From a virus, in the IMG/VR virus record IMGVR_UViG_3300044640_001880, positions 1-39,785 of that record: a stretch of 39,785 bases of DNA, one strand, 5' to 3'. This document shows positions 1 to 39,785 of this stretch, piece after piece. The notes beneath the pieces are model-generated. The model did no database searches. It was given only the letters and a program-made list of their open reading frames with translations, and was not told the DNA's origin. The position numbers were made by a program, and so were the translations under genes. Each line of letters starts with the position of its first letter. The stretch's first letter is position 1.

Positions 1-75
1 GTCGTGTATAACCGGCAGCGCTGTCGTGATAACCGGCGCCGGGTGTTGTGAATCAATGACTTGTGTTGTGGTCAT
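1..75 (-). CDS. intI: 5' fragment of the integron integrase gene (duplicate of the right-end copy)
   Basis: The ATG complement is at 73-75 and the frame runs off the left edge. The 25 codons are identical to the start of the full intI gene at 38646-39707. It is present only because the window ends overlap. On a circular molecule this is the same gene, not a second integrase. Confidence 0.85.
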   Translation of the reverse strand, partial: MTTTQVIDSQHPAPVITTALPVIHD

Positions 76-126
76 GGTGGGATACACGACAGGTCGTTAC
101 TTGTAGGTGTTCGTGGAAATTGTGTT
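1..126. repeat. Terminal direct repeat, left copy (intI start + attI)
   Basis: Identical to 39633-39758. It holds the first codons of intI (start codon complement at 73-75) and attI up to the crossover GTT at 124-126. The copies diverge at base 127: the left copy continues CGGCAGC (cassette A) and the right copy continues AGGCGCG (cassette C). This is most simply the closure of a circular genome, with a branch exactly at the recombination point. Confidence 0.95.
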
Positions 127-130
127 CGGC
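76..130 (+). other. attI: attI recombination site, left copy (cassette A junction)
   Basis: This is the short non-coding segment between the intI start and the first cassette, where integron integrases insert cassettes. The crossover triplet GTT is at 124-126 (G124^TT). It is followed by cassette A. The exact outer limit of attI is inferred; the crossover base is fixed by comparison with the right-end copy. Confidence 0.8.
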
Positions 131-498
131 AGCTTCTCAAGGTGCACCTTGTACCCAGCGCGCCGCATGGCCTCATGGATAAAGCTTTGTCCGATGTTTG
201 TTCCCAGCCACTGCACCACCGTCGCGGCGACAGCCTTGTGCGAGTCATCAACGGCAATCGTCGGCCTCCGGCTTCTCCAGATCATCATGAGAGGGTCGTC
301 AGCGTGCGGCTCTGTTGTGAGCATGTCGAAGGTTCCGACCCCGCTGTTGATCCCCTTCCTTCCTCGGCACCATTCGGCCCACAAGGCTGCAAACTCAAGC
401 TCTAGGCCTGGGTCGTCGCACCGCAGCCGGTGAGAGTGAAGCCCTTCATGTGGCGCCAAAAGCCGAACAAGTCGTTCGACCGAATTCGCGTTGCTCAT
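97..498 (-). CDS. Cassette A ORF3: hypothetical protein, 133 aa
   Basis: Not recognised as a known family. It is the last of three overlapping minus-strand genes in cassette A. Its ATG (498) overlaps the stop of the preceding 61-aa gene as ATGA, implying translational coupling. The body is mixed alpha/beta-like with several Trp residues (LWAEWCRG, MMIWRSRR) and no membrane segment. The last residues (NTISTNTYK) and the TAA stop at 97-99 are encoded by attI, not by the cassette, so the C-terminal tail depends on which site lies upstream. It points toward attI and intI, opposite to normal cassette genes. Function unknown. Confidence 0.75.
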   Translation of the reverse strand: MSNANSVERLVRLLAPHEGLHSHRLRCDDPGLELEFAALWAEWCRGRKGINSGVGTFDMLTTEPHADDPLMMIWRSRRPTIAVDDSHKAVAATVVQWLGTNIGQSFIHEAMRRAGYKVHLEKLPNTISTNTYK

Positions 499-680
499 CG
501 TTCAACTCCGGTGTTGTGCAGCATGGCCGTGCGGTCCAGCCAGTCGCGCAGCCGCTGCACCCCGATGCGCTGGAGCTTGTCGCGCTGGCCCGGTGTCAGG
601 CGCACCGGCACCGGGATCATCTTTTCGCCGGGGGCCTTTGCAGGCCGCCCGGTCTTCTTTGGCTCGGCCTGCTCGCTCAA
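495..680 (-). CDS. Cassette A ORF2: small ribbon-helix-helix-like protein, 61 aa
   Basis: A basic N-terminus (KKTGRPAKAPGEK) is followed by a strand-helix-helix pattern (MIPVPVRLTPGQRDKL...RLRDWLDR), as in small phage and plasmid RHH DNA-binding proteins. The start appears to be TTG at 678-680, overlapping the TGA of the upstream 63-aa gene, which indicates coupled translation from a weak start. It sits mid-operon in cassette A. It resembles in style the 54-aa RHH protein of cassette B. A DNA-binding role is inferred, not shown. Confidence 0.7.
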   Translation of the reverse strand: MSEQAEPKKTGRPAKAPGEKMIPVPVRLTPGQRDKLQRIGVQRLRDWLDRTAMLHNTGVER

Positions 681-868
681 AACTTCACCCGGCCGTCAGC
701 GCCCAGCAGGCGGACGCATGCGCCGCTGTCCATCGACTTCTTAACCTGCTTTCCAGTCACAATGACGTGACCGTTGTTCAAGCACCATTCGCGCAGTTGT
801 TTGAGCGAAGCGCAGCGGACTACGCTGCTGATATGGCCGTTGTTTTCGGTGCGGTGTGCTGTGAACAT
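677..868 (-). CDS. Cassette A ORF1: hypothetical protein, 63 aa
   Basis: First gene of the cassette A operon. The ATG at 868 is preceded by CCGGAGAGAAAC, a good Shine-Dalgarno. The same leader style precedes the 235-aa early gene at 3975 and the 60-aa gene at 1637. The protein has a KQLREWCLNNGH helix and a GKQVKKSMDSG turn. It resembles small phage accessory proteins but I cannot name a family. Its stop overlaps the next start. Being phage-style, it suggests the cassette contents came from a phage early region. Confidence 0.7.
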   Translation of the reverse strand: MFTAHRTENNGHISSVVRCASLKQLREWCLNNGHVIVTGKQVKKSMDSGACVRLLGADGRVKF

Positions 869-904
869 GTTTCTCTCCGGTTGGTTGCTGCATCCGTTGA
901 TGCA

Positions 905-965
905 GTGGTGTTAATGTAATACCGAAACAAGATCAACGCAATCACTTTCTGTAATACCCAAACGC
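905..965 (-). promoter_or_regulatory. Putative cassette A promoter with direct repeats
   Basis: On the minus strand TTGCGT and TACATT are spaced 17 bp apart, just upstream of the 868 start. The region contains two TGTAATACC direct repeats (about 914-922 and 950-958) about 36 bp apart, possibly an operator. Lower GC than its surroundings. No activity evidence. Confidence 0.35.
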
Positions 966-985
966 GGCGCAAGGTCTTTTAGGCA

Positions 986-1042
986 GCACAACTCTGTGCT
1001 CCAGCGGGACGCTTTCAGCGCCCCTGAGCGTCGGTGTTAGCC
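986..1042 (+). other. attC: attC1 (3' recombination site of cassette A)
   Basis: 57-bp imperfect palindrome. The left core is GCACAAC (986-992), the inner boxes are GCTCCAGCGGG and its partner CTGAGCG, and the right core is GTTAGCC (1036-1042). The left inner box has an extra C relative to the right one. That is the extrahelical-base asymmetry of attC sites and orients it in the normal direction from attI. It shares AACTCTG and CGGTGTTAG with the three other sites. Confidence 0.85.
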
Positions 1043-1210
1043 CGCCTTCTGTTCGGCACGGGCTCTTTTCCTCGCCAGCTTGTCGGCGTACTCTGCCAGC
1101 GCAGGCACGTCGTCAGGGTGTACCCATCGCTTCCACTGCACGCGGCCTGCTGCAAGCTCGCGGGCTTTGCGCTCGGCTTGGCGCTGGGCTGCTGTCTTGG
1201 CGGCATTCAT
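1037..1210 (-). CDS. Cassette B ORF4: hypothetical basic protein, 57 aa
   Basis: Starts at MNAAKTAAQRQ, whose ATG overlaps the TGA of the 46-aa gene upstream (ATGA). The protein is highly charged and helical, with a central WKRWVHPDDVPALAEYADK segment. This kind of short protein is common in early regions of betaproteobacterial phages. Its TAA stop (1037-1039) is the TTA of the attC1 right core, so the gene fills the cassette right up to the crossover. Longer upstream starts are rejected because they run antisense-like through the 46-aa gene. Function unknown. Confidence 0.7.
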   Translation of the reverse strand: MNAAKTAAQRQAERKARELAAGRVQWKRWVHPDDVPALAEYADKLARKRARAEQKAG

Positions 1211-1347
1211 GCAGGCACAACCCGCGTTTCGTACTGCGCCAGTTCTTTGGCGGCAGCGTTGGCCGCGCGTTTTTGGGTGCTGTAGTTGCCAAGGTGGCTT
1301 TCGCACCATTGGCCTGTCAGAACCGACTTGTATTGCACCTTGAACAT
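1207..1347 (-). CDS. Cassette B ORF3: hypothetical protein, 46 aa
   Basis: Short gene with a good ribosome binding site (CAGGAG, 7 bases before ATG at 1347), starting MFKVQYKSVL. It has a GQWCESHLGNYSTQKRAA segment, then an Ala-rich helix. It overlaps the next gene by ATGA. The pattern resembles small dsRBD-like or phage nucleic-acid proteins, but the match is too weak to name. Support comes from the RBS plus coupling, not homology. Confidence 0.6.
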   Translation of the reverse strand: MFKVQYKSVLTGQWCESHLGNYSTQKRAANAAAKELAQYETRVVPA

Positions 1348-1371
1348 GCTGCACTCCTGTGTAGTTGCCGG

Positions 1372-1458
1372 TTACGTGGTCCGGCGTGCTTGGGCCAGCC
1401 GAAGCCGTTCAACCCATTCGATAACGCGCACCGATCGAACTTTGTGAAAAGGGCTCAC
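1372..1458 (-). CDS. Cassette B ORF2: possible 28-aa coupled peptide
   Basis: A GTG start at 1456-1458 overlaps the TGA stop of the 60-aa gene upstream (GTGA). The 28-residue basic helical peptide contains VRVIEWVERLRLAQARR and ends TAA at 1372-1374. It fills what would otherwise be a gap in a continuous minus-strand operon. Very short, so moderate to low confidence. Confidence 0.4.
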   Translation of the reverse strand: MSPFHKVRSVRVIEWVERLRLAQARRTT

Positions 1459-1637
1459 GCCCCGGAAAGAACCTTGTTGAGGTGGTCCCGCGCCTGCTGG
1501 CGCAGCATGTCGCCAATGTCGCGGGAGGGCTTGGGGCCGTTGCCGGCCGCGATGGCGGCCAGTTCGGCGGCCTCGCGCGCACGGGCGCGGGCCAGGTCTT
1601 GTTGAAAGGTGTAGTCGTTGAAAGTGGCTTGGTTCAT
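1455..1637 (-). CDS. Cassette B ORF1: hypothetical protein, 60 aa
   Basis: The ATG at 1637 follows AACCGGAGCGCAAC, the same leader style as genes at 868 and 3975. The protein is mostly one Ala/Arg-rich helix (LARARAREAAELAAIAAG) followed by a second helix with RDIGDMLRQQARDHL. It is probably a small helical phage-type protein; no family assigned. It is the first gene of the minus-strand cassette B operon and is divergent from the plus-strand RHH gene at 1728. The shared intergenic region has paired TTGAATCAC repeats. Confidence 0.65.
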   Translation of the reverse strand: MNQATFNDYTFQQDLARARAREAAELAAIAAGNGPKPSRDIGDMLRQQARDHLNKVLSGA

Positions 1638-1670
1638 GTTGCGCTCCGGTTGGTGTGTCGACGGGTGTTA

Positions 1671-1727
1671 TTGAATCACAAAAACTAGAAGCGTGCAAGT
1701 ATTTTTTGAATCACGTATACTTTTCGC
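1671..1727. promoter_or_regulatory. Divergent control region of cassette B with TTGAATCAC repeats
   Basis: AT-rich spacer between the 60-aa (minus) and RHH (plus) genes. The plus-strand -10 TATACT (1716-1721) puts the transcript start near 1728, the A of the ATG, predicting a leaderless mRNA. TTGAATCAC occurs at 1671-1679 and 1706-1714, 35 bp apart, suitable for autorepression by the RHH protein. A minus-strand TTGCAC-17-TTCAAT pair would serve the other operon. Confidence 0.45.
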
Positions 1728-1892
1728 ATGGAACAGACAAAACACAAGGGCGGGCGACCGCCGAAACCAGACGCCGAAAGGCTGGTGCAGCGCTCTATCC
1801 GCCTGCCGCCTGACCTGTGGGCCAAGATCGACGCGAACGGACTGGAGTGGCTTCGTAGGGTCATCCGTCGCGCTCGTCCACCGGCTGGCTAA
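1728..1892 (+). CDS. Cassette B RHH-type regulator, 54 aa (forward-oriented)
   Basis: A Lys/Gly/Arg/Pro-rich N-terminal arm (KHKGGRPPKPDAE) is followed by strand-helix-helix (LVQRSIRLPPDLWAKIDANG, then LEWLRRVIRRAR), typical of Arc/CopG-like repressors. It is the only cassette gene oriented normally, away from attI, with its TAA stop (1890-1892) inside the left core of attC2. No Shine-Dalgarno is visible, and the -10 box is 6 bp before the ATG, so it is probably leaderless. It likely controls the divergent operon through the TTGAATCAC repeats; that is inference. Confidence 0.7.
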   Translation: MEQTKHKGGRPPKPDAERLVQRSIRLPPDLWAKIDANGLEWLRRVIRRARPPAG

Positions 1893-1937
1893 CTCTGCGG
1901 TCCAGCGGACTCGCGCCGCTGACCTACGGTGTTAGGC
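1887..1937 (+). other. attC: attC2 (3' site of cassette B)
   Basis: 51-bp imperfect palindrome: left core GGCTAAC (1887-1893), inner boxes GTCCAGCGG and CCGCTGACC, right core GTTAGGC (1931-1937). The extra C in the left inner box gives forward orientation. The right-end copy of attI in this window is joined to base 1932 exactly after G1931, so this site has been used, or bypassed, in the alternative junction. Confidence 0.9.
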
Positions 1938-2288
1938 GCGAAATTCCTGCAGCGCTTTCAAGAACCCCGCGGCAAAAGCGCCTCGCTCTCGGTTGCGCAA
2001 CTCGCCTCGTTGGCCAGGCAGAAACTCGGCGCGCAACAGCAGTGCGTTTTCCTCGTCCGCCGTGAACAGCATCAGCGTTTCGTGCTCGCGCCGCCGGATG
2101 CGCTCGCCAAAGATTTCAACCATCTTCGGTGGGCTGTATGTAGGCGGCCTGTCGTTCGGAACAAGGCTCGGCGGCTCCATCACGGCGAGTCGAATGGTTT
2201 GGCCTTGTGCAAGGCGCTCCCACAGCCACATCGGAATATCCACTACGGTGATTGGCTCCAATTGGTGGGTGTAAAGAACTGCGTTCAT
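1932..2288 (-). CDS. Cassette C: hypothetical protein, 118 aa
   Basis: ATG at 2288 with an AGGAG ribosome site. The N-terminal region (VDIPMWLWERLAQGQ) and the YSPPKMVEIFGERIRRREHETLML region suggest a compact, mostly alpha/beta soluble protein. No family recognised. It faces attI. Its TAA stop (1932-1934) is the TTA of the attC2 right core, so it needs no external stop. The same 3' end appears again at 39757-39785 fused directly to attI, showing this cassette can be the first in the array. Confidence 0.75.
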   Translation of the reverse strand: MNAVLYTHQLEPITVVDIPMWLWERLAQGQTIRLAVMEPPSLVPNDRPPTYSPPKMVEIFGERIRRREHETLMLFTADEENALLLRAEFLPGQRGELRNRERGAFAAGFLKALQEFRA

Positions 2289-2315
2289 CCGGTGCTCCTG
2301 TTGTCAAAAGTGCAA

Positions 2316-2374
2316 GCCTAACTCTGCGGCCCAATCGGACCGCCTACGGCGCCCGCTGGCCTTCGGTGTTAGGT
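2316..2374 (+). other. attC: attC3 (3' site of cassette C, 59 bp)
   Basis: Left core GCCTAAC (2316-2322) and right core GTTAGGT (2368-2374), both perfect matches to RYYYAAC/GTTRRRY. The inner boxes GGCCCAATCGG and GCTGGCC differ by an extra C on the left. This is the textbook 59-base element. A CCGCCTACGGCG hairpin lies between the inner boxes. Confidence 0.92.
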
Positions 2375-2871
2375 TGCTCATTGGCAAAGTCCAGCATCGC
2401 GGTGATGAACTCTTGCCATTGATCGGTCGAGAGCTTCAGCGGCTTCGTTAACTGGTTGCCATCAAGCCACAGGGCGGTGGTGTTCAGTTCGGTTTCGTTC
2501 GGCGTGCTGGTGTCCCACCAGGCGCCGCGCACCGATGTACCCCAGTTCAGTCGGAGCGAGAAAAACGGCATGTTCACCATAAGAAGGAACCAGCGGTAGT
2601 TCGCCGGGTCCGCGATGTACTCAAAGGTCTTGCGGTCGCTGATCGCGCGGCAGACTTCAAGCGCTTTGATGCCGAACTCCTCGGACTTCTCGTCGTCGTA
2701 GGTGGTGAAGTCGAAGATGTAGTCGCCCAAGTACGCCGCTCGGTTTTCTGGCGTGCCGTCCGGGTTCAAATCGCGCCAGGCTGCAAAGCCTTCTTCCAAC
2801 ATGCGGCGGTAAATGTTCCAAGAACCTAACTCTGCGCTCATGGCGGACACGCCCTCGGTTTCAGTGGTCAT
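2344..2871 (-). CDS. Cassette D: hypothetical acidic protein, 175 aa
   Basis: The ATG at 2871 has AGGAG 9 bases upstream, and both start and RBS lie inside attC4. A second in-frame ATG at 2841 (MSAELGSW) is also inside attC4. The soluble acidic protein is rich in aromatic residues (GDYIFDFTTYDDEKSEEFG, NYRWFLLMVNMPFFSLRLNW) with no membrane helix. Such orphan proteins are typical of integron cassettes; no family recognised. The last residues (PNTEGQRAP) are encoded within attC3, past the crossover. The start overlaps the stop of the 81-aa gene (ATGA). Confidence 0.75.
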   Translation of the reverse strand: MTTETEGVSAMSAELGSWNIYRRMLEEGFAAWRDLNPDGTPENRAAYLGDYIFDFTTYDDEKSEEFGIKALEVCRAISDRKTFEYIADPANYRWFLLMVNMPFFSLRLNWGTSVRGAWWDTSTPNETELNTTALWLDGNQLTKPLKLSTDQWQEFITAMLDFANEQPNTEGQRAP

Positions 2872-2913
2872 CGGTTCTCTCCTGCGGCGTGCCGCATAGC
2901 TTCGGTGTTAGCC
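2824..2913 (+). other. attC: attC4 (last recognisable attC of the array, 90 bp)
   Basis: Left core ACCTAAC (2824-2830), then TCTGCGCTCATGGCGG; right half GCCGCATAGC, CGGTGTTAGCC with core GTTAGCC (2907-2913). The extra C in the left inner box keeps the same orientation. It is longer than the other sites because its terminal loop holds the start and ribosome site of the cassette D gene and the end of the next gene. No further attC was found to the right. Confidence 0.75.
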
Positions 2914-3113
2914 GGTCGCGCTTTCTGAAGCGCTAGGAAGTCTCGGCGGGGTATGCGCCAAGCATTCACGATCACAAGGTTTCTTCCCCTGGCTCGCTGA
3001 TCGGCAGCAAATTTGCCAAGCCGCCCAGCAATAAAGGTGTTGGCTTGCACACCATCAAGAATGATGTGCAGAAGGTAATAGGGCGCCAGGGCGTCAAGGA
3101 TTCGCATAAACAT
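2868..3113 (-). CDS. Hypothetical protein, 81 aa, reading into attC4
   Basis: Begins MFMRILDALAPYYLLHIILDG and contains a GRNLVIVNAWRIPRRDFLALQ strand-helix segment; no family recognised. It starts 3 bases after the stop of the 44-aa gene, with only a weak GCGGG ribosome site. The final 14 or so residues (NTEAMRHAAGENR) come from attC4. If all cassettes were removed, the frame would instead continue into attI and end NTISTNTYK, the same tail as the cassette A protein. It is either the last cassette remnant or the first phage gene beyond the array. Confidence 0.65.
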   Translation of the reverse strand: MFMRILDALAPYYLLHIILDGVQANTFIAGRLGKFAADQRARGRNLVIVNAWRIPRRDFLALQKARPANTEAMRHAAGENR

Positions 3114-3116
3114 TTG

Positions 3117-3251
3117 TTAGCCCGCAATCAGCTTGCGAAGCATCAGCAACACAGCCTCCTGCATCAATCTCTCAACGCTTCCCTCTGGAGTAGCAATAGC
3201 GGCCAGTTTTTCATGCGCGGTCGTCAGTTCTTCAATCGTTGGGGTGGTCAT
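3117..3251 (-). CDS. Hypothetical small early protein, 44 aa
   Basis: Starts MTTPTIEELTTAHEKLAA with AAGGAAAACC before the ATG. A longer frame starts at 3302 but lacks a ribosome site and overlaps the upstream gene, so the shorter start is preferred. The protein is one or two helices (EGSVERLMQEAVLLMLRKL). It lies in the leftward early operon between the 235-aa and 81-aa genes. Function unknown. Confidence 0.6.
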   Translation of the reverse strand: MTTPTIEELTTAHEKLAAIATPEGSVERLMQEAVLLMLRKLIAG

Positions 3252-3267
3252 GGTTTTCCTTCGGTAG

Positions 3268-3975
3268 TTACTCTTTGATTCCGTGGTGGCGCTCGACGCC
3301 ACGGATCAATGCCATGACGCGGTTTTGCGTGAATCCAAGTTCAAAGCAAAGCTGGTGAGCCTGCTGCTCCGTCATCGGCTTGCTGGCCTGTGGGCGGGTG
3401 AATAGCTGCGTTCCGGCAGCAGGGTATGGGTTTATCCAATCAACCTCACACCAACTCATGCCACTGGCATATCTGCCAGCATGCACAGTGCCAATCGGAT
3501 CGTCTTGCGCTGGCTCTTGCTGCGTTGCCGGGCGGTTTCGCTCGGTTTCCAGTGCCTTAAACCATCCAAATGCGTATGCGGTTCTCTCTGCTTCTGTCTT
3601 GCACTCTGGCGGTGCTGGGATGGTGGGCTTCTCTACCTGCTGCAAAAGCTCATCACGCAATCCCGGATGCTTTGCGATCATTTCAGCAAACAGCGGCTTG
3701 CGAGCTACCTGCTGGGCTGGCTGGGGTGCTGCGAGCGCTGCGGCAATCTCAGAGTAGACAAGGTGCGGTGTGTGGCGCCCGACGTATTCAAGCGCAGCAT
3801 TCAGTGCAAGGCTTCGTTCCGGCACAGCAGGCACAGGCGCGAGGGCCTGGATAGCTGCTCTTGCGTAGTCCTTCACAAATGCTTCGAGCGAAGCGACTTG
3901 TGTTCCTGGCTCGCTTGGGTAGATGATCTTTTGCCATTCCTCAAAGGTTGGCAGCGGCGGCAAGGGTTCATTCAT
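3268..3975 (-). CDS. Hypothetical early phage protein, 235 aa
   Basis: ATG at 3975 preceded by CCGGAGAGAAAGC. The architecture looks modular: an N-terminal Pro-rich part (LPPLPTFEEWQK), a helix (ASLEAFVKDYARAAIQAL), a Gln/Pro/Ala linker, a middle segment, and a C-terminal helical pair (MTEQQAHQLCFELGFTQNRV, then LIRGVERHHGI). The ending is common in proteins from Burkholderiales phage early regions, but no biochemical role is known to me. It is the last clearly phage-core gene before the cassette region. Confidence 0.75.
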   Translation of the reverse strand: MNEPLPPLPTFEEWQKIIYPSEPGTQVASLEAFVKDYARAAIQALAPVPAVPERSLALNAALEYVGRHTPHLVYSEIAAALAAPQPAQQVARKPLFAEMIAKHPGLRDELLQQVEKPTIPAPPECKTEAERTAYAFGWFKALETERNRPATQQEPAQDDPIGTVHAGRYASGMSWCEVDWINPYPAAGTQLFTRPQASKPMTEQQAHQLCFELGFTQNRVMALIRGVERHHGIKE

Positions 3976-4027
3976 GCTTTCTCTCCGGTTGCTTTGGTCG
4001 TGGACTCGACAAATACGGCGCTCGCCT

Positions 4028-4585
4028 TCAAAGGCTCACGACTTCCACGTCGTGCGGCCGCTTTTTCCCGCTGCTGATCTCGTGGACTCGGCGCTCGGTT
4101 TGGCGGTGGGCGCGGATGGTGGTCCGGGCGGGCAGGGCGGCCAGCAGATCGGCGTAGTCGTCCAAGACGGCGCGCATGGTTTTGATCCCGGGCCCGTCCA
4201 GGCGGATCGAGCCGTGGCGGCTTTTGCGGCCTGCCGCTGTGGCGAGCGCGGTGATCGCGTCTTGCAGCATGCCGCTGGCGTCGGTGACGCGCACGGGTTC
4301 GCCATCGCATCCCAGCCACCATCCATCGCACAGCGCGCCGTTTTCGTCGGGCAGGGTGCCGCCTGCGGTGGTGAGGGTTTCGAGCATGTTGACGGCGTCG
4401 CAGCACAGCCGCCAATCGTCCGGCGTCGGCTGCTCTCCGCTTTCAATCGTCTGCAGGGCGTCGCGCATGCGGCCCAGTTGCCAGGCGCGGTTTTCGGCGC
4501 TGAGCGGTTCGGTGGTGCTGGCCATGAGTTCGTCGATGAAGCTGTACATGTAGGCGTGCGCGGGCTTGCGTTTGCGGCGGTTCAT
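4028..4585 (-). CDS. Hypothetical early phage protein, 185 aa
   Basis: Start chosen at MNRRKRKPAHAY (4585), whose ATG overlaps the TGA of the upstream 236-aa gene. The protein is mostly helical with a conserved-looking DDWRLCCDAVNMLETL segment and a GPGIKTMRAVLDDYADLL helix near the end. It has no membrane segment. I associate this style with unnamed early proteins of Mu-like and lambda-like phages of Burkholderiales; function unknown. Part of the coupled leftward operon. Confidence 0.75.
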   Translation of the reverse strand: MNRRKRKPAHAYMYSFIDELMASTTEPLSAENRAWQLGRMRDALQTIESGEQPTPDDWRLCCDAVNMLETLTTAGGTLPDENGALCDGWWLGCDGEPVRVTDASGMLQDAITALATAAGRKSRHGSIRLDGPGIKTMRAVLDDYADLLAALPARTTIRAHRQTERRVHEISSGKKRPHDVEVVSL

Positions 4586-5292
4586 GTCAGCAACTCCACC
4601 CTGGCCGGCGTGTTTTGCCACGCGAGGTGTTTGCGCCAGTATTCGACCGACCCTAGCGGTTGGTTGCTGTTGCGCACGGGCGCGGCGCGCTGGGGCTTTT
4701 CGGCTTTGATGCGCAGCCAGGTGTCGCGGTGCACGTAACGCGCGATGTGGTTGTCGCTGACGTTGTAGATCGTGGCGTAGGTCTGCGCGGTGCCGATGGT
4801 GTGGCGGGTCACTTTGAGCGGGATCTTGGTCGCGGCGGCGATCTGTCGGCTGGTGAGTCCTTCGCTGTCGTCGTGGCGCTTGAGCAGGTCCTCGATGCGT
4901 TTTCTGTGTGGGCTTTTTCCGGTGTCGCGCGGCGAGGCTGCGGCCGGGTTGATCGCGGTGCGTCTGGGTTTGTCGGCGCTATGGCGGCGCAGTCCGTCGG
5001 CTTTGGCGGCGGTGGCGCTGGCCTGCCGCTGCAGCGCGGCGCGGCCGGCGTCGGTGATGACGTAGCGCACGCGGCCGTCAGCTTGGGGCAGCAGGCGGCG
5101 CACCTGTCCGGCGTTGACGGCGTCGCGCAAGCGATTGCGCATGGCCCGGCCCTGGATGTCGCCGCCGTGCACGGCGCACAGGTCGGGCGCGGTGGTCCAG
5201 CGGGTGGCCTTGCCGTCGGCGTCGACCTCGCTGGCTGCGGCCAGGTGCTTCAGCAGCGTGACGCGGGTGGGGGTGATGATGGAGACAGTCAT
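4582..5292 (-). CDS. Putative DNA-binding protein with two winged-helix-like regions, 236 aa
   Basis: Start chosen at MTVSIITPTRVTLL (5292; ATGA overlap with the DUF4406 gene). The N-terminal half (about residues 15-90) reads as a winged helix (AMRNRLRDAVNAGQVRRLLP, then VRYVITDAGRAALQ). A basic linker (DKPRRTAINP, GKSPHRKRIED) leads to a second helix-turn-helix-like unit (GLTSRQIAAATKIPLKVTRH). The C-terminus has GSVEYWRKHLAWQ. It probably binds DNA in early regulation or replication; the exact role is not deducible. Confidence 0.7.
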   Translation of the reverse strand: MTVSIITPTRVTLLKHLAAASEVDADGKATRWTTAPDLCAVHGGDIQGRAMRNRLRDAVNAGQVRRLLPQADGRVRYVITDAGRAALQRQASATAAKADGLRRHSADKPRRTAINPAAASPRDTGKSPHRKRIEDLLKRHDDSEGLTSRQIAAATKIPLKVTRHTIGTAQTYATIYNVSDNHIARYVHRDTWLRIKAEKPQRAAPVRNSNQPLGSVEYWRKHLAWQNTPARVELLT

Positions 5293-5648
5293 TTGACGCT
5301 GTCCAAAAACATCTTGATCACGCTCTGCGACGCAATCAGATTCAGCCACTCATCGACCGTGTTTACTTGCCAGCCCAACCCCCTGGCCAGCGCGATCTCG
5401 ACCTTAGCGCCTCGGCTGTTTTCGTGGCCGGGCAGGGTCGCGACGGCGTCGCAGGTGGCCACCATGTCGCTGATGTCTTTGCGCATGAAGCTGAGCCACG
5501 GAGACCCGCGCGGGATGGTGCTTTCCGCTGGGCTGACGACAAGGTAACCGGCCTCGCGCAGCTGCCTGGCCGCTTCGTGGAAGGCGGGATAGTTGTCCTC
5601 GGGCATGCCGGACATGGGGCCGCTGAGGTAAAGGATCGGCAGGCTCAT
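5289..5648 (-). CDS. DUF4406 / nucleoside deoxyribosyltransferase-like protein, 119 aa
   Basis: Opens with ILYLSGPMSGMPEDNYPAFH and continues LREAGYLVVSPAE, WLSFMRKDIS, CDAVATLPGHENSRGA and EIALARGLG. This is the DUF4406 signature, a Rossmann-like fold related to nucleoside 2-deoxyribosyltransferases and common in phages. The ENSRGA motif is where that superfamily binds nucleotide. Length matches the family. A role in nucleotide or base metabolism during infection is plausible but unproven. Coupled by overlaps on both sides. Confidence 0.85.
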   Translation of the reverse strand: MSLPILYLSGPMSGMPEDNYPAFHEAARQLREAGYLVVSPAESTIPRGSPWLSFMRKDISDMVATCDAVATLPGHENSRGAKVEIALARGLGWQVNTVDEWLNLIASQSVIKMFLDSVK

Positions 5649-5830
5649 CGCGCAGCCTCCTGGGGCGTCTTGTCGGACTCCACGCCCGCGCGGTGCAGGG
5701 CTTCGCGCTGCAGGTCCAGGGCGATGGATTGGGCGGGGGTGGCGCGCTGGCCAACGGCGGGCGCGAAGCTGCTGTAGACCGCGACGGTTCCGGCGTCGGT
5801 GTCGCGCAAGGTGATGGTGATGTGTGCCAT
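5645..5830 (-). CDS. Hypothetical early protein, 61 aa
   Basis: Start at MAHITITLRDTDAG (5830). A beta-hairpin-like beginning (ITITLRDTDAGTVAVYSSF) is followed by a helix (TPAQSIALDLQREALHRAG). Similar short proteins with an SIALDL helix occur in Burkholderiales phage early operons. The TGA overlaps the ATG of the DUF4406 gene. The longer start at 5905 lacks support. Function unknown. Confidence 0.65.
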   Translation of the reverse strand: MAHITITLRDTDAGTVAVYSSFAPAVGQRATPAQSIALDLQREALHRAGVESDKTPQEAAR

Positions 5831-5856
5831 GTGATGTTTGTGTCGCGCGTGGTGGG

Positions 5857-6279
5857 TCAAAAGAAGATGTACAGGCCCATGACGATCCAGCTCGCGGCCA
5901 GGCAACCGAACACCAGGCGCCGCAAACGCACAGCTTCGCGGCGCTCGGCTTCAGTGCGCCTGGGCTTGATCGGGGGCATCTCGGCGCGCTGGGTGTGGCG
6001 CTCGCTGGCTTGGCCTTGCAGCGCCTGGGCGGCTTCGCGGTAGCGGCAGCGGCTGGTGCATTCGGGCGTCAAGTTGCACACGCCGAAGCCACACACCGCG
6101 CTTTCGTGGTGCTCGGTTTTGATCATGCGCAGCGGCGTCGGGGCCTTGCGCGGTGCGGTTGTCCTGGTGTCCAGCAGGTAGGGGCTGGGCATCTGGGCGC
6201 GGCTGGTGTTGTCCAGCAGGCGCCGGGCGCTGGCGGTGCCTTCGCTGGTGTGGGTGGTTTTGTTGGTTGCGGTGGTCAT
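5857..6279 (-). CDS. Hypothetical membrane-anchored Cys-cluster protein, 140 aa
   Basis: Start at MTTATNKTTHTSEG (6279). Polar N-terminal half, then a Cys cluster (CGFGVCNLTPECTSRC) that could bind metal or form disulfides. A basic stretch (KPRRTEAERREAVRLRRL) leads into a C-terminal hydrophobic segment (VFGCLAASWIVMGLYIFF), predicting a tail-anchored topology with the bulk in the cytoplasm. No family recognised. It neighbours another single-pass membrane gene (6285-6455). Confidence 0.65.
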   Translation of the reverse strand: MTTATNKTTHTSEGTASARRLLDNTSRAQMPSPYLLDTRTTAPRKAPTPLRMIKTEHHESAVCGFGVCNLTPECTSRCRYREAAQALQGQASERHTQRAEMPPIKPRRTEAERREAVRLRRLVFGCLAASWIVMGLYIFF

Positions 6280-6284
6280 GGTGT

Positions 6285-6455
6285 TTAGCCCCAGATGGCA
6301 AAGATGATCAGGAGGGACAGCAGCGCGACGATGGACGCGGCCAGCACGATCTCGTCTTTTTTGTTGCTGCTGCTGGTTTTCTCGAAGAGATGGCCGCGCG
6401 CGTAGGGGCCGAACGCTTCTTCGAGGGTGCGCGGGTGTTTGCGGGTGGTTTGCAT
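6285..6455 (-). CDS. Small single-pass membrane protein, 56 aa
   Basis: Start at MQTTRKHPRTLEEAFGPYAR (6455). The N-terminal TRKHPRTLEEAFGPY motif plus a C-terminal membrane helix (IVLAASIVALLSLLIIFAIW) is a recurrent layout for tiny proteins in early operons of Burkholderiales phages. Its role is unknown. Its ATG overlaps the end of the upstream 46-aa gene (TGATG). Confidence 0.7.
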   Translation of the reverse strand: MQTTRKHPRTLEEAFGPYARGHLFEKTSSSNKKDEIVLAASIVALLSLLIIFAIWG

Positions 6456-6595
6456 CACTGGCCGCCTTTCTTGCGAAGCGCTGCAGCGGCGGCCATTGCA
6501 CGCTTGTGCTGACCGGCGGCGCGGTTGATGAACGCGATCAAGCGCTGCATCGCGGCTTCGCACTGGGCGTCGATGGGGGTGCGGTTGGTGGTCAT
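6455..6595 (-). CDS. Hypothetical small early protein, 46 aa
   Basis: Start at MTTNRTPIDAQCEAAMQRL (6595), overlapping the stop of the 100-aa gene. Amphipathic helices (EAAMQRLIAFINRAAGQHKR), an Ala-rich helix and a basic tail. Longer frames to 6718 are rejected because they overlap the 100-aa gene in another frame. Function unknown. Confidence 0.6.
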   Translation of the reverse strand: MTTNRTPIDAQCEAAMQRLIAFINRAAGQHKRAMAAAAALRKKGGQ

Positions 6596-6894
6596 GCGGC
6601 CACCTTTGCGCTGGTGAATGCCTTCGTGCCGTGGAAGGCGTAGAGCAGCTGTCCGTAATTCTTGGCTTGGACGAAGTTGGTGTTTGCCTTTTCGCGCACC
6701 GCGATGAATGCTTCCCATAGCGCGCGGGTCTTCTCGGTCTGGCTCGAAAAGTTTTTTCTTTTCATCTCAGCCAGATACAGGGCAAGCAAGCGCGAGCCAG
6801 CGGCGTCGCATTCGAGCGCGACGATCGCAAAAATGTGTGTGACGCTTTGGCCGGGGCCTGGACCGTCGGGAAACCTGGGGTGTTGCTGTGCCAT
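6592..6894 (-). CDS. First gene of the leftward early operon, hypothetical, 100 aa
   Basis: ATG at 6894 with a strong GGAGGG ribosome site, about 25 bases downstream of the predicted PL start. The soluble protein has helices FAIVALECDAAGSRLLALYL and TRALWEAFIAVREKANTNF and a C-terminal GQLLYAFHGTKAF. By position it corresponds to the first PL gene of lambda-like phages (often antirepression, antitermination or host takeover), but the sequence shows no recognisable motif, and no N-type Arg-rich antiterminator is visible. Confidence 0.7.
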   Translation of the reverse strand: MAQQHPRFPDGPGPGQSVTHIFAIVALECDAAGSRLLALYLAEMKRKNFSSQTEKTRALWEAFIAVREKANTNFVQAKNYGQLLYAFHGTKAFTSAKVAA

Positions 6895-6925
6895 CTGGCC
6901 CTCCGTTGTTTGAACGTGAGGTTAT

Positions 6926-6996
6926 TCTACAAACGTAGAAATCAGGCTGTCAACAGGTGTAGAAAAGAAAATGTAAAATTCAACATGTGTAGCTGG
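6926..6996. promoter_or_regulatory. PL promoter and left operator cluster (OL1-OL3)
   Basis: The minus-strand promoter has TTGACA (6950-6955), 18 bp, then TAGAAT (6926-6931). Operators matching TTCTACA-NN-TGTAGAA lie at 6927-6942, 6951-6966 and 6981-6996; the first covers the -10 and the second the -35. A possible divergent plus-strand -10 TAAAAT (6976-6981) for the 7047 gene overlaps the third. Classic lambda-like repressor control of leftward transcription. Confidence 0.8.
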
Positions 6997-7046
6997 CAAG
7001 CAACGGGCTTGCCGGTCAAAATGTCGCCGCCAACAAAGGAGGTCTT

Positions 7047-7745
7047 ATGCAGAAGTCGCTGTCGTATGAGTTGGGCAAACTGGTGTCACGGGTGTCGCCC
7101 TCGGTCGTGGTGTGGGTGGTGTTGCTGGGCGTTGTGGTCGCCATTGCGGTCGATGATGGGGCGGATCGGTCCGAGCCCGTGGCGACTGCGACGCCGGTGG
7201 CGGTGCGACCTCCCGTTGATGCTGTGGTGATCAGGTGCAAGGGGGAGCGCGAGGCGTTGCTGGCGAAGTATCAGGACCTGATCAAGGTTGACCCGTGGCA
7301 GGCGGCCACGTCTTTGCGGGTGTGCGCTGAGCGCTTGCAGGATGCGCAGCTGCAGTCAATGGTCAAGGCGGCGGAGCGGGCAGACCTGGTGAAGACGGAA
7401 CAAAACCCGAAGGCGTTGCCATGGTTGCGGCTGGACGCCCTGGATCGATTGACCGACCTCGGCGAGCCGATGCTGGCGGAGCGTCAGACGCTGCGCGCCG
7501 ACCTGGTCAAGAAGGTGGCGCTGAATGAGGCCTTGCTGGAGAAATCGCGCGTGGCGCGCAAGAAGAGCGAGGGGGTGGCGATAGGGGCTTCAATGCAAGA
7601 TGCCATTGACAGCAGTTGGGGGCGCCCTGAGCGGGTAAACCGAACGACCACGGCTTTTGGTGAGAGGGAGCAGTGGGTCTACGGCGGCGGGAACTACCTG
7701 TATTTTCAGGACGGCGTATTGACGACGATTCAGACTGGGCGATAG
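7047..7745 (+). CDS. Inner-membrane-anchored protein with BamE/DUF2845-like C-terminus, 232 aa
   Basis: An N-terminal membrane helix (SVVVWVVLLGVVVAIAV, about residues 19-35) predicts a periplasmic body. The middle is a long helical region (ERADLVKTEQNPKALPWLRL). The last 50 or so residues (QDAIDSSWGRPERVNRTT, EQWVYGGGNYLYFQDGVL) match the short beta-rich fold of BamE/SmpA and DUF2845 proteins. The ATG follows AAAGGAGG. Divergent from the early operon and flanked by operators, it sits in the immunity region where lysogenic accessory genes lie. A cell-envelope function such as superinfection exclusion is a reasonable inference only. Confidence 0.7.
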   Translation: MQKSLSYELGKLVSRVSPSVVVWVVLLGVVVAIAVDDGADRSEPVATATPVAVRPPVDAVVIRCKGEREALLAKYQDLIKVDPWQAATSLRVCAERLQDAQLQSMVKAAERADLVKTEQNPKALPWLRLDALDRLTDLGEPMLAERQTLRADLVKKVALNEALLEKSRVARKKSEGVAIGASMQDAIDSSWGRPERVNRTTTAFGEREQWVYGGGNYLYFQDGVLTTIQTGR

Positions 7746-7782
7746 GGCGCTCTTTTGTGTCTGAAGTTGTCCAAATGGTAGA

Positions 7783-8238
7783 TCACGGCCTCCCGTTGCC
7801 GTGTAGCCGTTCCTGCTTTCCCTGGTGGGATTCCCGGGTCTGGACGAGCGCGAGGATGTAGGCCTCGATCAGCTTGACGTCGTCCTGGTTGAGCGCGGTT
7901 TTGAAGCGATTCTGGTCGATGGAAAACGGCCAGTAGGCGGCGGTCCACGTGGCGGCGGGTTCCTTTGCGGTGAGTTCGCCGGTCGGTGGTGCCTTGGTGA
8001 TGCGCCAGCTGGCGATGTGGGCGGGGATGTGCTCGGTGTGGTCGGCTGCTTCGTCAAGCAGTTGGTCGGTGGTCAGGCCGAAGGCGCGGGCGAGGTCCTG
8101 GGCATATTCGGATCGCTTGCTGTTGCGCTTTTCCAGCGCGTTGATGCTGCCTGTGCTGACGCCCGACATGGCCTCGATTTCGGCATAGGTGCACCCGGCT
8201 GCCGTGCGGTACTTTTTGACTTGAGATCCTAGTGACAT
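7783..8238 (-). CDS. CI-type phage repressor (HTH_3), 151 aa
   Basis: The N-terminal HTH (about residues 5-62: VKKYRTAAGCTYAEIEAMSG, VSTGSINALEKR, then LARAFGLTTDQLL) is the XRE/CI DNA-binding domain. The remainder lacks the Ala-Gly cleavage site and Ser/Lys residues of S24 LexA/CI peptidases, so RecA-stimulated autocleavage is unlikely and induction must work otherwise. It is transcribed leftward from the 8240-8310 control region, opposite to cro. It probably binds the five TTCTACA-NN-TGTAGAA operators and maintains lysogeny. Confidence 0.85.
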   Translation of the reverse strand: MSLGSQVKKYRTAAGCTYAEIEAMSGVSTGSINALEKRNSKRSEYAQDLARAFGLTTDQLLDEAADHTEHIPAHIASWRITKAPPTGELTAKEPAATWTAAYWPFSIDQNRFKTALNQDDVKLIEAYILALVQTRESHQGKQERLHGNGRP

Positions 8239-8271
8239 GGCGGCACCCTACGGCGGGGTTGTGTGTGCCGC

Positions 8272-8312
8272 AACTACAGGTGTAGACAAATGCATTTCTA
8301 CAGTTGTAGAAT
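8272..8312. promoter_or_regulatory. PR promoter and right operators (OR1-OR2)
   Basis: Operators lie at 8272-8287 and 8296-8311; the second is a perfect TTCTACA-GT-TGTAGAA palindrome. The plus-strand promoter TAGACA (8283-8288), 18 bp, TAGAAT (8307-8312) is embedded in them. It mirrors PL, with the same -10 and spacing. The transcript should begin about 8319-8320, at the A of the cro ATG. Confidence 0.8.
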
Positions 8313-8319
8313 GTGCGCC

Positions 8320-8607
8320 ATGAATACCCCAATGCCTGAGCCCGTGATCGCCGAAGTCGCCCGGGCCATCGAGTTGAGTGGCGGCCCGGCTGTCGTGGCC
8401 AGGGCTTTGAACGTCACGACGCAAACCGTGTGTTTCTACCGCGACGGCGACCGCCGCCTCAAGACCGACCACGGGGCGACGCTCGAGTCGATGACGGGCG
8501 GGATCGTGACCCGAAAGCAGATGTGGCCTGAGAGCTGGTCGCGAATCTGGCCGGAGCTGGCCGCGTCCGATACCCAACCCGCACCGCAAGGGGTGGCCAG
8601 TGCCTGA
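8320..8607 (+). CDS. Cro/YdaS-like regulator, 95 aa
   Basis: Start at MNTPMPEP (8320). The core AIELSGGPAVVARALNVTTQ, TVCFYRDGDRRL and the later RKQMWPESWSRIWPEL follow the YdaS/Cro-superfamily pattern (helix-turn-helix, then a terminal WPE..W..IWPEL box). It acts as the lytic regulator opposing the 151-aa repressor. No Shine-Dalgarno precedes the ATG, and the PR -10 ends 7 bases before it, so translation is predicted to be leaderless. It is the first gene of the rightward early operon. Confidence 0.85.
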   Translation: MNTPMPEPVIAEVARAIELSGGPAVVARALNVTTQTVCFYRDGDRRLKTDHGATLESMTGGIVTRKQMWPESWSRIWPELAASDTQPAPQGVASA

Positions 8608-8719
8608 TTCCGTCGTGGTGTGTGCTTCTCGGTGCATGCCTTCATTGGGCGCGTCGCTGCCCTGGTCCGCATCCCCCTGGCGGTGTACGCCTGGTGGCCT
8701 GAGTCCCTCCGAAAGGTGA
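8600..8719 (+). CDS. Possible small coupled ORF, 39 aa
   Basis: A GTG at 8600 overlaps the end of cro, and the frame stays open to the TGA at 8717-8719, five bases before the next ATG. The product is Ser/Pro/Trp-rich (SLPWSASPW) without a recognisable fold. Only the overlap and the filled gap support it; it may be just leader for the next gene. Confidence 0.3.
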   Translation: MPDSVVVCASRCMPSLGASLPWSASPWRCTPGGLSPSER

Positions 8720-8723
8720 AGAG

Positions 8724-9035
8724 ATGATCGTCGATACCTGTACTGCTGTGGCGGCGCCTGTGAAGGTGCCGGGTGCTCAACAGATGGTCCTGGATGTGCT
8801 GGTGGTCAAGCGAAAGCACGGCGTCGACAAGGTGACTGCCGGGGAGATTCGGGAGATGTTGGAGCTCATCCACGCGCCGCGCCGTTTCGATAAGGGCTGG
8901 GTGACTGGGCGTCTGGCCGATCTGAAGGCGTCGGACCTGGTGGAGTGTCTGGACGAGCACCGCCTGGACCCGTTGACGAAGAAGAGCAGCCAGTTGTGGC
9001 GCCTGCCTGTGGTGCAGATGCGCCTGGTGGCCTAA
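8724..9035 (+). CDS. Hypothetical winged-helix-like early protein, 103 aa
   Basis: ATG at 8724 behind AAGGTGAAGAG. The pattern QQMVLDVLVVKRKHG, VTAGEIREMLELIHAP, KGWVTGRLADLKASDLVECL, WRLPVVQMRL reads as three helices and a wing, i.e. a small winged-helix DNA-binding fold. It lies between cro and the replication gene, where lambda-like phages carry cII-type regulators or replication accessory factors. Specific role unknown. Confidence 0.65.
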   Translation: MIVDTCTAVAAPVKVPGAQQMVLDVLVVKRKHGVDKVTAGEIREMLELIHAPRRFDKGWVTGRLADLKASDLVECLDEHRLDPLTKKSSQLWRLPVVQMRLVA

Positions 9036-9087
9036 GCACGAGTCCCCGATACCTGAGCCTGTGCGCAGCACCTAGGAATAACTGTCT

Positions 9088-10119
9088 GTGAATTACTACG
9101 AACACCATATCGGTGACTATGCAGAAGCCACGGCGCACCTGTCGCTGCTGGAGGACGCGGTATACAGCCGCCTGCTGCGCAAGTATTACGCGACTGAGCA
9201 GCCTTTGCCGGCCGATCTGAAGAAGGTGCAGCGCCTGGTGGGCGCGCGGTCCAAGGATGAATTGGCGGCGGTGGTCACGGTGCTGGAGGACTTCTTCACC
9301 CTGGAGGAAGATGGCTACCACAACGCGCGGTGTGATCGTGAGATTGATGCGTTCAACGATGGCAAGCCGGAGCGCGACCTCAAGAAGAAAAACGAGACCA
9401 ACCGCATGAAGCGTCACCGTGACGAGCGTTCGAGGTTGTTTCAGGTGCTGACCGATGCGGGTGGACACGCGGACTGGAACATCAAAACATCAGACCTGCG
9501 GGAGCTGGTCAAGCGCGTTGCAGGCGTTGCAGCTGCCGCGCAAGACGATGCAAACGCATCACCTGTTACGCGACCTGCAACGGCACCTGCAACGCCTGCA
9601 ACGGCTACCCAGACACCAGACACCAGACACCACTTACCAATTAATCAGGGCGAGTATGTAGAACACCACCAGGGCGGGCCTGTCGGCCCGGCTCGCCCTG
9701 GCTTTGAAAAACCCGATCCGGGATCGGGGCCGGGGTCCGAGGCTGCGGCGGCGATGGTGGCGGCGGGTGTGGCCGATGCGAGTGCCACGCACCCTCGGCT
9801 GCTGGCGCTGTTGGCGGCGGGGTTGACGGTCGCTGAGCTGCAGGCTGCGGCGGTGTACGCGGTCGGCAAGGGGGCAGGGTTCGCCTATGCGCTGGCCAGG
9901 GCTGAGGGTCAGCGGCGTGACGCGGCGGCGGTGGGTGCGTTGCCCGATGCGCCAGCGGTTGGCGCTGCGGACCCTGACAGTCGGGCGGCGATTGAGGCCG
10001 ATGCTGTGCGCCTGGGTGTGCCGCCGTGGCAGCAGGTGGACGCGCAAGGCCGGACGGTGAGCTGGCTGCAGTGGGCTGATACGGTGCGCAAGGCGCGGGC
10101 GGAAGGGGTGGCGGCATGA
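9088..10119 (+). CDS. DUF1376 (YdaU-type) replication protein, 343 aa
   Basis: GTG start at 9088. The N-terminal 95 residues (NYYEHHIGDYAEATAHLSLL, EDAVYSRLLRKYYATEQPLP, later LEEDGYHNARCDREI) are the DUF1376/YdaU domain, found in phage replication-initiation genes. A Lys/Arg-rich segment, an Ala/Thr/Pro linker (about residues 160-230), and a C-terminal helical region (LLALLAAGLTVAELQAAAVY, GAGFAYALARAEGQRRDA) resemble lambda O-like C-terminal extensions that recruit a helicase loader. No separate helicase or loader gene is visible, so the host machinery is probably used. Confidence 0.8.
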   Translation: MNYYEHHIGDYAEATAHLSLLEDAVYSRLLRKYYATEQPLPADLKKVQRLVGARSKDELAAVVTVLEDFFTLEEDGYHNARCDREIDAFNDGKPERDLKKKNETNRMKRHRDERSRLFQVLTDAGGHADWNIKTSDLRELVKRVAGVAAAAQDDANASPVTRPATAPATPATATQTPDTRHHLPINQGEYVEHHQGGPVGPARPGFEKPDPGSGPGSEAAAAMVAAGVADASATHPRLLALLAAGLTVAELQAAAVYAVGKGAGFAYALARAEGQRRDAAAVGALPDAPAVGAADPDSRAAIEADAVRLGVPPWQQVDAQGRTVSWLQWADTVRKARAEGVAA

Positions 10120-10325
10120 GCAGTGTGCACGGCGTTCCGTTGACCGTGGTGGTGCACCAGTTGCTCGCGTTCAGTTTGCCGAATTCGCTCACAAAGGAGG
10201 ATGTGGCGGCGTCGCTCGGGGTTGGCGTGTCGCGTGTGCGGATGGCAATCCACCGGTTGAACAGTCAGCAGATGGTCAGGCCAGTCAATCGCGACGGCGT
10301 CAGGGCTTGGACGGTGGCCAAATGA
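10116..10325 (+). CDS. Small winged-helix-like protein, 69 aa
   Basis: The start overlaps the end of the DUF1376 gene. NSLTKEDVAASLGVGVSRVR, MAIHRLNSQQMVRPVNRDGV and AWTVAK form a clear helix-turn-helix plus wing. It is probably a small DNA-binding regulator or replication accessory; family not named. Coupled on both sides (ATGA with the next gene). Confidence 0.65.
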   Translation: MSSVHGVPLTVVVHQLLAFSLPNSLTKEDVAASLGVGVSRVRMAIHRLNSQQMVRPVNRDGVRAWTVAK

Positions 10326-10624
10326 CTGATCGCACGTGTCTGACATGCAGCAACTGGGATGCCCGTGGCGTGCCGCGCTTCGCCTTCCGCATGGGTATGG
10401 CGTTCTGTTCGATCAAGCGCACGCAGGCTGTGACGTTGGCGCACTGGCGCGGGTGTGAGTCGTGGTCGCCTGCTGCTGATTCGGCGGTGGGTGAGCGGGT
10501 CGAGTGGCTGCGTCGAATCGGGATCGACACCCCCCGGTTTGGGTCCTTCCCATGCCCCCCCGATGCGGGTCATTCGCGGCGCGAGGTTGGACTGTTGCAT
10601 GGTGTCGCTAAGGGGGTTAAGTGA
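10322..10624 (+). CDS. Cys-rich hypothetical protein, 100 aa
   Basis: MTDRTCLTCSNWDARGVPRF, MGMAFCSIKRTQAVTLAHWR and GCESW provide four Cys residues, a probable zinc site, within the first 50 residues. The C-terminal half is low in structure and ends near terS. Similar CxxC...C...C proteins sit just before terminase genes in some Burkholderiales phages. Role unknown. ATGA overlap with the upstream gene; its stop overlaps the GTG of terS. Confidence 0.65.
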   Translation: MTDRTCLTCSNWDARGVPRFAFRMGMAFCSIKRTQAVTLAHWRGCESWSPAADSAVGERVEWLRRIGIDTPRFGSFPCPPDAGHSRREVGLLHGVAKGVK

Positions 10625-11205
10625 AGCTGACCCCATTGCTTGACCAGCCTTGCTCTCAAGCCGATTTTGCGGAGATGGTGGGGTTGTCCGAGGCGCGCGT
10701 AAGTCAGCTTGCGGCCGATGGTGTGATCCCTCGCGGCGAAACGGCGCACAACATGCTGCTGGCGTACTGCGAGCGAATGCGCGACATGGCGGCCGGCCGG
10801 GCTGGGAATGAGATCGGCGGGCTTGACCTGGTGCAGGAGCGCGCCGCGCTGGCCCGCGAGCAGCGCATCGCCCAGGAGCTGAAGAATCAGGTGTCGCGCG
10901 GGGAGTTTGCGCCGATTGGTGTCCTGGCTGATGTGCTGGGGCACGCCTCCAGCGCGGTCGCTGACCGCTTCGACCAGATCGAAGGCTCTCTGCGCACCGC
11001 TGTCCCGGACATCACCGACGAAGTGTTGTTGACGGTGTTGTCGGTGGTGTCTTCTGCCCGCAATGAGTGGATCAGATCCACCGCCAAGCTGATCAGCGCC
11101 GCGATGGACGCGGCCGAGCAGGACGAAGCCGAGGACGCTGCCGACGCGCTGGCCGCGTTTGCGCCAGACGATGCCGACGGGATCTGGGAGGGTGCGCCGG
11201 TATGA
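10621..11205 (+). CDS. terS: Terminase small subunit (gpNu1-like), 194 aa
   Basis: GTG start. The N-terminal winged-helix DNA-binding motif (CSQADFAEMVGLSEARVSQL, AADGVIP) recognises the packaging site. A middle helix (AREQRIAQELKNQVSRGEFA) and a C-terminal helical oligomerisation region follow, as in lambda gpNu1. It is placed directly before and overlapping the large subunit (ATGA). A cos-type packaging site would be expected nearby, but I cannot point to it with confidence. Confidence 0.85.
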   Translation: MKLTPLLDQPCSQADFAEMVGLSEARVSQLAADGVIPRGETAHNMLLAYCERMRDMAAGRAGNEIGGLDLVQERAALAREQRIAQELKNQVSRGEFAPIGVLADVLGHASSAVADRFDQIEGSLRTAVPDITDEVLLTVLSVVSSARNEWIRSTAKLISAAMDAAEQDEAEDAADALAAFAPDDADGIWEGAPV

Positions 11206-13262
11206 GCCGCAACCCCTCGATCAGCCGCGAGACCGCTGCCGCCATCCGCCGCGCGGTGTCGCTCGGGCTGGACGGGCTGAAGGCGCAGACGCGCCAGCGG
11301 TTGAGCGACTGGGCGGCGGTGTTCTTCGTCATGGCTGGCGAGTCGTCGCAGCAAAAAGGCGGTTGGGTCGCCTGGGTGTTTCAGATCGGGATTATGGACT
11401 TTATGTCTGACGACCGGATCAGGGACCTCTACATCATCAAGTCCAAGCGCGTCGGTTACACCAAGATGATCACCGCCTTCGTCGCCTACTCGATTGCGCA
11501 TCTGCGCCGCAACCTGGCGCTGTGGCAGCCGACCGACGACGACCGCGACAGCTACGTCAAGAGCGAAATCGACCCGGTGCTCGACCAGATCGCGGCCGTC
11601 AAGACGGCCCGCAAGACCGGGGCCAAAGACACCGACACGATCAAACTCAAGCAGTTTCGCAACAGCGTGGTGCACCTGCTGGGCGGCAAGGCGGCGCGGG
11701 CGTTCCGGCGCATCACCGTGGCGGTCGCGATCCTGGATGAGTGGTCGAAGTTCGACGCCCGAATCGAGAAAACCGGCGACGCCAAGGGCCTCGCGAAAGG
11801 GCGCCTGGAGGGCGCACCGAATCCGAAATTTATCGGCGGCACCACGCCGCTGATCAAAGGCATCGACCAGGCTGAAACCGCGTGCGAGCTGGCCGAAGGC
11901 ATGGTCCGGTTTCACATGGTCTGCCCGCACTGTGACATCGAGCACCCACTGACCTGGGGCGGCAAAGACAAGGCCAGCGGCTTCAAGTGGGACAGCGGGC
12001 GGCCTGAGACGGTGCGCCACGTCTGCCCACACTGCCGCGACAGCATCACCCAGGCCGATTACCTGAAGCAGGGCGCCCGCAAAGATGGGGTGTGGACGCA
12101 GGGCGCCTGGGTCTGCGGCAAAACTGGCAAGCGCTACGGCGCCGACCGCGTCTGGCGCGACGCCATGGGCCAGCCGTGCAAGCCACCGGTGTCGCTCGGG
12201 CTTCACGTCTGGTCGGCCTACAGTCCGCAGCGGAGCTGGCCCGACATCGTCAAGGAATTTCTCGAAGCCCTGGCGTCGTCGAAAAAGGGCGACCACGGTC
12301 CGCTGCAACTGTTTTTCAACGAAACGCTGGGCGAGACCTGGGAGATTGTGGGAGACCGCAGCGACGACCACGTGCTGCAGGCCCGCGCCAAGGCTGAAGG
12401 CCTGGCCAGCGGTGTCGTGCCGTCGGGTGGCCTGGTGCTGACGGCGGGGGTTGATGTGCAGCGGGACCGCTGGGAGTACAGCGTGTGGGCGTGGGGGCGC
12501 GGCCTTGAAAGCTGGCGCGTCGACCAGGTCACCATCGAAGGCAACCCGGCCAGCGAAGAGGACTGGGAGCGGTTGACGGAGCACCTGCAGCGCCGGTACA
12601 CGCAGGCCTGGCACGGCGGGAGCCTCGGACTGTCGGCGATCAGCATCGACTCGTCCGACCAGACGCAGGCGGTTTACAACTGGGTCCGAAAACACCAGCA
12701 CGCGCTGCCGTTGTTGCGCGCGGTGAAGGGGTCCAGCGAGGAACACAAGCCGGTGCTGATGCCAGGAACGCCCGTCGAGATCAGCTGGAAGGGCGTCAAG
12801 ATCCCGAGCGGGATCAAGGTCTACGGCATCGGCGTGGACACCGCCAAGGATCTGCTGCTCGGTCAACTGTCGATCGACAAGCCGGGGCCGGGTTATGTGC
12901 ACTTCCCGGAGGACATGCCGCGCGAGCGTTACGAACAGCTCACCGCCGAACAGCGCATCCTGACCAAGGTCAACGGCAAAGACACCTACAAATGGGTCAA
13001 GCGGCGCCCGCGCAACGAAGAGCTCGATTGTCGCAACTACGCGCTACACGGCGCCTTTGGCCTGGGCCTGCACAACTTCACCGACAAGCGCTGGGCGCAG
13101 CTTGAGGCCGCCGTCCAGCCACCTGAGGACCTGTTCACACGCGGCGCCGTTGCCACCCCGGCGCCCACACCCGAGCAGATCCTCGCCAAACCAACCCCGC
13201 AACCCGCCCAACCCATCCGCCGACCGCAGCAAGGTCGGCAGGCTGGTGGGCGCATCTGGTGA
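11202..13262 (+). CDS. terL: Terminase large subunit (gpA family), 686 aa
   Basis: The ATPase region carries the gpA-type Walker A (IIKSKRVGYTKM, about residues 78-89) and Walker B (VAILDEWSKFD, about 175-185). Two CPHC zinc motifs (about 241 and 276) match those of gpA proteins. The C-terminal nuclease starts with GVDVQRDRWEYSVWAWGRG (about 416) and contains the Asp residues expected for a metal-dependent nuclease. The length is close to lambda gpA (641 aa), extended by a Pro/Ala-rich tail. The gpA family implies cos packaging. The ATG (11202) is chosen from the 4-base overlap with terS. Confidence 0.95.
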   Translation: MSRNPSISRETAAAIRRAVSLGLDGLKAQTRQRLSDWAAVFFVMAGESSQQKGGWVAWVFQIGIMDFMSDDRIRDLYIIKSKRVGYTKMITAFVAYSIAHLRRNLALWQPTDDDRDSYVKSEIDPVLDQIAAVKTARKTGAKDTDTIKLKQFRNSVVHLLGGKAARAFRRITVAVAILDEWSKFDARIEKTGDAKGLAKGRLEGAPNPKFIGGTTPLIKGIDQAETACELAEGMVRFHMVCPHCDIEHPLTWGGKDKASGFKWDSGRPETVRHVCPHCRDSITQADYLKQGARKDGVWTQGAWVCGKTGKRYGADRVWRDAMGQPCKPPVSLGLHVWSAYSPQRSWPDIVKEFLEALASSKKGDHGPLQLFFNETLGETWEIVGDRSDDHVLQARAKAEGLASGVVPSGGLVLTAGVDVQRDRWEYSVWAWGRGLESWRVDQVTIEGNPASEEDWERLTEHLQRRYTQAWHGGSLGLSAISIDSSDQTQAVYNWVRKHQHALPLLRAVKGSSEEHKPVLMPGTPVEISWKGVKIPSGIKVYGIGVDTAKDLLLGQLSIDKPGPGYVHFPEDMPRERYEQLTAEQRILTKVNGKDTYKWVKRRPRNEELDCRNYALHGAFGLGLHNFTDKRWAQLEAAVQPPEDLFTRGAVATPAPTPEQILAKPTPQPAQPIRRPQQGRQAGGRIW

Positions 13263-13277
13263 TCAAAGGAAAGTCGC

Positions 13278-13472
13278 ATGTTTTATCAAATGAAAATCTA
13301 CGCTGAGATCAACAGCGAAGTGACGCCGCTTGTTCATTCGCCAATCATTGTTGAGACAACGGCATCGGAAAAAAGCAAAGTCACCGACAGGGAAATTGAA
13401 TTAGTCGCCGATGCTTTTCGGGCTCAGGTCAAGGATGCGCTTCTGTTGATGCTTGGTCGACCCATCGATTGA
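13278..13472 (+). CDS. Hypothetical protein, 64 aa, AT-richer than its neighbours
   Basis: Starts MFYQMKIYAEINSEVTPLVH after GGAAAGTCGC. It continues as a strand, then a helix (TDREIELVADAFRAQVKDAL). Codon use is visibly less GC-rich than the flanking terminase and tail genes, suggesting a recent acquisition (moron) or a different ancestry. No gpW-type signature. Function unknown. Confidence 0.6.
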   Translation: MFYQMKIYAEINSEVTPLVHSPIIVETTASEKSKVTDREIELVADAFRAQVKDALLLMLGRPID

Positions 13473-13474
13473 TC

Positions 13475-14182
13475 ATGCTCACCATCAAAGTCACCCACGA
13501 CTTCGACACCCTGGCTGCCAGCCTTGGCCGCCAGGCCAAACAGGTTGCATTCGCCACCGCTGTCGCGCTCACCCGCACCGGCCAGGACTTGCGCAACGCC
13601 ATCCCCGCAGCGCTTGACGAAGCGCTCGACAAGCCGACCGAATTCACCAAGCGCGGCACCTATCTCGTCCCGGCCCGCAGGGATCGGCTTGTGGCTGAAA
13701 TCGGGTTTCGCGCGATCCAGTCTCGGTACATGCGCTATCAGATCGAGGGCGGGATTTATGAGCCCAAGGCTGGCGGCATCAAGTTGCCGGGCGAGATCCA
13801 GCTCAACGCCTTTGGCAACATCCCGCGCGGCACCATCGCCGCGCTCAAGCGCGCCGCCAAAGACGGCAGCCTGGGCGCCAGCGTGCGCAAGCGCCTGGGC
13901 GTGGACGGCAACCGCCGCAAAGGCGCCGCGCCGATCCAGCTTTTCTACGGCCAACCCACCGGCAAGGGCTGGGACAAGGCGCCCATTGGCATCTGGCGCC
14001 GAATACCGCCCGCCTACCCTGGCGCCAAAGGCAAGTTGATCCCGGTGGTGGTTTTCGAGCAGACCAAAGCCGTCTACCGCCGCCGCTTCGACCTCCAGCG
14101 CCTGGGGCAGACCACCGTCGACCGCCGATTCGCGCAGCACTTCGACCGAGAACTGTCCAAAGCCCTCGCCACTGCCCGCTGA
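13475..14182 (+). CDS. Putative virion morphogenesis / tail-completion protein, 235 aa
   Basis: Start taken at MLTIKVTHDFDTLAASLG; a TTG at 13469 overlapping the previous stop is also possible. The pattern KQVAFATAVALTRTGQDLRN, FTKRGTYLVPARRDRLVAEI, LPGEIQLNAFGNIPRGTIAA and a late PVVVFEQTKAVYRRRF matches a widespread phage family with a conserved ALTRT(A/G)Q helix, usually annotated as minor tail or head-tail completion protein. The unusual feature is its position immediately after the terminase, ahead of the portal. Confidence 0.6.
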   Translation: MLTIKVTHDFDTLAASLGRQAKQVAFATAVALTRTGQDLRNAIPAALDEALDKPTEFTKRGTYLVPARRDRLVAEIGFRAIQSRYMRYQIEGGIYEPKAGGIKLPGEIQLNAFGNIPRGTIAALKRAAKDGSLGASVRKRLGVDGNRRKGAAPIQLFYGQPTGKGWDKAPIGIWRRIPPAYPGAKGKLIPVVVFEQTKAVYRRRFDLQRLGQTTVDRRFAQHFDRELSKALATAR

Positions 14183-14202
14183 TCAACCCAACCCGCCGCC
14201 GC

Positions 14203-14568
14203 ATGACCATCGTCGCCACCAAACCCCAGCGCACCCGACCCGCCACCGCGCCCTTGTTCACCGGGCAAAGCACCACCGGGCCCGGCGTGCCTGCTCATGA
14301 TGACTTTGTGGCCGATGTCGTGCGCATCATTGGCGCCGTCATGGCTGGCGTCAGCGCTGACCACCTGCGGGCCATCGAGGCGAGGATCAGGGCAGACTGG
14401 GGGGGTGATCGGCCGTACATCGGCCGCCGGGTTGGCGATGTGCGCAACGAGCGCAACGAGCAGATACGCCGCGACATCCGCCACGGCGCATCGATCAGCC
14501 TGGTGTGCCGTCGGTACGATGTGAGCCGCAGCACGGTGTATCGGGCGCTGGGGATTGAGGGGGATTGA
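14203..14568 (+). CDS. Mor-family transcriptional activator-like protein, 121 aa
   Basis: The C-terminal half (IEARIRADWGGDRPYIGRR, then EQIRRDIRHGASISLVCRRY, DVSRSTVYRALG) matches the Mor/C transactivator domain of phage Mu: a dimerisation strand with a YIG turn followed by a helix-turn-helix. Mu Mor and C activate middle and late promoters. Here the gene lies inside the late operon between terminase and head genes, so it may boost late transcription; the three repeated motifs at 15107, 21811 and 26151 are possible targets (inference). Confidence 0.75.
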   Translation: MTIVATKPQRTRPATAPLFTGQSTTGPGVPAHDDFVADVVRIIGAVMAGVSADHLRAIEARIRADWGGDRPYIGRRVGDVRNERNEQIRRDIRHGASISLVCRRYDVSRSTVYRALGIEGD

Positions 14569-14595
14569 GGCTTGCTTTTAGGATGAGATGAAAAA

Positions 14596-14823
14596 ATGTA
14601 CTCACTTCAATACCTGCAAACGCTTGGCGAGCGATTCCACGGCATCACGCTGGACTTCCGCAGGGGTGGCACAGATTGGCCAGCCGCCTGGCGCGTCCGG
14701 CTTGTGAGCACCAAGAATGAGCGGGAAGAATACCGCGTGGAGTGCTTTGGAGACACCGCAGAGCAGGCTGTCGACTCACTGCGCGCGGAGGTCTCAAGTC
14801 TGGACGGGGTTGCCAAGGGGTGA
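14596..14823 (+). CDS. Hypothetical protein, 75 aa
   Basis: Starts MYSLQYLQTLGERFHGITLD with an AGGATGAGATG-like leader. A beta-strand core (AAWRVRLVSTKNEREEYRVE) and a helix (TAEQAVDSLRAEVSSL) give a small alpha/beta protein. Forms a pair with the next 91-aa gene. Less GC-biased than neighbours; no family recognised. Confidence 0.6.
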   Translation: MYSLQYLQTLGERFHGITLDFRRGGTDWPAAWRVRLVSTKNEREEYRVECFGDTAEQAVDSLRAEVSSLDGVAKG

Positions 14824-14825
14824 CT

Positions 14826-15101
14826 ATGAACGACGATCTGGAAGAGTGGTTGAAAACAGAGATGGCGCGCGTGGCAAAAGCCAGGGAAGATGCCGCCGAA
14901 ACTTCTGCGCGGTTTTTGCATAACAGGGGCTTTGAACGCGCCCCACTGAGCAAATACGATGGTTTTCTGATGGCGCTGCGGGCTGTGTGCCGGATGCACG
15001 GCGTGCGGCTGTACACGTCTGATTATGGGTATTTGGTGGTGGGTGATCTGCGCGACGGCGATGACCCTATTTGTCATGACCACATCAAAGAAGGGCCCTA
15101 A
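14826..15101 (+). CDS. Hypothetical protein, 91 aa
   Basis: Starts MNDDLEEWLKTEMARVAKAR two bases after the previous stop. The N-terminal half is a long charged helix. The C-terminal half (FLMALRAVCRMHGVRLYTSD, YGYLVVGDL) is alpha/beta. It could be a regulator or moron; unknown. It is followed by the first copy of a repeated intergenic motif (15107-15142). Confidence 0.6.
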   Translation: MNDDLEEWLKTEMARVAKAREDAAETSARFLHNRGFERAPLSKYDGFLMALRAVCRMHGVRLYTSDYGYLVVGDLRDGDDPICHDHIKEGP

Positions 15102-15106
15102 GCCCG

Positions 15107-15142
15107 CCACCGTCCCACCCGTCGCCTTCCAGATGACACACC
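15107..15142 (+). repeat. Late-region intergenic motif, copy A
   Basis: Contains CCCACCCGTCGCCTTCCAGA followed by TGACACACC. It is nearly identical to copies at 21811-21844 and 26151-26185. Each copy lies in a short intergenic gap just upstream of a structural gene, here 42 bases before the ATG at 15185. No convincing sigma-70 -10 box follows. Candidate late-promoter element or module-boundary sequence. Confidence 0.8.
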
Positions 15143-15184
15143 TGTCGCCAGACATTCGTCGCGTATCCACCCGGAGCGCGATCT

Positions 15185-15688
15185 ATGCCTATCATTTCCA
15201 CCGACTTTGTTTTGCGCCTGTCCGGCGGCGCTGCGAACAGCAGCGGTAACGCTTCGTTGGGCGGCGCCAAGAGCACCAACACTGCCAGCAGCAGCGTCGA
15301 CGCGTTGTTCGACGCTGTGAGCGCGGCCGAGTCGGCGGCTGGGCGGATTGAATACCGCTGCGTTTACCTGCACAACGCCAACGCGGTCGACACGATGACC
15401 GCCGCCAAGGCCTGGATCAGTGCCAACACGCCGCTGGCAGGCACCACGCTGGCTATCGGCGTCGGGACTTCTGCGGTCAACGGCACCGAACAGACCGTCG
15501 CCAACGAAACCACCGCCCCATCTGGCGTCGCCTTCAGCGAGCCTGCCACGTCCGGCACGGGCCTCGCCCTGGGTGACATCCCGTTCGGGCAGCACAGGGC
15601 TTTGTGGCTGCGCCGCACGGTCAACGCGGGCAGCGGCGCCAGCGCCAGCGATGGCGCAACGCTCGGTCTTGAGTGCGAAACCACCTGA
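15185..15688 (+). CDS. Putative virion protein, 167 aa
   Basis: Ala/Ser/Thr/Gly-rich with alternating hydrophobics, starting MPIISTDFVLRLSGGAANSS. It includes RIEYRCVYLHNANAVDTMTA and LGDIPFGQHRALWLRR, consistent with a beta-sandwich structural or decoration protein. Similar sequences occur beside portal genes in siphophages of Proteobacteria and are annotated only as structural. GGAG ribosome site upstream. First of four virion-type genes preceding the portal gene. Confidence 0.6.
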   Translation: MPIISTDFVLRLSGGAANSSGNASLGGAKSTNTASSSVDALFDAVSAAESAAGRIEYRCVYLHNANAVDTMTAAKAWISANTPLAGTTLAIGVGTSAVNGTEQTVANETTAPSGVAFSEPATSGTGLALGDIPFGQHRALWLRRTVNAGSGASASDGATLGLECETT

Positions 15689-15702
15689 TCGGGCGCTGAC
15701 AC

Positions 15703-16536
15703 ATGGCCATCACGTCCGTCGACCAGCTGCTCAGCGCCCTGGGCAACAACAACAGCCGCCTGATCATCGACAAGGCGTCCATCGCGTCGCAAGCCGCTGG
15801 AAACTACGTCAGCCTCTGGCGCGCGACCGGGCAGCCGGGTCAAGGCGCCATCCCGGCCGCTGCCGCCGTGTGCAACAACACGACGGTCGGCGGCATCAAC
15901 TTCAGCCAGCAGACCTCGCCTGCCACCAGCTACCTGGCGCAGCTTGAGGCCTCCTGCGCCAACGCGACGACGACCCTGGAGATTCACGACCGCCTGGTGC
16001 ACATGGGTGGGCTCAACGGCACTCTCAACACCGCGCAAACCGTCGGTATAGACTTCAACGGTCTGACGACCAACAACATGGTCGATCGCATCGGCGACGC
16101 CAACTATTCCGACATCCAGTGGTGGCTGGAGTGGTACACCGCGACCGGCGCCACCGCCGTTACCGCCACCCTGGCCGCCACCTACAACGACGGCACCAAC
16201 GCGACGGTCGCGGTCTCTCTCGCGGCCACGCGGCCCGCCAGCCTGATGATCCCGATCAACGGACTGATCCCGGCCGCTCAGGCCGGGAAATACATCCGCG
16301 CGATCACTACCTGCACCCTGTCGGCGACCACGGCCGCCGCCGGTAGCTTCGGCATCACGGCGACGCGCTTTCGGGGCTCGCTGATGACCCCGGTCGGCAA
16401 CGCGAAGTTTGCGGCCGACTGGGCGGCGCTCGGTATGCCGGAAATCCGAAACAGCTCTTGTCTGTTCCCGGTTGTGCAGACCACGACCACGACCAGCGGC
16501 ACGGTGCGCGGCATCGGCAAGATCGCACACGGGTAA
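15703..16536 (+). CDS. Putative virion structural protein, 277 aa
   Basis: MAITSVDQLLSALGNNNSRL opens a protein dominated by Ala/Thr/Gly with predicted strands (TLEIHDRLVHMGGLNGTLNT, DIQWWLEWYTATG, NATVAVSLAAT). It ends RGIGKIAHG. The repeated IHDRL..MGGL..T...AQTV pattern is one I associate with phage structural proteins of unknown place in the particle. Tandem position with neighbours suggests they form one capsid-decoration or head-completion set. Confidence 0.6.
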   Translation: MAITSVDQLLSALGNNNSRLIIDKASIASQAAGNYVSLWRATGQPGQGAIPAAAAVCNNTTVGGINFSQQTSPATSYLAQLEASCANATTTLEIHDRLVHMGGLNGTLNTAQTVGIDFNGLTTNNMVDRIGDANYSDIQWWLEWYTATGATAVTATLAATYNDGTNATVAVSLAATRPASLMIPINGLIPAAQAGKYIRAITTCTLSATTAAAGSFGITATRFRGSLMTPVGNAKFAADWAALGMPEIRNSSCLFPVVQTTTTTSGTVRGIGKIAHG

Positions 16537-16542
16537 GCGCGC

Positions 16543-17388
16543 ATGGCCGACCGCTTTGCCACCGTCTACCGACCCAGCGGCGGATCTGCCCTCTGGTCGG
16601 CTGGCGTTGTTGGCGATCTGCTTCAAGCCGAGTTTTTTGGCGCAGCGCCCGCCGGTCCAACCAGCGTTCAGTCGGCCGCCAACCTCGCCTGGTCCGTGCG
16701 CGTCGCCGCGTCGACCACCCGCGCCGCTGCCTGGACCGTGCGCAACAGTGCCAGCGCCAGCGCCTCGCTCGCCTGGACGGCCCGCGCGCTTGTCTCTGCT
16801 GCTCGGCCGGCCGCGTGGTCGGTGCGTGTTGCGGTTGCCGCCAGCGCGTCCGCTGGGTGGAGTGTGCGCGTGTCCGTGCCCGCCAGCCGCTCCGTCGCCT
16901 GGACCGCCCGCATCACGGTCAGCGCCAGCGCGTCGTCCGCCTGGACCGCCCGCATCACGGTCAGCGCCAGCGCGTCGTCCGCCTGGTCTGTGCTCAACGC
17001 GGTTGTCGTTGGCGCGTCCCGGCCTCTGTCCTGGTCCGTTCGTGTGCCTGTGGTAGGCAGCCGCTCGGCCGCGTGGTCCGTTCGCGCCCCTGTGGTGGCC
17101 ACCCGTGGCGCCGCCTGGACCCTGCGCGAGTTCATCGACGCGAGCGCCCCGCTCGGCTGGTCTGTCCAGACCTTCTTTTCGGTCCCCAGCCGCCTGCGCC
17201 TGGGTCCCGCGCAATCCGTCGCCCGCGCCCCCTGGTCTGGCGCCACCGCTGCGCCGATCAACCGCCCTGCCTTCCGCCCCGCCCAGCGCCTGGCCGCGCT
17301 CAAGGCTGCGCGCCTGGGGTCCGGCGCCGCCCTGTCCATCAAGCGCCGCGCCCCCATCGGCCGCCCTATCCGAGGCAACGCCACATGA
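16543..17388 (+). CDS. Repeat-rich virion protein (about 14-residue W-x-x-R repeats), 281 aa
   Basis: After a 50-residue N-terminal part (MADRFATVYRPSGGSALWSA) the protein consists of about 12 imperfect repeats of the form AW-(S/T)-(V/A)-R-...-V-x-A-S-x-S, from about residue 48 to 205. Two consecutive units are identical at the DNA level (42 bp). A basic C-terminal tail (LKAARLGSGAALSIKRRAP) follows. The regular Trp/Arg spacing suggests stacked strands or a solenoid. No known family recognised. It overlaps the next gene (ATGA) and sits in the head gene block. Confidence 0.65.
   Translation: MADRFATVYRPSGGSALWSAGVVGDLLQAEFFGAAPAGPTSVQSAANLAWSVRVAASTTRAAAWTVRNSASASASLAWTARALVSAARPAAWSVRVAVAASASAGWSVRVSVPASRSVAWTARITVSASASSAWTARITVSASASSAWSVLNAVVVGASRPLSWSVRVPVVGSRSAAWSVRAPVVATRGAAWTLREFIDASAPLGWSVQTFFSVPSRLRLGPAQSVARAPWSGATAAPINRPAFRPAQRLAALKAARLGSGAALSIKRRAPIGRPIRGNAT
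16897..16980 (+). repeat. Perfect 42-bp tandem repeat (2 copies) in the W-x-x-R protein gene
   Basis: 16897-16938 and 16939-16980 are identical and in frame, encoding 14 residues each (AWTARITVSASASS). Flanking units are diverged versions of the same repeat. This points to expansion by recent duplication. Confidence 0.9.
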
Positions 17389-17948
17389 GTATCGAAAACA
17401 CCCTCGTCGCGGGCGACAGCCTGAGTTTTTCCACCATCGCGACGGACTACATTCCCGCCGACGGATGGACCATGAAATACCGCATGGTCCCATCCGCAGG
17501 CGTTGGCACCGCCTTCGAGCTGACCAGCACGACCGCCGACCCGGAGGAACCGACCGCCTTCCTGTTTGTGGTGACCGGCGTGGCGTCGTCCGCCTGGGTG
17601 GCCGCTGATTACACCTGGGTCAACTGGGTCGAGCAGTCGCCAGACCGCCACACGCTGGATACAGGCATTGTCAAGGTCCTGCCCAACCCCGCGACCGCCA
17701 CCGCCCTGGACCTGCGCACCACGGCGGTCAAGGCCCTGGCCGCCATCGACGCCTATCTCGCCGACGCCAACAACCTGAGCGCCGCCAGCTACACCATCGC
17801 CGGTCGAAGCCTGAGCCGCTACACCCGCGCCGAACTGATTGCCGAGCGCAGCAAGTGGCAGGCCGAAGTTGCTCGCGAAAACGCCGCCGCCCGCGTCGCC
17901 GCTGGCCTGCCCGACAACCGCCGGATCTATGTCCGGTGGGGAGCCTGA
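17385..17948 (+). CDS. Head-tail joining/connector protein (gpW position), 187 aa
   Basis: Starts MSIENTLVAGDSLSFSTIAT. The N-terminal beta-sandwich-like half (PADGWTMKYRMV, AADYTWVNWVEQ) is followed by helices (RTTAVKALAAIDAYLADA) and the conserved SYTIAGRSLSRYTRAELIAE segment ending KWQAEVARE. This is characteristic of the protein lying just before the portal gene in many siphophages. Lambda places gpW in the same slot. ATGA overlap with the repeat protein gene. Confidence 0.65.
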   Translation: MSIENTLVAGDSLSFSTIATDYIPADGWTMKYRMVPSAGVGTAFELTSTTADPEEPTAFLFVVTGVASSAWVAADYTWVNWVEQSPDRHTLDTGIVKVLPNPATATALDLRTTAVKALAAIDAYLADANNLSAASYTIAGRSLSRYTRAELIAERSKWQAEVARENAAARVAAGLPDNRRIYVRWGA

Positions 17949-17953
17949 ACACC

Positions 17954-19492
17954 ATGCAAGCCACCCAACGCCGAACCCTCCTGAGTCGAATCACCTTTGG
18001 CCTGCTCGGCAGCCGCAGCGCCGCGCCGCGCACGGGCGCCCGCGCCTTCCACGCCGCCCGCCTCGACCGCTTCAGCGCCGACTGGGTCGCCACGGCCAAC
18101 AGCATCAACCAGGAACTGCGCAGCGACCTCGACCGCTTGCGCGCCCGGGGGCGGGACCTGGCGAACAACAACGATTACGGCCGCAAGTTCGTCGGCATGT
18201 GCCAGAACAACATCATTGGCCCAGGCGGCGTGCGCTACCAGGCGCGCGTGGTCGACGGCCCCGGCAAGCCCGACGAGCTGGCCAACGACGCGCTGGAGAC
18301 CGCGTGGGATGACTGGCAGACCGTGGCGGACGTGACCGGCCGGCAGCATTTTCGGGACATGTGCGAGACCATGGTCGGCGGCCTGCCGACTGACGGCGAG
18401 TTTCTGCTGCGCCACGTGCGCGGCGCCGAAGCGGGGAACCGCTTCAATTACGCGGTTCAGCTGATCGACGTTGACCGGATCGACACCAGCCTCAACATCG
18501 CCGCCGCCAACGGTCGCAACGCGGTGATCATGGGCGTCGAGGTCAACCAGTGGCGCCGCCCCGTCGCGATCCACATTTTCCAGGGCCACCCCAACGACGG
18601 CCAGCACGCCAGCCGCGAGCGCGTGCGCGTGCCCGTTGAAGACATCATCCACGCGTTCAAAGTCGACCGCGCGGGCCAGCTGCGCGGCATCCCGTGGATG
18701 GCGCCGGGCATGTTGAGCCTGCACCACCTGGCCGGGTTCATGTTGTCCGCCGTCATGGCGGCCGAACACGGCGCGAACCACTACGGATTTTTCAAGACCG
18801 CCGACGGCGCCCCGCCCATCGGCGGCGAAGATGCGGAAACCGGCGCGCAAATCACCACCACCCAGCCGGGCACCTTCGACACTTTGCCGATCGGCGTGGA
18901 CTTCACGCCATTTTCGAGTCCGTATCCCAACGAAACGTTTGGTCCCTTCGTCAAGACCGCGCTGCAGCGCGTCGCGACCGGCTGGCGCGTGGCTTATGTG
19001 AGCCTCGCCAACGACCTCGAAGGCGTCAACTATTCGAGCATTCGCCAGGGCGTGATTGAAGAGCGCGACCGTTGGACCAGCGATCAGGAGTGGTTTATCT
19101 CCACCGTCATGGAGCCGGTGTTCAAAGAGTGGCTGCGCCTGGCCCTGCTCAGTGGCGCGATCACGATGCCCAACGGCAGCAAGCTGCCCGCCGCCAAGCT
19201 CGCGAAATTCAGCGCCCACGAGTGGCAGGCCCGCCGCTGGGAGTGGGTCGACCCCAAGGGGGACATCGAGGCCAAGATCTTGATGGTCAAGGCCGGACTG
19301 ATGTCGCCCCAGGACCTGGCCGCCGCGATGGGCTATGACTTCCTGGACACGGTCAAGGCCATCGCCCTGGCCAAGGAAGTCGCCGCCCGCTACGGCGTCA
19401 CCCTCCCCGCCTATGACGCCGCCCCCGGCGCCACGCCCGCGCCCGGCCAGCCCGCCGCCCAACCCACCGAACCCGCCAAGACTGGAGCCTGA
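17954..19492 (+). CDS. Portal protein (lambda gpB family), 512 aa
   Basis: N-terminal LDRFSADWVATANSINQELR, DRLRARGRDLANNNDYGRKF and MCQNNIIGPGG, then HVRGAEAGNRFNYAVQLIDV, DIIHAFKVDRAGQLRGIPWM, AGFMLSAVMAAEHGANHYGF and the LANDLEGVNYSSIRQGVIEE region are diagnostic of the gpB-type portal (Phage_portal_2). It forms the dodecameric DNA channel at the head vertex. Length (lambda gpB is 533 aa) and position after the connector gene fit. The C-terminus is a Pro/Ala-rich tail. Confidence 0.95.
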   Translation: MQATQRRTLLSRITFGLLGSRSAAPRTGARAFHAARLDRFSADWVATANSINQELRSDLDRLRARGRDLANNNDYGRKFVGMCQNNIIGPGGVRYQARVVDGPGKPDELANDALETAWDDWQTVADVTGRQHFRDMCETMVGGLPTDGEFLLRHVRGAEAGNRFNYAVQLIDVDRIDTSLNIAAANGRNAVIMGVEVNQWRRPVAIHIFQGHPNDGQHASRERVRVPVEDIIHAFKVDRAGQLRGIPWMAPGMLSLHHLAGFMLSAVMAAEHGANHYGFFKTADGAPPIGGEDAETGAQITTTQPGTFDTLPIGVDFTPFSSPYPNETFGPFVKTALQRVATGWRVAYVSLANDLEGVNYSSIRQGVIEERDRWTSDQEWFISTVMEPVFKEWLRLALLSGAITMPNGSKLPAAKLAKFSAHEWQARRWEWVDPKGDIEAKILMVKAGLMSPQDLAAAMGYDFLDTVKAIALAKEVAARYGVTLPAYDAAPGATPAPGQPAAQPTEPAKTGA

Positions 19493-19494
19493 AC

Positions 19495-19815
19495 ATGCCC
19501 ACCCTCAGCACCACCACCACCCTGAGCCTGCCCGCCGGGCAAGCCTTTGTTTTCGAGCCATCCGCCGGAAGTGGCCGCGCGGTCGCCGACCCTGGCGGCC
19601 GCTCGGCCGGCTTCACCCTGGGCGGCCAGCGCCAGACCATTGGGCCCTGGACGTCTGCGGTCAGCGTCGTCGTGACCGTCAGCAGCGGGAGCCTGTACTA
19701 CGACATTGACACCGACGGCGCCGCCACGCCGCCCGCGCTGGTGATCCAGGCCGCCGCCCCCATCGACGCCGACGGACGACCCGACGGCACCATCGTTTTC
19801 TACCCGGCGGCCTGA
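19495..19815 (+). CDS. Hypothetical virion protein, 106 aa
   Basis: Starts MPTLSTTTTLSLPAGQAFVF. All-beta composition (GGRSAGFTLGGQRQTIGPWT, SAVSVVVTVSSGSLYYDIDT), ending with a strand (GTIVFYPAA). It is probably a small structural or fibre-associated protein coupled to the next tailspike gene, from which it is separated by 3 bases. Similar beta-rich small proteins precede receptor-binding proteins in some phages; not named. Confidence 0.6.
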   Translation: MPTLSTTTTLSLPAGQAFVFEPSAGSGRAVADPGGRSAGFTLGGQRQTIGPWTSAVSVVVTVSSGSLYYDIDTDGAATPPALVIQAAAPIDADGRPDGTIVFYPAA

Positions 19816-19818
19816 GCC

Positions 19819-21336
19819 ATGGGCGTCAGCATCAAGGTCGGCGGCGCCTACGTGCCGCACCAGTTCGCGCTCAAGCAAGGCGGGGTGTATGTGCCTGGGG
19901 CTTCGGCCTTCAAGGCTGCTGGCGCTTATGTCGGTGTGGGGGCTGGCAGTTTGCCGCTGGTGTACCCGCTTGACGAGGCCGGAGCGTTGCCGCTGGCCGC
20001 GTATGGCGTCAAACGACTGTCGGCAGCTTACTCGGGCCCTGCGATCCGCGTGCGCCGTGCTGATGCGGTGGAGGTTGACATCGGGTTCTCCGGTCAGAAC
20101 TTGGACCTTACGGCACTGACTGCGCACCTTGGAACAGCGACAGGCACGGTCACGACCTTCTACGATTTGACCGGCAACGGGCGGCACGCGACGCAAACTC
20201 TTGTCGCGAACCAAGGCAGCATTCAAGCGAGCCTTTTCATGTCCGGGGGGTTGACTGTCTCTCTGGGTGATGCGGGGTGGTATGACCTGCCCGCAGGCAT
20301 ATCGATTGACCGCAGGAACGGCGAAGTTTGTGGTGTCTTCGAGCAATGGACCACGAAACAGCAAGTCGGGTTCTATGAAATCGGCACGGTGGCAAACGCC
20401 AACTTGAACGTTTTCACCCTGGCGAGTGGCGCGATTCGTGCGACGCCTCCTGGCTCTAACGCCGCATTCAAACCCCAGTCGCGGCCCGTCTGGATTGACC
20501 ACTACGGCGCATCCACCGGCGTGTATTTTGAGCAGGACGGCGAGACGCAGACCGGCGCGGCGCCTACCACTGCCACATCATCGGGCGGCTACTTCGGGCG
20601 CATCGTCACGGGTGGATACTTTGGCCGATTCCATCACGGGATGATCGCGTTCTATAACCGCGTCTTGTCTGCTGGCGAACGGTCCGCCTTGAAGGCTGCA
20701 GCCTCGGGAATCTTCGAGGCATCTTCTACGGGTGGCGTGCTGATGTACACAGGGGATTCGATCCTGGCCAGCAGCACGGCAACGACCTTGCGAAACGGCA
20801 TCGCGCACCAGATAACCCCGTTGCTCGCCACAAGCCCGAAAGAGTTCAACCTGTCCGGTGGTGGTGAACAACTGGTCAACGACCTGGTCGGTGGTTCGTC
20901 CGGTTTCGCTGGCGATGAGGGCGGCGTGCTGTCTCGGTACACGTCTGACCGGCGCGTGGTGTTTGTGTTCAAAGGCACGAACGACATGGGCGCGGGTGGC
21001 CGGACATCGGCGCAGGTGTACGCAGACCTTCAAGCTTTCTGTGGGTCGGTGCGCTCCAACGGCGGTTTTGTGATCGTTGCAACGTTGCTGCCGCGCACCA
21101 GCTACGGCCTATCGACCCTCGCGGAGTTCACTGCGTTCAACAACTCAGTACGAACCAACTGGGCAACCTTTGCCGATGGGTTCGTGGACTTCGCCAATGA
21201 GGCGTCAATGGGCGCTGCCGGTGCGGAGTCGAACACCACGCTTTACAGCGATGGCCTGCACCCGACAGCTTACGGAAACAGCCTTTTGGCCGCAGCCGCT
21301 GCGCCCGAAATCAACCGGGTGTTTGCGTTGCCATGA
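19819..21336 (+). CDS. Receptor-binding/tailspike-like protein with SGNH hydrolase domain, 505 aa
   Basis: The N-terminus (VKVGGAYVPHQFALKQGGVY-type repeats) resembles attachment segments of phage appendages. About residues 55-300 form a lectin-like domain (LSAAYSGPAIRVRRADAVEV, TVTTFYDLTGNGRHATQ) as in arabinofuranosidase-B-like and LamG-type tail proteins. The C-terminal 200 residues carry SGNH esterase blocks: GDSI (nucleophile Ser near 314), GTND (near 385) and DGLHP (near 478). It probably deacetylates or hydrolyses host surface polysaccharide. It is oddly placed between portal and protease-capsid genes rather than after the tail genes. Confidence 0.75.
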   Translation: MGVSIKVGGAYVPHQFALKQGGVYVPGASAFKAAGAYVGVGAGSLPLVYPLDEAGALPLAAYGVKRLSAAYSGPAIRVRRADAVEVDIGFSGQNLDLTALTAHLGTATGTVTTFYDLTGNGRHATQTLVANQGSIQASLFMSGGLTVSLGDAGWYDLPAGISIDRRNGEVCGVFEQWTTKQQVGFYEIGTVANANLNVFTLASGAIRATPPGSNAAFKPQSRPVWIDHYGASTGVYFEQDGETQTGAAPTTATSSGGYFGRIVTGGYFGRFHHGMIAFYNRVLSAGERSALKAAASGIFEASSTGGVLMYTGDSILASSTATTLRNGIAHQITPLLATSPKEFNLSGGGEQLVNDLVGGSSGFAGDEGGVLSRYTSDRRVVFVFKGTNDMGAGGRTSAQVYADLQAFCGSVRSNGGFVIVATLLPRTSYGLSTLAEFTAFNNSVRTNWATFADGFVDFANEASMGAAGAESNTTLYSDGLHPTAYGNSLLAAAAAPEINRVFALP

Positions 21337-21794
21337 AAACGCTCGCCCTTGCTCTCGCCCTGCTGCTGGCCCTGCCTGCCCACGCTGACGACTTCCGCCG
21401 CCAGAAGATCGAATCGGCAGCGGCGCACGCTTTCGACGTCGCAACGACGGGGGCAGGGTTGGCGGTCGGCGCGGCGGAATCGAATCCCCTGGGGTTGCTG
21501 CTGGTGCCCGCGAAGCTGATCGCCTATCAGCGCATCAAGGCCTCGCCAGAAGCCGAGCAGCCGGGCCTGTGGGCGGCGTATGAGGCGTTCGGCTGGGGCG
21601 CTGCCGCCAATAACCTGTGCGTGATTGCACAGATTGCCTCGGGCGGTTTCGCGCCCTGCCTTGCTGTCGGCGTGGCGGCTGGGCTGGTGAGCTGGGCGAT
21701 TGATTCGCCGCGCCGAAAGCGCGCGGAATTCGACGCGGTGTGTGAGCAGGCGCAACAGGCCAACCCGCAAATCGTTTGCACCTGGCGCGACTGA
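21333..21794 (+). CDS. Putative exported/membrane protein, 153 aa
   Basis: Clear signal peptide (MKTLALALALLLALPAHADD) with an Ala-x-Ala cleavage site. The mature part has a long Ala/Gly-rich region (AFDVATTGAGLAVGAAESNP) and two or three hydrophobic segments (NNLCVIAQIASGGFAPCLAV, GVAAGLVSWAI), suggesting a periplasmic or inner-membrane location. It overlaps the tailspike gene (ATGA) and precedes motif copy B. Together with the tailspike it looks like an inserted host-interaction module; envelope modification or exclusion is possible, unproven. Confidence 0.6.
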   Translation: MKTLALALALLLALPAHADDFRRQKIESAAAHAFDVATTGAGLAVGAAESNPLGLLLVPAKLIAYQRIKASPEAEQPGLWAAYEAFGWGAAANNLCVIAQIASGGFAPCLAVGVAAGLVSWAIDSPRRKRAEFDAVCEQAQQANPQIVCTWRD

Positions 21795-21810
21795 TCGACA
21801 GGCGCCCGCG

Positions 21811-21844
21811 CCTGTCCCACCGTTTGCCTTCCAGGTGACACACC
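21811..21844 (+). repeat. Late-region intergenic motif, copy B
   Basis: GTCCCACCGTTTGCCTTCCA followed by GGTGACACACC, matching copies A and C with few changes. It lies 21 bases before the protease-capsid ATG (21866). It separates the tailspike/exported-protein pair from the capsid genes. Confidence 0.8.
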
Positions 21845-21865
21845 ACCCGCAAGACATTGCGGGGC

Positions 21866-23833
21866 ATGAGCACCGAAACCGCCCCCGCACTCACCCTCGA
21901 CAAAAGCATTGACGCTGAGCGCCGCGCCCTGGTGGCGCAAGGTGCTCAGATCCGCTCGGATCTGAAGGCTGGCAAGGCTGTTCGGGTCGAGCGTCTGTTC
22001 TCTGTTGAAAGCAAGGCCATCAACCTGGAGGCCCGCACCGTCAACCTGGCGTTTGCCAGTGAAGCGCCGTATGAGCGCTTCTGGGGTGTTGAGATCCTGG
22101 ATTGCACGCCGCAGGCGATGCGCACCTATCGCCTGAAAAACGGCGCGAATCTTCTTTGTGACCACAACTGGACGGACGTCGTCGGCGTGGTCGAGCCCAA
22201 CTCTGTCGAAATCAGCGCGGACCGGAAGGCCCGTGCTGATGTGCGCTTCGGAAAAAGCGTCAGGGCAGAAGAGGTGTTCCAGGACGTTGCGGTGGATCGT
22301 ATCCGCCAAAACGTGTCTGTGGGCTACCTCATCCACGAGGCCAAGCTGGTCGAGACAAAGGAAGGTGTGGAAACCTACCGCGTGATCGACTGGGAGCCCC
22401 TGGAGCTGTCAATTGTCAGCGTCCCCGCTGACCCAACGGTCGGCGTCGGCCGCTCCCTCGAAACGGCGGGAGCCGGTTCGGTTGAGCAGCCCGCCAAGGC
22501 CACCACAACCCATTCCGAACCCCCCCAAACCCAAGAGGTACGAACCATGTCCGAAGTCATCACCCCCGCCGCCCCTGCGGCCCCTGCTGCTGCCCCTGTG
22601 CAGCAGCGCAACCACGCCGCCGAGATCGCCGCCATCGCCAAGGCCACGACCGGCGTCGGCATCGACACCCTGGCGATGAAATCCATCGTCGAAGGTCACA
22701 CAACCGAGCAATTCCAGGCTGAGCTCATCCGCCACATGGCCACCAAGCCGCTGCCGTCCAACGACATCGGCATGACCAAGGATGACACGCAGCGTTTTTC
22801 GCTGGTGCGCCTGCTCAACGCCATGGGCAACCCCGACGACCAGCGCGCCCAGAAGGCCGCCGGTTTTGAGTACGAAGTCTGCCGCGCCGCCGCCGACAAA
22901 GTGACCCACCGCGAAGTCAAAGGCCTGATCGTGCCGCACGACGTGCTCAAGCGAAATCTGTTGGTGGGCACGCCGACCGCTGGCGGCAACACCGTCGCGA
23001 CCAACCTGCTGTCGGGCAACATGATCGAGTTGCTGCGCAACAAGATGGTGCTTCCCGGAATGGGCATGCAGATGCTCACCGGCCTGGTCGGCAACATCGC
23101 GATTCCCCGCGTGACCGGCGGCGCCACCGCTTACTGGGTGGCTGAATCCGGTTCTCCGACCGCGTCGGGCCAGACCTTCGATCAGGTGGCGATGACGCCT
23201 CGGACACTTGGCGCACAAACCGCAATCAGCCGCAAGCTGCTGCTGCAATCGAGCCTGGACGTCGAGGCCTTCGTGCAAAACGACCTGGCCCGCGTGCTGG
23301 CCCTGGAGCTGCAGCGCGTCGCCATCAACGGCAGCGGCACCGCTCCCGAGCCGCGCGGCATCCTGCCGACGGTGGGCATCGGCTCTGTGGCGGGCGGCAC
23401 CAACGGCCTGGCGCCGAACTGGTCGCACATCGTGGGCCTGGAAACCGAAGTGGCCCAGGACAACGCCGACGAAGGCACCCTCGGCTACCTCACCAACACC
23501 CGCGTGCGCGGCCGCCTCAAGCAGACCAGCAAGGTCAGCGGCCAGAACGGCTTCATCTGGGAAGGTGGCGAGGTCAACGGCTACCAGGCCCAGGTCACCA
23601 ACGCGGTGCCGTCCAACCTGGTCAAGGGCTCCAGCGGCGCGGTGTGCTCCGCGATCATCTTCGGCAACTTCGCCGAGCTGATCATGGGCCTGTGGGGTGG
23701 TCTGGAGTTGATGGTCAACCCGTACACCAACGCGGCCAACGGCGGCGTGATCGTGCACGCCTTCCAGGACGCCGACCTCGCGGTGCGCCATGCCGAGTCT
23801 TTCTCGGCCATGGTTGACGCGCTGACCGTCTGA
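21866..23833 (+). CDS. Fused prohead protease and HK97-fold major capsid protein, 655 aa
   Basis: Residues 1-190 are an HK97-type prohead protease: LEARTVNLAFASE, LLCDHNWTDVVG (His100), RIRQNVSVGYLIHEAKLV (Ser151), WEPLELSIVSVPADPTVG (acidic third residue near 178-180). After a Pro/Ala/Gln linker, residues 228-655 are an HK97-fold capsid: LLVGTPTAGGNTVATNLLSG, NIAIPRVTGGATAYWVAESG, RTLGAQTAISRKLLLQSS, INGSGTAPEPRGIL, GGLELMVNPYTNAANG. The fusion saves a separate scaffold, since the delta-like segment can be cut out. An internal ATG with its own ribosome site (22547) could also yield capsid alone. The start MSTETAP is chosen over upstream TTG. Confidence 0.92.
   Translation: MSTETAPALTLDKSIDAERRALVAQGAQIRSDLKAGKAVRVERLFSVESKAINLEARTVNLAFASEAPYERFWGVEILDCTPQAMRTYRLKNGANLLCDHNWTDVVGVVEPNSVEISADRKARADVRFGKSVRAEEVFQDVAVDRIRQNVSVGYLIHEAKLVETKEGVETYRVIDWEPLELSIVSVPADPTVGVGRSLETAGAGSVEQPAKATTTHSEPPQTQEVRTMSEVITPAAPAAPAAAPVQQRNHAAEIAAIAKATTGVGIDTLAMKSIVEGHTTEQFQAELIRHMATKPLPSNDIGMTKDDTQRFSLVRLLNAMGNPDDQRAQKAAGFEYEVCRAAADKVTHREVKGLIVPHDVLKRNLLVGTPTAGGNTVATNLLSGNMIELLRNKMVLPGMGMQMLTGLVGNIAIPRVTGGATAYWVAESGSPTASGQTFDQVAMTPRTLGAQTAISRKLLLQSSLDVEAFVQNDLARVLALELQRVAINGSGTAPEPRGILPTVGIGSVAGGTNGLAPNWSHIVGLETEVAQDNADEGTLGYLTNTRVRGRLKQTSKVSGQNGFIWEGGEVNGYQAQVTNAVPSNLVKGSSGAVCSAIIFGNFAELIMGLWGGLELMVNPYTNAANGGVIVHAFQDADLAVRHAESFSAMVDALTV
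22535..22549 (+). promoter_or_regulatory. Internal ribosome site and start for a stand-alone capsid protein
   Basis: AGAGGTACGAACC precedes an in-frame ATG at 22547 (MSEVITPAAPAAP), at the boundary between the protease and capsid parts. Good spacing and an ATG exactly at the expected capsid start suggest this is a relic or functional second initiation site. Confidence 0.5.
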
Positions 23834-23870
23834 TCGTTGACCCGAGCACCAGCCACCACGCCCCGCCGCC

Positions 23871-24155
23871 ATGTTCGCCGAAAACATCCCCGCCTTCTTC
23901 GCCGACTTCGGCGTCGCGGCCACGCTCAGCGGCAACGCTGTGCGCGGGGTGTTTGACAACGGCTACGCGCTGGGGTCGGTGGGCCTGGTCGGCATGTCTG
24001 GCACGCAACCCACGTTCACCCTCCCGAGCGCCAGCGTCACCCCGGCCGATCCGGTCGGGCAGCCGCTGGTGATCGGCGCGCTCAGCTTCACCGTCGCGGC
24101 CCACGAGCCCGACGGCACAGGGGTGTCGCGCCTGATCCTGGAGGTGGCCGCGTGA
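23871..24155 (+). CDS. Head-tail joining protein (FII-like), 94 aa
   Basis: Starts MFAENIPAFFADFGVAATLS and has the short beta-barrel layout (VRGVFDNGYA, QPLVIGALSFTVAAHEPDG, SRLILEVA) of Phage_attach/lambda FII proteins. These fit under the portal ring and provide the tail docking surface. Position right after the capsid gene, and length (lambda FII 117 aa), fit. It overlaps the next gene by 4 bases. Confidence 0.75.
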   Translation: MFAENIPAFFADFGVAATLSGNAVRGVFDNGYALGSVGLVGMSGTQPTFTLPSASVTPADPVGQPLVIGALSFTVAAHEPDGTGVSRLILEVAA

Positions 24156-24571
24156 GCACCGTCCTGGCCGCTGTCAGCGCCGTGATCGCCGCCCTACCGG
24201 GTGGCGTGACGGTGCACCGCGTGCGCTTGCGCCCGCTCTCCGCGTCGACGACCGAAGCGGTGTGTGTGCGCCTTGTGCGCGCTGATGTGGCCGAGTCTGA
24301 CATGTACGCCAAGCCGATCACGTGGCGGTCCACCGTCGAGGTCGAGTGTTATGCCCGCGTCAGCGCGGGCAACGCGCCCGACGAGGCGGTCGATCCGCTG
24401 GTGTCTCAGGTCTACGCCGCGCTGCTGACCGATTCAACGCTGGGGGGCGCCGTTGCTGACGTCTCCCCCCAGTCGCGGGCCTACGACTTCGACGTTGACG
24501 CCGAAGCCGTGGCCTGCGCCACCCTCGTTTTTTCTGTGTACCACCGCGCCGGAGACGGCGCAGCCCTTTGA
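24152..24571 (+). CDS. Tail terminator/completion protein (gpU-like), 139 aa
   Basis: GTG start. MSTVLAAVSAVIAALPGGVT, CVRLVRADVAESDMYAKPIT, WRSTVEVECYARVSAGNAPD and VYAALLTDSTLGGAVADVSP read as the alpha/beta fold of gpU-type terminators that cap the tail tube. By synteny (joining protein, then terminator, then tube) the call is strong, although the sequence is diverged from lambda gpU. Confidence 0.7.
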   Translation: MSTVLAAVSAVIAALPGGVTVHRVRLRPLSASTTEAVCVRLVRADVAESDMYAKPITWRSTVEVECYARVSAGNAPDEAVDPLVSQVYAALLTDSTLGGAVADVSPQSRAYDFDVDAEAVACATLVFSVYHRAGDGAAL

Positions 24572-24586
24572 TATTTGGAGCCCAAA

Positions 24587-25237
24587 ATGGCCTACTATTT
24601 CCCCGAAGGCTCGAAGTTCTACTTCAGCCAGACCTTTGCCGCGGCCTCGACCGTGTCGGTCGCGACCAACGCCAACCCCGCTGTGTTGACCACCAGCGCC
24701 GCGCACGGGCTCGTCGACAACGACGAGTTTCTGTTCACGTCGGGCTGGGAAGACGCGACTGACTCGGTTTACAAGGCCGATCAGCTCTCGACGACCACGC
24801 TCTCCCCGCTGGGTCTTGACACCACCGACCTCAACTGGTTCCCGGCTGCGTCGGGCCTGGGCACGATCCAGCGCGTGAGCACCTGGGTCGAGATCCCGCA
24901 GGTGTTGACGATCAGCACCAGCGGCGGCGATCCGCGCTTTACCACGGTTTCGCCCCTGTCCAAGCGCAACGACATCAACGTCCCCGTCGGGTTCAATGCC
25001 GCGTCAATGACGCTGACCCTTGGCCACGATCCGGCCAACGCCAATTACCAGACCATGCTCGCTGTGGCCCGTCGATTGACGAAGGTGGCGACCAAGATCG
25101 TGCTCGGTGGCGGCGCCACGATGTACGGCTACGGTCACATCAGCGTGTCCGAAGTCCCGCAGCTCAACAAGGGCCAGGTCAACCAGGTCAGCGCCGCGTT
25201 CACGCTGCTGGGCCGTCCGATCAGCTACGCGAGCTGA
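24587..25237 (+). CDS. Major tail tube protein (gpV-like), 216 aa
   Basis: ATG at 24587 with TTGGAG upstream (MAYYFPEGSKFYFSQTFAAA). It contains the beta-sandwich core of tail tube proteins (LTTSAAHGLVDNDEFLFTSG, STWVEIPQVLTISTSGGD, VGFNAASMTLTLGHDPAN) and the characteristic C-terminal VSAAFTLLGRPISYAS. It polymerises on the tape measure to form the tail tube. Followed by a 113-bp leader with a strong hairpin before the chaperone gene. Confidence 0.85.
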   Translation: MAYYFPEGSKFYFSQTFAAASTVSVATNANPAVLTTSAAHGLVDNDEFLFTSGWEDATDSVYKADQLSTTTLSPLGLDTTDLNWFPAASGLGTIQRVSTWVEIPQVLTISTSGGDPRFTTVSPLSKRNDINVPVGFNAASMTLTLGHDPANANYQTMLAVARRLTKVATKIVLGGGATMYGYGHISVSEVPQLNKGQVNQVSAAFTLLGRPISYAS

Positions 25238-25256
25238 GCTGTTTTGTGCGCGGCAG

Positions 25257-25280
25257 GGTGGGGCGCCACTACGCCCCGCC
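25257..25280 (+). terminator. GC-rich hairpin downstream of the tail tube gene
   Basis: GGTGGGGCG and CGCCCCGCC form a 9-bp stem (one G.T pair) with a 6-base loop. There is no T tract, so it is not a classic intrinsic terminator. It may attenuate transcription or stabilise the abundant tube-protein mRNA. Confidence 0.5.
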
Positions 25281-25350
25281 CGCAGGTCGGCCCCGAGCCT
25301 GCAGCCGCGCACACCCCTGTCTCTCGGGCACTACTTCTCGGGCAACACAC

Positions 25351-25680
25351 ATGGCAATCAAAATCACGGTCGCGCCTCGCGCGAAATTCCGCGTCAAAGG
25401 CACTTTCGCCGACGCCGAAGGCAAGGCACAGCCCTTTGACTTCGGCCTCCTCGCCAAGCGCCTGGGCGCCGAAGAGCTGCGGGAAAAGACCAGCGGCGAA
25501 GTCAACCTGGTCGAGTTCATGGTAGACGTTGTCATCGACTGGTTTGACGTGAAGGGCGACGACGACAAGCCGGTCGATTACTCGCCCGACGGGCTGCGCC
25601 AGCTGCTGAATCAACCGGGCCTGGCCTGGACCACCTACCGCACCTTCCTGTCGGAAACCGGCGCCAAAGAAAAAAACTGA
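25351..25680 (+). CDS. Tail assembly chaperone gpG-like, 109 aa
   Basis: Starts MAIKITVAPRAKFRVKGTFA and continues QPFDFGLLAKRLGAEELREK, EFMVDVVIDWFDVKGDDDKP, LNQPGLAWTTYRTFLSETGA, the phage tail assembly chaperone pattern (lambda gpG equivalent). Such proteins coat the tape measure before tube polymerisation. The gene ends in a canonical slippery sequence just before the stop, so most ribosomes make gpG and a fraction makes the longer gpGT. Confidence 0.85.
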   Translation: MAIKITVAPRAKFRVKGTFADAEGKAQPFDFGLLAKRLGAEELREKTSGEVNLVEFMVDVVIDWFDVKGDDDKPVDYSPDGLRQLLNQPGLAWTTYRTFLSETGAKEKN

Positions 25681-26126
25681 CGGCGCTCGCTCGAGCAGTC
25701 GCGCAGGACGCCCCCGACCATGACCGGGCCCAACCCGCCCAGCAGCAAGACCCCGGCGCCGCCTGGGCAGGCCCGCTGGCGGCGCTGGGTCTGCTGGGGT
25801 CGGCGCCCGACGCGGTCGACACCGAGGAACACGAGCGCACCGAATACCTCTGGCCCGAATGCGTCAGCGCCTGGGCTTGCTGGGTGGGGGTCCAGACCCA
25901 ATGGCGCGTCGGTATGGGCGGGGCCACTGGCCTCGATTACGCGGGCGTGCGCGCCCACCTGGAAGAGCTGCGCGACGCGGGCGATCTGCCGGCCGAAGAT
26001 CGCGCCGACGTCTGGCGCTGCATCCTGGCGGCTGAGCGCGCGACGCTGGAGGTCTGGTCGGATCGGCGCAAGTCTGACGAGGCCCGGCGGCCCGCGCCCG
26101 CTGCGCCAGCGGTCCCGGGGTTTTAG
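25351..26126 (+). CDS. gpGT-like fusion chaperone made by -1 frameshifting, predicted 258 aa
   Basis: After the slip at 25671-25677, reading continues in the -1 frame (CTG ACG GCG...) without a stop to TAG at 26124-26126. The added 149 residues include TEEHERTEYLWPECVSAW, then VGVQTQWRVGMGGATGLDYA. That is the DUF1799 T-domain signature that follows gpG-type chaperones in many siphophages. No independent ribosome-bound start is needed for the T part. Frame arithmetic (G frame to -1 frame) is exact. Frameshift efficiency cannot be judged from sequence. Confidence 0.85.
25671..25677 (+). promoter_or_regulatory. Programmed -1 frameshift slippery heptamer A AAA AAC
   Basis: Canonical X XXY YYZ heptamer in the gpG frame, immediately followed by the TGA stop (25678-25680). 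The downstream -1 frame carries the conserved T domain. Confidence 0.88.
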
Positions 26127-26150
26127 CGATGCCGCTGACCTGGTGCCGCC

Positions 26151-26185
26151 AACCGTCCCACCCGTCGCCTTCCAGATGACACACC
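26151..26185 (+). repeat. Late-region intergenic motif, copy C
   Basis: CCCACCCGTCGCCTTCCAGA followed by TGACACACC, identical to copy A over more than 30 bases although 11 kb away. It lies 22 bases before the tape measure ATG (26208). Confidence 0.85.
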
Positions 26186-26207
26186 CGGCGCCTGAAAGTC
26201 TCGGGAG

Positions 26208-29200
26208 ATGAACACCACGACCACCACCGTCGGCATCCGCCTGCAGCTCGAAGGGGCCAGCGCTGTCGAGCGCGGGCTGGCGGGGGTGCAATCGCGCGTC
26301 GGCGACGCCGCCAAGGCCCTGACCGGGCTGGCGGCTGGCACGCTCTCTGCGGCCGCGTTCACGAGCTGGATCCGGGGTGCGATTGACGCCGCCGACCAGA
26401 CCGAAGAACTGGCGCAAAAAACCGGACTGCTGGCCGAAGAGGTCGCCGGGTTGCAACTGCTGTTCAGGCAGGAAGGCCTGGGCGATCAGTTTGGACAGGT
26501 GCTGTCCAAGTTGGCCAAGGGCGCCGCCGACGGCAACAAGGCGTTTGCCGCCATGGGCCTGAGCGTGACCGACGCGTCGGGCAAGCTCAAGAGCACGCGC
26601 GACCTGCTGGGCGAGGTCGCCGACCAGTTCTCCCGCTACGCGGACGGACCGGAGAAAGCCGCGCTGGCGATGCAGCTGTTTGGGAAAAGCGGCGCCGACC
26701 TGATCCCGCTGCTCAACGGCGGCGCGGCGTCGATGCGCGAGTTCGACGCCCGCGCCAAGGCGATGGGGTTGACGATCAGCAGCGAAGTCGCCGCAGCGGC
26801 GGGGAAGTTCAACGACGACCTGTTTTTGATGCAAAGCCGGGTTGATGGTCTTGGGCTTCAGCTATCCAACAGGCTTTTGCCTTCGTTGGTGGAGTTGACG
26901 GGGGCATTTGCCGCTAGCGCGCGGGAAGGCGGCTCTGTGGCCTCGATTGGCGATGCTATCGCCACTGTTTTCGAGACGGTGGCGGTGCTTGGCGTCAACG
27001 TCGGGTACGTGCTGACGCAGGTTGGCAAAGAGTTGGGCGGGCTCGCTGCGCAAGCCGCCCAAGTCGCCCAGCTCAATTTTTCGGCCGCCGGTGAAATCGG
27101 GCGAGCCATGAAAGCCGACGCCGCTGAAGCCCGCCGCGAAGTTGATGCTTTGAGCGATCGAATCATCAACTCCCGCCGTCGCTTCGCTATCGGCATTTCC
27201 TCTCCTGGTGATCAGTCGTCGGCCGAATCGCGCCGCCTCGGTATTGATCGCATCAGGGGGCGGGCCCCTTTGATTGAGGAAGAGACCCGCGCCACCGGCC
27301 GCAACACCGCCGCCAAAAAGGCCAACACCGACGCCGACAAGGAGGCCGCGAAGGTGGCCGCCGAGCTCGCCAAGACGCGCGAGCGCATCGCGGAGATTGC
27401 GGACCGCGAGACCGACGACGTGGTGCGCCGCGTCACCGGGCTGATCGAGGCCAACGAGGTGCTGCGCGAAGAGGTGGCGATGGTGGGGGCCAGCGCCGAC
27501 AAGCGCGCGGAGCTGGTGTCGCTCAAGGAGCGCGAGGCCATCGCTCAACTCGAATTGAATCTGATCGTTGCTCAGTCCAACGGCGCGAGCGAAGCGTCTA
27601 TCGCACTGATGCAACAGGAAATCAACCTGCGGCGTCAGCGCCTGGCGCTGATCGACGAAAAAGCCGCCGCCGAATCGGCCAACGCGGTGCAAGAAGAGAC
27701 TTACGCGGCGTTGCGCAACATCGGCCAGCGCGCTGACACGGAGTGGGACCGCACGGCGGACTACCTGGGCGAGGCGCTGGCTGGCGGCATCGCGGCGGGG
27801 TTCTCCAGCGGCAAGGGCTTCGCCGATGGGTTTTTCGATTACCTGGCCGCTCAGCTCAAGCGCGCGTTTGCACAAGAGTTGTCCAACTCGATCAAGGGCG
27901 GCGTGCAAAGCTACTTGACGGGCAACAACAGCGGCCTCAGCAATTCCGCGCTGGGCGCCGCCTGGCAGGCCTACAGCGGCGGCAGCGTGGGCGCCAGTTC
28001 GGCGTCGCTGGCTTATGCCAACGCGGTCGGCGCTTTCGGCGGCGATTCGATTGGCGCGCTGTACGCGGCCAATGGCGGCTGGGCCGGGGTTTCTGCGGGC
28101 GCTGGAGGTGCCGGTAGCGCTGCGGGGGCGGCTGGTGTCGCTGGTGCCGGGGGCGCGGGCGCCAGTGGTGCGGGCGCTTCGTCCGGGCTGATCGGTGCGG
28201 CGGGTTACGCCGCCTTGATCGTGGCGGCGATTGCCATCGCGAACAACCTCTATGACAAGGGTTACACCCGCGCCGCCCTCGGGATCGGCGACCAGTCGAC
28301 GGTGCGGTTTGGCGGGTTTTCCTCCTACACCGCCGACAAGAGCATCAGCGAGACATCGTTCAACAAGGGTTTTGCCAGCAACGAGATCGGCAATATGCGC
28401 AAGCTGTTGCAGGCCCTGGGCACCTCGGAAAAGTGGGCGGACATCCTGAGCAGCACCACCGGGCTGGCGACGCTGGTCGGGCGCAAGTTGTCGGCGGTCG
28501 GCTTCGAAGCCGACATCGCGGGCGGCGAGGCCAACGTCGGCGGATTCGCGCGCTACAAGGGCGGTTTGTTCCGCTCCAACAAGACGGTTGGGATCGCGGT
28601 TGATTCCGGCGATTCGGCGGCTGTGAAACAACAGGTCGAGTCGGTGCTGGAGGGGTCGCGCGCCATGGCCCGCGCGATGGGCCTGTCCAGCGAGGCTATC
28701 GACAATTACACCGGCAAGATCCGCATCAACATGAAGGGCGCCGAAACGGCGGCCGAGCAGTCCGAGCGCATGGCCAAGGCGATGGACGACCTTCAATTTT
28801 CCTTGCTGAAGGCAGCGGCCGGCGGCAAGTATTCGCGCGAAGAATTCGAGCGAATGATGGAGGGTGTGCGCGAGTCGATGGCGGCGGTGGGCATCACGGG
28901 CGAATCCATCGCCAGCATTCTGGTGCAGGGGATGACCGGGCGCCTGTCGTCGGCGGAGGTGGGCGACCAGCTGGCCAGCACGATCATCGGCGGGATCTAT
29001 ACCGCCATCGCGTCGAATTACGCGGGCGTGATCGCGCAGGCGTTCACCAATCAGATCATTACCCCGATTTTCACGGCCCTGGCCGCTGGCGTTCCGATCT
29101 CGCAAGCGATTTCACAATCGGCGATCAACAGCGTCGTCGCCACGGCCAACCAGGCCGCCGCCGCGCTCAACGCGATCTTCAACGACGCGGGGTTCCTATC

Positions 29201-30548
29201 CGCGATTGCAGGCATCCAGCAGGCGATCAGCGGCGTGACCGGCGCGGTCGGGTCGATCAGCGTCCCGGAGATCAACAACAGCCTGGCCGAGGCTGAATCG
29301 CAGCGTTACCAGATCGAGTCGGAGCTGTTGGGCCTACTGGGCAACACGACGGCTCTGCGCGAGCGCGAGCTGGCCGGGCTGGAGGGCAGCGCCCGCGCGT
29401 TGAAGCTGCATGTGTACGCGCTGCAGGATTCTCGCGCGGCGGTCGAAGGCGCGTTGTCGGCAATTCAGCGTTCGGCCGATGCCGAGCGCGACCGGTTGAC
29501 CGGCCTGCTGGACATTGCGGCCGAAGCCGAGGCGGGGCTCAACGATGTTTTCAAGACCCTGCGCGATTCGATCCGGTCGCTGCGCGGCGACGTCGACTCG
29601 ACCGCGTCGCTGGACTCTCGCGCAGCCCGCGATCAGATCGCCCGGGCCATCTCCGGCGCCATCAAACTCAACAACGACGACCTGGTCACCGCGATTGACG
29701 CGGTGCGCACGGGTCTGGACGATTCGGCCTACGCCAGCCGGTTCGAGCGCGACCGCGCGTTCCTGCGGTTCGCGGGCGAGCTCTCGTCGCTGGAGGAAGT
29801 CACTCAGCGCGAGCTGACCAACGCAGAACAGCAGGTTGCGCTGCTGGAGGACCAATTGACCGCGCTGGATCTGCAGGTTGACCTGGCGCAAAAGCAGGTC
29901 GATGCGCTGTTCGGCGTGGACAACTCTATAAAGTCGATGGGCGCGGCGGTGGTCGATCTTCAATCGGCGATGGCGACCTATACCGGCGCGGTGAGCGCGG
30001 CCATGGCGCAGTCCTACAGCTCCGGCGGCGCTCCGTCGGGTGGCGGGGGTTTCAGCTTTGGCGGCGGCGTTGAGTCGGCGCCGCAGTCGGGCGCGAACTG
30101 GACCGCCGACGGCTATTGGGCCAAAAACTCGGACCTGCGGGACTACTGGGGCGAGAACGCGGGCGTTCTGGAGCGGGCGCGGCAGTTCAACGCCGACCCG
30201 AACCTGTCGGCGCGCGACGAATACCTCAAGTGGCATTACCAGACCTACGGCGCCAACGAGCGCCGGGCCTTCGCCCGTGGCGGTTACTACCCGGGCGGCC
30301 TGGCGCTGGTCGGCGAAGAGGGGCCGGAAATCATCAACTTCAAAAACCCCGGTCAGGTGTACACCGCCGCGCAAACACAGGGCCTCCTGGGCGGTGGTGG
30401 GGAACAGACCAACCGGCTTTTGTACGAGCTGCTGCAGCTCATGCGCTCGGGCACCTTTGCCCAGGTCGCTGAAAGCAAGGCTCTGAACAAGGTCATCCGC
30501 CGATGGGATGCCGATGGAATGCCAGAAACGCGCGAGGTGTCCGCATGA
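26208..30548 (+). CDS. Tail tape measure protein (gpH-like), 1446 aa
   Basis: ATG at 26208 behind CTCGGGAG. The N-terminal tape-measure domain (LQLEGASAVERGLAGVQSRV, later EVAGLQLLFRQEGLGDQFGQ) is followed by long helical stretches (EAAKVAAELAKTRERIAEIA). A Gly/Ala-rich middle region (about residues 600-690) holds hydrophobic segments (AAGYAALIVAAIAIANNL), a possible membrane-insertion part. Coiled coils follow near 1150-1270. The C-terminus has the common ARGGYYPGGLALVGEEGPEI, NFKNPGQVYTAAQTQ ending. By the usual relation of about 0.15 nm per residue the tail would be roughly 200 nm long. Confidence 0.92.
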   Translation: MNTTTTTVGIRLQLEGASAVERGLAGVQSRVGDAAKALTGLAAGTLSAAAFTSWIRGAIDAADQTEELAQKTGLLAEEVAGLQLLFRQEGLGDQFGQVLSKLAKGAADGNKAFAAMGLSVTDASGKLKSTRDLLGEVADQFSRYADGPEKAALAMQLFGKSGADLIPLLNGGAASMREFDARAKAMGLTISSEVAAAAGKFNDDLFLMQSRVDGLGLQLSNRLLPSLVELTGAFAASAREGGSVASIGDAIATVFETVAVLGVNVGYVLTQVGKELGGLAAQAAQVAQLNFSAAGEIGRAMKADAAEARREVDALSDRIINSRRRFAIGISSPGDQSSAESRRLGIDRIRGRAPLIEEETRATGRNTAAKKANTDADKEAAKVAAELAKTRERIAEIADRETDDVVRRVTGLIEANEVLREEVAMVGASADKRAELVSLKEREAIAQLELNLIVAQSNGASEASIALMQQEINLRRQRLALIDEKAAAESANAVQEETYAALRNIGQRADTEWDRTADYLGEALAGGIAAGFSSGKGFADGFFDYLAAQLKRAFAQELSNSIKGGVQSYLTGNNSGLSNSALGAAWQAYSGGSVGASSASLAYANAVGAFGGDSIGALYAANGGWAGVSAGAGGAGSAAGAAGVAGAGGAGASGAGASSGLIGAAGYAALIVAAIAIANNLYDKGYTRAALGIGDQSTVRFGGFSSYTADKSISETSFNKGFASNEIGNMRKLLQALGTSEKWADILSSTTGLATLVGRKLSAVGFEADIAGGEANVGGFARYKGGLFRSNKTVGIAVDSGDSAAVKQQVESVLEGSRAMARAMGLSSEAIDNYTGKIRINMKGAETAAEQSERMAKAMDDLQFSLLKAAAGGKYSREEFERMMEGVRESMAAVGITGESIASILVQGMTGRLSSAEVGDQLASTIIGGIYTAIASNYAGVIAQAFTNQIITPIFTALAAGVPISQAISQSAINSVVATANQAAAALNAIFNDAGFLSAIAGIQQAISGVTGAVGSISVPEINNSLAEAESQRYQIESELLGLLGNTTALRERELAGLEGSARALKLHVYALQDSRAAVEGALSAIQRSADAERDRLTGLLDIAAEAEAGLNDVFKTLRDSIRSLRGDVDSTASLDSRAARDQIARAISGAIKLNNDDLVTAIDAVRTGLDDSAYASRFERDRAFLRFAGELSSLEEVTQRELTNAEQQVALLEDQLTALDLQVDLAQKQVDALFGVDNSIKSMGAAVVDLQSAMATYTGAVSAAMAQSYSSGGAPSGGGGFSFGGGVESAPQSGANWTADGYWAKNSDLRDYWGENAGVLERARQFNADPNLSARDEYLKWHYQTYGANERRAFARGGYYPGGLALVGEEGPEIINFKNPGQVYTAAQTQGLLGGGGEQTNRLLYELLQLMRSGTFAQVAESKALNKVIRRWDADGMPETREVSA

Positions 30549-31453
30549 GTTTCGCCCGCTTGACGCTGGTTCGCCCGGTGACGATCACGCCCGCCATGTT
30601 GACGGGCACCAACGTTCCCGAGACCGATCACCCCGAGTGGCTGGTCGGGTCGACGTATGCGTTGGGGGCGCGGGTCATGGTGGTGGCGGAGCACGCGGTG
30701 TATGAGTCGTTGCAGGCGGCGAACACCGGCCGATCTCCAGCGGCCTCGCCGGAGTGGTGGATCCGTGTCTCGCCCACCAACCGCTGGAAAGCCTTTGACC
30801 GCGCCAACAGCAGCCGCACCGAGCAGGCCCTGTCGCTGTATTACGAGCTGACGACGGGTCAGGTGATCAACTCCGTGGGGTTGCTGGCGATGCGCAGCGT
30901 GACCACGGCGCGCGTGCGGATGACTGACCCGACGTTCGGGGTGGTCTACGACCGGACGATTGACAACATCAGCTCGATCGCCGAATCCACGTGGCACGAC
31001 TGGCTGTTTGGTGTGCGGATCGAGCGCAGCAGCGTCGCGCTGACCGACCTGCCGAGCTATCCCAACGCGACCGTGCGCGTGGACCTGACCGGGCTGGTTG
31101 ATATGGCTATCGGCGTGATGTTGCTCGGGCAACAGATTGTGATCGGGCACAGCATTTCCCACGGCGCCGCCGTCGGGATCACGGACTACAGCCGAAAAGA
31201 GGCCGACGAGTACGGCGAATACAACCTCGTGCGGCGCTCTTTTGCGCGTCGCGCTTCGTTTCCGGTCAACGTCATGAACGTCGAAGTTGACGGGTTGATC
31301 GACCTGTTTGCGGAGATCCGCGCCGAGCCCTGTCTCTGGGTGGGCGGGGTCTATGACAGCCTGACCGTGTACGGCTTTTACAAAGAGTTCGAGATTGTGA
31401 TCGGAAACCCGGTCATGTCCGAATGCCTGCTTGAAATCGAAGGAATGACATGA
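30545..31453 (+). CDS. Distal tail/baseplate-type protein, 302 aa
   Basis: Start at MSFARLTLVRPVTITPAMLT (ATGA overlap with the tape measure gene). The segment HPEWLVGSTYALGARVMV, then VYESLQAANTGRSPAASP, EWW is the short carbohydrate-binding module seen in chitinase-like and phage tail proteins. The remainder is beta-rich (SIAESTWHDWLFGVRIERSS, VDLTGLVDMAIGVMLLGQQI). It likely forms the distal tail ring or an attached fibre. It is the first tail-tip gene after the tape measure. Confidence 0.65.
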   Translation: MSFARLTLVRPVTITPAMLTGTNVPETDHPEWLVGSTYALGARVMVVAEHAVYESLQAANTGRSPAASPEWWIRVSPTNRWKAFDRANSSRTEQALSLYYELTTGQVINSVGLLAMRSVTTARVRMTDPTFGVVYDRTIDNISSIAESTWHDWLFGVRIERSSVALTDLPSYPNATVRVDLTGLVDMAIGVMLLGQQIVIGHSISHGAAVGITDYSRKEADEYGEYNLVRRSFARRASFPVNVMNVEVDGLIDLFAEIRAEPCLWVGGVYDSLTVYGFYKEFEIVIGNPVMSECLLEIEGMT

Positions 31454-32754
31454 CCGCACCCATCATCTCCACTGTGTTCGACCCGCCGCTGCCCAGCGAT
31501 CCGAAGGCGACGTTTAACACCAAGGCCTTCGCCCTGGTCGCCGCCCTCAACGGGTTCAGCAGTCAAGCCAACGCTGTCGCCGAATACCTCGACGACATGT
31601 CGGTGGCCGTGGGCGCCGCTGACGCGCTGATCAATTTTCAGGGGGCCTGGTCTGCGTTGTCGGGCCCGCTGGATATGCCCGCGTCTGTGTCTCACGCGGG
31701 CAGCGTCTACGCCTTGACCACCAACGTCGCGGACGTCACTGCGCATACGCCTGGCGTGTCCTCGGCGTGGCAGGTGATCCGCGCCGACTCGGCACAGATC
31801 AGCCACGGCACAGGCACGGTCAACGACGCGCTGACCTCGGGGGCGGTGCTCGGCCACAAGAACCTTCTGCTCAACGGCGGGTTCGAGATCAACCAGCGTG
31901 CGCTGACTTCTGCGGGCTCGGGCGTGATGTGTCTTGACGGGTGGTATGCGCTTTCGCAGTCGGGGCCGGTCACGGTGGCGCAAACCACCAACCCGGAGCC
32001 GGGCGCGCCCTGGGGCATCCGGTTGACGCAGCCAGACGCGGTCGCCAAGCGAATCGGGCTGGGTCAGGCGGTCGAGGCCAGCCGGTGCGCGTCGGTGGTG
32101 TCGTCTGTGGTCAACGCGTTTGCCCGAGTGAAGCTAAGTACTGCGGGTGTGCTGCGGTGGGCGGTGCTGGAGTGGACGGGGGACCCCGATGTTTTGACGC
32201 GCGATCCGGTCGCCAACTGGGCGAGCACGACCTACACGGCGGGCAACTTCTTTATCGAAGGCGTCAACGTGTTGAGGCTCGGGTCGATTGCGCCTGGCGC
32301 CGGGGTGTGGGGGGAGATTGATGGTTCTTTCGCCGTGGGCGCGAGCGCCAAAAACCTGATTCTGGTGATCTGGACCGACGCGGTGCTGGCCCAAGGCCAG
32401 ACCCTGGAGGTCAACCGGGCCCAGGTCGAGCGGGGCGCGATGCACACCTCGCACGACTGGGCTTTTGATGAGTTGGAGCGGTGCAAGAAGCGTCATCGGG
32501 TGATTCCGTTTTCGCGCTTTGTGTTCGCCCGTGGCACGGGCGGCGGCTTCGAGGCGTCGTGGATCGATATGCCGCCGATGCGCGCGACGCCGACGCTTGC
32601 GTCAACACTGACCTGGAACTACACCAACGCCAGCGCCGCGACCGTCGTTGCCATCGCACCGGATGCGTTGCAGGTGCAATACACCTCGACCGCTGCGCAC
32701 CTGGCGCAGGCGACCGCTGGCGCCGTGACGCTGACGGCGGAGGTTGGATCGTGA
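31450..32754 (+). CDS. Tail-tip / appendage protein, 434 aa
   Basis: The N-terminal 100 residues (DPPLPSDPKATFNTKAFALV, AALNGFSSQANAVAEYLDDM) are a virion-attachment motif common to phage tail fibres. A linker (DALINFQGAWSALSGPLDMP) leads to a jelly-roll-like C-terminal domain (LNGGFEINQRALTSAGSG, LDGWYALSQSGPVTVAQ, AQVERGAMHTSHDWAFDELE, RCKKRH) found in many phage appendages and carbohydrate-binding proteins. Probably host-surface binding. Overlaps both neighbours by 4 bases. Confidence 0.7.
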   Translation: MTAPIISTVFDPPLPSDPKATFNTKAFALVAALNGFSSQANAVAEYLDDMSVAVGAADALINFQGAWSALSGPLDMPASVSHAGSVYALTTNVADVTAHTPGVSSAWQVIRADSAQISHGTGTVNDALTSGAVLGHKNLLLNGGFEINQRALTSAGSGVMCLDGWYALSQSGPVTVAQTTNPEPGAPWGIRLTQPDAVAKRIGLGQAVEASRCASVVSSVVNAFARVKLSTAGVLRWAVLEWTGDPDVLTRDPVANWASTTYTAGNFFIEGVNVLRLGSIAPGAGVWGEIDGSFAVGASAKNLILVIWTDAVLAQGQTLEVNRAQVERGAMHTSHDWAFDELERCKKRHRVIPFSRFVFARGTGGGFEASWIDMPPMRATPTLASTLTWNYTNASAATVVAIAPDALQVQYTSTAAHLAQATAGAVTLTAEVGS

Positions 32755-33302
32755 TCGTCCTCGGATACACCGGCCCCGAAAAGCGGGGCGGCCTGTTTGC
32801 GAACCTGGGCCACAAGACCATTCTCTGGGCGCAGCGCGGTTACAGCGCTCCGGCCCGTGGCGTGAGCCACACGGAGATCATGCTGGGCGGAACGCCATCG
32901 GACGCTAGCATCGGCAGCTCGTCGCTGGTCGACGACCTGGGGCGCGGGCAGGGCGGCGTGCGCACGAAACACGGCGTCGCGCTCAAGTCGGCGAACTGGC
33001 GCGCGATGTACGTGCCCGACACGCTGGAGCGCCACACCACGGCGGCGCGGATCTGGTTCTCTGATCACGACGGGCTGCCGTATGACCCGCGCGGCGCGGC
33101 CGGATCGGTCGGGCAGGCGCTGGTGCAGCAGCGCGACGACACGTTTTTTTGTTCCGAGGCCTGCGCGGCGGCGATGGGCATCCCGGACGCGCACATGCTC
33201 AACCCGGCGGCGTTGTGGACGATCCTGCCGCTGATCGGCGGGGTGGATGTGACCGGGCTGTTTTTCTCGGGTGGGTTCCGGCCTGCGTGGGTGGACGCAT
33301 GA
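32751..33302 (+). CDS. NlpC/P60-like (permuted papain-fold) tail hydrolase, 183 aa
   Basis: GTG start overlapping the upstream stop. His40 in RGVSHTEIMLGG and Cys134 in DTFFCSEACAAAMG occur in the His-before-Cys order of the circularly permuted NlpC/P60 group (YiiX/YebB-like). These hydrolases are carried on tail tips to open peptidoglycan or cleave amide bonds during entry, as lambda gpK does. Ends with GGVDVTGLFFSGGFRPAWV. Coupled to the holin gene (ATGA). Confidence 0.75.
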   Translation: MIVLGYTGPEKRGGLFANLGHKTILWAQRGYSAPARGVSHTEIMLGGTPSDASIGSSSLVDDLGRGQGGVRTKHGVALKSANWRAMYVPDTLERHTTAARIWFSDHDGLPYDPRGAAGSVGQALVQQRDDTFFCSEACAAAMGIPDAHMLNPAALWTILPLIGGVDVTGLFFSGGFRPAWVDA

Positions 33303-33742
33303 CATGGACCAAGCGCGTGGTGTTGGCGGGTACGGCCCTGGGCAGCAGCAAGACCGCCAGCGCGGCGGGGTCTGCGGTCTCGGTCGGCGCGGCGGCCGGG
33401 CTCGGCCTCGAGTTGCTGCCGTTCGTGGTTGGCGCCGTGGGGGCGACGGTGGTGATCACCGCGCAACCGCCGCGCACACGGGGCACGGCCTGGGCGCATT
33501 CGGTGGTGTCGGTGTTTGCGGGCGGCGTGGGCGGCCCGTGGGTGTCGGAGACCTGCAACGCGATGGCCATGCATTACTTTGACACGCCGAATTTCAACAC
33601 GTTGCTGACGCACATCATGCTCGCGGGTCTGCTCTCGGCTGGCTGGCCGTGGTTCGGTCCGCTGGTGTGGGAGGTGATCCGCAAGCGGATCAAGGCGCTC
33701 GGCGGCAAAGACCCGAAAGGACACGACGATGCAGCCCTTTGA
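33299..33742 (+). CDS. Putative holin, 147 aa
   Basis: Starts MTWTKRVVLAGTALGSSKTA. Three hydrophobic segments (SVGAAAGLGLELLPFVVGAV, HSVVSVFAGGVGGPWV, HIMLAGLLSAGWPWFGPLVW) end in a charged tail (RKRIKALGGKDPKGHDDA), the class I holin layout. It would make lesions in the inner membrane for endolysin release. Placed at the start of the lysis block, overlapping the next membrane gene. Confidence 0.7.
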   Translation: MTWTKRVVLAGTALGSSKTASAAGSAVSVGAAAGLGLELLPFVVGAVGATVVITAQPPRTRGTAWAHSVVSVFAGGVGGPWVSETCNAMAMHYFDTPNFNTLLTHIMLAGLLSAGWPWFGPLVWEVIRKRIKALGGKDPKGHDDAAL

Positions 33743-34178
33743 CTGGATCGACCAGACGGCCCGCGCGCTGATGCTGCTGGCGGGCGTGGTGATGGTGTTG
33801 CACTTCGTGGCGATGGCGGGTTACATGAAGCGCGGGCCTCGGGTGCGGTTTGTGTTGCTGCCGGTGCTGGTGGGTGCCGGGGCGTTCCTGATCGGCTGCG
33901 CGGTGGTTGGTTCCATCGACCTGGGGTTGATCGCGATGGCTTTTTCGAGCCTGCCGATGCTGGCGCTATTGATGGTTGTCTGGGGCAGCGGCGGGCACGT
34001 GTCCGAGGTGTTCGAGCGGCAGGCGCAAGCGAGGGACCTGGAGCGGACGCGCCACTATTACCGCGAGGCGGCGGCCGGCGTGGACCTGGTGACCGATGGG
34101 CTGGTGACCGACAGCGGGCTGGCTGAGCTGCAGGCGGCGGAACATCGGGCACACCATGTTGAAAGGGCTGCGGCATGA
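33729..34178 (+). CDS. Second holin-like membrane protein, 149 aa
   Basis: Three hydrophobic segments (ALMLLAGVVMVLHFVAMAGY, FVLLPVLVGAGAFLIGCAVV, LIAMAFSSLPMLALLMVVWG) are followed by a long charged helical tail (QAQARDLERTRHYYREAAAG). It is likely a partner holin or antiholin to the preceding gene; dual membrane genes are common in lysis cassettes. No direct evidence of which acts as which. Confidence 0.6.
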   Translation: MQPFDWIDQTARALMLLAGVVMVLHFVAMAGYMKRGPRVRFVLLPVLVGAGAFLIGCAVVGSIDLGLIAMAFSSLPMLALLMVVWGSGGHVSEVFERQAQARDLERTRHYYREAAAGVDLVTDGLVTDSGLAELQAAEHRAHHVERAAA

Positions 34179-35221
34179 AGTCGATCAGCGGCACGCTGGC
34201 GGCGCCGTTTCCGTGGTTTGGCGGTAAGTCCAACGCCTGCGAGCAGGTGTGGGCGGCTTTTGGGGTGGTGGATAACTACGTGGAACCCTTCGCGGGTTCG
34301 GCTGCCATGCTGTTGGGCGCCCCAAAGACCCCTGGCAAGCGAATCGAGACCATCAACGACTTCGACGGCATGGTGGCCAACTTCTGGCGCGCTGTGGCGG
34401 CGGATCCCGAGGCTGTGGCGCACGCGGCTGACTGGCCTTGCAACGAGGTGGACCTCTTTGCGCGGCATTCCTGGCTGGTGCGCCATCGGGAAAGCATCAC
34501 CGACCAGCTACACGCCGACCCCGCGTGGTTTGACGCGCGCAGCGCGGGCTGGTGGTGCTGGGGCGCCTGTAACTGGATTGGATCGGGCTGGTGCAGCGGC
34601 GAGGGTCCATGGGTTCACGACGGCACGACGCTGGTCGACCGCCGCAAGCTCCCGCACCTGGGTGACGCCGGGAAGGGCATCAACCGCCAGCTCCCGCACC
34701 TGGGTGACGCCGGGAAGGGCATCAACCGCCAGCTCCCGCACCTGTCAGCCGGGCAGGGCGATGAACACCCGCGCTCTGCCTACATTCGCGAATGGATGCG
34801 CGCGCTGCATGATCGGCTGCGCGATGTGCGCGTCACGTGTGGAGACTGGTCCCGAACTGTCAAGGATTCCGTGACAGTTCGCCATGGCTTGACCGCCGTT
34901 TTTCTCGACCCTCCGTATGCCAAGGGCGCCATGGACTACAGCGCGGGCGGCATGGGCCTGGGCATTGCCGAGGATGTACGCGCCTGGTGCGATGCCAATG
35001 GCGACAACAAGGCGCTGCGCATCGTGTTGTGTGGTCACGCGGGCGAACACGACGCGCTGCTTGCCAAAGGGTGGCACACCCGCACATGGACCGCGCGCAA
35101 GGGGTACGCGATGACCGATGAAGCGGTCGAGAACAGCGCGGGCGAAACACTCTGGTGCAGCCCGAACTGCATCCCGGAAGTGAAAACGATCGGCCTGTTT
35201 GACTTTATGGAAACCGCATGA
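34175..35221 (+). CDS. D12-class DNA adenine N6-methyltransferase, 348 aa
   Basis: Motif X PFPWFGGK (residues 11-18), motif I VEPFAGSAAML (about 36-46, AdoMet binding) and motif IV DPPY (about 245, catalytic) are in the order of Dam-like (D12) enzymes. The central region contains an unusual tandem repeat LPHLGDAGKGINRQ (two copies plus a partial) next to a Trp/Cys-rich stretch (GWWCWGACNWIGSGWC). It probably methylates adenine in phage DNA to evade restriction. It is located within the lysis block, between holins and endolysin. No partner restriction enzyme is seen. Confidence 0.9.
   Translation: MKSISGTLAAPFPWFGGKSNACEQVWAAFGVVDNYVEPFAGSAAMLLGAPKTPGKRIETINDFDGMVANFWRAVAADPEAVAHAADWPCNEVDLFARHSWLVRHRESITDQLHADPAWFDARSAGWWCWGACNWIGSGWCSGEGPWVHDGTTLVDRRKLPHLGDAGKGINRQLPHLGDAGKGINRQLPHLSAGQGDEHPRSAYIREWMRALHDRLRDVRVTCGDWSRTVKDSVTVRHGLTAVFLDPPYAKGAMDYSAGGMGLGIAEDVRAWCDANGDNKALRIVLCGHAGEHDALLAKGWHTRTWTARKGYAMTDEAVENSAGETLWCSPNCIPEVKTIGLFDFMETA
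34649..34743 (+). repeat. 42-bp tandem repeat in the methyltransferase gene
   Basis: Units 34649-34690 and 34691-34732 are identical (CTCCCGCACCTGGGTGACGC...), followed by a partial third copy at 34733-34743. The repeat is in frame, so a change in copy number would add or remove 14 residues without a frameshift. Confidence 0.9.
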
Positions 35222-35730
35222 CCACCATCGACCACAAGATCCTCGACAGCATCGACCGAGGGCTGGCGCTGTTGCCGCACGCGATGTCGAGCCAGCAGGC
35301 GCGGGTGATGATGTACGCGATCGGCCTGCAGGAAAGCCGGTTTACCGATCGGCGTCAGCTTGTCGGCAATCCGCCGCGACCCACCGGCCCAGCCAAAGGG
35401 TTCTGGCAGTTCGAGCGCCTGGGCGGTTGTCGTGGTGTGGTTGATCACGCGGCGAGCCGGTACTGGATGCACCGCGTGTGTGTGCTGCAGGATGTGCCGT
35501 TCAACGCGACGGCGATCTGGAACGCTGTCGAGACCAACGACGTGCTGGCCGCCGTGGCCGCGCGCTTGCTGCTGTTCACCGACCCGAAAAGGCTCCCGGC
35601 TGTTGACGACGCGGCTGGCGCCTGGAGGTTGTACATGCGCACCTGGCGCCCGGGCAAGCCTCACCGCAAGACCTGGGACGCATTCCACCAACAGGCTTTT
35701 CTGACGGCCATTGACAGGGCGGACTCGTGA
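35218..35730 (+). CDS. Endolysin (lytic transglycosylase/lysozyme-like), 170 aa
   Basis: SQQARVMMYAIGLQESRFTD places a likely catalytic Glu at 39, followed by PTGPAKGFWQFERLGGCRGV and a C-terminal AAGAWRLYMRTWRPGKPH, TWDAF. This arrangement recurs in phage endolysins of the lysozyme-like superfamily. There is no signal peptide, so it depends on the holin. Overlaps the methyltransferase gene by ATGA and the next gene by GTGA. Confidence 0.8.
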   Translation: MTTIDHKILDSIDRGLALLPHAMSSQQARVMMYAIGLQESRFTDRRQLVGNPPRPTGPAKGFWQFERLGGCRGVVDHAASRYWMHRVCVLQDVPFNATAIWNAVETNDVLAAVAARLLLFTDPKRLPAVDDAAGAWRLYMRTWRPGKPHRKTWDAFHQQAFLTAIDRADS

Positions 35731-36113
35731 CGCGGGCGTTGTTGCTCTGCCTGGCGCTGCTGGCGGCGCCGTGGGCATGGGCTCAGGATGCGCGCTACTG
35801 CGGCGCCCCGAAGCGCGACGCCGATGGCGACATTGTCCGGTCTCGCGCGGTGTTGCGCAGTTTTCAGGCGATGTATCCGTGTCCGTCCACCGGTTTGCAG
35901 GCGGGCGCATGTCCTGGCTGGTTCAGGGATCACGTGGTTCCGCTGGTGTGCGGCGGCTGCGACACGGTCGAGAACCTGCAATGGCTTCCGGGCGAGACCA
36001 AGACATGCGCGGGCACCGTGTGTAAAGACCGCTGGGAGCGCCGCGTTTACTGTCGATTTGTGCCATTGCCACCCACCACCACCACACCACCTGAAACGGA
36101 GAATTCACCATGA
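35727..36113 (+). CDS. Exported HNH-type nuclease-like protein, 128 aa
   Basis: GTG start. Signal peptide (MTRALLLCLALLAAPWAWAQ), then a mature domain with RDHVVPLVCGGCDTVENLQW (Asp68-His69 of the HNH motif, then the N of VENLQW) and several Cys. The domain matches small HNH endonucleases; CPSTG...CPGW precedes the motif as in related phage proteins. Secretion of a nuclease from a lysis operon is unusual. It could degrade extracellular DNA or act on entering competitor DNA. Confidence 0.75.
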   Translation: MTRALLLCLALLAAPWAWAQDARYCGAPKRDADGDIVRSRAVLRSFQAMYPCPSTGLQAGACPGWFRDHVVPLVCGGCDTVENLQWLPGETKTCAGTVCKDRWERRVYCRFVPLPPTTTTPPETENSP

Positions 36114-36718
36114 AACGCTTGCTTTTTGCCTTGCTCATCCCCTTGTCCCTGGCCGGTTGCGCCGGGCTCAATACCGAGTCGCTGGTCCAGGTGGCTACCT
36201 CCGCCCTTGACGAGGGCACCAGCACCAAGGGCGCAACTACCGGGCTCGATTCCAGCCACGCGGCCGACGTGCTCAAGCATCGCGATTACTACGCGGCAGT
36301 CAAGGCCATCGCCGCGCCCAAAGAGGCGGCACGGCGCCCGCTGGTGGAGATCAAGGCACGACCCGGCCAGCCGATCACGATTGATGCCGAGTCGTTCACC
36401 GTTTTCGAGCCGGTCACGCAGCAGGCGCAGGGGTACAGCATCGCGGCACCAAAAGAGGTGGAGCCGACGGGGTTGAAGTATTTGCGCGCCGCTGGTGACG
36501 TCGCGGCCAGGGTGTTTGTGCCGTGGACGTTGATCCGGGAGAACGCCGACACGCAGCGCCAGGCCAACAACAACGCGACCGCGATCCGCCAGGGCGAGCT
36601 GGACATCATGGGCGCAGCGGTCACCGGTTCACAAGGCATCGCCAGCCAGGCCATCACAACGTACTCGCCAGCCGAGCCGCTGGTGATCGAAACAACCCCG
36701 GCGCCGACCGCGCCGTAA
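36110..36718 (+). CDS. Putative lipoprotein of the lysis block, 202 aa
   Basis: Signal sequence with lipobox (LLIPLSLAGC, lipid-modified Cys near residue 17), then a periplasmic domain without further membrane segments. It contains TAFEP-type beta strands (GQPITIDAESFTVFEPVTQQ), a helix (YLRAAGDVAARVFVPWTLI) and a Gln/Ala-rich tail (RENADTQRQANNNATAIRQG). By location it could aid outer-membrane disruption (spanin-like), but it lacks the inner-membrane partner and typical Pro-rich o-spanin composition. It is the last gene of the late operon, followed by a terminator. Confidence 0.65.
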   Translation: MKRLLFALLIPLSLAGCAGLNTESLVQVATSALDEGTSTKGATTGLDSSHAADVLKHRDYYAAVKAIAAPKEAARRPLVEIKARPGQPITIDAESFTVFEPVTQQAQGYSIAAPKEVEPTGLKYLRAAGDVAARVFVPWTLIRENADTQRQANNNATAIRQGELDIMGAAVTGSQGIASQAITTYSPAEPLVIETTPAPTAP

Positions 36719-36777
36719 CGATCAGCAGTCGCCACTGTTGTCTCCTGCCGGACCGCGCGGCCAGCGCACCGGCTTCC

Positions 36778-36812
36778 AGCCCGCCTGCCCTTTGGGGTGG
36801 GCGGGCTTTTTT
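36778..36812 (+). terminator. Rho-independent terminator of the late operon
   Basis: AGCCCGCC (36778-36785) pairs with GGCGGGCT (36800-36107 region, i.e. to 36807), followed by TTTTTTGTTTT. It lies 60 bases after the last late gene. Confidence 0.88.
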
Positions 36813-36821
36813 GTTTTGGCC

Positions 36822-37045
36822 TGTGTAATTCCAGTGCAAAATCCTGACCGTCAGGGGCGTTTTGTGGGCGTCCTGACCGCTGCCCGCCTATGGGCGCCCG
36901 TGCTGTTTTGACCGTCAGGTGCCTTCACACGGCAGGGGTCGCAGGTTCGAACCCTGCACCGCCCACCAAATAAAGCCATGTAATTCAATGAGTTACGTGG
37001 CTTTTTCTTTTTGAGTTCTCAGGGTCTGTGTAATTGCCTGTGCAA
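36822..37045. other. attP: Phage attachment site attP (tRNA-Val(CAC) 3' core with arm sites)
   Basis: Core 36920-36968 is the 3' half of a tRNA-Val gene: anticodon loop TTCACAC (anticodon CAC), T arm GCAGG-TTCGAAC-CCTGC, acceptor ACCGCCC and ACCA. It is flanked by likely integrase arm sites. TGACCGTCAGG occurs at 36845-36855 and 36909-36919 with a variant near 36874. TGTGTAATT..(C)TGTGCAA occurs on both sides (36822-36840 and 37027-37045). Arms on both sides and no 5' half of the tRNA indicate an intact attP, not attL or attR. Confidence 0.85.
36972..37007. terminator. Bidirectional terminator beside the att core
   Basis: AAAGCCATGTAA pairs with TTACGTGGCTTT (one wobble), with A and T runs on either side. 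It separates the rightward late operon from the leftward int/HNH operon. It may derive from the tRNA gene's own terminator, carried with the att core. Confidence 0.75.
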
Positions 37046-37046
37046 T

Positions 37047-37538
37047 TTACGCGGCAGACCATCGCGCCGCAGAAGCTGCCCTGCATGCTTCTGCTCGCGT
37101 TCGGTGCGGCGTGGTCAGTGCTCGAGCCTCACTCCACCCATATCGATCAATTCGGCTTCTGATTGTTGCAGATGGGATGCCTGTGCGCTCAGACCAGGCT
37201 GCAGCGGTCATCGTCAGGCCATCATGGGTGAACAAGCGGTTGTTCCTTCGGTTCCTCTGCTGCTCGGTCATCGTCACCCAGCGGCAGTTGCCCGGCTCGT
37301 AGTGGCCGTGAAAGTCGACTCGATCAAGCGAGCTGGCTTTTGGCATTTCGCCCATGTCAGCTAGGAAATTCTCGAACCACCGCCAACGTTCGCAGACAGT
37401 GATGCCCTTTGCGCCGTAGAGGGCGTAGTTCTGTTGTCGGGGATTCGTGCACCTGCGGATCATGGACTCCCACGCCTTGTAAGTCGGAGACTTTTTCCCG
37501 CGGCTGGCGTGCCCGTGCGTGGTGTTGAAGTGTTTCAT
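37047..37538 (-). CDS. HNH/AP2-type homing endonuclease-like protein, 163 aa
   Basis: YKAWESMIRRCTNPRQQNYA, LYGAKGITVCERWRWFENFL, SLDRVDFHGHYEPGNCRWVT and TEQQRNRRNNR are the conserved line of phage-borne HNH/AP2-related endonuclease or DNA-binding proteins (GxxPxNCRW with downstream EQxRNRR). The C-terminal part (TMTAAAWSERTGIPSATIRS) is a helix-turn-helix. The ATG overlaps the stop of int (ATGA), so it is co-translated. Its TAA adjoins an attP arm repeat. It may be a selfish homing gene or assist DNA transactions at att. Confidence 0.8.
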   Translation of the reverse strand: MKHFNTTHGHASRGKKSPTYKAWESMIRRCTNPRQQNYALYGAKGITVCERWRWFENFLADMGEMPKASSLDRVDFHGHYEPGNCRWVTMTEQQRNRRNNRLFTHDGLTMTAAAWSERTGIPSATIRSRIDRYGWSEARALTTPHRTRAEACRAASAARWSAA

Positions 37539-38479
37539 CCAAATGCCTTTACGAGCGCGTCTCGTTGCTGATCTATTTGCATGTGACTGTAGCGCTCTGT
37601 GGTCTTGATCGAGCTGTGGCCCAGGATCTTGGCGACGGTGTACAAATCGGCGCCGCTGGCCAGCAGGATGGTGGCGCAGCTGTGGCGCAGGTCGTGGAAG
37701 TGCACATCGGGCATCTTCGCGGCCTCTCTGGCGCGGCGGAAGCCGGTTTTCAGGCCCTCGGCGTTGATCTGCAGGGGTAGCCACGCCAACCACGGCCGCA
37801 GCGCCGGGATGATGGGCACGATCCGGGTCTTGAGGGTCTTGGTGTTCCCGGCCTTGATCATGATGGTGGTCTCGCTGATGTCGGCGGGCTGGATCTTGAG
37901 CACTTCGCCGCGTCGGCACCCGGTCAGCAGCGCGATCCAGATCGCGGCGCGCACCTGTTCGCTGGCGTGGTCGGCGATCTGCTTGACTTGCTCGATGTTG
38001 AGGTGCGTCTCGCGGGCGTTGTGTTCGGGCAGGCGCTTGACGTGGGCGCCGTAGTCCTCGGGCGTAAGACCTTGTTCCCAGGCCATGTGCAGCGCTTTCT
38101 TGAGCGCGCCCAGGCTTCGGTTGATGGTGGCGGGTGCGTAGGCGCCGGTCATGTCTTTGATCATGTGGGCGGCGCACTGGCGGGCCTGGCTGGCGCGGTA
38201 TTGCTCGGCCCATGGGCCCAGGCGCAGGGCGTGGAATCGCGCGGTGTCGGGGCTGCGCAGGGTGTCGCAGTGTGTCAGGTACAGGCCCATGATGTGAGGT
38301 AGGCGCGGGTCTCCGGGGATGGCTGGGGTTTTGTTGACGGCGAGCGCGGCTCTTAGCTCGGCCTCTGTGCGCTTGGCGTCACCCGCAGTTGCACCCGTCG
38401 GCAGGATTCGGTGAACACGGCGGCCGGCGACCATGATGCCGACGTGGCGGCGGCCTTGTTTGTCTGTCCAGGTTGACAT
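37535..38479 (-). CDS. int: Phage tyrosine-recombinase integrase, 314 aa
   Basis: Start chosen at MSTWTDKQGRRHVGIMVAGR. The N-terminal arm-binding and core-binding regions precede catalytic motifs: LLTGCRRGEVLKIQ (Arg I), HFHDLRHSCATILLASGADL (His-x-x-Arg), KILGHSSIKTTERYSHMQ (His/Tyr nucleophile). It integrates the phage at tRNA-Val via the attP 0.6 kb away. The start lies inside the xis gene (127-bp overlap in another frame); the stop overlaps the HNH gene. It differs from IntI in lacking the integron-specific helix. Confidence 0.93.
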   Translation of the reverse strand: MSTWTDKQGRRHVGIMVAGRRVHRILPTGATAGDAKRTEAELRAALAVNKTPAIPGDPRLPHIMGLYLTHCDTLRSPDTARFHALRLGPWAEQYRASQARQCAAHMIKDMTGAYAPATINRSLGALKKALHMAWEQGLTPEDYGAHVKRLPEHNARETHLNIEQVKQIADHASEQVRAAIWIALLTGCRRGEVLKIQPADISETTIMIKAGNTKTLKTRIVPIIPALRPWLAWLPLQINAEGLKTGFRRAREAAKMPDVHFHDLRHSCATILLASGADLYTVAKILGHSSIKTTERYSHMQIDQQRDALVKAFG

Positions 38480-38643
38480 GGTTGGTACTGCTCCCGAAGC
38501 CACGCGCGGCACTCAGCCAGGTCGAATCGCTTGCCGCGCACACCGACGGGAGTGTAGGGCAGTCCGGCCAGCAGCCAGCGGCCCACGGTGGAGTCGCTGA
38601 CGCCCATGGAGGCGCAGAGCTGGGCACGGGTGAGTTCGGACAT
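38353..38643 (-). CDS. xis: Excisionase / HTH DNA-binding protein, 96 aa
   Basis: MSELTRAQLCASMGVSDSTV, GRWLLAGLPYTPVGVRGKRF, DLAECRAWLREQY is a MerR-like winged helix as in phage and plasmid excisionases (HTH_17 type). The C-terminal 40 residues overlap int in another frame. The ATG lies two bases after the TGA of intI. Position directly before int supports an excisionase role controlling recombination directionality; assignment by fold and context. Confidence 0.75.
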   Translation of the reverse strand: MSELTRAQLCASMGVSDSTVGRWLLAGLPYTPVGVRGKRFDLAECRAWLREQYQPCQPGQTNKAAATSASWSPAAVFTESCRRVQLRVTPSAQRPS

Positions 38644-38645
38644 GG

Positions 38646-39707
38646 TCAGGCGGCGATCCGGTCCAGCGGGCTGACGGCGCCGCGCCCGCCACGGTTGACG
38701 ACGTGGGTGTATATCATGGTCGTCTCGACATCTGAGTGCCCGAGCAGTTCCTGGATTGTGCGGATGTCGGTCCCGCCTTCGAGCAGGTGGGTCGCGAAGC
38801 TGTGGCGCAGGGTGTGGACGGTGGCGCGTTTGGCGATGCCTGCGGCTTGGACCGCCTTGCGCATGGCGCGCTGGATGTTGACTTCGTGCAGATGGTGGCG
38901 TCGGATCACTCCGGTGCGCGGGCAGGTGGCATATCCTGGGCTGCAGAAAATGAATTGCCACGCCCATGCCTTGCCCGCGTTGGGCAGTTTGGCGGCGAGG
39001 TTGTAGGGGAGTTCGACATCGGCCATACCGGCGGCGAGGTCGATGTCGTGAAGTTTGCGGCGAGCGATAAGGTGGGCGCGCAGCTCGGGGATCAGGCTGT
39101 CGGGGACCATGGTGGTGCGGTCTTTGCCGCCCTTGCCTTCGCGCACGGTCAACACGCGGCGGTCCAGGTCCAGATCCTTCACGCGCAGCCGCAAGGCTTC
39201 CATCAGTCGCAGGCCGGTGCCGTATTGCAGGCGCAGGACCAGGCTGGGTGTCCCGCTGGTGTGGGCGAGCAGGTTGCGCACTTCTTGCACGCTCAAGACA
39301 ACCGGCAAGCGCGGCTGGCTTTTGGGGCGGTTGAGGTCCATGTGAGGCAGCGGTGCGCCCAGGACCTGGCCATACAAAAACAGCAGGGCGCACAGCGCCT
39401 GCTTGCAGGTGCTTGGCGCGCTGGATTGATCGACGGCCAAGTGGTTCAAAAAGGCCTGCACCTCGGCCGCGCCCATGGCGGATGGGTGGCGCTTGTCATG
39501 CCACGCCACGAACCGCTTGGCCCAATGCACGTAGGTGCGCTCAGTGCTGAGGCTGTATCCTTTTGCGCGCACCGCGATGGCGATGCGCTGCCATAGGGTT
39601 GGCTTTCCGGTGGTTTGCAGCGGCGCGCGGGTGTCGTGTATAACCGGCAGCGCTGTCGTGATAACCGGCGCCGGGTGTTGTGAATCAATGACTTGTGTTG
39701 TGGTCAT
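38646..39707 (-). CDS. intI: Integron integrase IntI, 353 aa
   Basis: A tyrosine recombinase with catalytic Arg167 (YGTGLRLMEALRLRV), Lys near 192-195, His298-x-x-Arg301 (HTLRHSFATHLLEGGTDIRT), His324 (LLGHSDVETT) and Tyr333 (MIYTHVVNRGGRG). The integron-specific extra helix is present at about residues 221-262 (DLAAGMADVELPYNLAAKLP, NAGKAWAWQFIF) followed by RRHHLHE. The ending NRGGRGAVSPLDRI is IntI-like. It acts on attI and attC. Unusually it lies in a phage genome and is directly followed (2-bp gap) by xis and int on the same strand. ATG at 39707 preferred; GTG at 39719 possible. No LexA box seen upstream. Confidence 0.95.
   Translation of the reverse strand: MTTTQVIDSQHPAPVITTALPVIHDTRAPLQTTGKPTLWQRIAIAVRAKGYSLSTERTYVHWAKRFVAWHDKRHPSAMGAAEVQAFLNHLAVDQSSAPSTCKQALCALLFLYGQVLGAPLPHMDLNRPKSQPRLPVVLSVQEVRNLLAHTSGTPSLVLRLQYGTGLRLMEALRLRVKDLDLDRRVLTVREGKGGKDRTTMVPDSLIPELRAHLIARRKLHDIDLAAGMADVELPYNLAAKLPNAGKAWAWQFIFCSPGYATCPRTGVIRRHHLHEVNIQRAMRKAVQAAGIAKRATVHTLRHSFATHLLEGGTDIRTIQELLGHSDVETTMIYTHVVNRGGRGAVSPLDRIAA
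39615..39644 (+). promoter_or_regulatory. Possible Pc-like promoter inside intI, facing attI
   Basis: TTGCAG (39615-39620), an 18-bp spacer, and TATAAC (39639-39644) point from inside intI toward attI, the place and direction of cassette promoters in other integrons. It would transcribe the RHH gene in sense but the other cassette genes in antisense. Sequence match is fair only. Confidence 0.35.
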
Positions 39708-39758
39708 GGTGGGATACACGACAGGTCGTTACTTGTAGGTGTTCGTGGAAATTGTGTT
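39633..39758. repeat. Terminal direct repeat, right copy (intI start + attI)
   Basis: Identical to 1-126. Beyond base 39758 the sequence follows 1934 onward rather than 127 onward, giving the attI-cassette C junction. Confidence 0.95.
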
Positions 39759-39762
39759 AGGC
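39708..39762 (+). other. attI: attI recombination site, right copy (cassette C junction)
   Basis: Crossover GTT at 39756-39758. Next bases AGGCGCG continue cassette C exactly from base 1934. The join is what recombination attI x attC2 would create on loss of cassettes A and B (or before their gain). Confidence 0.85.
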
Positions 39763-39785
39763 GCGAAATTCCTGCAGCGCTTTCA
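39757..39785 (-). CDS. 3' fragment of the cassette C protein gene
   Basis: The TTA complement stop at 39757-39759 and upstream codons (LQEFRA) equal 1932-1960. The rest lies beyond the window edge. It duplicates the gene at 1932-2288 in the alternative junction. Confidence 0.85.

Follow-up and report, generated by a model that had tools for sequence, protein, structure and literature searches.

Integrons are usually defined by gene cassettes inserted in the sole orientation readable by a common promoter, and the locus described here raises the question of how an array might be read when its genes point the other way, toward the integrase. The window, a 39,785-nucleotide stretch of viral DNA (IMG/VR record IMGVR_UViG_3300044640_001880), belongs to a temperate tailed phage, as terminase, portal, capsid, tape measure, repressor and integrase were matched in PHROG, and a complete integron separates its leftward early operon from xis-int (Table 1). 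An Rfam search of the window gave no match and ARAGORN found no tRNA. The most likely reading (probability approximately 0.82) is that this integron works and that its IntI belongs to a lineage dedicated to phages, with reversed genes served by the operon of the phage early promoter PL.

Table 1. Positions of the integron and of the phage features around it in the window
Feature	Position	Strand	Details
attI joined to cassette A1	76..130	+	R box GTTCGGC 124-130
Cassette A1	125..513	+ by attC	R boxes 124-130 and 513-519; one reversed gene
Gene A1	97..498	-	133 aa; function unknown; no family match; reading frame crosses attI
attC A1	462..519	+	26.2 bits, E 4.7e-4 (whole window); R'' GCCGAAC complements GTTCGGC
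Cassette A2	514..1036	+ by attC	R boxes 513-519 and 1036-1042; two reversed genes
Gene A2b	495..680	-	61 aa; Arc/RHH-like; weak phrog_3431 Arc-like match, E 0.03
Gene A2a	677..868	-	63 aa; function unknown
attC A2	986..1042	+	31.1 bits; - strand 6.9
Cassette B	1037..1931	+ by attC	Three reversed ORFs and one forward ORF
Cassette B reversed ORFs	1037-1210, 1207-1347, 1455-1637	-	Overlap between first two only
Cassette B forward ORF	1728..1892	+	54 aa; ribbon-helix-helix-like
attC B	1887..1937	+	44.3 bits; - strand 15.2
Cassette C	1932..2368	+ by attC	Reversed gene 1932-2288 (118 aa)
attC C	2316..2374	+	54.3 bits; - strand 14.0
Cassette D	2369..2907	+ by attC	Reversed gene 2344-2871 (175 aa)
attC D	2824..2913	+	32.8 bits; - strand 5.9
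R''/own-start pairs			GCCGAAC/GTTCGGC, GCACAAC/GTTGTGC, GGCTAAC/GTTAGCC, GCCTAAC/GTTAGGC, ACCTAAC/GTTAGGT
Upstream ORF	2868-3113	-	3' end overlaps gene D by 4 nt
Leftward early genes	2868..6894	-	All co-directional with cassette genes
PL, TTGACA-18-TAGAAT	6953-6924	-	11/12 matches; best sigma70-type site on minus strand
Three repressor-type operators	6926, 6950, 6980 (span 6926..6993)		PL lies among them
Two further repressor-type operators	8273, 8297		At rightward promoter
Phage integrase int	37535..38479	-	PF00589, phrog_1
xis-like HTH ORF, N-terminal part	38432..38643	-	phrog_66 excisionase E 2e-7, phrog_57 E 2e-9
intI, integron integrase	38646..39707	-	353 aa; TIGR02249 411 bits, curated cut-off 265
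attI copy, right contig end	39708..39762		Same sequence as 76-126
R box of right-end attI, GTTAGGC	39756-39762		Crossover G/TT between 39756 and 39757
Recombinant junction attI::cassette C, GTGTT/AGGCGCG...	39745..39785	+	A1, A2 and B skipped

From 18 attC sites of other phage contigs, none of them from the window, a covariance model was made that detected five attC sites in the window, all in normal orientation on the plus strand, the minus strand scoring 18-40 bits lower. An earlier note on this DNA had reported four attC sites, normally oriented according to an extra base in the inner box. All four were real and on the plus strand, with an extra C in L'' in each; the number failed, as the site at 462-519 had been missed. 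The five sites all met the integron attC criterion (R''/L''/L'/R' with an extra base in L''). In addition, R'' was the reverse complement of the first seven bases of its own cassette in 5/5 cassettes, which is not a chance outcome because the probability of a random match is only 1 in 4 at each of the four free positions. Single-strand folding energy was rejected as a strand test, since the top and bottom strands folded about equally well; the strands were told apart by the covariance model and by the asymmetry of the inner boxes. Preferential scoring of the opposite orientation, which would have refuted the reversed polarity, was not borne out, and the plus-strand preference indicated that the cassette ORFs are really reversed.

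Indeed, every cassette gene except one lies on the minus strand, pointing toward attI, intI and xis-int, and the cassette genes are co-directional with PL and the early genes, both as the earlier note had claimed. Its three-gene cassette A did not hold, as the newly found attC divides it into A1 with one gene and A2 with two. The description of cassette B as an overlapping four-gene mini-operon held in part, since only two of three minus-strand ORFs overlap and the fourth gene is on the plus strand. The latter is probably a real gene: phage contig L017 has a homologue, 67% identical, that is likewise opposite in strand to its neighbours. Genes A1 and A2b overlap by 4 nt (495-498) within attC A1, which also includes the gene A1 start codon (ATG, 498) and an SD-like GGAG; attC D includes the start codon of gene D (ATG, 2871) and an SD-like AGGAG; and the stop codon of the cassette C gene is the TAA of its R box. 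Gene D matched phrog_18399 (146 bits), and in phage contig L015 a 54% homologue is likewise a reversed cassette.

The integrase in the window is an integron-type tyrosine recombinase. It is intact, and alignment showed the invariant R167, H298, R301, H324 and Y333 and the IntI-specific insert; the ORF list offers an alternative GTG start at 39719. The contig ends share a sequence (1-126 equals 39633-39758), and the attI at 76-130 is placed relative to intI as are the attI breakpoints of relatives. The tail of the contig is identical to 1929-1960, and the right-end attI is thus joined directly to cassette C, exactly at G/TT with 5 shared bases. Three phage contig pairs (L032/L034, L043(=L048)/L044 and L083/L089) were identical over 1-2.5 kb and split at the R box, the identity running from attI onward and the divergence point lying exactly at the R box. 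The junctions are thus present in the sequences; that recombination by IntI is active is inferred from these natural junctions, and so is catalysis by IntI. No other viral contig was found to carry the exact attI of the window, so array variants of the same phage could not be found. Contig ends were also seen to cluster upstream of intI (13/82 within 260 bp versus 5/82 downstream), which was not used as proof because provirus trimming may confound it.

The earlier note had further proposed that PL, rather than a Pc in intI, expresses the array and that the transcript continues into intI. PL itself, placed there at 6926-6955, was corrected to the position in Table 1. Neither strand had a sigma70-type match of at least 9/12 in the region 1-3100 or in the vicinity of intI. 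The 14 terminator-like sites in the 8.5-kb region were near the 10.9 expected by chance, and no strong minus-strand terminator was found between PL and int. A strong terminator at 3250-2300 would have refuted the proposal; only two minus-strand sites were found there, one with a weak 6-bp stem that lies within a coding ORF and one with a 5-bp stem at 3053-3036. The xis-like ORF begins 2 bp past the intI stop and is followed by int, and only 49 bp lie between the attI crossover and the start codon of intI. PL with its operators, the lack of a strong minus-strand terminator and the 49-bp gap are consistent with a single transcript that starts at PL and covers the array, intI, xis and int. The proposal was thus supported by sequence, with no transcript data; the single transcript and its repression in the lysogen remain inferences. 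A LexA box (CTGT-N8-ACAG, at most one mismatch) was not found in the attI/intI start region, and the 12 CTGT-N8-ACAG sites across the whole window were the chance number. The criterion of an SOS-controlled integron, a LexA box in the intI promoter, was not met.

The polarity was then compared between phage and bacterial integrons, with genes called by GC-binned codon models. A per-locus-trained gene caller was rejected for its antisense calls in the GC-rich loci L087/L088. With model-defined cassettes, all scorable cassettes were reversed in related phage loci (43/43) and classical in bacterial integrons (23/23). With an attC scanner, 110/115 cassette ORFs were reversed in viral contigs versus 6/31 in bacterial contigs, where the two exceptions inspected rest on 41-aa ORFs. 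The attC orientation was alike in both groups (84:1 viral, 48:1 bacterial). The phage IntI proteins formed a single clade of 69 rows (SH-aLRT 97), 68 of them viral; the remaining row comes from a MAG contig whose sequence is the same as that of a viral contig. As the polarity trait sits mainly in this one clade, the gene counts are not independent events. Nor is the reversal absolute, as L096 has classical ORFs although it falls within the clade, and the plus-strand gene of cassette B is another exception. L065, which lies outside the main phage IntI clade, suggests a second case of phage acquisition with reversed cassettes. The gene upstream of intI was co-directional in 59/61 viral loci versus 14/34 bacterial ones. 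The phage integrase was the usual gene after phage intI, the first sizeable ORF downstream encoding a recombinase in 37/50 (33 tyrosine, 4 serine). Many reversed cassettes were tightly packed; their stops fall at the R box, and their starts lie within attC or 13-55 bp beyond it. Some cassettes were common to different phages, and none of these was found in 80 bacterial loci. In Rctr41k an IntI relative lies among co-directional genes, but the attC scanner found no attC.

The recombination chemistry of this integron looks ordinary, with attI beside the intI start, attC sites pointing away from intI and crossover at G/TT. The cassette genes lie opposite to the attC orientation, so that only transcription entering at the far end of the array could read them. 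We propose that repressor-controlled PL would read one operon, from the early genes through the cassettes and attI to intI, xis and int. The attC hairpins would act as short intercistronic spacers, at times bearing the start signals of a reversed gene, and attI, at the end farthest from the promoter, would be the point where cassettes enter and leave. The cassettes appear to provide exchangeable early accessory functions.

The strongest rival, though unlikely, is that every reversed cassette is a self-contained unit bringing a promoter of its own, as the reverse toxin-antitoxin cassettes of chromosomal integrons do, and that co-direction with PL is incidental. The plus-strand gene in cassette B favours it, as do pairs of 14-19-bp repeats, spaced 35 bp apart, that precede small genes in cassettes A2 and B (915/950 and 1668/1703); these repeats lie near RHH-like genes and suggest local autoregulation. 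Some cassettes may thus own weak regulated promoters, and PL may not be the sole source. Against it stand the lack of a 9/12 sigma70-type match in the array and the near-uniform reversal over dozens of unrelated cassettes, many tightly packed. Capture of an ordinary chromosomal integron, as in Vibrio and Shewanella phages, is very unlikely. Such captures exist (PMC9892861; Shewanella M16-3), but in the M16-3 annotation intI and the genes upstream of it point in opposite directions, the reverse of the window; moreover, the IntI of the window groups with viral contigs rather than chromosomal IntI, and the integron sits in the phage integration module, as in relatives. That attC-like repeats are merely fixed in a phage early operon without an active integron, the end junction being an assembly or PCR chimera, is also very unlikely: the attI::cassette C junction does depend on one assembled contig end, but it falls exactly at G/TT with so few shared bases, three other contig pairs differ at the same point, the R'' pairing is complete and IntI is intact.

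The phage integron shares with classical integrons (class 1 and chromosomal) the IntI family, attI at the intI start, cassette boundaries at G/TTRRRY and an attC array with the extra C in L'' directed away from intI. It differs in that the cassette genes run opposite to attC, toward intI and within a phage operon, with little room for Pc/Pint and no LexA-type box beside intI; the classical criterion, ORFs in attC orientation transcribed from Pc away from intI, was not met. In the Treponema-type reverse integron (PMC3607928), intI and cassette genes are also co-directional, but there intI is flipped and reads toward attI with normal cassettes, whereas here intI keeps its normal place and direction, with its start rather than its end toward attI, and it is the cassette genes that are inverted, so this type does not fit either. 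Integrons and CALINs occur in sequenced phages (PMC9892861: Vibrio p16, Shewanella M16-3, P1, TJE1, PH101), and phage attC can function with IntI1 (PMC9892861). Unlike the window, the complete integrons in that study are captured chromosomal or class 1 types, and the M16-3 array is classical by annotation; neither a phage-specific IntI clade nor reversed arrays were described in it. No description of reversed phage cassettes was found in the open-access literature searched. The lambda-type leftward operon (PL to xis-int) is alike in its operators at two promoters, leftward early genes and xis-int placed last; the window differs by an integron upstream of xis-int, making the distal part exchangeable.

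Across a phage IntI clade, the recombination geometry is thus retained with the genes inverted within the cassettes, which implies that the cassette pool is a separate one and that its cassettes arise by a route not yet known. Control of cassettes and integrase alike would shift to a viral promoter, and the usual rule of newest cassette nearest the promoter would be reversed in phage arrays. A bolder reading, as likely to fail as to hold, is a phage-dedicated integron class whose polarity-inverted cassette pool is largely cut off from the bacterial pool, since a transferred cassette would be antisense, and consists of exchangeable early, often counter-defence genes switched on by the PL operon at infection or induction. 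Bacterial integrons hold phage-resistance genes. In some relatives, cassettes encode a Thoeris anti-defence-like protein and DNA methyltransferases. Both sides may therefore be using the same machine in the arms race, a role that is inferred. Anti-defence matches were few and none fell in the window, one Tad2-like protein scoring above the cut-off and two Acb2/Tad1-like proteins below it.

A covariance model was built from the alignment of 18 attC sites, all from other phage contigs, and was used to search the window. Five attC sites stood out, all on the plus strand with scores of 26-54 bits, and the top minus-strand match reached 15.2 bits. The earlier note had described four attC sites in normal orientation; the orientation held, as it was given for all the sites by the model scores and the extra C in L'', but the set lacked the site at 462-519. 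This site divides the first cassette, A, which had been taken as one unit, into A1 and A2. The R'' box was the exact reverse complement of the first seven bases of its own cassette in 5/5 cassettes, as expected if each cassette had once been a closed circle. This pairing confirms the cassette boundaries, and being symmetric it is uninformative on orientation. Nearly all cassette genes lay on the minus strand, as the earlier note had claimed, with a single exception (1728-1892, plus strand) encoding a ribbon-helix-helix (RHH)-like protein, the homologue of which in phage contig L017 is also opposite to the strand of its neighbours.

IntI relatives confirmed by tblastn were taken from viral contigs and bacterial genomes (the best 80 hits only for the latter), and genes were called with a simple codon-usage caller. 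Our own attC scanner, giving approximately 0.06 false hits per 10 kb of shuffled sequence, found attC directed away from intI at ratios of 84:1 in the viral set and 48:1 in the bacterial one. The cassette ORFs were reversed, that is, pointing toward intI, in 110/115 viral cases versus 6/31 bacterial ones, and the bacterial exceptions in loci L118 and L114 depended on 41-aa ORFs. When cassettes were defined by the covariance model, all 43 scorable viral ones were reversed and all 23 bacterial ones were classical. These results demonstrated that reversed polarity is general among the phage loci and not limited to the window. The counts are not independent events, as the phage-set IntI formed one clade (SH-aLRT 97) of 69 rows, of which 68 were viral contigs and the last was a MAG contig identical to a member of the viral set, in a tree made by a quick method without bootstrap. 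Contig L096 within this clade had two classical ORFs; its integron carried a two-gene cassette that was present in duplicate and oriented classically. The phage-like contig L065 had reversed cassettes, yet its IntI fell outside the main phage clade as sister to Lampropedia, possibly representing a second, independent inversion. Identical IntI was seen in Rubrivivax MAG contig JAJTDE010000039.1 and an equally long IMG/VR phage contig (L108/L008), which hints at the host of part of the clade. In virus Rctr41k from a methane-oxidising culture (KX853513.1), an IntI relative lay amid co-directional genes, and the scanner found no attC.

No earlier account of reversed phage cassettes was found in the open-access literature searched, most subscription journals and preprints being outside its scope. 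The reported phage integrons were captured chromosomal or class 1 integrons, plus CALINs (PMC9892861), and the Shewanella M16-3 record shows the classical arrangement, the annotated genes upstream of intI lying on the other strand. In Treponema, intI is flipped toward attI with normal cassettes (PMC3607928), whereas here the cassette genes are flipped.

The window, an IMG/VR virus record of 39,785 bases, contained temperate tailed phage genes for terminase, portal, capsid, tape-measure, repressor and integrase, and its overlapping ends gave a circular map. The minus-strand order was PL, early genes, cassette array, attI, intI, xis-like ORF and int. Adjoining int, a tRNA 3'-end-like sequence GGTTCGAACCCTGCACCGCCCACCA at 36938-36968 is probably the attP core.

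Positions of the integron and early-region features in the window
Feature	Position	Strand	Remark
PL	6953-6924	-	11 of 12 promoter score
Early genes	6894-2868	-	
Cassette array	2907-125		minus-strand order
Cassette A1	125-513		
Cassette A2	514-1036		
attC	462-519	+	covariance model
attC	986-1042	+	covariance model
attC	1887-1937	+	covariance model
attC	2316-2374	+	covariance model
attC	2824-2913	+	covariance model
intI	39707-38646	-	
xis-like ORF	from 38643	-	begins 2 bp past intI stop
int	38479-37535	-	

PL overlapped repressor-type operators at 6926, 6950 and 6980, and two more were located at the rightward promoter (8273 and 8297). From PL to int the window had no strong minus-strand terminator, and within the array or near intI no sigma70-like match reached 9 of 12. 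A single leftward transcript from PL is therefore the likely mode of expression, as inferred without RNA data. The earlier note had proposed that PL expresses both the array and intI, which a strong terminator would have refuted; the proposal fits the promoter and terminator evidence. The transcript would be silent in the lysogen and turned on at infection or induction. Five TCTACA..TGTAGA-type palindromes were seen at two divergent promoter regions (6926-6993 and 8273-8310) adjoining CI-like and Cro-like genes, a lambda-style OL/OR layout. Direct repeats of 14 and 19 bp, paired 35 bp apart, were present upstream of genes and near RHH-like genes in cassettes A2 (915-963) and B (1668-1721); they might add local control as autoregulated promoters inside the cassettes.

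The stop codon of gene C was the TAA of its own R box, and the start codons of genes A1 (498) and D (2871), with SD-like sequences, lay inside their own attC. At each of these starts there was a 4-nt overlap with the stop of the upstream ORF (495-498 and 2868-2871); attC may thus act as a translational coupler, a possibility inferred from sequence alone.

The gene preceding intI was co-directional in 59/61 viral loci versus 14/34 bacterial ones, and the first sizeable ORF past intI encoded a tyrosine recombinase in 33 of 50 loci and a serine recombinase in four. In the window, the start codon of intI lay 49 bp away from the attI crossover, and the interval was similarly short in other phage loci, thus leaving scant room for a divergent promoter region. 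Among contigs of the viral loci (L003-L097), 13/82 started no more than 260 bp upstream of intI, as though assemblies break at attI.

At the right end of the window, attI was continued for the final 27 bases by the start of cassette C (GTGTT/AGGCGCG); the attI copy at the left end runs into cassette A1 instead. Chance joining by the assembler is improbable, as only 5 bases are common to both sources and these include the predicted G/TT crossover, although this rests on one assembled end without read data. In three pairs of contigs (L032/L034; L043/L044, with L048 identical to L043; L083/L089), the two members had exactly the same sequence from the R box to past intI and differed upstream of the R box, and L012 and L017 had backbone genes in common with different arrays. 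Cassettes recurred across phages: window gene D in L015 (54%), L022/L026 (100%), L058/L090 (91%), and a gene set common to L014, L074, L089 and L092. None had a match in the 80 bacterial loci. The natural junctions at the window end and in the contig pairs suggest that integron recombination is active, a likely inference without any assay.

The 104 phage cassette proteins were mostly small and without known function. They included methyltransferases (three N6_N4, one D12), one Tad2-like protein that passed its cut-off and two Acb2/Tad1-like matches that did not, together with an HD-domain protein and one resembling PAPS reductase. Part of this pool could serve counter-defence; this was not shown for the cassettes of the window, where only RHH-like proteins and phrog_18399 were identified. 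A late-region DNA methyltransferase gene of the window (34175-35221) was similar at its N-terminus to a cassette methyltransferase of another phage (L076:4299-5441).
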